DNA of 64,000 bases from Sphaerolaimus hirsutus (taxonomy: Eukaryota > Nematoda > Chromadorea > Monhysterida > Sphaerolaimidae), in the NCBI GenBank assembly GCA_964036195.1, contig OZ038455.1:6093855-6157854 (forward strand). The letters run 5' to 3'. The position numbers were made by a program, and so were the translations under genes. Within the stretch, counting starts at the first letter, position 1; each line of letters starts with the position of its first letter. Below are positions 1 through 64,000 of the stretch, piece after piece. The notes beneath the pieces were generated by a model. That model was not told the DNA's origin and did not search any database. It saw only the letters and a list, made by a program, of their open reading frames with translations.

Positions 1-466
1 GTCGGCTGGTCTTTTTATATGAATCGAATGTACTCTGAACCTTCATGCTCCCCGCTTTTTCGGGGGGGGGATTGTTTTGTATTTACGGGGGAAATTGCGA
101 ATGGTACTACCATTCGAATGTTTGATTTCCTGTGTGGATTTTTGTCAGAAAGCTGTGCTGTACCTTGTTGTGTCACCTAGTCTGATGTGTAACCCATCTG
201 TCATTTTTCCCAAAGTTTCTAGAAAGTTACAGTGTGACTCAATTTTTAGTCAAAAAATACCTTATGATTGTTAAAAGCGAACCACCTATTGTTTTATTAA
301 AATTACTTTGCGCGTTCGGCGTTCCATCGAGCGCGCTGCCGTTCGCGTTCAAATGGCTGATAAAAATAACCTTTTTGTTTGAACATTGGGGAGGTACCGT
401 AAATAAAGAGATAATCAGTTTTTTCCTTTTCATATGTAAATAATTTATCCTGTAAACAAGGATGCT
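1..466. other. no gene recognised
   Basis: AT-rich sequence with a G run near 61-70. Short open frames here have no coding character. It may be the left flank or left end of the Polinton, but no inverted repeat matching the right side near 22.2 kb was seen. Confidence 0.4.
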
Positions 467-474
467 TATAAAAA
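467..474 (+). promoter_or_regulatory. TATA box of the first Polinton gene
   Basis: TATAAAAA lies about 68 nt upstream of the ATG at 535, which leaves room for a start site near 500 and a short leader. Confidence 0.5.
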
Positions 475-534
475 CACTAATTTCATTTCAGTTATTCAAA
501 AACAGTATTCACTTGCTAAAAGCACTATTTAAAA

Positions 535-1173
535 ATGGCAACAGGAAAAAAGATGATTAGAATGTCACCTTCACCAGCTGAAAATGAATCTCTCTTTAAT
601 CAATATTCTATTTCTTTTGGAGGTGAAATAATCTTACCAAAGCCAATTTTTCCCAACCCTAACTACATCGTAGCCCCCTTTGTCTGGTAAGCAAAAAAAA
701 TTTTAATAAAAACTTTGTAAAAATTTAATAAAAATATTTTTCTGATTTTGTACAGGCGTTCTTCAAACCTTCAAGAAGTGCAAAAAGCGAAAATTGCTGT
801 AGATACCTTAAGGTATTTTATCATATTTTTTATTTTTTGAACCAATCTTTCTTACAAATCTAGTAAATACAGTCAAATTGTGGATCAATTTGCTGCTAGC
901 ACTCATCCAGTGACTGAGATACGTGACTCTGCAAGCGGAGCTATCATGTATGAACTTTATGGATTCCAAAAAGCAAAGGCTTTACCGCAAGTAATCATTT
1001 CAAGTATAAATATTTGTGTATTTTAGTTTTCAATTTTTGATTCATATTTTCAGGTGAATTCTATAACAGGGACTTACCTTCTCAACCCATATACACTACG
1101 AGATGTTTCGAGAATTGCTTTAGCTTATCGCCCTGAGCTGTTTCAAGATTTTGAAAGAAGTTATGATATGTAA
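535..1173 (+). CDS. spliced 151-aa Polinton accessory protein, unknown function
   Basis: Four exons (535-686, 756-812, 864-990, 1054-1173) join in frame across three introns of 51-69 nt with GT..AG ends and T-rich acceptors; the total is 152 codons including TAA. The product is soluble-looking, with no signal peptide or membrane segment. It starts MATGKKMIRM and ends RSYDM, with a mixed helix-forming middle. I do not recognise a family. Its position as first gene of the plus-strand group, with a TATA box upstream and an AATAAA about 130 nt downstream (1303-1308), argues that it is a real transcript unit of the element. A small virion or replication accessory protein is possible but unsupported. 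Confidence 0.7.
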
Positions 1174-1329
1174 AAATATTTTACAGCCCCCGTCAAAATT
1201 ACATGTCTCACTAATTTTGGAACTACTTCGAACCGTCATTGTTTTAAGTGTACAAACTCATTTATTGCTACTGAAATTATTTCCAATTTTTGTTTTAACT
1301 ACAATAAATCACCAATAATACGCTGAAAT

Positions 1330-1994
1330 ATGAAAATTTTGTGTTTGTTATTGCTGTTTTCAAACACCCAAAAAGTAGCTGGCAATTGTGTCAGAATTGG
1401 ATTTAATTGTTGTTTAGAAACATATTTACCAAGCGAAGGTTTGTTTTTGCTTTTTCGGATATTTTTTTGACTATATACTACAAAAAGTTTTATAGGGTTC
1501 TGTGATGAGAAACAACTTTTTTGGCCCGATAATTCTACTTTTGACAGTGTCAAATTGAAGCTAGTTGAATTTTCTGGTGTGTTTTTACTCCATATTTTTG
1601 ATATCTCATTCTGGATTTATGAAAAAAAATTTTAATCAGGGTGCACTCAATTGAATTGCACTGGCATGAGACATAAATTCCTGAATTTGGAGCATCTAAT
1701 TTACATGAAAAGTGGGTGTCCCTGCGTCGAAGAATGTCGTTCCAGTGTTTCTATTTCCGGCGGCGTTTTTTGCAGTGAGCTGTTTATTTTTGTAAACAGT
1801 ATTTTTTGTCAATATTTCCAGTTTTTTATTCAGAAACAACTTTCGCGCCAATGACAACAACCCCAATACCATCCAGTGAATTGACGTTTTGGAATTGGGG
1901 AAGTTTTGTGTTTGGCGGATTGGGGTTTATTGTAGCTATCGGCACAGTGTTATTTTTTTGGAGTAAAAAAAAGTACGTTTACTTTTATCAATGA
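1330..1994 (+). CDS. small type I membrane glycoprotein (165 aa)
   Basis: Four exons (1330-1438, 1496-1576, 1640-1774, 1822-1994) splice with matching phases to 166 codons including TGA. Residues 1-18 form a clear signal peptide (MKILCLLLLFSN start). A Cys-rich ectodomain follows, with about ten cysteines including CC and CPC pairs and N-glycosylation sequons such as NST and NCT. Then come a short Thr/Pro stretch (TTTPIPSSE), a single hydrophobic anchor (core GGLGFIVAIGTVLFFW) and a short basic tail (SKKKY). This is the layout of a small virion or cell-surface glycoprotein. It sits directly before the large spike-like gene at 2603, so a partner role is plausible. No homologue is recognised; it could also be a captured host gene. 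Confidence 0.75.
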
Positions 1995-2602
1995 GAAAAT
2001 GAATCTGAGACGTTTTGAGCGCAAGTGAGTATACTGAAATGTGGTATCTATCAACTGCAGTTGACGGCGATCAAAAATAATTCATTCCGGTAAACTTAAA
2101 TGCAATCAAAGCCAATTTATGATTAGTGTATGCGTACACAAAATGACAGCATTTCACGTTGAAAGTTCTCAGGCGCATTTTCCATTGCTGTTCGTGTCAT
2201 TTTTTGAGTAGTAAAAATAATCTCTGAATATAAAAAACACAAAAAATATAGACTGTGCTCAAATGGCAGCCACTCAACTTTGGAAAATGTTAGCAGCGAA
2301 ATGGGGCACCCCAACCCAACCTTCGAAGGCGAGCTGAATGACCCCAGTTCGCCAGAGATAAATTGTTGGTTTTGAGCTAGGGAATTAGCTTTTTTTGTAA
2401 AAAATCTGTATAGCTCTTCTTACAGAGCCGGAAACCGACAGACTTCTACTGGAATATTTTGGAACCTAGGGCTGGCATCTACCGCATCTGAAAAACAACT
2501 GTTACTTCCTAGCTGCCACATCCATTTTTTTGCCTTAAAACTTAGGATATTTGACTGAGTGTAGCATTATTTACCGTTCGCAAAAGACTTTTTTACAGCT
2601 AA
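1995..2602. other. intergenic, nothing recognised
   Basis: AT-rich spacer between the two membrane-protein genes. No convincing exon, repeat or promoter motif was found. Confidence 0.4.
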
Positions 2603-5600
2603 ATGGCGCGTGAAATGTTTCTTTTTATCCTTTTCCTCGTTTATTTGGCTGAAATTCAAGGTTGCACTATTTTTTGGAGTGATTTACACCGTGGAATGTG
2701 AGTTAAATATATTTTTTACCAGCGAATTTTAAAAAAGTGTCTTATATCGTTTTTGTTGAAGTGTCTATTTTTTGTTTCTAGAGTTAGTTTTTTCGAAGAA
2801 AATTCATGATGTACTTACTGTATTTCGGTGGAATAGTCCCTGTGGGGGCTTTTTTTTATCTGTAAACTTTATGATGGAGTAAAATTTTAGGGGGTATTTT
2901 TACATTCGCTGGAAAGTTTGAGCATTTTTTGTATGGAATATTTTTCCAGAAAAAAAATGTTTTTTTACTCAAAAGGGTATAATTTTTGGCTATAAAAGGG
3001 TTTAACGTTCCTCATCTCTTCATAACAACACCTTCATATGCTTTATCATGGTTCACTGGTATTTGAGGTGTTTACATGAGTACCGGAGATGCGCCTTGAA
3101 ATGTACATGACAAAATTTCTGTGGCTGTGTATGTGGCTGTGAAACATGTGACGTGAAGCGTTTTTGAAGTGTCTTCATGACAAGGACTCCATAAGCTTTA
3201 TCACTGGTTTTTGAGGTGTTTACATGTGCTACCGCAGATCCTTCTTGAAATGTACATGACAAAATTTCAGCGGCTCTGTCTGTGGCTGTGAAGTGTATGG
3301 AAATATTGTCGCGAAGACAATGTACATAACAAAATTACTGCAGCGGTGTCTGTGAATGTGAAGCATATGGAAGTATTCGCGAAGACACTTCAAAAAAGCT
3401 TCACGTCACCTCAAAGCTCAACTTTTCGTCATATTTATTCAACTTTTTATCATGATTTTATTCAAATTTTTTTGAGAAATTATACCCTTTTGAGTAAAAA
3501 TTTCATCTTTTCTGGAAAGATATTCCATACAAAAATGCGCAAAACTTTCCAGTGGATGGAAAATGCCCCCCTAAAATTTTACTCCATCATAAAGTTTACA
3601 GATAAAAAATCCCCATGTGGACTACTCAAGTAAAATACAGTATTATGTTTTTTGTTTTCAGTGGAAAAAGTCTATAAAATAAATTAACAAAATGATTTGA
3701 ATTTGAAAATCTTTTTTGAAAATAGGATCGGTCTCTGCGAGGGCCTGCCTGAAAACACTGATGTTTTGCGGCGGAATTTGGTTTTGCTCAAGATCGACAG
3801 TGCAGAATGTGTTTTGCCTGTTGCTGGCAACCGATTTATTTCAAAGGTTCTCGAAATCAACCCACACTTGAAACGTGACAAAATTGACGTGTCTCTTTGC
3901 TCGGATGACACATTTGAAAATTCTGTTAGCATCTATTTTTATTTTTTCCTCTTTTAATGCTATTTTCAGAAAAAAGTTTGGCAATTTTCATTTTTTACCC
4001 TCTTTTTAGGGGTTTATTCTGGACAAATCGAATGACTTTGAAATGAGCAGTGTTTCAGCTACACAATTGCCGAAATTCGTTGAGCCGGTAACTTTTTCTT
4101 TCAACTTAAATATTTTTACCAAGATTATTTGCAAGTGGGCATTTTTTGCTTCATAATACATCAATTAATAAAGCTTTTCACATACTTAAAGACCTGTATA
4201 TATCCTCTCGCATTTTTTACAGACTTACGAAGTCTCAACCCCGTTCGCAAGTGCAAAATCGAAGGTCCCAAAATGGCAAGCGGCCAGTGACGCCACAATT
4301 GCGCCAGCTCAGGTAACTGAACGTGTTAAAGTTTATTCAGTTGTCACTGACTTACCACGAGAGTTATGGGGTGATGGAAATGAAGGGGTGGTCGGTTTTA
4401 CCCTATTTTTCTGAGAAAAAAGTCATTTTTGATTTTTTTGTTTTCAATAAATTTCAGTATATACCGAGTATTCGTCACTTGGAGCTATGTGAGGAAATCA
4501 ATTTCCAAGATCGAGACTGTCAAGTTTTCTACTCTACAAACCCTATTTACCAAGAGTACTTTTTTTAAAAAATTGTCCGGGGTAAAGGTCGGTGTAAAGT
4601 TTGGCGATAGAATATCTGACTGTAATTATACCTCGATACTGTTACAGGTTTTTGAGTTACAATGTCCTTTTTTCCATAAATTTTTGTAAGGAGAGGGTTA
4701 ATTTCTGGACTAAAATTGTACCCATTTCCGTCCATGTTCTTATAACTTGATAGAAAATGGTCATGGTAAAAGCAAGCGCGCAAATGGGCGCGTAAATTCA
4801 TCACATAGTAAATCTGGCAAAATACCCAATTTATCATGTGGTGAGTTTACCATGTGGTAGATTCACTATGTCCGGCGTATTTAGCATTATCCACGCAATA
4901 GCGCAAATGGACGCGTAAATTCACTACATAATAAATATGACAAAATACCCAATTTATCATGTGCTGTATTACCATGTCTGGTGGATTTACTATGACTAAC
5001 GTATTTACCATTATCCACGCAATAGCGCAAATGGACGCATTAATTCACTACATAATAAATATGACAAAATGGTAAATAAATGACATGTAAATGGTAAATA
5101 CACCAGACATAGTGAATCCACCACATGGTAAATACACCACATAATAAATTGGGTATTTTGTGATATTTTTTGTGTTGAATTTACGCGTCCATTTGCGCTA
5201 TTGCGTGGATAATGGTAAATACGCCAGACATAGTGAATCCACCACATGGTAAACCCACCACATGATAAATTGGGTATTTTGCCAGTTTTACTATGTGGTG
5301 AATTTGCGCGTCCATTTGCGCGATTGCTTTTACCATGCCCATTTTCTATCAACTTATAAGGACATGGGTGGAAATGGGTACAATTTTAAGCCAGAGAATT
5401 GTCCAGAGGGATTAATTAAGCAAATATATATTTTTAGAAATACATTTCAATAAAGGGGCGGGGATTCTTCTTTTATCTTGCCGAAAAATAGAATGGTAAT
5501 AGAAGGCAATTTTTTAAAAAATAGGTATGTAATGGCTAAACTAAAATTTTATGATCAAATTCTATACTTTCTAGCCAACCAGCGTGACGAGCACTGATAC

Positions 5601-8128
5601 CACTACCGGCATTGCTTATTTTGAACCATGCAGTGAAACCAACAAAACTCTGAAACAATTGGATTTTTGTGAATCGAAATTGAAGCTATTTGCGCGAGAC
5701 AATAACACGTCACATTTAGCACTGAGAAATTGTCATAGCGAAATGTTTTTTCTGAATAAAAAAGTTGCTAACTGCCAGAGAAATTTGAGTGGTTTTGAAG
5801 AAGGTCAGCAATTACTAACAAAAATACTACTAAACACTTTTTTATTTTTTAACTTTTTTTACAAATTTGAACTTTTTTATTTTTTTTACAAATTTTGAAC
5901 TTTTTTCAGATATTTCTGAACTGAAAAAAGTCTCGGCGGGTTGCGTGCTAGAGAAAAAAAATCTGGTGACCCACTCTTTTGCATTGGCTCGAAATTTGAC
6001 GCAATGTTCAAATTTCCTGAATAAAAAAGCTATTAACTGTCAGAGAAATTTGAGTGCTTCCGAAGAAGGTCAGCAATTACTAACAAAAATACTTACTAAA
6101 CACTTTTTATACATTTTTCATTTTTTTTACCAATTTTGAACTTTTTTCAGATATTTCTGAACTGAAAAAAATCTTGACCGGTTGTGCGCTAGAGAAAAAA
6201 AATCTGGAGAACCTAACTTTCACTTTGGGTCAAAATTTGTCGGAATGTTTAAATGACAAGGACAAATTGTGGGCTAATTTGTCGCATTTTTACCCACACT
6301 ACAAAAATCTGATTCAACATTCTGTTGACCTCCAATCTAATCTATCAATGTGCCACAGAAAAATTGATTCTGTAAAACAAGAGCTATTTTTTCAAGCTGA
6401 TAAATTGTCTGAAATGACGGCATTGCATACTGAAGCGGCTCAGAATTCGGAGGCTGAAAAATTACTAATTATTTCACAACTATCAACGTGCATGAATAAT
6501 TTATCAGTGGCTACCGAAAGTGCTGTGTCTAGCCTAACAATTGAAATGTTGGAAATTTGCCAAAAATTTAACAACTCGAACAGTGCTATAATGGAGAAGA
6601 TTCAAAATGCCTTGGAAACGTGCCAAACTGATCTTTTCACTGCAAAAATTAACCGACAAAATATCAGTTTCCACGCGGAAGTTCTGGAAATGGAAAATGA
6701 AAATTTGAACGCCCGCAATCAATGTTTGATGAAACAGAAAATTTTTTTCATGAACTCGACACTTTACTGGGAAAACTTGTTTAATAAAAGCAATGAGTCT
6801 TCTCAGCAAAAAGGCATTAATTGCATGGTTTGTTGTGTTAACTTCTTTTTTGCCGTGAATACTCATAAAATAACATTTTACAGCCGGAAAGCAAATTTTG
6901 GCTTGGCGTTCTGAAGGTTGATTTTCGCTGGGAAAAGTTGCCAGGTACTTTCTTGTTTTTTTCAGTGTTTTTTGGGTATTTTTTGGCATAAAATTTGGAA
7001 ATTTGGAACTTGGAAACTTTTTTAAATCAAATAAAAACAGATTTTATACATTAGTTAAAATACTTAAATACATTTGTAGCGTTTTGTCGTTTTATAGACC
7101 TCATTGTGCGCATCATTGGATTTCTATGGGTGGTCGGAACAACGATTTTTGTGCCTTTGGCGAAATTGGTTGATCAAAAACTCCAGGACACCGATTTAAA
7201 CAACTCCATATTACAAAGATCATTCCACAGTTTTTCGGAGTTCAGTTTTACCAATATGATTTCGAATGCGATTGTGAGTTTAAATGACTCTGCGCAGACT
7301 ACTTTTCACATGAAAATAAAAAAACTTATATAAATTTGCGAGATTTTGAAATTTCGTGTGAAAAACTAGTGTGCGCAGACACAATATTACAAGTGGGGGG
7401 AGTCTTATAAATAGTCTACAGTATCACCTCCAATAAGCTACCCCGGGGAGATATTTCTCGTCAGAGTTTTCGAGGGGGAGTTATTCAAGAGTGCTCAGTT
7501 ATTCAAGGGGGAATCGTCCATATATTGTCATACAAAACGTATATGAACTTGGGGGGGTCTTTCAGTGAAGAAAAAACATGAAATGTTAAAGGGGGCCTGT
7601 GTGTATTGAGCTAACTTCTAAAATGCCCACATTCCCAAAATTGTTAAAAAACTCCCACATATCGATAATGGTAGTATTTATCAAAATATAGATTGTGCAA
7701 TGTCAATTTTTACATGCTTCAACTTATAAGCAATGTACAAAAAGTTCATACACCCGCAGGTCTGCTGCATTACTTGGGCGGTGGAAAAAATTTTTTGTTG
7801 CTGCTCGAAAAAAAGACCGGCTATTCCACCGCTCATACCCAACGCCAATGTATCTTATGATATGGGAAATTTGTACAATTCTATTGAAATGCTGGATGTT
7901 TCCCCGATTCAACCGGTACCATACAATAGCCCCGGATCCGGACCACTTCAATCCACCCCCCGTGAGCAAATGACATTTTTTCAAAAAGTTTGAAACTTTA
8001 AAAAACCCATGAAAACTTGATTTTTTTGCTTACTTTTTCTTAATAGAAACTTTTCCTCCCTTTCACTGATGTTTTACGCTTTTGCAGTTCGCGAGCCGCT
8101 GGGAACTTTTGGTGAAGTCAACCTGTGA
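2603..8128 (+). CDS. large spliced envelope-spike-like membrane glycoprotein (668 aa)
   Basis: Eleven exons keep phase throughout: 2603-2697, 3726-3924, 4010-4087, 4223-4312, 5575-5803, 5910-6068, 6151-6827, 6884-6944, 7098-7273, 7760-7961, 8088-8128 (669 codons with TGA). Residues 1-20 are a signal peptide (MAREMFLFILFLVYLAEI). A globular N-terminal part (to about 154) is followed by a long, Asn/Gln/Leu-rich, probably coiled-coil region (about 155-509) with many NLS/NLT/NMS-type sequons and regularly spaced cysteines. Exons 5, 6 and the start of 7 repeat one unit (core NCQRNLS, then ISELKK). Two hydrophobic segments follow: about 531-551 (IIGFLWVVGTTIFVPLA) and an anchor at about 583-603 ending in Cys-Cys-Cys-Ser-Lys-Lys. 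A 65-residue Pro/Tyr-rich cytoplasmic tail ends in GEVNL. The design resembles a viral class I-like attachment or fusion protein. Some Mavericks are known to carry captured fusogens; that this one does is inference. Introns 1 and 4 hold foldback insertions. Confidence 0.75.
2702..2757 (+). repeat. 56-bp sequence duplicated at 16620-16675
   Basis: Starts 4 nt inside the first intron of the spike-like gene. An identical 56-bp copy, same orientation, forms the filler at the polymerase/ATPase break near 16.65 kb. It contains TTTTTTACCAGCGAATTTT. Confidence 0.9.
2810..3650. repeat. foldback insertion in intron 1 of the spike-like gene
   Basis: Arms at about 2810-3003 and 3478-3650 are inverted copies of each other (for example TAAAATTTTACTCCATCATA on the right against its complement on the left, and the AAGGGTATAATTTTT/AATTATACCCTTTT pair). 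The centre (about 3050-3420) repeats a unit with GAAATGTACATGACAAAATT three times. It explains why this intron is about 1 kb when the neighbours are 50-130 nt. Confidence 0.75.
4686..5405. repeat. foldback element in intron 4 of the spike-like gene
   Basis: Outer arms read TAATTTCTGGACTAAAATTG at the left and the near complement CAATTTTAAGCCAGAGAATT at the right. Inside are nested inverted copies of units containing ACGCGTCCATTTGCGC and CACCACATGATAAATTGGG. The tip resembles the ends of the 22.2-kb palindrome and of the repeats at 10.7-11.2 kb (AATTTCTGGCCTAAAATTTT), so these form one family. Confidence 0.75.
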
Positions 8129-8373
8129 AAACAATTGGCGAATGTTGGAAGTGACTAGAAAGTTTTTGTTGCCGGCCTTTTATATACTAGCCGTGATCTA
8201 AAAAACGTTTTTGTTTATTCAGAAATTGGAAGGAATTGTGTGGGACTTTGTGTATACAGACATCCTGTTTTAAAAACAGTAAACAATATAGAAGTGGATT
8301 CTAAAAAAATGAAAAAATTGATAATCTAAAAACTTTACAATATTTCTCTCTAAAAGCACTCAATTCCTAGGAG

Positions 8374-8549
8374 TAGTGATGGAAAAAGCGCCATAGCGCT
8401 TTTGACATTTGGTGAAATTTTGCTCTGGCGCCAATGGCACTTTGGGTAATTTTGCTCTGGCGTCATTGACGTTTGACGGAGGTATTTAGAAAAGCGCCAT
8501 AGCGCTCTTGGCGTTCGGCGCTAAAGTTCGGCCATATTTTTCATCAGTA
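8374..8549. mobile_element. hAT-type short element with GCGCCA repeats
   Basis: Ends are TAGTGATGG and the near complement CATCAGTA, flanked by a perfect 8-bp duplication CCTAGGAG (8366-8373 and 8550-8557). An 8-bp target duplication and a tip fitting YARNG are typical of hAT transposons. Inside are runs of GCGCCATAGCGC-like palindromes. Confidence 0.85.
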
Positions 8550-8743
8550 CCTAGGAGTGTTACCAGTAAATATATTCAAAAATACCAATTTGAATATTAT
8601 TTAATTATTGCAAAAAATCACATGACTATATAGTTTACTGTTTTTGTAACAGGATGTGAGTCAAGGTACAATGAATCAGAGTTATTTATTTATTTTTGTG
8701 GGGGTGAATATTGAAACAATAGGGAATCACTCGGGCGCACGAG

Positions 8744-8750
8744 TATAAAA
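8744..8750 (+). promoter_or_regulatory. TATA box for the 241-aa gene
   Basis: GAGTATAAAAGGC lies about 70 nt upstream of the ATG at 8819; the start site is expected near 8775. Confidence 0.65.
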
Positions 8751-8818
8751 GGCATCGAAATTTCTTAGTACTTCATTCGCAAAGACTTTAAAACGAGAAA
8801 ACAACATTTCATTCACAA

Positions 8819-11800
8819 ATGGAAGCTACTAAAAAAAGAATGAGCCGTCGTATTGCACAGTCTGATGTCCTTACTGAACAAGAAACTTTAAGAAATGACT
8901 CTGACGAGGATTTTGAGGAAGTTCCGTTTGAAACTCAACCTCCGATTAAGACTCAGAAAAGCTCAGTAAAAAAGGAAATACCGCCCAAGCCAAAGCGCAT
9001 GAAAGCTGCGTTGAATGATGGTAAGTTGTATCGTTGATTCGCTGGGTCGGTATGTTTTTCGGTTTCTCTCTGTCGGATATCCCTTCCAGTGATTGAGCTC
9101 ATTCGTATTCCTGCGTAAAAATTACAGTATTTGCTTGAATAAGCCCTCAATGCGTTATAATTTTAACTGATTTTTTTGCATAAAAATTGAGCGGTGTTTC
9201 AATTCTGGGTCAAACGTTTTGTACATATCTAATGTACGGTAGCAATTTAGCTTTGCTAAAGTGATAGGAAAGCATCAGTAAATGAAAAAACCAATAAAGC
9301 AATTCTGGGTCAAACGTTTTGCACACTTCTAATGTACGGTAGCAATTTAGCTTCGATAGAGTGATAAGAAAGCTTCACTGAATAAAAAAGAAAAAGTACA
9401 AAGTAAAAAATATGGTTATTCTGGCGATTAATACACTTCCACTAGCGTAATTTTATCACGAACCGCGTTGCTATGCTAACCCCTGCACTGTTTAAATCGG
9501 CATTTTTTCACAGAGTAAATCTAGTGTTACTGGCTGCGTAAGGTTCGCTTTGAATTTACATTTCTACCTTTTGAATTACTCATAAAACCTAGAAGTCCCT
9601 AAAAGCAGTTCCGGTAAATGAGTGGTAGGTGCCATTTTTTGGGGGGGGTTGTGTAAGTTCTATACCTAAATTTTCTCATTTTCTAGTCAAAAAATTTTTC
9701 TCGAGTAAATATTTCATGCTCTTCGCATTGAATCGAAATGCGAAGTTACTCAGGCACTATTTACGCTTTCTTGCTTAGCAAGTTACTCACGCAATATTTA
9801 CGCTTTCTTACCTCGCAGCGTATTTACTGAACACCCGCTCTAATTAAGTAACCTTTAAAGACTTGAATCTAGAGGGGTTAGGTGGGTGAAAACATGCTTA
9901 GTCATTTTTGCTGGTGCATTTTCCATGCCTGGTGCATTTGTCATGTCTGGTGTATTTAGCATCTGGTACATTTACTATGTAGCGAATTTACGCGCCCTTT
10001 TTGCGCGATTGCATTTTCGCTCATATCGTCCCTTTGATGGAAAACAGACACAGTAAGAAAATTCTTGGTGTATTTGTCATGTGCTACATTTATTATGTGG
10101 TGAATTTACACATCCATTTGCGCGCTTGCGTATTAACTCAGTATGTCTGTTTTCTATCAAGAGACTATATGAGTGAAAATGACATGTGGTGTATTTACCA
10201 TCTCTGGTGGATTTACTATATGGTGAATTTACGCGTCCATTTGCCGTATACCCAATTGCAGAAATGAGCGCATCAATTCACCACATAGTAAATGTACCAG
10301 ATGGCAAATACACCAACAATTTTCTTACTGTGTCTGTTTTCCATCAAGGCACTATATGAGCGAAAATGCAATCGCGCAAAAAGGGCGCGTAAATTCGCCA
10401 CATAATAAATGCACCACATGCTAAATGCACTGGAGATGCTAAATGTACCGGACGACAAATATACCTTTGTTTATATTTATGGTTTGACTCCGATATAATT
10501 TATCATTCAACTTCAAATGCGTATTAAAATCCAACAGTATGACGCCAGTATAGTCAACACACTGCTTCTACTTGATCGTTACCTTATTAGCATATTATAT
10601 ACAAATGTTTACTTCTTGAGTTAGCCTCCGCGCTGAACACAGGTATGCTACCGTATTTGCTCAAATAATCCCAACCAAAAATGGTATTTGAGGTGTTTAC
10701 GAGTAGCACTGCAAATGCACCCTGAAACATCAATTTCTGGCCTAAAATTTTAGCCATTTCTGTCCATATGTCAGGTGGATTTAGTATGTCTGGCGTATTT
10801 GCCACCCAAGCAAAAATGGTATTTGAGGTGTTTACAAGCAGCACTGCAAATGCGCCCTGAAACATCAATTTCTGGCCTAAAATTTTAGCCATTTCTGTCC
10901 ATATGTCAGGTGGATTTAGTATGTCTGGCGTATTTGCCATTTAGATGTCATTTATTCGCCATTTTGTCATATTTATTGTGGTGAATTTACGCGTCCATTT
11001 GCGCTATTGCGTGGATAATGGTAAATACGGTAGACATAGTAAACGCACCACATGATAAATATGGCAAAATGGCAAATAAATGACATGTAAATGGCAAATA
11101 TGCCAGACATACTAAATCCACCTGACATATGGACGGAAATGGCTAAAATTTTAGGCTGGAAATTGATGTTTCAGGGTGCATTTGCAGTGCTACTTGTAAG
11201 CACCTCAAGTAGCATATCATGTGTAGTGATGCTAGACAAAGTGATTGTTAGATATTAATGCCAGATTTAAATTATGAATGCAGTATAAAAGAGCTTTTTT
11301 AATCTCCTGTAGTTGACAACTACAGAACAAAGCAGAATAGAAGGTCGTTGAAGCCTTTCACTGAGAATGAATTTTTTTCATGCTAGTTTTGATCCTGAGC
11401 ATGCAGTTTGTGTATGGTTCGTATAAGAAAATTGCTTCTTGATTTTCACATTTTATTTTTAGCAGATTTTACACCGAGTGCCGTGGAAAGTAGCCCGCTT
11501 ATGTGCACCATAGAACAGGACGCGAAACACGAAGAAAAAACAAAAACTAATATAGAAGAGGTATACCAACAACAGTTTGAACAAAAACAAGTGAAACAAA
11601 GGGATGAAATTTCCAACAATTTAATTGCTTCAAAGTTGTTCTGGTTGTCAAAGAATACACAATCAGAGGCATTCCGGATTGTCTTTAAGGATTTGCTACC
11701 TTTTTTGCAGGTCTTTCAATATTTTTTGCAGGTCTTTTAGTAATAATACTGGAAATTCAAAATTCGCAAAATCTTTTAGATCGGAAGCTTTGAGTACGAC

Positions 11801-12122
11801 AGAATCACAACCACATTTCGACCCTGTCGTTCAACTCCGTGGGGGAGTGCTAATACACAATTCAAATCCGTTGCAGAGGTATTTTTATTAATAAATGAGT
11901 GTAAAGATATAAAATTCCATCAGTTTTCATTCTTTCTGTACTCAGATCCCGCTGGGGGACAGTCATCTTTTCGACCTGTTTAAAGGCAAATTCCAAGATC
12001 AATTTGCTGAAGCGCTTGTTGAGGCTGAACAAAAGAAAAAAGAATACGAGGATAAGCTCATCGCTCAACAACAACGCTACCAACAATCTCGTTATGGATA
12101 CAAATCTAACTCTTACATGTGA
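8819..12122 (+). CDS. spliced 241-aa Polinton protein, charged, unknown function
   Basis: Exons 8819-9020, 11463-11710, 11780-11878 and 11946-12122 join in phase to 242 codons with TGA. The N-terminus is Lys/Arg-rich then strongly acidic (DSDEDFEE), then basic again (KKEIPPKPKRMKAA). The middle is Gln/Glu-rich, and the C-terminus is a probable helix (EALVEAEQKKKEYEDKLIA) ending QSRYGYKSNSYM. No signal peptide or anchor is present. A core or DNA-binding virion protein, or a polymerase-associated factor, would fit the charge and position next to the polymerase gene, but no homologue is recognised. The first intron is 2.4 kb because of inserted repeats, while the other two are about 68 nt. AATAAA occurs at 12274-12279. 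The second intron also contains other AG choices, so the 11780 acceptor rests on frame continuity. Confidence 0.7.
9199..9377 (+). repeat. two direct copies of a ~77-bp unit
   Basis: Copies start at about 9199 and 9300, both with CAATTCTGGGTCAAACGTTT followed by TGTACGGTAGCAATTTAGCTT; the period is about 101 bp. It lies inside the long first intron of the 241-aa gene. Confidence 0.8.
9890..11260. mobile_element. nested short inverted-repeat elements in an intron
   Basis: Several inverted and direct copies of units with CACCACATAGTAAATG, ACGCGCCCTTTTTGCGC and AATTTCTGGCCTAAAATTTT. Two tandem copies lie at about 10,670-10,800 and 10,800-10,940, and an inverted copy at about 11,080-11,200. Same family as the foldbacks at 4.7-5.4 kb and 22.2 kb. 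No protein-coding content was seen. Confidence 0.7.
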
Positions 12123-12406
12123 TTTTAGGCATTCTAGAGCACTTTCAGACTTCCAGCAGTTTTTAAGTAACTATAATGTTATTTCATTATGTAAATTCCT
12201 ATTTTGCAAATTCCTATTTGGTCTAAGAAATTATCAGTGATTTATAATTATGGTGATTTCTCTAGAAATATGCAATAAAATAAAAAGACATATATTTATA
12301 CATGTTTGTGAGTAAAGGGTTTCAATACAACCCCTGGTTTATTACCATACTTGAAATATATCTTGAACATAAATATATAGTTCTAGATTTCTACTATCGA
12401 CTCAGA

Positions 12407-15400
12407 ATGGTCACTTACCTTTGTGAAGTCTGTGGTGAAAAATACCATGTGCTAAATATGATCTACAGACACATGGAGAAAAATCATGAAACAAAAAAGA
12501 ACAACATTGTTTGCGACAAGAAAGACCCTCTGATATTTAAATATAAACCGGTTATTTTTTGATGTTTTTAAATGTTGTTTCTATTCTTTGATTTCAATAT
12601 AATTTTTGGGTATTTTTTTATACAGTCAAATTTGAAGACTTCTAGCAGTATTCATTATCTGAATTTCACACATCGTTTGTATCTACAGAAACCAATTGAA
12701 GCAAAGGAAAACAAAAATTTAAAAAATGATACAAATGTTGTTCTAGAAGAATTATTGGAGCGCACCAATGTAATCGAGAGAATGGTTAGTTCTTTCGGTA
12801 TCTGCATTTTTATTTTTATAATGTTTTTAATTGTTCACTCTTTTTTAGGTCGAAGAAATTATGCATATGGAGAGACAACTTTATGCAAAACTTTTCGAGG
12901 ATTTACCTTCAACTGAACATGACACATCTTCAAATTCAGGGGGTCTAGTAGCACGCAAACATCTCTCGCCAGCTAAAAAAATGAAAAAACAAGAAAGTGA
13001 AATTGATGAGCAAGATCAAAGTGACATTGAGAGTAAGTTTGTGTCTTCAAAAATTAAAAATATAATTGGTTATGGGTTACCTCCTCCTTTATTGGCTAAA
13101 AGGTTTTTGAAACAAGAAATCAAAGCATCTTTCGTGGGTGAAAATGCATTTCTTAAACAACTTTACGAAACTGAGTATAAACCTAGACTTTTGGTATATA
13201 GAAAAGGCACAAGAATTGAATACAGATTCCCTATTTTCTTGCGCAGCAATCTAAAAATCCTACTTAACACTGAAATGCAGCAGTTTCTTCATTCGTATCC
13301 TAAGATTTATCGAGTAAAAGTACAATTGAGTTTTATAGTCTTTGAAATTGATCAACCTGAAAATCATCGTTTTTTTAGACCTAGTTTTAACACACAAATA
13401 AGCGATGGTGTCTTAAATGAAGAGTTTTATTCAAAATTTAATGAGGATATTATTCCATTGCTTAATGGCGAGGTTGAAACTTATTGCAGTTACATAAATG
13501 ATATGTTTAGTTCCGGAATGTCTTACAAAAGTGTTCCATTTTCGATTAGTTATATTGGTCTTGTTTTATGAATGTTTCATAAATGTTACAGCTGATACAA
13601 TTTTCGGAGGTGTGAAATCATTCATGCGGCTTATACGCCGAATGAAAATTGAACAAGAAGTGCAACTGGAAATGACTACTTTGCTTGCCCTTTGTTTTGC
13701 TAACAAGTTGAAAACCAATAAAAACACTATCAAAAAACTTTTTCACATGTCGGATGTAAAAAAATTCTCTAGAAAATTTCTTGAATGGTGTGCAAAAAAA
13801 TTTAACTGTGCACTGAAAGTGTTTGAAGGCGGATTTGTAGAAAAAATATACTATGAATCCCCTCCAGACAAATTAGGCAAAAAACAAATATTTCTGCTCC
13901 TACTGAGAAAAAAAGAGGAATGCCTACTAGTAGAGAATTTCCAAAACTTTAGATCTATTTATCAATGTAAAAAATGTTATCAAATATTAACGACACAAAA
14001 TTCATATTATAAACATAATAAATTATTTTGTCCACTTTCTGAAGTGAAAAAAAGAAAAATGAAACGATCACAAAAGATTTTTGAAATTTCAGAAAATGGG
14101 CAGAAAAGAGTAGTAACCTATGAGTATGCGTCAGGAAGATGGAAAATGAAACCGACTTTAATAGATAGACTCACTGAATTTCTAGGTCATGAGTTACCGG
14201 ATATTCAAGATGAAAATGTTGATATTAAAAATTTATCCCCGTTACTTCGTGCGATTTTGAACTTGGATTTTTTTTGCACATTTGATATCGAAGCTACCTC
14301 GGCTCAAACAAATCTACCAGTTGATACGAAAAATATGCACTTTTTAGGCAGACATATTCCGCTAATCATTACAATTGCAAATGCTGCTACATTAGAAGTC
14401 ACTGGTTTTTTTATTCATTCTCATAAGGAAACTAAAAATGTTCTCAAAGACTTTGTACTTTTCTGTTTAGAAATTTGTGAACATTTTAAAATTTTAAAAA
14501 CTCGCGCTTTACTACCTGTTATTTCTTTGATTGAATCAAAATTATCTTCAACTCACAATGGTTATGAGAGACAGAAAATACTAAAGCTAAAAACTTTACT
14601 ACAGGAACATATTGAAACAATGCCGATTTTTGGATTTAATAGCGGACGTTATGATTTAAAGATTTTGTGTAATGCTGGTTTAATTGAGATATTATACGAA
14701 TGTGATGTGGACAGTCAAAATAGAAATGTTATGCCAACCACAATTAAAAAAATGGAACGATATTTAATTTTACGCAGTTGTCACCTGTTATTTACAGACA
14801 CATTAAATTTCGAAAGTGTCTCATCTAAATTATCTGAGTTACTTCGTCAAACTTTCCCGAATGACACAAGTTTACATAAACTATATTTACCTTATAGTGT
14901 TTTAAAAAAAGGTTTTCAGTGTTTTGTTGCTAGTATACCAGATTATGACTCTTTTGAAGATGATATGTGCTATTGCAACTCTTTAAATTTAGAATTTATG
15001 GAATACCAACAATGTATAAAGAATTATAAAATGTCTAAAGAGGAAGCTCTAGAGCATCTAAATATCAAACAACCTCCTTTGTCTGGAATGGAAAAGTATT
15101 TAGAGATAAAAAAATATTGGGAATCAAAAGGCTTTCAAAATTTTGGTAAGTGTTAATTCAGCATGGAAATTTTTTATTTTTGTTTAATATTTTTCATATT
15201 TCCAGGCGATATTCTCTGGGACTACTGCGTTGCTGATGTTCGACCCTTAATCAAATTTCTTCAAAAACGAATCATTTCATACTATATTATTGGAAAACAG
15301 CATCTGCACAGTTTTATAAGTATAAGCTCCTTTGCATTCTATTTAAGCTTCAAACAAGTACTGCAAGAACCAGCTCAACTTTTTTTCATCCCCGCTGAAC

Positions 15401-16619
15401 CACTCTATAATAAAATTAGAGATGCTATTTGCGGAGGTATGGTATTAGTAGTCTGTAAACATATTGAACTGGGGACTACAAAAATTCGAGAATATAAATT
15501 TGGAAATGAAGCTAAAACAGCGAAATCAATTTATGCATTTGACGCAAACAGTCAATATCCAAGTATGATGGTAAGTTTTCATGTTTTACCCTAAATATAA
15601 ATTAGATACCTGTACTTTCAAATTATTTTTCAGATGCAAGAAATGATGGTGGGCCCTCCTCTATATCGATGTGCTAATGTATGTTCTTTTTCCACAGAAA
15701 TGTTTTTATCTCACTCAATACCAAATTTTTAGGATGGGTTTAAAGCCGATTTCCTTGAGCGACATAAAATTTCCCCCCTACGATTCACTGAATATGTAAA
15801 AGTCTCGGAAAATGCTATTTATATGAATACTCTAGCAAATAAAGGTGAAATTCGAATTTTTTTGGAGGAAACTAATGAAATCTATTCTCTGGATGGTTAT
15901 GGCGTCAAATGGGAAAATGGACTACAAACTCCAGTTGTGGTTGAATTTATGGAGGTAAACTACTTTTTACAAGAACTTTTTACATGAATAAAACACCCCT
16001 TATATTTCAGTGTATGGGATCTCATGGTTTTTGTCTCACAAAGTACTGCTTGCACAAAAAACATTGGCATGAACAGGATAAAAAGTTTATTAATGGTCTT
16101 TCACATGCCGAAAATCGTGCTAACACATTGATTAGAATTCAAAATTTATCTAAAATTTATGGACATAATTTTAAATGGATTTGGGGATGCGAATGGTTTT
16201 ATTTGGAAAAACATAATGACTTAGCCCGAAGTATTGTAAAGCACTTCACTATCGGCCCCGCTTTTGAAGCAGAAAGAACTTACACTGAAAAAGAAATCAT
16301 TGCTGAAATATTAGAGGGTAAAATGGATGGATTTGTTGTAACTTCAGCAGTTGTCCGAACGAGATCAAGAGAAAAGTTTGCGGACTACCCCCCAATTGTA
16401 AAAAAGGCCGAAATTACATTTGATATGTTAAGCCCATTGATGAAGAAATATGTGGAAAAATATGATTTGATGAAAGGGAGTAAAAAGAGAGTTGTGAATG
16501 TTGCTGGCTACTACGTTGAATCAAAATTATTTACAACTGAAGAAATGAGAATTCTAGCTACAAACTATGACACTAAATTTTATAATGTCACTGAAATATA
16601 TCAGTTCAAAATGAGTGCT
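12407..16619 (+). CDS. protein-primed DNA polymerase B of Polinton, 3' truncated
   Basis: Exons 12407-12550, 12626-12784, 12849-13557, 13592-15145, 15206-15570, 15634-15678, 15733-15954 and 16011-16619 stay in phase for about 1,269 residues. The N-terminus has a C2H2 finger (CEVCGEKY..H..H, residues about 6-25), and a second Cys/His cluster (CKKCYQIL..H..C) lies before the exonuclease. All three exonuclease motifs are present: FDIEAT (D569/E571), GFNSGRYD (about N687/D691) and DYCVADV (Y862/D866). Polymerase motif A is DANSQYPSMM (D968). Motif B (the KxxxNSxYG type) and motif C (DTD type) are absent: coding ends at 16,619, where 56 bp of unrelated sequence begins. The product could therefore retain 3'-5' exonuclease but not polymerisation. 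It converges on the ATPase, which is cut by the same event. Confidence 0.9.
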
Positions 16620-16675
16620 GTTAAATATATTTTTTACCAGCGAATTTTAAAAAAGTGTCTTATATCGTTTTTGTT
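16620..16675 (+). repeat. 56-bp filler at deletion junction (copy of 2702-2757)
   Basis: Identical, same orientation, to the sequence at the start of the spike-gene intron. It separates the last polymerase codon with family character from the last ATPase codon. Confidence 0.9.
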
Positions 16676-17163
16676 AAAAAACAGGAAAGTGACTCATGAT
16701 GACTAATCCGTTCAAAAACATCCCTAATAGAAGAATGTACATTTTTTGATGTTCTAAGAAGAGAAGCCATATCTTCGATAACACATAAAATATCTTCTGA
16801 TGATTTTCGCATCACAGTCCAGGTGAAATCACTCAATTTCCAATCAGGGTCGTATCCTACTTCCTTCTCAAAATGTGGAATAATATGTGTTATTTCTCTC
16901 GAATATTTATCAATTGTCTCGTCATCTTGAGAAAATAGAATAACCCCTAGTAATTTTCTGTCTGGCCGTATTTTAGTCCAATTTTTTATAAAATTTATAA
17001 TAGTTGTTGTTTTACCACTGCTACTAGACCCAAGAAAAATACCAGTGAAGTAGTTTTTACCGCTGTTGTGCAAACTCATTAATTTTGTGTATGCCGAAGG
17101 ATGCTTCTCCTGCTTCTCTTCCAGGTCAAAAAAATTTTTCATTTTATCAAGTTGTTTTTCCAT
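16660..17163 (-). CDS. A32-like packaging ATPase, C-terminally truncated
   Basis: FtsK/HerA-type genome-packaging ATPase of the Polinton/adenovirus-like lineage. Walker A is GSSSSGKT (45-52), Walker B is ILCVIED (125-131), and the SHH motif is at 154-156 (ISHHESLS). Family-like sequence stops at residue 160 (16,684). The last seven residues come from the 56-bp filler and lead to a stop at 16,660-16,662. The region downstream of the SHH motif, including the arginine-finger part expected in a roughly 220-250-residue protein, is lost. The ATG at 17,163 follows the protease stop by 8 nt on the same strand. Intronless as far as it goes. Confidence 0.85.
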   Translation of the reverse strand: MEKQLDKMKNFFDLEEKQEKHPSAYTKLMSLHNSGKNYFTGIFLGSSSSGKTTTIINFIKNWTKIRPDRKLLGVILFSQDDETIDKYSREITHIIPHFEKEVGYDPDWKLSDFTWTVMRKSSEDILCVIEDMASLLRTSKNVHSSIRDVFERISHHESLSCFLTKTI

Positions 17164-17171
17164 AGTTTTTA

Positions 17172-17630
17172 TTATTTGAGTAAAAATGATTTTTTAAACC
17201 AAGTAGTTACTAATTTCTCATTTAAATGTAAATTTGAACTGAATAACCCCTTTATATAAGCCCAATTTCTATTTTTTACATAATGAAAAACGCAAAACAA
17301 ACAAAAAATAGCACAATCGGTATTTCTTTGTGACTGTACGGGGGTTGTTAACATAAAAAGGTTAAGGGTATACATATTTAAAAACTCTCTCAACATCGGA
17401 TACTTTTCTATACTTTCCCCTAAACTATTAAAATATATCACAATAGGGGGGTTCAACGAATAATCTATAATACTCACAGAAAAGTGATTATGTTCTATGA
17501 TAAAAAAAATATTTAAATCATTAAGATTTAATACAACTTTTTTATTTACATCATATGTAGTATAAATTCCACGGTAGAATTTACCTAAATTTGAATTTAT
17601 CATTGTATGATGGAGTTCTTGAACCTCCAT
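17172..17630 (-). CDS. adenain/Ulp1-type cysteine protease
   Basis: 152-residue single-exon protein matching the Polinton maturation protease (C5/C48 class). The catalytic order is His49 (HNHFSVSIID), Asn68 (YFNSLGES), Gln99/Gln101 (VQSQRNTDC) and Cys106 (DCAIFCLFC). In adenovirus the equivalent enzyme cleaves capsid precursors. Length is a little short of adenain but all catalytic elements are present, so this gene looks intact. It lies between the major capsid gene (stop 17,746) and the ATPase (8 nt gap). Confidence 0.88.
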   Translation of the reverse strand: MEVQELHHTMINSNLGKFYRGIYTTYDVNKKVVLNLNDLNIFFIIEHNHFSVSIIDYSLNPPIVIYFNSLGESIEKYPMLREFLNMYTLNLFMLTTPVQSQRNTDCAIFCLFCVFHYVKNRNWAYIKGLFSSNLHLNEKLVTTWFKKSFLLK

Positions 17631-17745
17631 TATCCAGAACCTTGAGCCAACAGACTTGATTGATGAACGTTTCTGAAGTATTAAGATTTTTTAAAAAAAA
17701 TTTAAATGTTTTTAAAAAATTTAAAAAAAATTTTTTGATTTTAAT

Positions 17746-19485
17746 TTACCTATGTATGTCGACCGTTAGTATTTCTTGCTGTATACAAATACAGTATAAA
17801 TGGTATGTTTTAGTTAGTGGTGTTTTTAATTCAATTTTCACTCTAGTATTACCTGAAAAGAAAAATTTTGTTTTTTTCAAATTTTGAAAAAAATTAGTGA
17901 AAAAAAAACGAAACCTGTATCAGTGGGTACATTAGCACTTGAATTATTTATCCCATGTGCATTAAAAATAAATGGTAAAATTGTTGCATTAACAGCAAAA
18001 TCTTTTAGAGTTGTAATAGATGATACATTATTATTGAAAGCGCCTTGAAGCTCCAGAAACTTTGTATACATATACTGTATAATCATTGGTTCTGAAGTTC
18101 TTTCAGGTAAGCTTGTAATAAATGGATTCGTAGGAACCCTATCAGTTGCTTCAAAAGAGGCCTGACTTGAAACCACACTTAAGTTTGAATACTTATGAGG
18201 GTTCTTATTGTATTCCCCGCGGTCACGATCACTCTCAATAAAAAAAACAGCCAGAGCATCTGGTCTTATTCCACTCACTACTTGTGTGTCAATTTGACTA
18301 ATTCCGGGTGACAATGAAATTGGTCCTAGGATTTTGAGTCCTAAAATGAGAAAAAATAAATATTTATAAACAAAAATAAAAAAATGAAAAAATAAAATAA
18401 CCTTTATACGAATAGTTCACAACGTTAGTGATGTTATACTTTGTGAATATGGCTTGGGATAATTCTGGTTGCAAACTATACCTTTCAATCAATAAATCAG
18501 TTTCCAAAAATTTTATTTTTGGCGAAATACTTGTATCGCTAGTACAGATCATTCTTTGATTAGAGGCCCATCTAATTTCAATACTAACTTTTAACCCAGG
18601 TACCAATAATTTTCTGAAATTTTATCATTTTTTTAGTTTCAAAAACTTGAAAATGTTTTACATTTTTTTAAACCTTTGGAAAGTCAATGGCCATAGAAGT
18701 CTTGAAATTGTCTCTTGAGGAATTGATCCATCTTCATTAAACATAATTAAATGTCTATAAGCAAAACCCAAATTCAAATCATCTGGGTTGCGTTTTTAAG
18801 TGTTTAGAGGATTATTATATTAAAAAAACTAAAAAACTATACCATTCAAATCATAATTCCCAACATCTTTTGCATAAATTCCTGTTTCTTTGTGAAAGTT
18901 TTCTAGAAAATAAAAATATTTTTTTGTTTTTTTCACTAAAAACATAAAGAAAAAATATACGTAAATTCTCTTTTGAATGCCCGAATGTGGTAGCAAAATA
19001 CCCCAGTTGCGAATAAGACCCCTCATATCCACAAACAATTCTATCCGAAACCTTTACAATCAAATCAGCGATAATTGATTGAGGAAATGCATTTGCAATT
19101 GCAACTTTTTTGTCTGCCGTCAAGCGTTCTCCATTTTCATCCACTAGCAAAAATTTTAGATACAATAAAAAATTTGCGCTTGTGAAAAGTGTATGGCTCT
19201 GAAAAAATCCGAGACTTTTGAGTTATATGGAAGCTTTACTAAGTATTTTAAAAATATACACTCACCACTGGAATGTCAAAAGTAATAAATGTTGGTGTAG
19301 TAACACTAGGTTTTATAGTATAATCGATTTTTTCGCTTACTTCATAAATAGTTGGGATCTCGGCAAATAAATCACATCTGAAATTTTTCGAAAAAAAATG
19401 CAATCTTATTTTTTACTAAAAATAAATAAAATTACCGGCTGTCAAGTAAATTAGGTGTTTGTTTCGGGATTATACGGGTATCCAT
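17746..19485 (-). CDS. Polinton major capsid protein (double jelly-roll type)
   Basis: Eight exons on the minus strand (19485-19436, 19377-19266, 19198-18961, 18902-18843, 18782-18674, 18613-18402, 18340-17915, 17852-17746) join in phase to 438 codons with TAA. Features fitting a Polinton capsid protein are position between protease and minor capsid gene, length of 437 residues, all-beta character, and segments such as LLWPLTFQRK, YNITNVVNYSYKG and the terminal strand KTPLTKTYHLYCIC. No signal peptide or anchor. The ATG overlaps the stop of the upstream AT-hook gene (TAATG). Fold assignment is by context and composition rather than by a hallmark motif; no break is seen. Confidence 0.78.
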
Positions 19486-20063
19486 TATTTCTTAGTCTTA
19501 CGTTTTTTTATTTCAGCAGAAGTATCACTGGGAATAGAAGATACTTCGGAAGATGAAAAACTTTCTTCAACTGATTTTGAAATATTCGGCTCTTCTGGTT
19601 TATATACAATATCACTTTTGGTATCACGCTTACGAGGTCTTCCTTTTGTTTTATTTACATATGAATCACCTCTAAATGTTATCACATCTCTTGAGTCCAC
19701 TTTGTCTGGTTTCATTTGCCCGCTGATCATCCCCCTCAAAGTATGAACTCCAGCAACATTTTGACCGTAAATAGCATCAGCTGTGTAGTTCCTGTTTGTT
19801 TGAAGCAAATAAAAACATGGTTAAACAAATAAAATAGTTTATATATGACACCTTGCTTGAATTTTCGATACCTCCATTTTTGACTTCTGATACCAAGGGG
19901 CTACATGAAGTCCAAACCGATCAGCTGGCGAAGCCATCTGTTTGTTCAAACTTATTAAAATAACTAAAAACTGAAAATAGTAAAAAGTACACACCAAACC
20001 AATCAAGCCTGGTTGCGAGGGCTCAAGAAATGCCGGTGATAAAATGTAATCTTGATCTGCCAT
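19485..20063 (-). CDS. small basic AT-hook protein of the capsid block
   Basis: Three exons (20063-19995, 19937-19852, 19791-19485) give 153 residues. The N-terminus (MADQDYILSPAFLEPS) is followed by a Gly/Ser-poor middle and then a basic motif KGRPRKR that fits an AT-hook core (GRP flanked by basic residues). A Ser/Glu-rich acidic stretch and a Lys-rich end (EIKKRKTKK) follow. It starts 7 nt after the penton-like gene stop, and its TAA overlaps the capsid ATG. A role as a DNA-condensing core protein or pVI-like minor capsid protein is inferred from charge and location; no family was recognised. Confidence 0.7.
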
Positions 20064-20070
20064 TTTTTTA

Positions 20071-21033
20071 TTAAACCTCAAGAAATTCTAGAACAATAAA
20101 CCCAATTGGAGGTCTTTTATATATAGATAAACTGTTATCTAATGAAATAGGTTTGCCTAGTTCTGAAAAAAATTCAAAAATAAGAACATATAATGGTAAA
20201 CAACGGGTATCTAAATACCGAACGGCACTAGGTAAAACATAATCACGTGAGGGAAATGCAATAGTTTTTTCTATTGACAACAATTCAATTTCAGCTGGCT
20301 TATTTGATGAGTCAATCTTTGAGACGGTCCCTCTTATTATATTACTCTTACTTGGAGAAACAATTCTTGGTATAATTGCCATTAGCGGTTCGTAACTATT
20401 ATGTACACGAGTATTTTCACAAATATTTGAATGAATTTTTAACCAATGATAACCATACTCTACATCAGGGTTCGATATGGAAAAAAATTCATTATAACCC
20501 ACTTTAAATCCTTCCCAATTAAACTTTATTTCACTTAGAAAACCAAACTTTTTCTTTAATATAGGACTAAAAGTAATACCTATACTTAAATTACGTTTTA
20601 ACGGACGTCTCTCTAACTCTGGTGCTCTAATATAAAAATGTACACCATCCTCTTTCCATCTAATATCAAAATAACAAGTAATTTTTGAACTCTCAACACC
20701 ATTTTGCCAGTAAAATTGAGTAAAAGATGATGTATTAAAAAGTGCATTTACCTCATTTTTAAAATCGTCCATAGAGAAAACATCAGTATTCAAAAAATTA
20801 AAAACCCTGGTATCTTCAAAAAAACCATCCTTATATAATTTCAATACAATAAAAGCATCGTCATCTTCAATTAAAGAGAAAAATGGCGAAAAATAAAAAT
20901 GTTTTATAGCTACTTTCCATTGTTTTTCGGGGTTTAGAATAAAAGGAGGTGTTAAATTAAATTTACAGACAGTTTCCTTTTTTTCCCATATACATTTAGA
21001 AAGGTCAACAATAAGTTCATGTGAACTAGCCAT
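20071..21033 (-). CDS. penton-like minor capsid protein
   Basis: 320-residue intronless protein. Its N-terminal third has the pattern seen in Polinton minor capsid (single jelly-roll, penton) proteins: FNLTPPFILNPEKQWKVAIK, i.e. a strand, a Trp, then Val-Ala-hydrophobic. Further beta-rich segments follow, and a C-terminal stretch (LYVLIFEFF, then ISLDNSLSIYKRPP). Start chosen at 21,033 (MASSHELIV), 11 nt after the integrase stop; an upstream in-frame ATG at 21,048 would overlap the integrase end. Vertices of Polinton-like capsids are built from this protein; assignment rests on gene order and weak sequence pattern. Confidence 0.72.
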   Translation of the reverse strand: MASSHELIVDLSKCIWEKKETVCKFNLTPPFILNPEKQWKVAIKHFYFSPFFSLIEDDDAFIVLKLYKDGFFEDTRVFNFLNTDVFSMDDFKNEVNALFNTSSFTQFYWQNGVESSKITCYFDIRWKEDGVHFYIRAPELERRPLKRNLSIGITFSPILKKKFGFLSEIKFNWEGFKVGYNEFFSISNPDVEYGYHWLKIHSNICENTRVHNSYEPLMAIIPRIVSPSKSNIIRGTVSKIDSSNKPAEIELLSIEKTIAFPSRDYVLPSAVRYLDTRCLPLYVLIFEFFSELGKPISLDNSLSIYKRPPIGFIVLEFLEV

Positions 21034-21044
21034 CTTTTTCTTAA

Positions 21045-22160
21045 TCAAGATGTTGCAAGAATTAGTCTATTTTCTTGAAAATAGCCTACTAAATTTAACC
21101 CAGAAGAAATGCTCTTTAATTGATAACTATGTAATGGTTCAGTATCAATTACTTTTATAATAACACACGGATCGCTCATATATCTGGGTTCTCCTGCCTT
21201 TCGAAATTTATCAGCATCCAAGTTTTCTCTAATGTAAACCCGTTCGCCCACGTGAAATTTCGGTGGGTAATAACTCTTTTTCAAGTTTTGGACATCACGA
21301 ATTTGTTTAGCAATACCAAAATGTTCTTGCACTACCAAATAATTTGACCGATTAACCTGGGTATAAGTGTTACAAAATATTTTTTATTTCAAACAATATC
21401 TTAAAAATAGTTTTAACCTCAATTGGACTCAAAAATCCCAATGCTGGTCTTTTTTCGTTATTGTAACTCTCGACAACTTTAAATACAGCATTGATCAAAG
21501 AAGTGGTTGGATTTGTATTTAAATACCTCGAAACTCGGATTCGTATAATTCGAATCATTTTTTCTGCCTATAAAACAAACAAAAACATGAATCATACTAG
21601 TTTTTAATCAAAAGAAAAAAAATTACCTGCACTGTTTTATGTTGTGAATAAACACTTGTAAAACTATGTTTTAAATTCATTCTTCCAATTTCTTCGTGAA
21701 AAACTCCCAAAAACTCTTTTCCATTATCCGTTAAAACAGTATATACGGGCGTTTGAAAGTGCTTTAAACAATTATAAAAAGCACGAAATACATTTTTTGA
21801 TGTTATAGCATTTAACGCTGAAACTGCCGTAAACCCTGTTAAACATTCGACGGTAATCAGCATATATTTTTGAGTTGACGCCTTTTTAAAACGAGTTAGA
21901 TACATTATATCAGCCGCTACAGTCCCCACTGAGGGAATCAAATGTCTAGATGCTATTCCTTTTTTTATTGGAGTTTCTGGTAAATACTTATTCAATAAAT
22001 ATCCATGTTGTTTATTTAACCACTGTTGAACATCTGGAAGAGTTACTCTATAGCCCTTATCCTGTGCTGCTCTCCACAACTGTTTTGCACTTGCAAATGC
22101 TCCAGGGTGACCAGCATTTGTCCATATTCCAGTCAAAATATCTGATGTCTCTTCATTCAT
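21045..22160 (-). CDS. Polinton retroviral-type DDE integrase
   Basis: Three exons (22160-21627, 21567-21418, 21356-21045) give 331 residues. The N-terminal region (GHPGAFASAKQLWRAAQDKG, then VQQWLNKQHGY) is typical of Polinton integrases. The catalytic core has D84 (AADIMYL), D145 (LTDNGKEF) and E180 (QAEKMI), the last two separated by 34 residues, as in retroviral integrases. The first intron falls two codons before the catalytic Glu. The C-terminal SH3/chromo-like part (YYPPKFHVGERVYIREN) ends with LILATS. Start placed at the ATG at 22,160; longer non-ATG extension is unlikely. It inserts the element into host DNA. All key residues are present. Confidence 0.93.
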
Positions 22161-22204
22161 TATTTTTAACAGTGATAATGACACAGTAATTAAGTAGGAA
22201 GGGT

Positions 22205-22432
22205 GATTAATTTCTGGCCTAAAATTTTAGCCATTTCCACACCTGCTGATGAGGGTTGATAGAAAACGACATGATAAAAATTCACCAGGTGCCATCACAC
22301 CGCTGTGTTTGAGCGCAGCGAAAACACAGCGGTGGGGAATGATGGCACCTGGTGAATTTTTATCATGTCGTTTTCTATCAACCCTCATCAGCAGGTGTGG
22401 AAATGGCTAAAATTTTAGGCCAGAAATTAATC
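22205..22432. repeat. 228-bp near-perfect palindrome
   Basis: Left arm begins GATTAATTTCTGGCCTAAAA and the right arm ends with its complement. The arms pair almost completely around a centre near 22,318 (GTGTTTGAGCGCAGCGAAAACAC). Tips match the repeat family at 4.7-5.4 and 10.7-11.2 kb. It separates the integrase gene from the retroelement frame, whose stop lies 11 bp beyond it. Flanks are weakly inverted too (AGTAGGAAGGG versus AGTAAGGATGGG read from the other side). Confidence 0.92.
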
Positions 22433-22442
22433 CCCATCCTTA

Positions 22443-25400
22443 CTACTCCTGTCTAATGCGTCCATGCATTTCACGCCATTTTTCATAAGGGCATTCCGCC
22501 TTCGGGTTCGGTTTCCATGTTAATTGGCTGCCGTCCTCTAGCGTGCATGCGCCCATTTCGTAATTGCACTTACTAACCTCACCCAGCGTGCTTTGCATGG
22601 TGTTGGCTCCATATCTCATTCGTACTTCCCCTCGAAACAGCCCACAGTGTGGCGTCGTTTCACTCACCCATTTGCAACAGTATAATCCATGTCCTGAGTA
22701 GCTAACATTGGTGGGGTATTGAGTGTCCCATGCGTTGTCCAGATCACTCACAGGGGTCATGGGCCCATTGTTGCACTTGTGATATTTAATCATGCCTTCG
22801 CACTCGGCGGCGCCCACAGATCGGGGGTTAGAATCAAACTTTTCCAGCGTTACGTCGCCCCAGAAGTTCTGATACGTCCTTGCCGTTCGGGTAGAGGCCA
22901 CACACCTGTGCGCTGCCGCGCGATATTCTACCATGTTTCGCTTGTATATTGTCAGTGTCAATTTTCGTGGCCGTTCTAATGACGCCGTAGTGTCAACAAT
23001 AGCCGTGCAATTTGGTAGGGGGGGGTACGTGTATAAATCGTAGTGATCCGTCAAGTCACTGCAGAGCAGTGGAAACGAGGGCATGGTAGTCGCGCCCGCG
23101 CCCGGCAAAAATGCTAATCCCATTATAATTAACCCAACTGCCAATACGAAAAACAGCGACTGTGCGACCTGAGGCATGTAGGGGGGTTCTGAATATGCGC
23201 GCGGCGCGGGGCGCACCCCTTCCTCAGTAGACAGAAAACCCATATACCTGTCTACCTGGTTGCTGGAGCCAGTACGTGGCGGCAGGGCGGCCGGCGTGGC
23301 GTACAAAAACGGGTCCAGGCTGATGTTCATGAGCACATCCAAGGGCACCTCAGTCAGCGTGTCCGAGTGGTCGTCTGCAGGGCAATTAGGCCACAACGTA
23401 CAGTCCGTTTCTCTCAAATCATGCATTCCAATCCTGCGTAGAAAGGCCAGCCAGGTAGTTCGAAACAAATAACCTTTTTCAGTTCGCATGTATGCCCACG
23501 GTTTGATCCAGAATTCCCGCTCCTGAGCGAGCACATGCATTCCAGTAGTACGCTGCTGCTCTTCGGGTGACTCTGGAACCAGTTCGTCAGGTTCCTCATC
23601 CTCTAATTCCAAGCCTTGCATCACAGGGATTAATTTATTAACGGGACGTATCATCATGCAGCGATCATCTTCGCGCACATGCATGGTCATTCCAGTCGTA
23701 CTGGACACTCGCGTGGGGTTCAGCGACTCTACGTGGGGGTTACTTACCTGTACTGGTTGCATGTTATATTGTTGCATGCGCCCATCCGGTCCCATAGCCA
23801 TCCAGTTAGCTGGCGGCGTTTGATAAGCCATCATTTGCGGTTGCATGTTCATGTCGCCAGCCCTCTGTACTGTCTGCGCTGGTTGTACAGGCATCGGCTG
23901 CGCTGGTTGCCACTGCGGATATGCGTATTGCATGGGCACCATACCTGGCTGCATCGCTTGGGCTTGATTATTTCCCTGATAGCCACCACGTTGTCCTCCG
24001 CCGCGCCCACGTCCATTTCCTCTGGATGCTCCGCCGCCGCGGCTCCTTTTGAAATACTGTTCCCTTTGTTCTGGGGTTAGTTTGGGGCACTCATATCTGA
24101 TGTGCTCTTCAGAGCCACATTCCCAACATCCTTTGTCAAATTTTCGTGGGGGCAATTTAGGGGGGTCCCTATTCAATCCCAAAAGTTTACCTTCCAACGC
24201 GCCCAGTTGCGCTAATTTCTTTGCTATCTCTTGGTGCACAGAGTCGAATTTGGCAACACTCTCAGTCATTTTCTGTTCCATTGTCTCTAACGTCTTGTCG
24301 GCCTGGGACGGCAGTCCAGCCATGGCGGGCATGTTTAGCGCCATCAACCTGTCCATTACCTTGTCTGTAGCGCTGGCAACCACATCCTGTTTGGATTTTT
24401 CTCCCTTATTCTGGCTCTGTTCTGCTTCCAGAAAGCTCTCTTGTGCGCGTGCGTTGTCAACCATCTCTTTCCAAGTGATAGACGCCGTGACAGGTACATT
24501 GCGTCGAATTTCATTTCTCAGTCCTCCATGAAATTTTATCATGCATGTGTCACCTCGTTTTTCATGACCCATGCCGGGATAGGCACGTTTTATCAACTTT
24601 TCCAAACGTACCGCCCATTCCAGTACCGACTCATCTGCGCCCTGTCGCGTCTCAAAAATCTCTCTCTGTGCATGATGTTTGTCATTCGGATTTTCATAGA
24701 ACTTTTCCAGTGCTTGCATCATGTCCTTGTAGTTCAGGTCGCGCAATTCCCTGTATCGAGTGTTGAAAATGGCTCTGGCACTGCCTTTCAAAAACAATTT
24801 TACCAGCGGCTTTCGCTCCTGTAATTTTATGCGCAGCGCATCACATACCGTATCCCAGCTCCTTCTCCAGTCTCTGAAACCCTCATTTGGTTTGCCGCGA
24901 AAATATCCACATTGTTGTGCTAGGGCTGTAATGACTGCCGCATTACTTTGCTCTAATTGCCAATTTTGTCCCGGGTCTGTGGGCCGCGCCACTTCAGATG
25001 TAGCCGACGAGCTCCTGGAGGATGCTGGCGAACGGGATCGAGCGCGTCGCTGCGTAACAGTTCTCACCTGGTTCGTTCCAGCTGCCGACGGGGGCGCCGC
25101 TGGTGCCGTTGATGACTGTAAGGGCGCTGCTTGACCATTGGTCAGCACTATCGGCTGCTGGCCACTGGCCGGTGAATTTCCTCCCAGCGTCGCATTCTGA
25201 TTTTGTAAGGCTTGATTATGCTGCTGGTACGCAGTCGTCAGGTCAACTATATCGTCGCCATGTACGCTGTGGTGCGCTTCGAATTCCTGCAAAAAATGTT
25301 CCACCCTAGGTACCTCGGCGACTGGGTCACTTCCCCATAAATTCATAGCAATTTTAATTAGTGTCACCATACGCAAGTCCCCTGGTTCACCACCATTCTG

Positions 25401-25997
25401 TGAGAAAGCACCAACCGGTCTCGCCTGACTCATCATGTTTGCCCATTTCTTCGCAGCTGCACATGCCTTTTTAGGTGTCCATTGTGCACAGGTTGGCGTT
25501 GTTTGCACCGGGTCCAGATCCATTATGGTAGCTTGGTAAATTAAGTCCGCATTAGTGACCTTTGCGTACCTGTCTTCCAGCGCCGGAGCCGCCGTCTGGT
25601 TCGCGCCGTTGTTTGTCATTCTGCTTGCGGGGCTGCTAATGATTATCACGGGGGGATTACTTGAAATTTCAGTCTTAATTAACTGGCGTCTAGCCTTTGC
25701 AGTTGCGCTCTGCGATCTCGACTGGTCGCTCAATAAATTCCGACTGCTGTTACCTGACACGTCTCTCGGCGTCGAAGTGCTCTTCGGTGGGCTTAACTGC
25801 AGCGCCGGGGAAGTGTCTCCACTCTGCGTCGCTGTCTCCAACAGTTCCGCTACGGTATTTTCAATCACAGGAAATTGATCTGCAGTAGCTCCAAGCTCAG
25901 CTGCAATCACAGGGTAATCACGTTGAATCGACGGCTGCCCTAGAGGCTCGCTGTCACCAACGTATCCGTCTGAACCGACTTCAGAACCCGATCGCAC
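22443..25997 (-). CDS. retroelement Gag joined to Env-like segment, no Pol
   Basis: One open frame of about 1,184 codons. Residues 1-330 are low-complexity with Arg/Ser runs. About 340-520 is a helical capsid-like region (PNEGFRDWRRSWD; LEWAVRLEKLIKRAYPG). A CCHC zinc knuckle at 624-637 (CWECGSEEHIRYEC, spacing 2-4-4) is followed by an RGG box (651-672) and a Gln/Pro/Met-rich linker. Residues about 820-945 are unrecognised. A membrane segment at 946-963 is followed by a Cys-rich ectodomain-like region with sequons and motifs such as ECEGMIKYHKC, which resembles envelope proteins of invertebrate errantiviruses or BEL/Gypsy elements in general style. No protease, RT, RNase H or integrase lies between. 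A perfect splice donor (CAG/GTAAGT, junction 23748/23747) sits inside the linker, so the real product may be spliced. The first codon at 25,997 is GTG; the frame is open upstream to the TAA at 26,115. Confidence 0.75.
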   Translation of the reverse strand: MRSGSEVGSDGYVGDSEPLGQPSIQRDYPVIAAELGATADQFPVIENTVAELLETATQSGDTSPALQLSPPKSTSTPRDVSGNSSRNLLSDQSRSQSATAKARRQLIKTEISSNPPVIIISSPASRMTNNGANQTAAPALEDRYAKVTNADLIYQATIMDLDPVQTTPTCAQWTPKKACAAAKKWANMMSQARPVGAFSQNGGEPGDLRMVTLIKIAMNLWGSDPVAEVPRVEHFLQEFEAHHSVHGDDIVDLTTAYQQHNQALQNQNATLGGNSPASGQQPIVLTNGQAAPLQSSTAPAAPPSAAGTNQVRTVTQRRARSRSPASSRSSSATSEVARPTDPGQNWQLEQSNAAVITALAQQCGYFRGKPNEGFRDWRRSWDTVCDALRIKLQERKPLVKLFLKGSARAIFNTRYRELRDLNYKDMMQALEKFYENPNDKHHAQREIFETRQGADESVLEWAVRLEKLIKRAYPGMGHEKRGDTCMIKFHGGLRNEIRRNVPVTASITWKEMVDNARAQESFLEAEQSQNKGEKSKQDVVASATDKVMDRLMALNMPAMAGLPSQADKTLETMEQKMTESVAKFDSVHQEIAKKLAQLGALEGKLLGLNRDPPKLPPRKFDKGCWECGSEEHIRYECPKLTPEQREQYFKRSRGGGASRGNGRGRGGGQRGGYQGNNQAQAMQPGMVPMQYAYPQWQPAQPMPVQPAQTVQRAGDMNMQPQMMAYQTPPANWMAMGPDGRMQQYNMQPVQVSNPHVESLNPTRVSSTTGMTMHVREDDRCMMIRPVNKLIPVMQGLELEDEEPDELVPESPEEQQRTTGMHVLAQEREFWIKPWAYMRTEKGYLFRTTWLAFLRRIGMHDLRETDCTLWPNCPADDHSDTLTEVPLDVLMNISLDPFLYATPAALPPRTGSSNQVDRYMGFLSTEEGVRPAPRAYSEPPYMPQVAQSLFFVLAVGLIIMGLAFLPGAGATTMPSFPLLCSDLTDHYDLYTYPPLPNCTAIVDTTASLERPRKLTLTIYKRNMVEYRAAAHRCVASTRTARTYQNFWGDVTLEKFDSNPRSVGAAECEGMIKYHKCNNGPMTPVSDLDNAWDTQYPTNVSYSGHGLYCCKWVSETTPHCGLFRGEVRMRYGANTMQSTLGEVSKCNYEMGACTLEDGSQLTWKPNPKAECPYEKWREMHGRIRQE

Positions 25998-26114
25998 TCC
26001 AGGCGATATGGATGAGCTGCCCGCGCTCCAACCCAGTGTCCTCCGAAGCTTAGACCACTTACCTGTCTTTCCTGCTTCCTTTCCTGCAGCTTGTCTGCTT
26101 GTCCCAGGCGCTTC

Positions 26115-26495
26115 TTAAGCTTCTGCGCTGGACGTTAGCTGCCGTGCCGCTGCCGGTACAGCTGGCGTTTTCCACTGACTAAAACTGTCTGGCGCAGGCC
26201 CTGCGCCTTCAACCGTTGATAACCTGATTACCGGTGTATCCTCAGCTGTCTGTCCAGACCAGCGTTGACTTTCACTCTCCTCTAGCGCTTCCGGCGCGTC
26301 TGTTTCAGGGTTAACCGAATCGTTCGACTCACTGTCTCCTGCTTGACTCTCAGCTGCAGCAAGTTGTGCGTCCACTTCTTGCCCAGCCTTCTGTTGTCGC
26401 GCGCGCCTTTGTGCTTGTTTTTGCTTCTCCAACGCAGCGTGCCAAACTTGTTCTATGGTGTCCCCTTGTAAGCTTGCTGGCCCCCTCGATCTCAA
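26115..26495 (-). pseudogene. 5' Gag segment separated by one in-frame stop
   Basis: 127 codons in the same frame as the Gag-Env frame downstream, ending at a TAA (26,115-26,117). The frame is actually open from about 26,580 without an ATG. Composition is alike: charged, Gln/Ala/Arg-rich (LEKQKQAQRRARQQK) then acidic Ser/Glu-rich. The stop may be an inactivating mutation or may be skipped by splicing; a consensus donor (ACAG/GTAAGT, junction 26063/26062) lies just downstream of the stop. Confidence 0.5.
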
Positions 26496-26499
26496 TTCC

Positions 26500-28150
26500 C
26501 TTTGGGGTGACTCGTTATCCGTGAAGCCGTTTTTTGTAGAGGCGTTGATCAGGCGCCCCAGACAGAAAACTTTATGGCTTGCTTAGGAAACCACTCGCTA
26601 CGCTACCAGTTGTCAGATATTTTACGTTTTTACTAATTTTACTATTTTCCGTTTTTACCACAAAAATACGCCACTCGTCGAATTTTGCTTCAGGGGGACC
26701 AAGTTGGTTTTCATGGGAACTTTATTTAGCAATATAGTCAGAGTCAATTTCACAATAGCTCAAGTGAGTCGTATAGCCTCTAGTGGGTGAAAAAATGTAA
26801 AATCAGCGCGTTTTATAATCACCAAAATCTACCATAAACGAAATGAATACTAAATCAAAGACACAACAATTAACCATAATAAGCGAAATAATAAGGCAAA
26901 TTCAATGATCACTGGAAAACCGTAAACATAGCGTACAAGGCACAAGTAAATTAATTAAATGCGGGAAAAATAACTAATTAAACAAACGGGTGCAAACGTA
27001 ATTTAAATCAAGCGTAAAGTAACTGTGGTTATCACTGACGTAATTAAAACACAATTTATCTCGTAGGTGAGTGTCGGGAACTGGGTTTCTATTCAGAGGT
27101 TACGGTACAGTCGAGAGCAGGTGGTGTGACACGTGTTATCAACCTGCGCCCCTTTAGGTGAAAAATATTTTTATAGCGCGCCCGACCAAGGCCGCAGAAA
27201 GAACGCTCATTTGCGGGGGTTGTTCAAGGTTATTGCATTGCCGGGTAAGGGTTGGAACTTTGGGACTAAACACACGCCACAAAACACTAGCACTTGTGAG
27301 TTCACCAATCACCCTGGGTGATGGGAATAATTAATTGGCACTACTGTGCTCTTCACTGTAAACTGTGCTCTGCATGTGTCTTGCAGTCGCATGCTGACAA
27401 TAATTGCCGTTTGCCACTTTTCCACCCATTACCTAGTCCTAAGTAAAAAGCACTTGGTCGGGGAATTTTCTGAATGTTATCTATCGGGGCGTCTAAGCAC
27501 TTAACAGAGTCAACACCTGTTAGCTTAACTAGAAACATTAAAGTCTTTCTAACCCATTCCCAGACACTGCACCCTTTTGACCAAAAATGTAAACTTGATA
27601 AAACCTAAAAAGTATAACATTCGAAAGTACATGTTGGGAAATGCATTTAAAAAGAAAAACGGAAGTAGTCACTTAATTAACTAACAATGCGGGTATCCTA
27701 ATTAGCTTAATTAATGAAACATGAAATGAAAAATTATCATCACACGGGAAATAATTACGTAATTAACGGAAAAGAAATTAATTAATAAATTCATGGCCGC
27801 AGCAGTGTCCATTCGGGCGTACCGTCCTGGGGCTGCGGCTTCGTTGGCGGATTTGCAGTGCACAGCGAACTGCACGTTCACTGTGACTTCCCTGTGCACC
27901 GCGGGTCGTCATTCGGTCGCACATGGTCGTTCTCGAGTCGTCGGAGTGTCTGCGCAAAATTGTCGTTACGTTTTTACGCATGATTAGTTAGCCATATTTC
28001 TACCTACAGATGTACGTTATGTACATAATAAATACGTCATGTGTGCAATGTATACATGACGTATATTACTGCTAACTTGCATTGCAGCTATTATTACCTG
28101 TTTTGGGTATGCAAATGCCTACTATTTACTACGATCATTACGAAAATTTC
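26500..28150. other. retroelement 5' flank, possible LTR, no gene
   Basis: No coding frame of substance. On the minus strand 26560-26544 reads TGGGGCGCCTGATCAAC, which begins TGG as primer-binding sites do. If so, a 5' LTR would lie to the right of it. There is no second copy in the window to compare, so the LTR is unproven. Confidence 0.3.
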
Positions 28151-28250
28151 TGACGAAATAATAAAAAAACCTCGAATGAACCCCCCCTCAAATTTTGCTG
28201 GCGGAATAATAAACCCCCATGGGGGTATTTCGAGGTAGTACGGTACCTCA
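28150..28250. repeat. C-rich short inverted-repeat element
   Basis: Contains the family core CTCAAATTTTGCTGGCGG and the GGGGGTATTTCGAGG end followed by TACGGTA. See 30,250-30,800 and 52,236-52,331 for fuller copies. Confidence 0.6.
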
Positions 28251-28567
28251 ACATTTATGTGAGCTCACATCAGCTCAGCATTCAATAAAGCAACAACACC
28301 AATACAAATAGCAGAACATCTGCATTCTTCACATGGTGGGCAAGCGGTGTGGGTTTCTGACTCCGCCCTGACAGGGCAGTCACTATGACAATGGCACTGC
28401 CGATGTTGCCCCCCCCACCCCTAAAATTTATGTTTATTTTTTTACTCAGCCAGCAGACATTTGAACCTTTTTCACAACTTTATTTTGAAAATATGGTAAA
28501 ATAAATGTCCTTACACACGAGTGAACTGGTATATACAGTATCTAGGTATTTTGATAATAATCATGAT

Positions 28568-30084
28568 TAGTGATGGAAAAAGCGCCAGGCTTTCGGCGCC
28601 AAGCGCCAAAAGCGCCATGGCGCTTTTCTGACCCCGGCGCCAAGCGCCAATGGCGCCAGAGCAAAATGGCGCCAAGCGCCAAAAGCGCCATGGCGCTTTT
28701 CTGAACCTCAGCGCCAAGCGCCAATGGCGCCAGAGGGTAATGGCGCCGAGCGCCAATAGCGACAGCGCCAAAAAAATTGTTCTACAATTTGATGGTAGAA
28801 AAATGAGTGCAATGAGTGAAAAAGAGAAAAGTTAAAATTTAAGAGAAAAGTTAAAAGTTGAGTTAAATGTTAAGAGTTGAGTTAAAGGTTAAGAGTTGAG
28901 TTAAAGGTTAAAAGTTGAGTTAAGAGTTAAAAGTTGAGTTAAGAGTTGAGTTAAGAGTTGAGTTAAGAGTTAAGAGACAAGTGGAAAATGATGGTAAAAA
29001 AATATAAAAAAATAAAAATATGAAATTGGTATCGATACGGCTGCTCGCTGGCATGGTGCCAATGTTGTATGCACGTCATTTGAAAATAACGTATCCAAAA
29101 AAATTATCGCTAAAAAAAGAAAAAATCGCCGAACGTTGTTTCGAAATGGCCGTGCGGGGACAAAATATGATTGAAGATCAGCGTATCGCGCTTCTGCAAC
29201 GAATGAACCATTTGTCTTTTAAATCAACTTTTAACTCATCTTTTAACCTTTAACTCAACTCTTAACATTTAACTCAACTTTTGACTCAACTTTTAACCTT
29301 TAACTCAACACTTAACTTTTAACTCAACTTTTGACTCAACTTTTAACCTTTAACTCAACTCTTAACTTTTAACTCAACTTTTGACTCAACTTTTAACCTT
29401 TAACTCAACTCTTAACTTTTAACTCAACTTTTAACTCAACTTTTAACCTTTAACTCAACTCTTAACTTTTAACTCTTAACTTGTCTACTTGCGGAACTGG
29501 CCCCAGGAGAGATACATATCTCGATTGGTCGATTTGGGGTGGCGGGTGGGGGGCTCGAGGGATAGTAGCCTAAAATTTAGCCTCAGGTTAGATAGATAGC
29601 TGAGCAGCCCGGGAATAGATAAGATAGCTGGAGCATTTGTTGGGGGGTAATCCCCCCCCCTCCAATCCCCGCCAGACTGAACCCCTGATTTGTTTTGATT
29701 GATTGATTTGACTGATTGATTTACACCTCTGCTTTTATTCAATGTATGCATCTATTTATATAAAGTCTACCCTAATATTAATCAATATTTATTCAGTTGC
29801 CTCAAAATTGATCAACTGCAGTGTCGATTTCACCGTATTACAAAAAAATTTTTATTATCATGGTTGGCGCTTTTTTGGCACCATTTAAAATGCCGGCGCC
29901 ATGCGCCAATAGCGCCACCAGAAAATGGCGCCAAGCGCCAAAAGCGCCATGGCGCTTTCTCAGACCCCAGCGCCAAGCGCCAATGGCGCCAGAGCGTTTT
30001 AGCGCCAAGCGCCAAAAGCGCCATGGCGTTTTTTGCTTTGGCGCTAGCGCCAGGCGCCAGCGCCATGGCGCTTTTCCATCACTA
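28568..30084. mobile_element. hAT-type element with perfect 8-bp duplication
   Basis: Begins TAGTGATGGAAAAAGCGCC and ends with the complement GGCGCTTTTCCATCACTA. It is flanked by ATCATGAT on both sides (28560-28567 and 30085-30092). GCGCCA-rich palindromes form both arms (to about 28,790 and from about 29,870). Between them lies a minisatellite-bearing foldback (28,845-29,490), so this copy carries a nested insertion. No transposase frame was seen. Confidence 0.82.
28845..29510. repeat. minisatellite foldback (introner-like family 3), nested
   Basis: Left arm repeats GAGTTAAAGGTTAAAAGTT-type units (28,845-28,980) and the right arm the complement (29,215-29,480). The right tip is TTGCGGAACTGGCCCCAG, the same tip as copies at 35.45-35.93 and 59.44-60.12 kb and the PPIP5K intron at 39,740-40,075. 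The left tip is missing. Confidence 0.75.
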
Positions 30085-30244
30085 ATCATGATACTTAAGT
30101 AAAAGATGAAATGTAATGAATGCTACAATAAATATATTTATATGGGCTGTAATAACAACACTAAAAACACTCAAATGCACAATATGCGAATACGACACAT
30201 TTAGTACGACACGTTTAATGTTAGAAAATAAAATGAAAATATCA

Positions 30245-30800
30245 TTAATTTACCGTATTACCTCGAATTATCCCCCCCCTTGAATTAACCCCCCCCTCGA
30301 ATTAACCCCCCCTCAAAATGGGCTGGGGAAATAATAAACCCCCCCCTCGAAATACCCCCCCCCCTTCGGAATGATGTACGTCATTTACATAATAAATACC
30401 TCATGTACGCAATGTACATGATGTATATTACTGTTAATTTGCATTGCAGCTACACATAGAGTACTTTGTGTAGCTGTCTACGTTTTTATGTCCAAATATA
30501 TCCTGTTTGGACACATTTATTACCTATTTTGGGTACGCAAATGCCTACTATTTACTACGATCCTTACGAAAATTTCTGACGAAATAATAAACCCCCCCCT
30601 CGAATAAACCCCCCCCTCGAATTAACCCCCCCTCAAATTTTGCTGGCGAAATAATAAACCCCCATGGGGGTATTTCGAGGTAATACGGTAATACGATTAA
30701 ATGCGAGAAATAGGTACCCTATTTCCTCGAAATACCCCCAGGGGTTTATTTTTTCTTAGTGGAAATTGTTGGGAGTATTTCGAGGAAAACGGTAAAATGG
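30245..30800. repeat. cluster of C-rich TACCGTA/TCGAGG inverted-repeat elements
   Basis: Several overlapping copies begin TACCGTATTACCTCGAAT, contain blocks of seven or more C, and end TATTTCGAGGTAATACGGTA. Part of a family seen at 28.2, 41.06-41.46, 43.56-43.81, 44.15-44.26, 52.24-52.33 and 53.35-53.47 kb. Confidence 0.75.
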
Positions 30801-31241
30801 AAATATTTTAAAATTATCAGAAAATCACAAGTCCGACTAGCTGCACCTTCACTTTGAAGAAATGTGTCAACTTCTCGATTTATGAATTCGTCAGCCTCAG
30901 CCACGTCGACCTGAAATGGACAATGTCCAATTTATACAGTTTTCCACTTGAGCGAACAGAAATTATTCAACAGAAGTTTATACAGCATCTTCATGGGAGT
31001 TTTTTTAGGGGATTTCTTCGAGGAATTCTTCCAGTGGGACTTGATGCGTGCGTGGTCGGCATAGGCGGCGCAAGGTCCCAATTTGTGCTTGTGACATTCA
31101 GAATCACATTGAACTAAACTTGACTTTGTGACACTTTTTACTAGGTAGACATAGATTATTGTGCTTTTCGTTGGTATTTCTGCTTGTGACATTCACAAGC
31201 GCACAGGCAATTACGCCGCCTATGGTGGTCGGTATGAATAC

Positions 31242-31860
31242 CTATTTAGTTTTCATGTGTAATCTCCATCCCTTGATTACCCCCCTTCCATTCACACACT
31301 TAAAAATTGAAATTAAGAATACATTCAACGAAAAGTCGATAAACCCAAAGCGGCACCGACCGAAGGAGAAGCGCCTGCCGCCGTAGGGCCGGGCGTTGGC
31401 GCGCACCCGCCGCGGCAAGTAGCGGTTGATGCCCGGCTGCGACCGCGTCGAGAAGAAACTGGCTCCTGTAGAGGTGGGGTCGTTTGGATTTGAGGGCTAT
31501 TTCAATCGGCAAACTACCTAAGGATAAGGAAACGTAAAGTGCCTTTTTTACTCACCCTAGGACTAGGAACAAGGAAACTAGGAAAACTCACCTCCCCAGA
31601 AAATGACAAAACGTGAGCAAACGTACTTTTTAATGTCAATTTTCCCGCAATTTTCACTGAAATTCACTATTTTCAATAACAACTAATTTCCAATAATCCT
31701 GGCGCCTTCTATCCAAGCAATAAATACTCAGAAGTGAGTCAATATAACCCCAAAACTCACCACGAATAAAAGGCAACCTCCTCGCTTCTACATCGGCGCC
31801 ATTTCCAATCAGCAAAATTAGTACGGCGGTGCAAAAAACGATAGCTTGAACTTTTTCCAT
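31242..31860 (-). CDS. candidate secreted peptide precursor (107 aa)
   Basis: Two exons (31860-31761 and 31465-31242) joined through GTGAGT..CTACAG in phase give 107 residues. The N-terminus is a signal peptide (MEKVQAIVFCTAVLILLIG). The mature part is rich in dibasic sites (EARR, YLPRR, GGRR, FGR), as in neuropeptide precursors. The stretch RRFSFGRC could yield a short peptide with an amidation-type Gly-Arg. The ATG at 31,860 is preferred to that at 31,950, because the TATA box at about 31,961-31,970 would place transcription start downstream of the latter. A later exon might replace the C-terminal 35 residues, which look less like a prohormone. Family not recognised. Confidence 0.5.
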
Positions 31861-31960
31861 CTCGACTTCCAGCTGTTTTTGTGCAGTCGCGATTGAGAGC
31901 AGTTGAATTTGGATCCTGGTCTGCTGTTTTGGTGCTGTGTTTTTATTCATTTTCGTCGTT

Positions 31961-31970
31961 TTTTATATAC
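31961..31970 (-). promoter_or_regulatory. TATA box of the peptide precursor gene
   Basis: Minus strand reads GTATATAAAA, about 100 nt upstream of the chosen ATG at 31,860. Confidence 0.6.
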
Positions 31971-32217
31971 TCGTCAAGCCAATTTTACATGGGCTGAGTT
32001 AATCACATTAATTTATTGGTAATTATTTTCGGCGGTTCCTGGGGATAATATAATTAGAGCGGCGCTTGATAATTGGTATTCTAAATATTTACTCGGGAAT
32101 TGTCCATTGTTGATTGTAGTGTCGGCTACCTGAAACTGGTCATGCGCTTTCGATCCAAGTGAATAAATGCAGTCGAGTTTAGAAAATATTTAAATATGAT
32201 ATTATGCCACTGTTAAA

Positions 32218-33660
32218 TGCCTAACGATGGCAAAAAAAGATTTTCGAATTTTCGTTTTCGAATTTTCGAATCTTTTTCCTATTTTTGGTTGAAAACGCAT
32301 AAAAAAATGCCGAAACGCAATCCAAAACATCAATTTTACATGAAGTTTTTGTAGCGGTAGAACAATAAATGTGCAGACGTGTCTGCAGAAACAGCTCAGC
32401 TCAGAAGACCATAAAACATGAAAGTGTATATAGATTTCACCAGAAAAGTTGGAAAATGCAGAAAATTGATGGAAAAAAATTCAAAAATTCGAAAAGTCAT
32501 CAAAAAGATTCGAAAATTCAAAAACTAAATTCCAAAATTCGAAAACTATTTTTTGAAATAATTCAAAATGCGAAAAGTCATTTTAGAAAAAAACACTTAA
32601 AAATTTAAATACTTTTTTTCGAGAGGGTTTGCCATCGTTAGTGGCTTACCCATTTTCATGCTAAAATTACAGTGAAAGTAAGGTTAAAAAGGGATCCAAA
32701 GATGAATGCTGTCCAAATTCAAATTCAATATTTTTCCAAAGAAAATTTGAAGTAAACACCTTCCCGGACAAGTTCACAACCCAATTTTTTTCACTTCGGA
32801 TGTAATATTTCCGTCTATGGGGGTGTGATAAAGCTGAAACTTTGACTATATAAAGTTGTAACACCCCCTTACTCTGCTTCAATGGGGGGAGGTGGGGCGA
32901 CTCACTGCAGGGTGGGTTGCCCTATACGCAACAATTTTTTTTTGGCTTTTTTGGTGTCCCAAACAAGTTCACCACCCACTTGATTAGCTACACTTCAAGA
33001 GTTGTATCTCCAGCTGTGAGGCTGGTATAATGCTGAAATTTGGGGGATGTCTTGCTAACAACCCCCCTTACAATACACAAGTGGGGCTGCCTACCAGCGA
33101 CCCACTATAGTATGCATTGCTGCATGTACAGTTGTTCATTTTTTTAAAAACAACCCAAGTGTCCCAAACAAGTTTGCCACCAAACTGCATTAGTTTTCAA
33201 TTGAGAGCAGTTTTTCAGACTTTTTGAATTTTTGAGCACACGCTGAAAAAAATACATAAAAAATCTATTTATTTTTCAAAAGATTCGAAAATTCAAAAAT
33301 TCGAAAAGACTTAAAATTCATTCGAAAACACTTTCAAAAATTTAAATACTTTGTTCCAGAGGGTTTGCCATCGTTAGTGTTCACATATGTGCTTACCAAT
33401 TTTCATGCTAAAATTACAGTGAAAGTAAGGTTAAAAAGGGATCCAAAGATGAACGCTGTCCAAATTCAAATTTAATATTATTCCAAAGAAAATTTGAAGT
33501 AAAATAAGTATTTACAAAAATTCGAAAACTACCCAAAAAATTCGAAAACTGTCAAAAAAGATTGAAAATTCAAAAATCAAATTCAAAATTTGAGAATTGA
33601 TTTGGGTAAAAAAACACTTAAACATTCAAATACTTTTTTTCATAGGCTTTGCCACCATTA
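32218..33660. repeat. repeats with TAACGATGGCAAA ends
   Basis: CTAACGATGGCAAA at 32,221 pairs with TTTGCCATCGTTAG at about 32,628-32,642. Further partial copies lie at about 33,360 and 33,650. Interiors are TTCGAAAATTC-rich. A segment at about 32,755-33,230 matches arms of the 37.0-38.6 kb inverted repeat (AACACCTTCCCGG, CAAGTTCACCACCCA-type units). No gene. Confidence 0.6.
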
Positions 33661-33761
33661 CCCATCAGAGATATTCAAGGAGGGTTATTTTTCCTCACCC
33701 AGCCAACATGGGGGTTATTGAGGGGCGAATTTATTTGAGGATATACAGTGAATAAATACTA

Positions 33762-34160
33762 AGGCAGCGTTTACACGGATTTTTGGGTGACGAGAAAAAA
33801 CAAAAATGACACTTTAAAAAGTTTCATAATTCGATTGTAAAGTTCCATATTTTTAAGAAAAAAGGGTTGAGTATATATCGTACTTAGGTGTATATGCATG
33901 TCCAATTTCAATCGATTCGGCGTGGTCGTTAGAGAATTGTCGTTTGTTGATTTTTTTTGTTGTCGCCGAAGTCGTCGGAAGCCAAAAAACGATCGCCGAC
34001 AAATCAGAAAAAAATTAATTTTAACATTGCACGAGTGTGACGATTACAAATTGTCGTCACACACGAAATGGAACAAGACCACAAAGTGGTCAATAGTCAG
34101 CAAAAGCTGTGAACGTGTTTTTTTTGTGACGTCAATATGTCTTACCATAAATTCTCTATT
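33762..34160. repeat. GTTTACACGG-family element, partial
   Basis: GCGTTTACACGGATTTTTGG opens a copy of the family whose full form is at 48.57-49.0 kb. The right end is not clear. Confidence 0.5.
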
Positions 34161-34249
34161 ATTATAACCCCCTCCAATAAAGCGACCCCTCTAGTGTGAT
34201 CCCTGTGGGCACAGTGTGTGAGTATAATGCGACCCTCACCAATGGCGCC

Positions 34250-34410
34250 ACACATGCTAGTTGACATCGACACCAAATGTCAACTGGATATGATCCCGAT
34301 TCAAAGCTTGCTGACGAGCTGACGAACAGCGTTCAAATGCAAGCTTTGAATTGGGATCAGAACTAGTTGACATTTGGTATCTATGTCAACTAGCGTGTGT
34401 GGGCCCAATA
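34250..34410. mobile_element. short inverted-repeat element, CACACTAGTTGACAT family
   Basis: Inner arms read AAATGTCAACTGG and CAAAGCTTGCTGACGAGC, inverted at the right with TTGACATTTGG. Other copies are at 48.06-48.35 and 54.26-54.51 kb, and partial arms at 40.2 and 41.8 kb. Confidence 0.7.
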
Positions 34411-35450
34411 GGTCGACCCACAGTGGTCATTTTGCTTTGCTGATATGCACATTTGAAGCCTAATAACTTGGCCATTTCTGGGCAAATTTGTAACGATTAA
34501 CACTTAAAATGATGGGTGAAACCTGCAGATTCCATTTTTGTGGTCGAATTTTTGATGTCAAAATTCTGTATGTCGAGTATACTGTTTTTCAACACTTTGA
34601 AAAATTATATTTTTTACTTTTAACTAAGACTTTAGAATAAGAGTTGAATAAGAAGTTGAGGCACAGAGTGGTCAAAAGTACTGAACTTTTTTTCAAAGTA
34701 TACGTCAACGTTATTTTTACTCACCCCCTGAGTACAGAAAGCGTAAAGTAATTTTTTTACTTTTACTTATGAGAAAACAGAAAATTACTTTTTTACTTTA
34801 CTTTTCCCACCAGAAAATATAAAAGTGAGTATTTTTTGGAATTTTGCCCAAATTTTCAGACTAAATAACTAATTTTTGTACCTTTTGGACAATTTATTTT
34901 ATGTGTTATTTGCCTAATTTAAGCTTTTTTGTGGAGAAAAAATTATTTTTCACTTCCTTTCTTCCTTTTTTCCATCTATGTCTTGAAAAAGCCTTTAACA
35001 AAGCCTATCTGAAATAGGTTTTCTGTACTAGAGTACTTATCTTGTAAAAAGTATACATCAAAGCAAGTAAAGGTACTTTTTTCAAAGTATACATAAACAC
35101 AGAGACGTATCCAGGATTATTGAGTGTGGGGCTGTTTGTTAAAAGAGCCTCGCAAATGGGGGGGGGGCTCAGCCCCCACACCCCACCCCCTTCCAATTTT
35201 TCCTTCATAGTGATGCAATGGTGCAATGGTGCAAAACTTTAAAAATCGACACCAAAATTTTCCGGGGCTTTACTTGTCTCACCCTGAGAAAGGGGGGTGG
35301 GGCTGCAATCTTACAGAAATTTTTTTGCACCTGTCAGAAAATGAAAATGGACATTTTTGCACTTGCTGGAAAATGGAAATGGTGGAAGATTGAAAATGGA
35401 AAGCAAAATTTGCATAGAAATGGAAAGAAATTGCAAAGATGTTACCAGGT
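34410..35450. other. repeat-derived AT-rich stretch, no gene
   Basis: Low-complexity sequence with runs of TTTTTACTTT and a G-run near 35,158. Open frames here lack coding character. Confidence 0.4.
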
Positions 35451-35452
35451 GC

Positions 35453-35925
35453 CGGTTCCGCAAGTGGACAAGTTCAGAGTTAAAACACAAGAGTTGAGTA
35501 AAATGACAAATGGCAAGTTAAGGGTAAAGTTAAATGATAAATGATGAGTTAAGAGACAAGAGTAAAGTTAAATGACAAATGATTAGTTAAGAGATAAGAG
35601 TAAAGTTAAGAGTCAAGCAAGTGTATCCAAATCTTATTTTTTGTATCCAAATCTTATTTTTTTGTATTCAAATCTTATGTCGAAAAATAAGAGTTGGATA
35701 CAAAAACATATAATCTGGATATGAAAAAATAAGATTTGGATACACTTGCTTGACTCTTAACTTCACTTTTATCTCTAAACTAATCATTTGTCATTTAACT
35801 TTACTCTCAAATTTACTCTTGTCTCTTCACTCATCATTTATCATTTAACTTTACTCTTAACTTGCCATTTGTTATTTTACTCAACTCTTAACTCTTAACT
35901 TTTCCACTTGCGGAACTGGCCCCAG
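35453..35925 (+). mobile_element. intergenic copy of introner-like family 3
   Basis: Starts GTGCCGGTTCCGCAAGTGG after CCAG and ends CTTGCGGAACTGGCCC followed by CAG. Interior arms are AGTTAAG/CTTAACT minisatellite. The intergenic copy has the same CAG flanks as those in genes. Confidence 0.8.
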
Positions 35926-37015
35926 AAGTGGAAAGAATTTGCAGAAATTTTGCTGGAAACATGATCCACATTCAAAAAATTCACAAGATTGAAAACATGC
36001 ACAGATGTTTATTAGTTTGGCTGAAACAGAAAACAGAAAGTTGAGCTGTGAAATGGAAAAAAAGGTGGAAAGAGAGAAAATTTAGCTGGAAAATGGAAAA
36101 AAGGTGAAAAAACTGAAAATTTAGCCCAAAAATGGAAAATGAGCCAGAAAAATTGAAATAGGAAAAATTTAAGTGTCCAGAAAATGGAAGTACATTGGAA
36201 GTACATTCTTGTACATTTTTCAAAGTACATGAGTACAGAAAACGTATTTCAGACAGGCTTTTATACATAATTTTTTTCAAGGCATAAGGGAGAAAAAGCT
36301 TAAAAAGAAAAAACAGCTGAAATAAGGCGAAAAGCATAGTGGACAAGCGAATTAGAAGATGAAAATGTGCATAAGGGTATGAAAATCAGTGATTTGTTTC
36401 AAAATTAGAGCAAAATTTATCATTTTGTAATAGTTAATTGTATCATGTTTACTCAAGAGTAAAGTTTAACAAATTTACTTTACATTTTCTGCACTTAGGG
36501 GATGTGTTAGGGATTGCTGGTGTTTTTGTTAACTGTCTTATTAAATGTCTATTAAAAAACACAGGCATCAAAACTCTTTTTTTAAACATCATCCAAAATT
36601 TTTAGTACTTATCCACTAGGTATTTTTGAATTTTTTCTCGCAAGCACTCAATTTCACATACACTTTGCGATTGGTGGTGGTTTTCATTCGTTTTTCATGC
36701 ATTTTAGGTGTAAAAGCCTCCATTTGTTAGTGTAGTATATAATATTCAGCCAATGTACTCCCACATACTTCTACAGTGTGAAACATCACTGTCAATGTAT
36801 TGGCATTCTCTTATAACATTGTGTAATCACTTTTCCATGCCTAACTTCACTTGAAGTCACACATGTTCAACAAAAGGTGATATGCATAATGAATTAACAT
36901 AAAAAGGGTTATTTCTGACATAAATCATTACTTATAATGCTATACCATGGCTCCACAGCCATTCTATGGCTCTATTTTCATCTCAAATGTAAAACACTGG
37001 CACTTGTCTGATATA
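35926..37015. other. no gene recognised
   Basis: Simple A/G-rich tracts (GGAAAATGGAAAAAAGG-like) to about 36,200, then unremarkable AT-rich sequence. Confidence 0.35.
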
Positions 37016-37016
37016 A

Positions 37017-38555
37017 ACACCTTCCCGGTCAAGTTAGCCACCCATTTTTTATTTTACTTCGGCTAGCCCTATATCTCAGGCTATGGTGGGGTTATACAGC
37101 TGAAACATTGTGAATATATAATTGTAACACCCCTCTAATATCTGCATCAATGGTGAGAGGCATGGCGACTGAATACAGGGTGGGTTGCCCTATATGCAAC
37201 AATTTTTTTGGATTTTTCTGTGTCCCAAACAAGTTCACCACTTACTTGATTAGCTACACCACAGGGGCTGTATCTCCAGTTGTGGGGGAGGTAGAAAACA
37301 AAAATTTTGGGAGTGTCTTGGCAACCAACCACACCTACTATACACCAGTGGAGCAGCTCCCAACAACCCATTACAGTGTGGGTCGCTGTGTAAAAAGTTG
37401 TTGTTTTTTAAATGACCGAAGTGTCCTGAACAAGTTTATCACCCAAGTGCATTTTTAAAAATTTGTGAGAACATACTTGCTATAAAAACTTAATCAGGTT
37501 TTAAACCTAGTTCTGCTAATTGGAACTTAAGTGTCTGGAACAAGTTCACCGCCCAAATGCATCTAAGAAAAGTTTGTGAGAACATACCTGGTATCAAAAC
37601 TTTATCAGCTTTTAACCATAGTTCTGCTAATTGGATTTTTTCAGTAGGAAACCAACCCCAACCATATTAGACAAAAAATGTCACTTTAAACCAATTTTTG
37701 GTTACACACTTCAAAAGTTGGTTTACAAAGTTCAGTAGGGGATTGTCTAAGGCTCAAAGTTATGTAAACATCAACCACTAGAATGCCTCCATAATGAAAT
37801 TTATTTGGGGTGAATTCTATGATGTCATAATGATGTGATTGCAGGAACAAAATTTTGAATTTTTCATTCCACCCAAATAAATTCCCTTGTGTCAGCATTT
37901 TAGAGGTTATGTTGTTTACTTAACTTTGTACCTTAGACTCTCCCCTACTGAACTTTGTAAACCAACTTTTAAAGTGTGGAACAAATAATTGGTTAAAAGT
38001 GAAATTATTTGTCTGCCATTTATGGTGTGGGTAGCTGAACTACTGAAAAAATTCAATTAGCAGAACTAGGTTTAAAACCTGATTAAGTTTTTATAGCAAG
38101 TATGTTCTCACAAATTTTTAAAAAGGCACTTGGGTGATAAACTTGTTCAGGACACTTCAGTCATTTAAAAAACAACAACGTTATACATAGCAACCCACAC
38201 TGTAGTGGGTGTTGGGAGCTGCTCCACTGGTGTATAGTAGGGGTGGTTGTTGCCAAGACACCCCCAAAATTTTCGCTTTCCACCAACCCCACAACTGAAG
38301 ATACAGCCCTTGTAGTGTAGCTAATCAAGTAGGTGGTGAACGTGTTTGGGACACTGAGAAAGACAAAAAAAATTGTTGCATGAAGGGCGATCCACCCTGT
38401 AGTGAGTCGCCATGCCTCCCCCCATTGTTGCAGAGTAGATGGGTGTTACAACTATATATTCAAAGTTTCAGCTCTATAACCCCACCATAGCCCAAGATAT
38501 AGCTTCCGAAGTGAAAAAAATGGGTGGCTAACTTGACCAGGAAGGTATTTACGGG
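37017..38555. repeat. 1.5-kb inverted repeat (foldback)
   Basis: Left AACACCTTCCCGGTCAAGTT pairs with right AACTTGACCAGGAAGGT. The arms stay complementary inward (TTGCGTATAGGGC-type units, GCATTTTTAAAAATTTGTG) to a centre near 37,830. Open frames within are by-products of the repeat. Confidence 0.85.
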
Positions 38556-39019
38556 AATGTATAGGTTGACTCAACCATATTTGGGAGCTTTTTCTGGGGG
38601 GTCTTATTAAAAATAATAGGGTCATTAAAAATATTATTTTCCATCCCTATTTCAGGGCTATATTGTTGTTATTATTGAATACAGCATGAGTGTGAAGGGG
38701 GCGAATGAACAATGGAATATGATCACGGTCATTCACGGTAAAAAATGCATCAAAAATGCACTTTGATTTGAAATGATTACACATACTTTTATCTGGGCCC
38801 TTCATGCCTGGTGCTTTTTTACCATTTTCAAATGGAGTCATGGCACCCCGTGGCACTTAGCACCCTTGTCTGTGGTGCTTGGCGCCATGGCTACAAATGA
38901 CCCCATTGGCTTGGGCTCCTTTTTCTAGTGCTGTTCCATCGCTAACCATGACACAATGTTTAAATGGTACCATTATTGCAGCATTTTTCGTTTAGTAGAT
39001 ATCACTAAACTGAATACAA

Positions 39020-39530
39020 AAATGGAATCCTTACATCAGCCTGATCATTTTAAGTGCTGAACGGTCCCAATCAGATGATAAATGACTGATAAAAATCAGA
39101 TCAAAGTTTACCGACGATTCAGCCTCGGTAGCGAGGCTTTCCGACAAAAATCCGACAAATCCTAACTCTGCGAATTCGTGCATGGTGATATTGTCATCAC
39201 AAGCTGTGAACGCGTGTTTTTTGTGATGACAAAAACACCATAATTCTTTTAAAGAATCTTTCAAAATACCACAATGTGGGGCACACTAAAGGAAACAAGT
39301 GGTGCCAACAATCTCATGGCATTCTCTCATTAAAAAATGTAATGTTGGATGCACAATAATGTCATCTGTCCAAAAAAATGCTTGTCGGCGCCATCGAGGC
39401 CGATTTGTCGCGTTTTTATCGAGGCCGATTTATCGTCACACACGTAAAATTTTCAATTTTTCATCGAAAAAGGTCTGTGACGACACAAATTTTCTGTCGT
39501 CACAGAAAATCCGTGTAAACAGGGCCTAAT
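39020..39530. repeat. GTTTACACGG-family element
   Basis: The right end reads ATCCGTGTAAACAGGGCCTA. Internal GTGACGAC/GTCGTCAC stretches match the 48.6-kb copy. Left end uncertain. Confidence 0.5.
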
Positions 39531-39709
39531 AAAAAAATAAATACCAAAAAAGCTGTGCATCACCAGTGATGGAATATATTTGTCACAGAATTTTACAAAA
39601 ACAGAGGCAGTCACTCAAAAGCGTTAGGTTATCAGTATTTTTCTCTATTCATTTTACGGGGTAATTTTCAGATCAAACATTTTACGAACATTTCAACGAA
39701 TCTACCAAA

Positions 39710-42700
39710 TCAGTCCCTCTCCTCAGCATCATCAAATTCCTGGGGCGAATTCCACAAGTACACAAAAAGTGACAAGAAAAGTGCCAAGTGGCAAATATTC
39801 ATGTTGAGCTAGCGGGATTCTCTCCGACCTTTGGTCCGGCTTTGCGGTATTCTACGCGTTTACAAGTCATTTTGTGAATAATAAAAAAATCTTTGGAAGT
39901 TCATTGTTGCACGTTCGTTCTCGCGTTCGCGTATTAACGTGCACATAACTGTCAAGTAATTTTATGTACGAAAATACTTGACACTTATAACTTTACTTGT
40001 TCTCCATGTTCTTGTATGACCTACCATTACCGCCTGCAATTTTTCTTGCCACTTGTCCACTTGCCGAATTGGCACCTGTTCAATGGTGTCCAAATTTGGC
40101 GCTCCACAGATCTTCCCTCCAAAACTACTAGACGCTTTCCTGGACACAAATTACATTAAAAAGTCAGGCAGACGTAAGGCAACCGACGCGCGAGTAAAGC
40201 CCTACACACACTAGTTGACATCAAAAGTCGTGTCAACTAAATTCAACTCGATTTTGGTTAATTTTGTGATTTCGATTTTCCTATGTGAGTTTCCAAGATG
40301 GAGCACATATATTTTTGCATCGTGACTAGCATTGAAAAAAAACGACCTATTTTGAATATAATGAAAATATAATTAAATATTATCTCAGAAAATCTCTCAA
40401 GAAAAAAATATAATTAAATCTCTTGGGTCATTTTCGAAAATATAATTAAATCTCTGAGAAAATCTCTTGCAGTTCAAAAAAATCTCATAAAATCTCTCAA
40501 CTTAATTATGATTTAATCGATATTTCATGGTGTTTGAACCATTGAGAGTAAATATTAAGCACATGATGTGTTGTTTAACCGTTTCATTCACAATTTCATA
40601 TGATAAGAGCATATTGTCTACCATGGCACACTTTGTAAAATACTACTTGTATTTAGTATCTGAATAATGAACAAATATCTGGTTTAGGCAAAAAATTTTC
40701 CTCATAGTAGAATTCATTACTTTCACGTGTGATGACCCCCACAGAATTGATCAGATGACTTTTTCACCAGAATTTTGTAACTATATTTCCAAAGCATGCT
40801 GTCAACTCTTTAGTTGTTAAAGCGGCTAGAACCCAGTGCATAAGTTTACCCATTGCACAAGTCGCAACATCCAGTGCCAATGTAGCCCCAGTGCTTAGGT
40901 ACAGCGCTGTACTTGAGCACTGAAAAAAGCTGAAAAAGTACCAGTACTCTCTTTTGTGTATACTTCTTGAAAGTACTTGAGTACAGAAAATGTATGTCAG
41001 ATTACTTTTTTATTGACTCTTACTGCCACAGAACAGAAAAAGAGGAGGAAAACTACAAATACCGTATATCCTTGAATAAGACCCCAGGGGCGTTATTATT
41101 TCGTCAGAGGTTTTGGAGGGGGGAGTTATTCAAGGGGGGGTACTATTCAAGGGGGGGAGTTATTTTTTCCTCAGAACTTCCAGGAAAACTTTCACCTTAT
41201 GTCAACATTCTGTCAACACATCTAATGCAGAAAATGACCAGTTCACCAAGAACAAAAACAACGTATCCATCCTAAAATTCGTGTTCATCGGCGTCTGAAT
41301 CATTCAAAAACACATTGTCGTTTTACCAGAGGGGGGACTTATTCAAGAGGGGGGAGTTATTCAAGGGGGGCGTTATATTTTCCTCACCTGGCCAACAGGG
41401 GGGTGTTATTCAAGGGGGGGTATTATTCAAGGGGGGGGTCTTATTCAAGGATATACGGTAGGTGGAAAATAGCAAAAAAAAGTGTATATAAGCAAATATA
41501 TAGTTAAAATTAGATGAAAATTGGTAAAAAAGCACATGAACTAATGAATTTGGAGGTGATAATGAGCAAATATAGAGAGATTTTCTCAAGAGATTTTCTC
41601 AATCAGAAGAAAATATAATTAAATCTCTCTTGAAAATTCTGGAAAAAATATAAATCTCAGAAAATCTTATATTTTCAGTGATTTTCTGAGATTTTTTAAA
41701 TATAAATCTCCCAGAGATTTTTTCAATGCTATGTGTGATGCGTTTATGTGTTATTTAGTTGACATGAATTATTTAGTTGACATTCAGTTGAAATGAATTT
41801 GCGGTGTCAACTAGTGTGTGTGGACCATAAAGGCCAAAATTTCGTGAGCTCGCCCTCGTATCGGGCGCCTTACGTGAGCCTTTCGTTTTAATTGAATCTG
41901 GCCCCTGGACCATTCGATGGGCGCTTTCGGAGTGCTGTACGTACGCTGCGCGGAGACTCTAGCTAGAAATCTGTCGAATACTGAGTAATTTATGTCCGTG
42001 TGGAGAGTCTCCAGTGAACGGAGCGGCGGCCAGAAACGACGGATTTCTGCGGGTGGATTGGTGAATTTTGAGTGTTTTTAAATAGAGAATTAAAACTATG
42101 AATAAAGATTTAAGAAATTTAACTATGAATAAAGTATACTGACCGTATTGGCTTGAGTATTCACCAGGGAATTACTTTTTTATCAGACTTTTTTGAAGGG
42201 TATCTATTCAAATGTGGGGAATTAAAAGAGTTAACTTTTCTAGCTGAGCATTTTTCTATCAATACATTTCACGAAAAATGCTTTATAAACTGAATAACAT
42301 GCCATTTTCGTTCAAATTGGACACAGCCAATTTTTGTGGATAAACAGGGAATATTTTTTCCTCACTCGCTTAATACGGTTAATAGGGGAATTATTCAAGA
42401 GGGGGACAATTATTCAAGTTGGGGGAATTATTCAAGTTGGGGGAATTATTCAAGCGGAGGGGGGATCATTCATAGGGAGGGGGCAATCATTCAAGTTGGG
42501 CACCCTCCCAACCCAACCATTAATAGGCGGCGGGTCAGCACAGTCGAGCAAGCGCATGGGCTGCGACGACCTGCCCACCACCATGGTGGAGATGATGGCG
42601 TTCAGCGCCCCCAACGAGTTCGTCCTCGAGGGCGGCGTGCCCAGCGGCGTGCACCCCGAGCGCGCGTCGTCCGGCAGCTGCAGCTGGGGGCTACTTCCGG

Positions 42701-45700
42701 GCACTGTAAAATGCCCTGGGGAGTGGAAGCTGTCATGTAAAGTGTAAGAAGTCATGTAAAATGCCCTGGAAAATGGCAGATTAAATGTAGATATTTTACA
42801 GGGCATTTTGCATGACTTATGACACGTGTATGACATTTTGCAGTTGATGGGGAAATTTTACATCACTTTTGGCAGTTTACATGACATTTTGCGTTTTACA
42901 TGACTTTTGACTATTTTTGCATTGCATTTTACATGACTTTGACACTTAACATGACGTTTTGCATTCTATAGGACATTTTACATGACATTTTACATTTGGC
43001 TTTACATTTTACTTTTACAGGGCATTTTACATGACTTTTATATTTTAAATATGCAGTGCATTTTACATGAATTTTGACATTTTACATGACTTTTGAAATT
43101 TCACAGGACATTTTACAGGGTCTGGGAGTGGCACCTGGTCGCGCTCGCTCGCCCCCAATGTCCAATGGGGGCTGTCCTGATTTCCAGTGTTCAGGGGGTT
43201 GCGTTATCGGTGCGGGGTGGATATTGGGTTTTTACAATGTGATGGATAGACATAGAGTGACAATTGTTTTTTTCGTTTGAGTTTGACTGCAGGCATGATC
43301 TAGAAAACGTATTTACTTCTAAAAAAATTACACCCGGGTGATAATCGAGGTTATACGGTAGCTATGTTTGGATTTTTACCTGTCCGCTGTGGCTGTTCTC
43401 ACTTTCTTCATCGATTACATCAGTCGCAATGAACTTGTCGTGCACGTTGTCTGCGAAAGTGTGGAAAGTTCTCGCCAGATATTAAGTAGTTATTGTTCAA
43501 AGTGATGAACAAAATATGGGGTATTTGTTCTTATAACTTTTGCAAATTTATTTCGTCAGGCGTTTTTGAGGGGGGGGGGGGATTTGAGGGGGTTATTCAA
43601 AAGGGGATAATTATTTCATCAAAATTTCAAGCATGTTTCTATCAAATTTGATAAAATAAGCTTTATTAACAAAATAACATGTTATTTTTATTTAAATTCG
43701 ACACAACAAATTTCTGGTGTGCTTAAATTGGGGATTTTTTTTTTGGGGGGGGGGGATTATTTGTTCCTCTCTCGATTAACAGGGGGAATTATTCAAGCAA
43801 TTACAGTAGATCCTATTTTACAATTTGTGCAAACTATCACATCATCTCACCTCCGAAAAGCACATTCACTGCATGGCTTGGAAACTCGTACGGCATTTGG
43901 CGGCCAACTGAAACGGTGATTAAATCGTACACTTTTTTTATTTGGGGTAACCTAATTTCGTTTTAGATTTCGAATTTAGATTCAAATTTCACTTGACAGA
44001 ATCCAATGAGTATGGACCACATTGCAATCGTTTGAAGTGAAATACATTTACGCGGCCTCTCGACTTAATAAACTCCTTGGCTCAGTGCCAACTTCCCAGT
44101 TCCCATTAGGTCAGGATGGTGTGCGCACCTTATTGGACCACCTCACCCCGGAGAATTGATTAGGTCGCAATAAGTACCCGGGGGTTTATTTTTTAGAGTG
44201 AGAATTTTGAGGGGGCTATTTCGAGGGTAGGTGGGGCTATTTCGAGGTAATACGGTAACCCGAGTTTTCCACATTTTATCTCACAAAAATCACAAACTTA
44301 ACAAAACCGGACCCACCCTTGACTTTCATTCGATTTTCATCCCCATTGTGCTGCGGAAATGAGATCTCCCACGGCTGGGCGGGCGGCGGCCGCACGAATG
44401 TCACCACTGCCGAACCGTCGCTCGCAGATTCTGTGTGCGGAGTTGACGGGTTGACTTGACAGTGATGGGTGATGGTGATTTTCAGTTGACGGAGATTGCG
44501 AGGTGAACTCGAAATTTACGTAACTCAAGTACTCAAGTACCGATTTATGAATAGGTACTCAAGTTCGAGTTTAATGGTGTTATTTAACTAGTGTATGTAG
44601 CGATGGACTGTGTCCACGGCGATGACGCCATTGGCGTTTGTTGATTTTTTCCAGTTTTTTTCCAAACCTTCACCTTCAGTTCTTTTCACCTTTTATTGCG
44701 GAGCGCTTTAAGATGCCATTGTAAGCAAATAGATGTTGTTCAATTTAAAGACTAGGCATGTTTAAAAAACTCCAAAGAAAATTAAGCCCCCTCAATTAAC
44801 TCCCCCATCAAATTTGACTGAAAGCTGCAAACTCCCCGGGGGTCTTATTCAAGCACAGACCAAAAATAACCCCATCCCAAGCCAACCAATAGACGGCTGT
44901 TCTACGAGTCTTTTCGGTGGATTCGCGGCACCGAACGATTCCAGCGACGCGTCACTCGTTCCCAAATTTATGCCGCGGTCGTGCGGAATAGGACAATGCG
45001 ATAGAACGTCCTGGGGGCAGTCCCAGACCCTGTAAAAAGCCCTGTAAAATGTCAAGTGTCGTGCAAAGTGTTTAAAGTCATGGAAAATGCCCTGCACAAT
45101 GGCAACCGAGACGGCATTTTCCATGACTTTTGACACTTTGCATGACATTTGACATTTGCCAGGACATTTTACGGGGTCTGGGACTGGCACCTGTCGTTCG
45201 CACAGCGATACTTTTCGCTTTGGGAGGGGGGGGGGTAGAGATGGGAAAGTTGGATTTTTCAGATACCTTTTTTCGGGCAAGCCGATTCGTAAAAATGGTG
45301 ATAAAACGAGTCGGGTTTCCCGAAAATTGTTGGGCGATGTAAGCTTTTTGACAGATATCGTGAATCTGGGTGAAAAACGTTAGCAGGGGGAAGCAAAATC
45401 ACAGCGAAAAAATCGGCGGTGGAGAGAGACAAATGGATGGGAATAACTACGGCAAAAAATCCGCCGGCATAAGTGTTACAATTTTTTAGTTTTTCTTAAA
45501 ATAACTTCATATTTCCGAATTTGTCTAGAGAAAAAGTAGGTATTCTGTTTTTTTCTTCTACTGGTGGAGTAAAGCTTCGAAAAGTCGAAACAGTATTCAA
45601 ATTTTTGAATATATTTTCACCAGGAGCGCCAGGATTTAGGCGCCAGAGCAAAATGGCGCCAAGCGCCAGAAGCGCCATGGCGCTTTTCCATCACTAGTCA

Positions 45701-48700
45701 CAGCACTCCACCCACCCAACTTTGCACCACAGCTGCTTCACGATGGGTGTCAAAAAAATTTTTTTACCGAAAACGGAAAACGGAAAGGTAAAATTTTTTC
45801 ACTTTACGGAAAACGGAAAACGGAAAGGTAAAAAAAAATTTCTGCCGGAAAACGGAAAACGGAAAGGTAAAAAAATTTCACTCAGCGGAAAACGGAAAAC
45901 GGAAAGGTAAAAAAAAATTGTCGGCTGGAAAACGGAAAATGGAAAAATGGAATGCCGGAAAACGGAAAACGGAAAGCAAAATTTTCATGGAAACGGAAAA
46001 CAAATAAAGTGAAATTAGCACGGTAATAGACAAATTTGCAGAAGGAAAACCTGCATGCAGGTTTGCCTGTTTGGATTTGATTGTGGTAGCTGTACATTCT
46101 GCAACTATGGATCATGCCTGTAACTTCACTTGTAGTTCAAGCTTAACTGAACCAACAAAAAATCATCAAAAAGTAGCCATAACGGCCATAGGAAAGGAAA
46201 CACTACGACAATTTCACAGTCTAGAAGCAGTGGGAATCACTGATGACCCCTATGCAATTGATGACGACATTGCAGAGGAGATGATAATAAATAGCATAAA
46301 ATTCAACGACAACAACAAACGATACTATATTGACTGGCCGTATAAAGAGAGTATCAGTGACCTGCCCACGGGAAAAGCAGAAGCCTTGGTATGGTTTAAA
46401 TCACTGATAAGAAGATTCAACAAAGATCCAAACTTATTCAAACAATACCGGAAAGTTTTGGATGACCAACTAGAAAAGGGAATAATTGAGATCTGTAACG
46501 ACAATTACACCAGCCAGTAATCACACCGGGCAAATCGACATCATGCAGAATCGTGTACGATGGGTCGGCAGGTGAGCCCAGTTTCAACGAGTGCCTTTTT
46601 AGAGGACCAATTACAACACCATTAGCACTGGGCTTACTCCTGAGGTTCAGGGCAGGCAATCTAGCATTAATTGCCATTATTGAAAAGGCATTTTTGCAAA
46701 TAGGATTGCATGACCAAGCTAGAGACTACACACAATTTTTCTGGCTGAAAGATGCCTCAAATCTCTGCCTCAAAACCAGTAACTGAGAATAACTTAATAG
46801 TACTTCGTTTTACTAGTACTTAATAGTACTGTTTGGACTCGTCTGCAGCCCAGCAATTTTGGGAGCAGTCATAAAATACCATTTAAATGTAACAATAAAC
46901 AACATGAATGAATATGAAGAAAATGAAGGGGAACAAAACCAGTTGGCAATGATAATAAACAACATTTACGTCGATAACTTCATCATGAGTGTCACAAATG
47001 AAGTTGAAGCTTTAGAACTATATTACAAAGTCAAAGCTTTATTTAACCAATGTTCTATGAACATGAGGGAATGGCTGTCAAACTCCAGATCAGTCATGAA
47101 TGAAATAGCAGAAAACAACAGGAGTCCAAAGGTGAATAAAATTGTCGCAGTAATGGGCATGAAATAAAATCACCGAACGGACATGCTGGCAATATCAACA
47201 CCAAAATTGCAATTTGACAGCATCACAACACCAACCAGACGAAACTTGAATAAATTATTGGTGTCAGCATATGACCCAATTGGGTTCACAGCACCTGTTT
47301 CACTGACCCTGAAATCCCAGTTGTCAATGCTGATCCAAGAGACAAAAACAACACAATGGGATGAGCCACTTGAAGATAAATACAGATTGGAAAAACAATG
47401 GAAAAATGCCAGAAAACTGTAAATCGAGCCAGAAAATGGAAAAATGGCCTGGTAAAACGGAAACGGAAAGGCAAAAATTTTTCAGCCGGAAAAACAGAAA
47501 CGGAAAGGTAAAAAATTTTCAGCTGCCGGAAAACGGAAAACGGAAAACGGAAAGGTAAAAATTTTGCGGCTGCCGGAAAACGGAAAACGAAAAGGTAAAA
47601 TTTTTTTGGCTGCCGGAAAATGGAAAACGGAAAGGTAAAAAATTTTCCTGCGGAAAGGCGGAAACGAAAAACGGAAACGGAAATTTGACACTCTAATCAC
47701 CACTAGTGATGTAAAAGCGCCATGGCGCTGGCGCCTGGTGCTAGCGCCAAAGCAAAAAGCGCCATGGCGCTTTTGGCACTTGACGCCTTTTTCCTGTGGC
47801 GCCATTGGCGTTTGGCGCTGTGCTACGGAAAAGCGCCATGGCGCTTTTGGCGCTTGGCGTTGCGATGCCGTGGCGCCATTGGCGCTTGGTGCTAGTGTTT
47901 TAAAAAGCGCCAAAAAAGCGCCAAGCAGTTCAACAAATGTTCTAACAGTAAATGTGCTACTGTAAGTGTATTCCAGGAAAAACAATCCCTCTTCTTGCTT
48001 ATTTTGTCAAACATGTTAATGGAATTACAAGGATATTCAACATTTGCCCCATATAATGGCCCTCCACACACTAGTTTTCAATGACACCAAATGGCAAATA
48101 GTTCCAACCTACTTCAAAGCTTGCTGACGAGCCGACGAACAACGTTCAAATGCAAAGTGTTACATTATGTTGCAATTGAAGTTGAAATGTTGAAAAGAAT
48201 ATACCTAGTTGTATTATATGTGCAATGCACGGCTGGTATCAAGGATGTTTACAACAATGGTTAGTGTTACTCATGAGCAAGCTTTGAATTGGGATAGGAA
48301 CTATTGGTTTACATTGAGTGTCATTATCACCTGGTGTATGTAGAGCCAATCCGACTACAGCCCTGTGTAGTACACACAGAAGATGAATGTATCCAACCAA
48401 ATCAGAGGGGAGCGCCAGCACCAGCCAATGGAGGTCAGGCACACAAAAATGCGGAAATACACACTTTCAACTGAAATATACAATATCAAAAAATATGAAC
48501 ACTTTTTTTAGATGGTTTGCCATCATAGACCTAAACTCCCAAGTCCCAACTATAAAACAATCCTGACACTATAAGACCCCGTTTACACGGATTTTTTGTG
48601 ACGACTCGACAACAATAAAACGTTCAATAAATTGAGTAAGAAGGTTCCATATTCCTGATAAAAAGTGGTCAACTTTACTATCTACCTAGGCGAATATGCA

Positions 48701-51700
48701 TGCAAAATTGCAGAATTGTGCTTGTTATGCACAGTTATATACATTCGGAAACATTTTGCTATTGTCGCAGGCTGTCGGAAGTTGTCCAACAACTGTCCGA
48801 CAACTGCAAAAGTTTTCAAACGCCTTCAACTATTGAGCTACAAGCACAATTGTGCAATTTGACATGCATGTTCGCCTAGGTAGGGTGTATAATTGACCAC
48901 GTTTTTGTCATAAATATGGAACCTTTTTACTCAACTTTTTGAACTTTTTAGTGTTGTCGAATCGTCACAAAAAAATCCGTGTAAACGGGGCCTAAAGAAA
49001 AACGACTTATATCTTGCGTCTTAAATGACAAAAACAGCCCTGCATTAGCGTGGCTGCACTTTGGCGCTGGCGCTATTGGCGCTTGGCGCCAACATCCTCT
49101 GGCGCCATTGGCGCTTGGCGCCGTGGTCCAGAAAAGCGCCATGGCGCTTTTGGATGGCGCTATTTTGCTGTGGCGCCATTGGCGCTTGGCGCTAAGGTCT
49201 AGAAAGCGCCATGGCGCTTTTGGCGCTTGGCGCCAAAAGTCTGGCGCTTTTTACATCACTAATCACCACAGCTAGTGATGTAAGAACGCCATGGCGTTTT
49301 TGAGGCTTGGCGCTACCATGCTGTGGCGGCATTGGCGCTTGGCGCCATGCCTTGAAAAGCGACCTGGCGCTTTTGGCGCTTAGCGCCAATTTCGCCTGGC
49401 ACCAGGAACGAAATGCCTGGCGCTGGCGTATGGCGCTAGCGCCAAAGCAAAAACCGTCATGGCGCTTCTGGCGTTTGGCGCCGGTTTTTCTCTGGCGCCA
49501 TTGGCGCTTGACGCTGTGGTCGTAAAAGCGCCATGGCGCTTTTCACATCACTAACCACAACCGCAGCGGCAGCGCCACTGGTCACTGCCGGGGTTATTAT
49601 TTGCTCGTGTTGAATGCACGCGTTCGATCTGGACAAGTGCATAGCGCCGCTGCCGGACACGTTCGATAGGGAGCCGTCTGGGTGCATGATGGAATTGAGT
49701 AGCAATTTAGTAATATTTACCATATTTCTTCTAATATTTCTAAATTTCTTCGAAGGGCATACCTCCGATAGACGGGCAACTCCAATAGTACGGCAGGTTT
49801 TGGCACATTTTTGCACTCACGTAAACAATAGAACGGCAGCCTCCAATATAACGGTAGGGCTTGGCACGTTTTAGCACTGACGAAAACAATAGAACGGCAC
49901 CTCCAATAGAATAACAGGTAACAAGTTCACGGAAAAATACAACGGCGCTCTTCTATTAGAAGAAATACGGTAGATAGTGAGCGCCAAAAGCGCCTTAGCA
50001 CTCTTTTTCAAATCAGCACCAAGCGCGACTGCTGTCAGGATTCCTTAGGCGCTAGCGCCAGCACCATGGCGTTTTACCATCACTACTTCTGATATAAAAA
50101 TAGGTCACCTCTGGGCAGCGGCGGCTTTTTGCATTCAGCGAGCTCATTCAGCGGCACCAATGTGACGGTGTCATCGACGCCGACTTTTCCGCAACCTTTA
50201 TCTGCATCTGGACGAAATTCAATTCGCCCGATAGGTTTTTATGCGGGCAGCTAATTGAACTTAGATTGTCACTTTACAAACCATTTATTTACATTAGGTT
50301 TGACACCTTGCATGATATTTGAAATTTTACATAACTTTTGACACTTTGCATAACATTTTAGACTTCACAACGCATTCATTTTACATGACTTTCGACACTT
50401 TGCATGACGATTTAAATTTTACATGGCATTTTAAATGAATTTTGACACTTTGCATGACATTTCACATTTTACAGGGTTTGGGAGTGACACCGGCCGGCAT
50501 CAATTTACCGTATCGAATAAGGTTTCATTTTCACAAAACTTCTAACTCGACAGATCGGGTTGCCCGATAAAGATGCAGTCGGGCAATTTGAATCTCTTCC
50601 CTGACTCTTGTAGCTGCTCGCCGTAGTGTTCGCGCCATTTCGGCTTGGGCTTTGAGTTTGACGGCTTCTCGTTGTCCTCGGCGCCTGGGGACAATTCCAC
50701 TAGTGGGCAAGTGACGAAAATGTGATAAAGTTGTGACAAAATGTCAAGTTGCACGTTTGCCATTTTACAGGGCATTTTACATAGGTAACTTTCGACAGTT
50801 TGCAGGACATTTTGCTATCTATAAGGGTCTGGCAGTGCTAAGCTTACTTGTCAGATTACGTGACTTAGCTTGTAATTTTATTGTCACTTGTCCCCTTTCG
50901 CAATTGTCACCTGAGTGGTTGTCCAATTTGAGTTGCATGGCTGAGTCGTTGTGCGACTGCTGCAGCATGGCTGACCGGCGGCAATGGAAATTTTGAAATT
51001 TGAAAAATTTGAGTTGCTTTTTGAGCTGCTTTTTTAGAAAAGCAAATTGCTTTTTTTATGTAATCATTGGTTTGTGGAATTATTGACGGGAAATTGTAAT
51101 TTTTTTACGACGGTCAAGTATGCGTAAAGTTTTCTGTTGCAAGTAAGATTAGACAAGGCGAATAAATATGTTGAATCGATGTTAAATGTTGATGAAAACT
51201 ATCATCACTAATTCATTTTCAGACTGTTTTAATTGTGTTTTCGTAAAAACTAAGCAATTACACTTCTGGCTGGGCTCAATTGGTCTATTTTAAAAGCCGA
51301 TTCCATCCAAAAATCCACAAAAAATGGTCCAATGTCAAAAATTCAAATCCATTTCTTCAGACAATTTTCCACGGCCGCCGACAAAGTGGGGCGGGATTTG
51401 TCGGCTGGCCGGCCGATGGTCCAATCGTTTGAAGTTCTGCTGGCGTCGTCGTTTGATTGGTTCTCGCTCAGGCGCTCTTTGCTTCTGGAGTTGCGATTTT
51501 GAAATATACCGTATTTCTTCTAATAGAACGGCAGCCTCCAATAGAAGGGCACCTCTTATAGAATGACAGGTTTTGGCACTTTTTATTTTGGCACGTTTTG
51601 GCACACGAAAAGAATACAATGGCAGTCTCCGACGAAACGGGGCTGTGTGGTTCTGCCTAATTTACCGTAACCTGCATTTTTGTTTCACTTGAATAATTCC

Positions 51701-54700
51701 TATTTCACTTAGAAATATTTGCCTTTCTTGCCTGCTGTAAACAACGGGTGATAAAAGTAATGACATTCATAATATTTAATCTATGTTTTTATTAATCTTT
51801 ATAATTCTTTATGTCAACCCATTTTCTAACGACATGCGACAGGTGCAAAACCTGATATTTGCTTTAAAGTAGACATAATAAGCAATTTGCTCGTGTTTGA
51901 AGGTTAAATCGCCCGTATGTAAGGCCGTTCTTGCCGAAAGAACGGCCCAGTCTACGACTACTGATTTCTGATTTTAATGATTACTTTGTTTGATAGAAAT
52001 AAAATATAAACCAAAAGAACTTGAATAAAAGTTGTATAAAAGCTGAAGTTTCTGCACTGAACAACGCAGGAAAACGTAACCCCAAATAGTGTGAAACTTT
52101 ACAGGGGCCTCCAATAGAACGGCAGGTAAAAACATGACGAAAACCGAATGGCGCTCTTATATTTGAAGGAACTTACGGTAACTTAATTTCGAAATTGTGG
52201 AGTTATGAACTTTTAGACGCCTAATAATTTATATACCGTATTACCTCGAATAACCCCATTCGAATTGTCCCCCCCTCAACTTTGCTGGCGAAATAATAAA
52301 CCCCCTGGGGGTATTTCGAGGTATTACGGTACCCTCCATCTAATCCAAACCAAACCCACCTGCACCTGTCCTCATAAAGCATGTGCAAATCGGTCACAAA
52401 GCATGGATACAGGCCGGGGGAAAATAGCAATTGAATCACCCATTGGTCTGGAGGCAGTCCCAGACCCTGTAAAATGCCCTATAAAATGTCAAGTGTCATG
52501 CGAAGTGTCAAAGGTCATGTAAAATACCCTGGAAAATACCAAACGTATATTTGCCATTTTCCAGGGTATTTGACATGACTTTTGACAATTTGCATGACAT
52601 TTGACATTTTACATGGCATTTTACAGGGTCTGGGATTGGCACCTGGATCGCCCTCTGGGACGTGTCGATTTTCGTACAGCATTATCACTACTTGAGTCAT
52701 GTAATTGTACTCGGTTATTGATGATAGGAAATTCATTGCGCGCCGCCACTTTGGATCGTGTTCCTGGTGAAAAGTTTTTTTCGTATAATACGGTGTAGTC
52801 TCGTTATTTTTTAAGCAAATGCATCAAATATAGCACACCCTAGGAATTCTGGAATAAGTCCCAAACTTATAATCATTTTCAGTTGTTTTTAACGGTGGGG
52901 TTATTCGAGGGCAATAGTAGGCTCATTGTCAGGTTTGGAAGTTTGATCTGTAAAATTGGTGTTTGTTTGCTTAAGAAAAAGCAACGTTAAACATTGACTG
53001 TTATCGATGAGTTCTATAAATATTCCATTTCACTGGCGTGGGGAACTTATTCAAACGGGGGGGGGGGTGCTCATTCCAGAATTCCAATCCAATACATCAA
53101 TCTCTATCCCCCCATGCTGTATCAAGTTCATGACGCTGTGCAGATGGGACTCGCTGGTGAAGTAGAGCCGCGTGCGCACGTGCCGCATCGGCGTCGCTAT
53201 GCCCACAGAGAACCTGCGCAGTGCAGGATTGTGCAAATTGATATTATAACTGGTGCCAGTCTCGCACCGTGTAAAGTGGAGAGTGAAGTGTTGAATGTCA
53301 CGTGAAATGTCCATTTTTATGCAAGTGTGAAAAGTTTAGTAATAAAATCTACCGTATTTCCTCGTAATAACCCCCCCCCCCCCACCGACCCCTGTGGGGT
53401 TTGTTTTTCATAGTGCAAATTTTGAGGGGGGGTTAAACGAGCTGGGGGGCTATTTCGAGGAAATACGAGACCCCTTTTTTCACTTCTAATTGACATTTTA
53501 CATGACATCTGACAATTGATTTTACGCTTTACACGGTAAATAAATCCATACCGACGAACTCAGGATTGAGTCTGGTCAAATTGACCTCCTCATCACCGGA
53601 CATCAAATGTTTCAAGTCATCGCGTAGTTTTCCCATGAGCGGGGCGCAAATCCCTTGCGCTATGGCGGTTTTGCCCTCTTTTCGAACGCCGTATTCCTGA
53701 GATTTGGTAGGGTTGGAAAATTGATTTTTTTCAATTTTTGGTTTTCGGTCGAGTCAAGAATCTACCTAGTTTCGAGTCATACAACTATAGAGTAGGGCGG
53801 GGTATATTCCGCTAGTGGAAAAGTAAAAAATGATTTGCATAATTTTACTTCCCATTTTATTTCTCACTTGTCATTTCACTTCTCACCCATCATTTCGCTT
53901 CTCACTTCATTTCACTTCTCATTTCACTTCGCTAAACTTAACGCACCTTGAGCACTTTATCAAATTGAAGATCACCTAAATATCCTTCTATACTTCAAAA
54001 TTCCCTAAAACTCACCAGCGGCACTTGAATGTCGGCCATATTCTTGACGCACAGGTAAAATCGCTGAAATTGGTCGTGTTCGCGCAGCGAAATGTCCGGA
54101 TTGTGCTCGATGTCGTATTTCAGATTATCGTAGATATCTGGCGGGCAATTTCATTAGCCCGAACATTTTTTCCGGCTGTCCTAATCATTGTTTCCGAAGT
54201 TCCGTAAATTCCGGAATTTGTTATTTCTTACGGGCTTGACTGCAAAGAAATCCTCATTGGATTACCCTACACACACTAGTTGACCGCGACACCAAGACCA
54301 AATGTCAACTGGTTCCCATCCCAATTCAAAGCTTGCTGGGGCGAGCCCACGAACGTCGTTCATTCGCAATATATTCACAAGGCTCGTATGACGTGTATCT
54401 GCACTGTACACAGCAATGCGTAGTGTTACTCATCAGCAAGCTTTGAATTGGGATCGGCACCAGTTGACATTTGGTGTCATTGTCAACTAGTGTGTGTAGG
54501 GCTTTTGACGCAAATTTGTCAACGAATGATTTCCGAAACAATGAACCGGGCTGTTCTGAGAGAAACGTGTCGGGCTAATTAAATTCCGTCCCTGGTATTT
54601 TGGAAATGTCATAAGCGGCCACAGGCTCCACATTGTTGCTACGTTTGCTAACACCGCAAAAATCGTGGTAAAGCTTGGTCCAACGTTGTTCGGCCATTGC

Positions 54701-57700
54701 GCACGTTTCATCGTGGTAAAATGTCTTGTCTGAAGTTTTTGTGAGGATCAAATTGATTATGGTATAGAAGTTTTCACTTGGATCAGCCTCGCATCTGAAC
54801 AAGTGACATTTTTTGGCAAATTTGCCAATTTACTGTAAAGTCTTGTGAAAAAATGATGGATGCACGATAAAAATGCTTACTTACTTGTCAATTTGACAGG
54901 TGTCTGAAAGATTGTCTGGCACTTAAGACAGAATTATCAATCAAATGTCAAATGACAGGAAAAATGGCACTAATTCACACCTGGTTTGTGCAGCTGCCAT
55001 CCATGTAAAGTCGCACAAATTTTGGTGATATACTCGGCTATTTCTCGACACATGCTTCCGGGGTTTTTCACAAAATGCAGTGCGTCGGAAATGGCTGTGC
55101 GATTCATTGGATTGAGTAATGCCTTTTCTTCATCTGTGAAATCACCATCTTTCTGGGGGCACTCACGGACCCTGTAAAACGCTCTGGAAAATGGAAAATG
55201 TCATGCAAAGCGTCAAAAGACATGTAAAATGCCCTGTAAAATGTCAAAATGCCATGTTCAATAGTTGAATGTCCTGCGAATTGTCTAAAGTCATGAAAAT
55301 GCCTTGTAAAATGGTGAATGATATGCAAAGTGTCACAAGTTATGTAAAATGTCAGATGACTTGTAAAAATTAAAATAAAATTTGACATTTTTTGGGGCAT
55401 TTTGCATGACTTTGGCACTTTGCCTGACATTTGACATCTTACCAGTTTTTCAATGACTTTTGACACTTTTCATAACTATTGACATTTTACATGTTTTTTT
55501 ATGACCTTTGACACTTTACATTTAACAGGACATTTTACAGAGTCTGGAAGTGGCACCTGCAGAATGTCATGCAGAAATTTGTATTTGAGCTCATCTTGGA
55601 AGAATTTTGCATGATGATCATCATCTAGAAGTACTTCTGATTGATTCACCATTTGTGCCAAAATTGGGGGTAGATCCCCTTCGAGTGCCAGCATGCCCTG
55701 TGTGGGGATGTTAGATAAAATTTTCACCGTTTTAGTAGGAACACTGAAAAAACACACAGATACATGAATAAGTAATAATACGCAGTGAGATATCATTTTG
55801 TGGAAAAATTGAATCTTGTCAAGCAAAAAATACATTTAGGATGAAAATTGTAAAATCCACGGGATTTCTGTGTGTTTCTGTCAAAGTCAAGTAGGAAACA
55901 CAAAACTAGGTGCAAAGTCTATATTTAATTGTTTTTGAGACACAAAGTTTCGAGAGTATTCATGCATTCAGAGTGGCGGACGTGTATAACAAAATTGTGA
56001 CGGCGTTGTTGGATTATTGCCAATTTGCCGTACTTGACACACGTTTATCATTTGACCAGACAAATTTATTTTTAAAAAAACTTCTCAATTCCTAAAACTT
56101 ATCCTAACATCGACCACTTCCACTCGCAAATAGGTGATTTTTTTAAAAAAACCTTGGCAAAGGCGGCAGCGGTCATCATGACCCTTCCCTCATCGCTGGC
56201 ATAGATCTTCAAATCGTGTCTGAAGGTTGAATGCAGCCTCAAGAAACCCCTCCCTGCCTTGTCGTTGCAGCCTCGCATCGCAGGGTAGAGGGTGCGGAAA
56301 AGTTTGCCTAGAGCCTCCGCTTGAATTACGCCCGCCTCGGTTAGCTCGCCGCCTGGGTGGCGGTTTTTAAAAATGTTTTCTTTCAGAATGTAGGTTTTTT
56401 AAAACTGATGACTATTTATGTGCGTATTTACCCACATACCTAGTTGCATTTTTAAATTTTTTGTTTTTGACAATCATTTAGTGCATCTGCAAAATAAGTG
56501 CATGTAGAACTGGGAGATCTGGGAAGATTTGCAAATGGGATATTCTCATTAAACTACAACCATTGGTTATTCAATTATTTTCTGCGTGCCAACTGGTCAA
56601 TATCATAGGTATTTTTATTTACCTAAATTATAACCTAAATAGCTGTGGGTGGACTGCTAATTCTACTTCCTTTGTCAAATTTTCTTTTCTTTTTTTGCCG
56701 TTTCCCGGATCCCCCATTGCAAAAATTCTCAATTTCTTTATCCACTCCGAGATGCAAAATGTTAAAAAAATTACCCCATTTTAAAATAAACAGAATTGCC
56801 GGCGCGTGGTCAGCTTCAACGGCGTTTGATTCTTCACTGTTTTTCGATGTTTTCCAGGCATACTTCAATTGAACTTTGCGGTTGATGCCAGACAAATGGC
56901 CGCGGCTGGAAAGGGGGTGGAATTGGGATGTGAATTCACAACGCTTCACACAGATCACATCATTTGTTGGCCATGAATCACAGCAAATGAAGTGTTCATG
57001 AAGTGCATTGAAGTGGTCTGATGTGGTTTGAAGTGCCCACACGTCATGATCACACTTCAGAGCATGATCACGTCTGATTGCCAAGGCATGCACTTTGCAG
57101 ACACTCCACAAATTTCACTACTCAATTCTCTACAGTTGAAGTGCGAGAAACTTTGTGAAGTGTGTTGGAGTGTTTGCATGAAGGTACTTAACCACAGATC
57201 ACGACAGATCACCAGCACTGTTTTTGCCGCAAATGCACACCAAGTACAAAACACAGATCTATCTCACCTGAGCACCTTGACCACAGTGTTCCATCTATTC
57301 CACACTTTTTCCTTGCTCTGCAACTGTGCCCTGCATTGGGTCAAATCTAATTCACCACGCGAGAGGTGTGAATGTGCCATGTCAGTGTTTTGGGATTTTA
57401 TTGCATTCATCTGTGTGTGGAGGTGGGAAAATGGGGGGGGGGGGGGTTCTGAGATTTTCAAAGATATGGTGATGTTTTTGAACATTTCATAAGTTTTTCC
57501 CCATGATTTTTGTAATGATTGTTTGGTGAATGTACTTTTTGGCACAGCCGAGCAAAATTTATTTGTATTTACCCAAAATACCTGTGTATCCCATGTATTT
57601 TACATTGATTTTCTCATCGAATTATGTTTCATTCTCCTAGGTATATCTTTAGAAATAGATTACTTAAAACATTAAACACTCAAAGTTCAAGAAAATATTT

Positions 57701-60700
57701 TTTCCCTGATTTTTTTTGTTCTTCCTAAAAATGACAGTTTTAACAAGTTATCGTTAGGATTCATCATGTATTTAAATCAAAATACCTTCAGTGATGTACG
57801 AGAAATGATGCCTGATGAACATGAACATCTGGAAATTCACTATCAAGTGACATCACAGAAAACACATCAGAAAACACTTCACACACACAGAAAACACTTC
57901 ACACTTCACACACATCCAAGCACATCACAAACCCATCATTTGCAAGTCAAAATTCTAGCCAACCTTTTCAACAATAGCTCTCTTTTTCTCCTCAGTTTCT
58001 TGCATCATTTCGCGGGCCAGGGTCAACACTTTACGCAAAACTGTCGGTCGTTTGATTTTTAATTGACCTTTCTTTTCACCTCCTTCCGCTCTGAACAGGA
58101 CGTAAAGTCTGCGGTGTTCAAATGTATGTTTTAAAGCCAATTTTTAAGTGTGATATGAACTTAAAGGTTTTTTTGTTCAAAATGTGTCACTTAACAGAGC
58201 GGTCGGTTTAGGATCGGGTTTAAAAGTGTGCGAGTAAAAATACCCTGCGAAACGCACGCGACGCATTTTTCTGTAATATGTTCAAAACTAAAATGTTCAA
58301 AAAAGCAAACAAACTTTTTCAGCCTTTTCGTTTTTTTTTGTCTTTGAGTGAAAGTTCGATTATTAGTATCCCTTTCGCGCGTTTTCGAGTATCTAACACC
58401 TAAAATAAATTGAATGCAATACTTTGCGGTCCACCGAGTGAAAGAAAAGTGATTTGCAATTTACATTAAAAAATCATTAGTTTTGCACATTTTAGAAAAA
58501 AGAGCATTAGCATCCGTGCCTTTCTAACGACTCCAAAAAACGCACCTCTCATCCTTGACAGTAAACTTCAACTTCTGTTTGGGTGTCCTGTCCCCATGTC
58601 TGATAATTCCCAACACGCAGCGCAATTCCAGTTTGTGCCCGTCGGCGACGGGTTCCCACGGCTGCCGCTGGGTTTGTCTGAAGGGTGTCGGGTAGGTTTG
58701 CAGTTTTTAAGGGGTTTTGTGGGTGAGATTTTTGATGCCCTTTTTGACTTTGAGGCTGAGGCTGGTAAGGCAGTAACATGTAAGATGTAATGTAGGTAAT
58801 CTAGCATTTGTCTTTTTTTACATTTGTCATTTTACATGACGTTTTACACTTTGCACGACATCTGACATTTTACAGGGTCCAGGATTAGGTAACCACCTGG
58901 CTGCCAAAAAGTTACATGTTCAGCGGCGGACTAGATATAGCAGGCTCAAATTCAACTTCGAATCACCAACTTGTCCTTGTCCCCTTTATTAGGTGGATGT
59001 TCCCTTTCATCGCCGCCCCACTCGCTCTCATCAGATCTGGTCACTTGGTACGGGATGCGTCTGTATGGGAATTATAACAAAAACAACATGAACTCTTGAA
59101 GTGTGTGGACTTTTTGCTGTGAATGGATGTATTTGTGGCGAGTTAAAGTAGCTGTGGAGTGGTATTTGTGAAGCAGTTCACTCGGCCACCATGTATATCA
59201 TGAGATGTTTTGCATGGTTTTTTTCACACACTTTTTCCTGGCATTCAACTGTTTTTATAGTCATTGCGATTTCTGTTTTTAAAGTAATGTATGTGGAATT
59301 TTCTGTCAGTTGACATGTCTGGTGATGTGGGATGAATGAATGGGTTGTTTGTGAAGTTAATTCAACAAGCCAGTGTTGTGAGTACCAGTATGGAAATACT
59401 TCAGTGCAAAGTGCAGATATGATAAACTTCTGGGGCCAGTTCCGCAAGTGGACAAGTTAAGAGTTAAAAGTTTAGAGTTGAGTTAAATGACAAATGGCGA
59501 GTTAAGAGTAAAGTTCAAGTTTAAGAGAAAAGATAAAGTTTAAGAGTTGAGTTAAAATTTAAGAGTTGAGTCAAAAGTTGAGTTAAATGTTAAGAGTTGA
59601 GTTAAAGGTTGAGTTAAATGTTAAGAGTTGAGTTAAAGGTTAAAAGTTGAGTTAAGAGTTAAGAGTTGAGTTAAGAGTTGAGAGTTAAGAGACAAGTGGA
59701 AAATGATGATAAAAAAATATAAAAAAATAAAAATGTGAAATTGGTATCGATACAACGCTCTCAAGATCCGAATTAATTTTTTTAATTTTTTTATTACATT
59801 TTTCCCCCATTTGTCTTTTAAATCAACCTTTAACTCACCTTTTAACCTTTAACTCAACTCTTAACTCAACTCTTAACTAAACTCTTAACTCAACTCTTAA
59901 CTCAACTCTTAACTCAACTCTTAACTCTTAACTCAACTTTTAACCTTTAACTCAACTCTTAACATTTAACTCAACTTTTAACTCAACTCTCAAATTTTAA
60001 CTTTTCTCTTAAACTTAAACTTTTCTCTTAAACTTTAACTTTACTCTTAACTCGCCATTTGTCATTTTACTCAACTCTTAACTTTTAACTCTTAACTTGT
60101 CCACTTGCGGAACCGGCACCTGATGTGATTGTATCAAACTCAAAGTTCAACTACCTAGGTACATCTTCAGTAAAATAACAAGAAACAACAACCAATCCAA
60201 ACTAACTTCACAGGGGCACAATTCCTCAATATGATATCGCCAAGTATGCTGCCCGCATCTTCATAGTACTTGTCAGAAGACTTGACAAAACTGAATCCAT
60301 TCACATCGCACACATAGGACTTGCCCCCTGCTCGCAGCAGGTCAAAACCGCAGATGGTTTGCTGTAAATTTGTCAAACATGTTCAATGTTCAGAGCAGGG
60401 TTGGCAAAATCTCAGAAAAATGTGGAAAAATTTGAGAATAAAATAAAATGGAAGATTTCAAAATAAAAATTGCATAGAAATCCGAATTTTTTAAAATTTC
60501 TGAAATATTGTATAAAAATTCATATTTTTGTAAAATTGCATAAAAATTCATATTTTTTTGTAAATTTTTTGTCTTGCTGCTTGAGTTTCTACCTGTTTAT
60601 CCATGGAACTGGGGGCAGTCTCAAACTTTGTAAAGTGTCACATGTCATGTAAATAGTTATGCAATTTCATTGTCATTTCAGTGTGTAGTGTGAAGTAAAG

Positions 60701-63700
60701 TGTCAAATGTCATGTAAAATGTAAAGTAACGTGTCAATTGTCATGTAAAGTTCAGTAATAGAATGTTGTTTTTTGTTTTGATTTACATTTTACAGGGCAT
60801 TTTTCACTTTGGCACCAGAAATCGGTGAACGAGACAGGAAAGTTAAGAAAACTCACCCCAAATATCCTGACAAGCTGCGCAGCAATGACCTTCTCATGGT
60901 TGTTCAAAATAACGGGATACCTGATCTCTTTTCCATTCCTATCCCTCTCCACTACCCCATCCAATGCCGGCGCTTTCCTGGAGCCAAATTCGATTAGAAT
61001 GTAAGGCGCACGTAAGGCGCGAGTAAACATTTAATTGTGTGCGTAAATTACGGTGCTTCAATTGTGTGCTTAAATGTGAGGCACCTTACGTGCACCTTAC
61101 GTTTTTATTGAATCTGACACCTGGCCTCAGCGTGTGCGTAGAACTCTCCGATTGCGTATACCTGCGATTGGTGGAGTGGTACTGAAATGTGGAAGTTAGG
61201 CATAGAAAGCAGTGAGAATTAATGTGTGATGTGTGGTGAAGTGGTGTGAATAGATAGACTTCACATATTCTTCAGAATGCTTCATGATGCCGTTGGGTGA
61301 AAGCAGCATATCAAATAAATTGAGAATATACCATATTTCCTCAAAATACCCCTCTCCTCCTCAAAACGGCCACTGTGAATAAATGAACGCCCCTCGAAGT
61401 ACCACCCCCTAATTGAGCGTAAATGGAACGTAAATGAAAAAAGCTGCGATTTGTAATCAATGCAATGCTAGTTTTTTTACTGTCTGCATAGGTACTCTGC
61501 AGTGAAATCGCCAGCCAAAACCGCAACAGTAAACGAGCGCCAATGGACAATTAAATGGCGCCATGGCACGGCGCTCTGTGAGCACGCCCAGACCCTGTAA
61601 AGAGCCCTATAAAATGTCAAATCTCAGGCAAAGTGTCAAAAGTCATGGAAAATGCCCTGCAAAATGGCAACTCGGTTACAGGGCTTTTTACAGGGTCTGA
61701 GAGTGGCTTGGCACGCTCAAAAAGCGCCAATACACCACTATGTAGGTATTTAGGACACCAATTCACCTTGATATCAATGCCGGCGGCGGGCACAAAGTCC
61801 TCGTACAGGTACGATTTGTCGCGGCGCACGTCGCAGTCAATCGTGTACTGGCTGCTCTGGTTGCCCACCTGTGAGTGAAGGTCGGGGCGGTGAGAAGAGA
61901 TTATAGCGGCGCCAGGATTTTGGCGCCAGCGCCAGGCGCCAATATGGCGCGTTTTGATTGATATTGATGAGATTGTATTCTGTGTAATGATGTAGCCACG
62001 GAAATTCAATACCAGAATTATGTCCACTCATATCAATAAAAATAAATCTGTGAAAATAAAAATAAATAAAATTATTCATCGAAAGACCTTCATTGAATAA
62101 CTTGACATGGAAAAGGGAAATGATGAAAATTGAATAACGTCCCCCGTCAAATTTGCCAAACAACAGTAATAACACCAAACCCCAAATTTAATAAAAACGT
62201 TAGATGCTCGACACATGAAAAAAGTTTATCGTGTATATTTGTTTTGTAGAAAATCGGGCCAATACTGGGAATATTAATCAAAAATGTGGTAAAGTAGGAC
62301 CAAAACCTTTCGAAAAAGCCTCTGCGAACCACCCCCAGTGTCCAGTGGATAGTAAATGATAATGTTATGATCGTCGGCATCCAAAGGTTTTTCCACAAAC
62401 GGTTTCTCAAATTTGACGCCATTTACAAGCAATACGTCATTTTTCTCCAACACCTCTGCTGCGGCTATAAAAAAAAATTTACCAGTTCAGAATGAGGTCT
62501 AATGAGAAGTTTTTTGAATGAGGTTTGAATTTTAAACTTTGAAATGTTGTGTGTGTTATGTTGTGATTAGTGATGGAAAAGCGCCTGGACGTTAGTGTGA
62601 ATGCGAAAAGTGCCATGGGTCTTTTCGGAACACCCGTCTAAATCGCCAAAGACGCCAGAGCAAAATGGCGCCAATCGCAAGCGCTAGGTATTTTCTTCCT
62701 GGCGTCACACAAAAAGTGCCAAGCGCCGACAGCGCCATGAAGTTTTTCATAGGGACACAGCAAAAAATGGATCCGTGAAGAGTGTGGAAGCGGCCTGGAT
62801 GAGCGTGAAGCGTCGCGCTTCCACACGTCTTCTACACGCTTCACCTAGCTTCACCATACGCTTCACGCGTATCCAAAATGTGTAAGACACTTCACCGTGC
62901 TGGCGCTTCCACACGCTTCCCCTACACACACACACATTTGCGTGGGAGCGCCATATTGAGAAGCGTGGTGTAGACGTAGTGTCTTCACACAGATTTTCGT
63001 GATGTGCGTGGATGCGCTGGGATGCTTGGTGAAGCATCGTGAAGTATCGGCGTAAAAAAAATTTCACGACGCTTCACTGCTTATCCATCCACACTCCCAG
63101 TTTTCGCTGTGCGTGCGGCAAAAAGCACTTTTACATCACTACCTAATCGGAGACATCTTCAAACCCCAACTGAAACAAAAACAAAAACAAAAACGGCTCA
63201 CAAACGTTTTTCTGCGGCGAGGTCATACTGCTGTGCGTCCTGGAGCCAGTCCCAGACCCTGTAAAAGGCCCTGTAAAATGTCAAATGTCATGCAAAGTGT
63301 CAAAAGTCATGGAAAATGTCCTGCAAAATGGTAACTCGGTTGCCATTTTGCAGGGCATTTTACATGACTTTTGACACTTTGCATGACATTTTACATTTTA
63401 CAGGGCTCTTTTCAGGGTCTGGGAGTGGCCCCTGATCGCGGAAAGCGACTGCGTGCCTTGGCACGGGAATTTTTGCAGCCACCAGTTTGCTGTACACTCG
63501 GAATCTGGACAATTAAAAAATGAATGAATGAAGATATTAAATTTTAAAAAAGAAATTGAAGTATAAAATTGAAAGTAAAAGTACAAATAGAAAGTAAAAA
63601 GTAAACGAGTACATCAATTTTTACTTAATGCAAATCGCTGTAAAAAGAAAAAAGGATAAATGCAGCTTGTTTTACCCATGTTTTTTTCCAGTATTTTGAC

Positions 63701-63924
63701 ACTGATAAATAGAAAGTTGACATTCATGTATAAATTTCAAAAAGTACTCGAAGTATGACACACCTATCCCCCAAATCATATTGTGCCTTCAAATCATTAA
63801 CAACATATGGCTTCTGATGTTCTGCATATTCAATTGCTTTGGACAGTGGAAATCCATCTGAATAAAAGCTTATAAGTGCATCACATTGTGGCCATTCCGT
63901 CACTGGTTGGTCAATAATCATTTG
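39710..63924 (-). CDS. PPIP5K: PPIP5K: diphosphoinositol pentakisphosphate kinase, 3' part of gene
   Basis: Bifunctional enzyme that makes inositol pyrophosphates (kinase acting on InsP6/5-InsP7) and carries a histidine-phosphatase domain. Conserved exons, minus strand: 63924-63764, 63504-63432, 63239-63206, 62464-62307, 61868-61767, 61161-61121, 60977-60857, 60361-60207, 59060-58971, 58677-58546, 58108-57964, 57317-57268, 56905-56775, 56352-56153, 55697-55557, 55152-54981, 54903-54885, 54794-54592, 54137-54016, 53696-53560, 53249-53096, 52763-52643, 52447-52366. All phases agree (about 915 residues). Kinase landmarks: [69 protein letters not shown]. Phosphatase landmarks: [42 protein letters not shown]. 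The start lies beyond the window. At least ten introns are transposon-made (listed separately). A stop at 39,710 ends the likely tail. Confidence 0.93.
39740..40075 (-). mobile_element. introner-like family 3 copy = last PPIP5K intron
   Basis: Opens GTGCCAATTCGGCAAGTGG and closes CTTGTGGAATTCGCCCCAG, inverted counterparts. CAG on both sides. The last coding exon follows. Confidence 0.8.
40140..41904 (-). mobile_element. introner-like family 2 copy enlarged by nested elements
   Basis: Opens GGGCCAGATTCAATTAAAAC and closes with TTTAATGTAATTTGTGTCCAG (two parts: TTTAATGTAA, TTTGTGTCCAG). CCAG on both sides. Nested inside are a TAATCTCTC-rich AT stretch, a CACACTAGTTGAC arm pair (40.2 and 41.8 kb) and a TACCGTA-type element (41,062-41,460). 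Donor GG. Confidence 0.72.
41062..41460. repeat. TACCGTA-type G/C-run element
   Basis: ACCGTATATCCTTGAATAAG at the left and CTTATTCAAGGATATACGGT at the right bound blocks of G7-G9 (TTATTCAAGGGGGG). Confidence 0.75.
42684..43134 (-). mobile_element. introner-like family 1 copy in PPIP5K tail
   Basis: 451 nt. Opens GTGCCACTCCCAGACCCTG; the closing end is worn (GTGCCCGGAAGTAGCCCCCAG in two parts: GTGCCCGGAAG, TAGCCCCCAG). It contains many ACATTTTACATGAC units. Confidence 0.75.
45011..45190 (-). mobile_element. introner-like family 1 copy in PPIP5K tail
   Basis: Opens GTGCCAGTCCCAGACCC and closes GGGTCTGGGACTGCCCCCAG. It separates SLCERQ from DVLSHC in phase 0. Confidence 0.8.
45627..45697. mobile_element. 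hAT-type GCGCCA fragment
   Basis: GGCGCC units ending GGCGCTTTTCCATCACTAG. Left end missing. Confidence 0.6.
45760..45995 (+). repeat. minisatellite GGAAAACGGAAAGGTAAAA, left array
   Basis: About ten imperfect units of CGGAAAACGGAAAGGTAAAA. A matching array in the same orientation lies at 47,440-47,690. Confidence 0.8.
46085..47410 (+). pseudogene. decayed BEL/Pao-type pol fragment (reverse transcriptase)
   Basis: Broken frames in order show a Pao-like pre-RT region (LEAVGI, then [16 protein letters not shown]) and RT start ([32 protein letters not shown]). The palm-like region has YVDN at the position of YxDD, followed by a post-RT connector ([17 protein letters not shown]). Frames change near 46,520 and 46,790, with stops around 46,785 and 47,165. 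No gag, integrase or LTR adjoins. It lies between two same-orientation minisatellite arrays. Confidence 0.75.
47440..47690 (+). repeat. minisatellite GGAAAACGGAAAGGTAAAA, right array
   Basis: Same unit and orientation as 45,760-45,995, ending at AATTTGACACTC, which mirrors TGGGTGTCAAAAAAATTTT at the left array's start. Confidence 0.8.
47703..47930. mobile_element. hAT-type GCGCCA element
   Basis: Starts TAGTGATGTAAAAGCGCC; rows of GCGCCATGGCGC palindromes follow. The right tip is not preserved. Confidence 0.65.
48060..48350. mobile_element. CACACTAGTT-family inverted-repeat element
   Basis: CCTCCACACACTAGTTTTCA at the left, with GCAAGCTTTGAATTGGGA in the right arm. Copies at 34.25 and 54.26 kb. 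Confidence 0.65.
48575..48996. mobile_element. GTTTACACGG inverted-repeat element
   Basis: GACCCCGTTTACACGGATTT and its complement at 48,975-48,994 bound a foldback with inner pair CTACCTAGGCGAATATGCAT / ATGCATGTTCGCCTAGGTAG. Confidence 0.85.
49050..49261. mobile_element. hAT-type GCGCCA element
   Basis: GCGCCATTGGCGCTTGGCGCC rows (written in halves: GCGCCATTGGCG, CTTGGCGCC) ending TTTTTACATCACTA. Confidence 0.6.
49273..49553. mobile_element. hAT-type GCGCCA element with near-perfect duplication
   Basis: TAGTGATGTAAGAACGCC to TTTTCACATCACTA, flanked by ACCACAGC and ACCACAAC (7 of 8 match). Confidence 0.78.
49715..49975. repeat. AGAACGGCAGCCTCCAATA family
   Basis: Units of CTCCAATAGAACGGCAG in tandem, ending TCTATTAGAAGAAATACGGTA; similar blocks are at 51,509-51,670 and 52,105-52,180. 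Confidence 0.65.
50285..50480. mobile_element. introner-like family 1 copy, worn
   Basis: GACACTTTGCATGACATTT units ending TTTTACAGGGTTTGGGAGTG. Left end unclear. Confidence 0.5.
51670..52230. other. no gene recognised
   Basis: AT-rich intron sequence of PPIP5K with a short inverted pair around 51,917-51,945 (GGCCGTTCTT/AAGAACGGCC). Confidence 0.4.
52236..52331. mobile_element. TACCGTA/TCGAGG 96-bp inverted-repeat element, complete
   Basis: TACCGTATTACCTCGAATAA at the left and TATTTCGAGGTATTACGGTA at the right, with the C-run and GGCGAAATAATAAACCCCC core. Cleanest copy of this family in the window. Confidence 0.85.
52448..52642 (-). mobile_element. introner-like family 1 copy = PPIP5K intron 22
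   Basis: 195-nt intron opening GTGCCAATCCCAGACCCTG and closing GGGTCTGGGACTGCCTCCAG. CCAG flanks both sides; it splits the Asp codon after PEGDP. Confidence 0.9.
53250..53559 (-). mobile_element. introner-like family 1 copy = PPIP5K intron 20
   Basis: The acceptor end is family 1 (CGGTGCGAGACTGGCACCAG). The donor side is degraded; phase selects GTTCGTCGG after CCTGA. A TACCGTA/TCGAGG element (53,351-53,470) is nested. Confidence 0.7.
53351..53470. mobile_element. TACCGTA/TCGAGG element nested in an introner
   Basis: TACCGTATTTCCTCGTAATA to GGGGCTATTTCGAGGAAATA with a C12-like run. Confidence 0.75.
54138..54591 (-). mobile_element. introner-like family 4 copy = PPIP5K intron 18
   Basis: Opens GGACGGAATTTAATTAGCCC, and its inverted partner at the other end reads GGGCTAATGAAATTGCCCG then CCAG. 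CCAG also precedes it. It splits the Asp codon of the conserved KIPDIYD. The donor dinucleotide is GG. A CACACTAGTTGAC element (54,262-54,508) is nested inside. Confidence 0.82.
54262..54508. mobile_element. CACACTAGTTGAC element nested in introner family 4
   Basis: CCTACACACACTAGTTGAC to GTCAACTAGTGTGTGTAGG, with inner arms TCCCAATTCAAAGCTTGCTG / CAAGCTTTGAATTGGGATC. Confidence 0.85.
55153..55556 (-). mobile_element. introner-like family 1 copy = PPIP5K intron 15
   Basis: 404-nt intron opening GTGCCACTTCCAGACTCTG and closing GGGTCCGTGAGTGCCCCCAG. It sits exactly between the codons for ...HDILQ and KDGDF..., with CAG on both sides. Confidence 0.88.
58790..58900. mobile_element. introner-like family 1 fragment
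   Basis: Contains ACATTTTACAGGGTCCAGG and CATGACGTTTTACACTTTGC. One end is degraded; internal to the intron between exons 59,060-58,971 and 58,677-58,546. Confidence 0.55.
59436..60122 (-). mobile_element. introner-like family 3 copy inside a PPIP5K intron
   Basis: Minus strand opens GTGCCGGTTCCGCAAGTGG after CAG and closes CTTGCGGAACTGGCCC then CAG. The interior is AGTTAAGAGTTGAG-type minisatellite in inverted arms around a short unique centre also found at 28.98-29.04 kb (GAAATTGGTATCGATAC). Confidence 0.8.
60608..60800. mobile_element. introner-like family 1 copy inside an intron
   Basis: Minus strand begins GTGCCAAAGTGAAAAATGCC and ends GAGACTGCCCCCAG. No exon adjoins it; it lies within the intron 60,856-60,362. 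Confidence 0.65.
60978..61120 (-). mobile_element. introner-like family 2 copy = PPIP5K intron 6
   Basis: 143-nt intron opening GTGTCAGATTCAATAAAA, then ACGTAAGGTGC. It closes with the inverted counterp­art GCGCCTTACATTC, then TCGAATTTGGCTCCAG. Flanked by CCAG on both sides; it splits the Arg codon in [12 protein letters not shown]. Confidence 0.88.
61582..61705. mobile_element. introner-like family 1 short copy
   Basis: CAGACCCTGTAAAGAGCCC and its complement near 61,680-61,698 bound a 120-bp palindromic copy inside a PPIP5K intron. Confidence 0.65.
62569..63143. mobile_element. hAT-type element, diverged
   Basis: TAGTGATGGAAAAGCGCC at the left and TTTTACATCACTA at the right. The interior has GAAGCGT/ACGCTTC inverted units. 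No clear 8-bp duplication. Confidence 0.55.
63240..63431 (-). mobile_element. introner-like family 1 copy = PPIP5K intron 2
   Basis: The whole 192-nt intron is the element. It opens GGGCCACTCCCAGACCCTG and closes GGGTCTGGGACTGGCTCCAG, with inner arms AAAATGCCCTG/CAGGGCATTTT and TCATGCAAAGTGTC. CAG precedes it and CAG ends it. The expected GT donor is GG here. Exons on both sides are conserved PPIP5K sequence and read through in phase. Confidence 0.88.
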
Positions 63925-64000
63925 CTGTGGAAATATAATCACATTGATGTGGTCCTGCGAGGATTATTTTTTTGTAAATTTATCATCCCTATTTATTTTT

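Follow-up and report, generated by a model that had tools for sequence, protein, structure and literature searches.

Introner-like inverted-repeat elements at intron ends in a nematode PPIP5K gene, with one family that seems to carry a GG donor

Introners are a leading source of new introns. Introners with terminal inverted repeats and target-site duplications were reportedly described by Huff in 2016, and non-canonical introns of the larvacean Fritillaria are said to have been reported by Henriet in 2019. Among animals and land plants, the Gozashti 2022 survey, in its accessible portion, lists introners in just two groups, both of them animal, and mentions rare GC and GA donors; for the introners of Chrysochromulina it describes an element that carries the 5' splice site and a duplication that gives the other (PMC9860276). 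The copepod Eurytemora affinis has introns with GA and GG donors; its GG donors, always preceded by AG, lie in introns that seem to be recent and species-specific, and A stands at intron position 3 in nearly all (Robertson 2017, PMC5714493). Fritillaria, also an animal, has many non-GT introns, for which a 2026 paper (PMC13326754) names introner transposons whose splice sites are weak as one possible cause.

The introns described here, from the PPIP5K gene of the nematode Sphaerolaimus hirsutus, are of a known kind in a nematode host, with one family whose GG donor is seemingly built in. Judging from sequence, they very probably derive from four families, F1–F4, of MITE-like introners: non-autonomous DNA transposons with inverted repeats that create introns at CAG. 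As in the introners of the Gozashti 2022 survey, so far as its accessible text goes (PMC9860276), repeated introns with inverted repeats and a target duplication lie in unrelated genes, one splice site would come from the element and one from the duplication, and message length would be unchanged; the nematode host, the fixed CAG target and GG at the F4 donor end are unlike that survey. Amoebophrya introner elements likewise show hairpins and non-canonical sites, and their intron ends carry both direct and inverted repeats, but the portion of that report at hand (PMC7789003) gives variable repeats and found no family-specific inverted repeats, unlike the family-specific tips and CAG duplication seen here. 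Fritillaria belongs to another phylum, and 34/38 introns of the single gene examined here are GT-AG. If correct, our reading adds a nematode to the introner hosts, one in which several families occur, the insertion rule is simple (CAG, 3 bp) and empty sites are present.

The window, that is, the whole 64,000-nucleotide stretch analyzed, holds all but the 5' part of PPIP5K, which lies beyond its edge; the frame-open model within it has 38 introns (Table 1). Nematode homologues reached at most 51% identity over the query. The C-terminal exon (42,050–41,905) resembles PPIP5K of nematodes, with 61% over 51 aa (1.9e-11) in one match, and support for the exons from 52,366 to 42,050 is mostly frame continuity. 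In a tree from the trimmed alignment the query falls within Nematoda with a branch of 1.22; in an earlier tree, before trimming, its branch was 3.42 and its position not clear. Scanning the window for Rfam families and tRNAs gave no matches, and no homologue was found for one virus-like reading frame. The host genome comprises 348 Mb and contains many further copies of the elements.

Table 1. Window positions of the PPIP5K gene, its putative introner introns and further F2 copies (slashes mark intron ends)
Feature	Position	Strand	Details
PPIP5K gene	39710..63924	-	39 exons in window, 1,399 aa + stop, frame-open model
F1 intron	63240..63431	-	CAG/GGGCC...CTC/CAG, donor GG; 38 frame-keeping GT/GC alternatives
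F3 intron	60978..61120	-	donor GT; junction HAEA/RKAP conserved
F1 intron	55153..55556	-	donor GT
F4 intron	54138..54591	-	donor GG; junction DISKIP/DIYD conserved; 0 frame-keeping GT/GC-AG alternatives
Degenerate F1 intron	53250..53532	-	right tip at acceptor; donor inside element, uncertain; tip score just 2
F1 intron	52448..52642	-	donor GT
F2 intron, F1 piece within	50685..50910	-	donor GT
F4 intron, F1 piece within	50208..50600	-	donor GG; 16 frame-keeping GT/GC alternatives
F1 intron	45011..45190	-	donor GT
F1 intron	42684..43134	-	donor GT
F3 intron, enlarged by other repeats	40140..41904	-	donor GG; 37 frame-keeping GT/GC alternatives
F2 intron	39740..40075	-	donor GT
F2 copy outside PPIP5K gene	35449..35922	+	CAG both sides; empty sites elsewhere
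F2 copy within ordinary intron 60,206-59,061	59433..60119	-	CAG both sides
F2 copy	28820..29502	+	CAG after right tip; left part diverged or missing; approximate start

Eleven of the 38 introns run, base for base, from one tip of an inverted-repeat element to the other, and a twelfth (53,532–53,250) matches an element at its right end only; the initial annotation had counted ten. The terminal inverted repeats are those of MITEs or non-autonomous TIR transposons. In all 11 introns the three flanking bases are CAG on both sides, whereas adjacent positions agree in just 1–6 of 11, and hence the duplication is CAG (3 bp). A CCAG duplication, entertained in the initial annotation beside CAG, was rejected: the extra C on the right is part of the element, and the base preceding CAG agrees in only 5/11. 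The tip-anchored inverted-repeat score was 9–22 in the 11 element introns versus at most 5 in the other 27. When 26 non-element introns were paired crosswise, none of the 650 pairs scored 9 or more; among 20,000 random GT/CAG pairs from the window, 21 did. Taken together, the separation and both controls show that the coincidence of tips and intron ends is not due to chance. Tip motifs of F1 (23 found versus 1.2 expected from shuffled windows), F2 (8 versus 0.35) and F4 (4 versus 0.45) were in excess in the window; with 14 versus 12.25, the F3 tip by itself is not significant, and this family rests on two introns. Five splice points had been taken as fixed by conserved exons; all five ends are exact in the frame-open model, and an alignment to ten homologues is gap-free at the junctions 61,120, 55,556 and 54,591, but 63,431 and 52,642 fall in variable loops.

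Two of the copies said to share the CAG flanks away from exon junctions, both F2, indeed do so (Table 1), but at the F1 copy near 60.6 kb the left flank is CTG and the right flank CAG. The F2 copy adjoining PPIP5K has two empty sites elsewhere, each with a single CAG, which is direct evidence of F2 insertion with target duplication; for F1, F3 and F4 the duplication is read from the flanks. A search of viral contigs with the 19-base F1 tip gave one match, which lacked a second tip and was taken as chance, and the F2 tip had no match in prokaryote genomes.

F1 was followed through a 284-kb sample made up of the window and 39 further stretches, mostly picked around F1 matches. Of 47 F1 tip pairs, 27 had equal 3-bp flanks, in 26 cases CAG or its complement CTG; the other 20 had no equal flanks at the fixed offset, and in four of these one flank was CAG and the opposite flank CTG. 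Outside the window, 22 F1 copies carried a CAG/CTG duplication. Eighteen of these were tested; 14 gave no domain and four did, three with strong support and one, a zinc finger, weak. In the three strong cases the copy sits exactly at a conserved junction, in an inward-rectifier K (Kir) channel (Pfam match across the junction, 8e-27), in Ninjurin (match across the junction, 1.3e-11) and in IFT122 (gap-free there, 2e-23 against solved structures). With PPIP5K, introns of this one family thus occur in four unrelated genes. Joined open frames had a median shorter arm of 94.5 in sense, 70.5 in antisense and 83 in swapped order (32 copies), which by itself is weak evidence. A first unseeded inverted-pair search, which required identical outer six bases, returned eight equal-flank pairs, none with CAG; in a second, run on a sample with a bias toward F1, CAG came top with 18/80, ahead of GCC (13), ACT (11) and TAA (10).

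We propose that a putative transposase puts the elements in at CAG, copying these 3 bp. On insertion in an exon, the upstream CAG would serve as the last exon triplet, element bases 1–2 would start the intron, and its AG would come from the duplicated, far-end CAG. Taking out the element together with one CAG thus restores the frame exactly, as shown on conserved proteins. In agreement with the initial annotation, the acceptors are CAG in the frame-open model and the coding sequence reads through. The spliceosome would remove the element from the pre-mRNA; speculatively, a stable element hairpin may aid by drawing the ends together.

Could the introns be old, and foldback elements have filled or replaced them later, reaching the splice sites by coincidence? 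Several elements do lie within ordinary introns off their ends (for example 59,433–60,119, and F1 copies in the introns 61,766, 60,856 and 58,970). However, both ends are base-exact in 11 introns, and the F2 empty sites show insertion with the same CAG flanks as at introns, which makes this account very improbable. Excision from somatic DNA, as for ciliate internal eliminated sequences, instead of splicing from RNA would look identical in sequence if precise loss left one CAG, with GT not needed, and DNA elimination occurs in some nematodes. Yet GT is present in 7/11 donors, the duplicated CAG is an ordinary acceptor, and we know of no precise internal excision in animals; we regard this explanation as scarcely credible. 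The introner interpretation of the initial annotation is supported by the base-exact tips, by the presence of F1 at conserved junctions in three unrelated genes and by the F2 empty sites.

That the left tip always gives GT, as had been assumed, was not upheld: four of the 11 element introns begin with GG (63,431, 54,591, 50,600 and 41,904). These GG-first copies (F4, some F1 and F3) might not be spliced at GG, with a nearby GT or GC used instead or the insertions left unspliced in damaged alleles. Frame-keeping GT/GC alternatives for 63,431, 50,600 and 41,904 (Table 1) speak for this, as do the GG-first F1 copies tested outside the window (L015, L017, L025, L026 and L046), which showed no conserved junction, and the F4 frames joined there, with convincing cross-junction homology in 1/12. 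We consider it rather unlikely nonetheless. At 54,591 none of the GT/GC-AG alternatives tried leaves the protein whole, and at an F4 copy in a procollagen galactosyltransferase gene (L057; junction KYDQ/RTLT) each of five alternatives drops 11–22 residues or replaces RTLTVGEV; elsewhere the two genes keep an open frame at conserved positions. A claim that all GG donors are certain was likewise rejected: these two are forced, and the other three, all in PPIP5K, are those with alternatives.

GG at the donor end looks like a trait of the F4 family. With one mismatch allowed to the pattern of CAG plus tip, the genome has 43 F4 tips, and every one reads CAG/GG; 139 tips with CAG were found at up to two mismatches, and none with a backwards control. 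When exact F4 tips were searched without CAG in the pattern, 7/8 sat after CAG. F1 elements mostly have GT at one tip, the opposite tip being GG or GA, and they are found in both orientations relative to CAG; a fixed orientation was rejected, as on the CAG strand 16 copies read GT first and GG/GA last and four the reverse. On balance we favor F4 as an introner family with a built-in GG donor, at the end following CAG, that would make non-GT introns from birth under relaxed 5' splice-site recognition, the second tip base (T, G or A) and the orientation on CAG setting a GT, GG or GA start. Such relaxed recognition, which GG donors would require, has its parallel in the copepod E. affinis; if the base-2/orientation rule is true, it would provide an origin for GA/GG introns like the copepod's. 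A GG-carrying family would likewise link introner bursts with non-GT donors, hitherto separate observations, and predicts GG-AG junctions exactly at F4 tips. In E. affinis a mobile source was not named (PMC5714493), whereas GG here comes from a repeated element. Agreement with the copepod introns is mixed: the F4 introns at 54,591, 50,600 and L057 have A at intron position 3 (CAG/GGA), but the F1 intron at 63,431 and the F3 intron at 41,904 read CAG/GGG.

The PPIP5K gene lies on the minus strand of the window (63,924-39,710) and encodes 1,399 amino acids plus stop in 39 exons; these were placed by hand, and the open frame was verified. Of its 38 introns, named here by the window position of the donor end, 11 begin and end exactly at the tips of inverted-repeat elements of four families told apart by their tips, F1 to F4 (see table). 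The initial annotation listed ten such introns with exact ends; the exactness was borne out, but the count is 11, and a twelfth intron has a right tip only. CAG stands before the left tip and after the right tip in all 11 introns. The longer CCAG version of these flanks did not hold up, as the adjoining positions agree in only 1 to 6 of the 11. An inverted-repeat score anchored at the intron ends was 9-22 in the element-bounded introns and did not exceed 5 in the remaining 27; the value of 9 was reached by none of 650 cross-pairs of 26 non-element introns and by 21 of 20,000 random GT/CAG window pairs. Tip motifs of F1, F2, and F4 in the window far exceed those in shuffled sequence. The F3 motif was not above shuffled windows (14 found versus 12.25 expected); the two F3 introns have 86% of bases in common over 37 tip bases. 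Folded as RNA, three element introns were far stabler than shuffles (z = -20.8, -15.75, and -7.4), and in the structure predicted for intron 63,431 the first and last bases come together.

Element-bounded introns of PPIP5K (window positions) and F1 copies with mixed flanks in fetched genome stretches outside the window (L-numbers)
Feature	Coordinates	Strand	Remarks
F1 intron	63,431-63,240	minus	both tips at intron ends; donor GG
F1 intron	55,556-55,153	minus	both tips at intron ends; donor GT
F1 intron	52,642-52,448	minus	both tips at intron ends; donor GT
F1 intron	45,190-45,011	minus	both tips at intron ends; donor GT
F1 intron	43,134-42,684	minus	both tips at intron ends; donor GT
F2 intron	50,910-50,685	minus	both tips at intron ends; donor GT
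F2 intron	40,075-39,740	minus	both tips at intron ends; donor GT
F3 intron	61,120-60,978	minus	both tips at intron ends; donor GT
F3 intron	41,904-40,140	minus	both tips at intron ends; donor GG
F4 intron	54,591-54,138	minus	both tips at intron ends; donor GG
F4 intron	50,600-50,208	minus	both tips at intron ends; donor GG
Twelfth intron	53,532-53,250	minus	right tip only; donor uncertain
F1 copy	L021:7846-8020		CAG one side, CTG other
F1 copy	L024:5704-5885		CAG one side, CTG other
F1 copy	L034:390-568		CAG one side, CTG other
F1 copy	L037:367-557		CAG one side, CTG other

The conserved part of PPIP5K comprises 925 amino acids. When the protein was aligned with ten chosen homologues (50-57% identity over aligned columns), no gap was seen at the junctions of introns 61,120 (HAEA/RKAP), 55,556 (LQ/KDGDF), and 54,591 (DISKIP/DIYD, invariant across the ten). 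Conserved exons had been said to fix five splice points; they do so for these three, but junctions 63,431 and 52,642 sit in variable loops. Beyond 52,366 conservation of the protein is low, and the model there mostly reflects frame continuity, except for exon 42,050-41,905, which matches nematode PPIP5K (e.g., 61% over 51 amino acids). Nematode proteins are the best homologues, with at most 51% identity over the whole query (best 120 of 7,995). In a tree of 821 columns, the query, on a long branch, joins twelve sampled nematodes of Rhabditida kind (support 100/100), with Trichinella and Trichuris outside this group and arthropods further out. Mitochondrial COX1 (C762) has relatives at 91 and 82%; species with a name come only near 70% and are mostly insects, with a priapulid among the rest (best 120 of 7,999). 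We take the host to be a nematode outside the groups sampled in the PPIP5K tree.

Insertion was demonstrated for one family, F2. Its copy at 35,449-35,922 sits within repeated sequence. When the flanks of this copy are joined across a single CAG, they match end-to-end at 94% two places in the host assembly (G000:C4:4662826-4663035 and C4:4768344-4768553). Both of these empty sites read GTTACCAG/AAGTGG and the window copy reads GTTACCAG/GTGCC...GGCCC/CAG/AAGTGG, which shows insertion of this F2 copy with a 3-bp CAG duplication and supports the proposal that the elements are mobile. These two sites hardly differ from each other and may derive from a single event. The joined flanks match L092 (G000:C9:19855415-19856097) and L093 (G000:C4:1405423-1406104) in two pieces. 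Both loci carry the window's insertion at an identical position in this repeat; hence it was probably duplicated together with the repeat that hosts it.

A first search of the 348-Mb host assembly with one F1 intron gave 4,343 candidates, 40 of which were scored. Thirty-nine fetched stretches, mostly around listed F1 matches, made up 284 kb together with the window and contained 47 F1 tip pairs with recognisable outer tips. Flanks of 3 bp were equal in 27 pairs (13 CAG, 13 CTG, which is CAG read on the other strand, and 1 GTG) and unequal at fixed offset in 20, including four in which a CAG flank is paired with a CTG flank; these four possibly arose by inversion or inter-copy recombination rather than by simple insertion. 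Read on the CAG strand, donor-end/acceptor-end dinucleotides of 26 copies were GT/GG (12), GT/GA (4), GT/GT (2), GG/GT (3), GG/GC (2), GG/GA (1), GG/GG (1), and GA/GT (1), so that F1 tends to pair a GT tip with a GG or GA tip. F1 thus lands in both orientations, GT-first more often, and selection in genes may partly cause this excess.

Outside the window, 22 F1 copies have CAG/CTG duplications. For 18 of them, flanks were fused after removal of the element and one CAG, and the joined frames were scanned with Pfam. Matches spanned the junction in L043 (inward-rectifier K channel, 8e-27) and L035 (Ninjurin, 1.3e-11), which align gap-free there to solved Kir6.1 and Ninjurin-2, respectively. L028 gave a weak match beside the junction (0.0043) and aligned gap-free at it to solved IFT122 (2e-23); L031 gave a weak zinc finger over the junction (0.0005, under cut-off). 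All four donors are GT. No domain was found in the other 14 scanned copies.

The left tip had been proposed to supply a GT donor. This is true of seven element-bounded introns, but the other four start with GG, and they are the only GG-AG introns of PPIP5K (34 of 38 are GT-AG). Conventional splicing at nearby sites was considered by listing, from ~45 bases upstream to 200 bases downstream of the donor, the GT/GC-AG alternatives with which the full reading frame stays open. Intron 63,431 has 38 of these, 50,600 has 16, 41,904 has 37, and 54,591 has none; therefore, in PPIP5K only the GG donor of 54,591 is forced. CAG plus the F4 left tip (up to two mismatches) occurs 139 times in the genome, with none for a backwards control. 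Among the 100 places listed, CAG followed by GG was kept in all 43 tips with at most one mismatch, and some of the 57 with two mismatches had CTG, CGG, or other flanks. A pattern without CAG found eight exact tips, seven of them preceded by CAG. In 40 F4 stretches fetched with CAG in the selection pattern, 25 had the right tip (up to four mismatches), and in 18 of these CAG follows the tip, no more than one base from where it was expected. The joined frame of one of them, L057, aligns with solved procollagen galactosyltransferase 1 (1.7e-6), gap-free at KYDQ/RTLT; its Pfam match (0.016) is under the cut-off. Because four of its five GT/GC-AG alternatives lose 11-22 residues and one replaces RTLTVGEV, this second gene, too, would need a GG donor. 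Joined frames of twelve F4 copies from outside the window were scanned altogether, and apart from L057 none showed a convincing domain over the junction. F4 seems to be a family with a built-in GG donor, and donor recognition in the host would then be relaxed. In a copepod, GA and GG donors make up ~12% of introns examined; they follow AG, and position 3 is mostly A (PMC5714493).

Their boundaries, the duplication, the empty site, and the spread of families across genes identify the elements as introners in a nematode. By alignment, their junctions are exact and conserved in PPIP5K, Kir, Ninjurin, IFT122, and procollagen galactosyltransferase; the elements would be removed by splicing and were presumably moved by a transposase. 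A 2022 introner survey that took in animals and land plants gives two groups from these, both of them animal, and the string "nematod" is absent from the main text (PMC9860276). No report of nematode introners was found in the partly covered literature searched, nor in the available part of a nematode intron paper (PMC9169325).

The window also contains other repeats. Another foldback element, with tips ACACACTAGTTGACA, occurs at 54.2-54.5, 41.8-40.2, and 48.3-48.1 kb. It is nested in F4 intron 54,591 and F3 intron 41,904 (25/25 bases common) and is 81% identical over 96 bases to intron 49,555. Within that intron (49,555-45,366), plus-strand reading frames at 46,008-47,167, without relevant Pfam match, resemble by eye a BEL/Pao-type reverse transcriptase. 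A series of long reading frames at 12,849-22,226 we take, by eye, to resemble a Polinton/Maverick element; its only Pfam match is a weak integrase core (21,600-22,223; 2.8e-6, under cut-off), and a search with one of the frames gave no homologue at E 0.001. A 105-base inverted repeat (22,193-22,444; 96% complementary), with CAGGTGCC on both strands and without known introner tips, separates this stretch from a minus-strand frame of 1,223 amino acids (22,443-26,114) with a retrotransposon Gag domain (PF03732, 4e-6).
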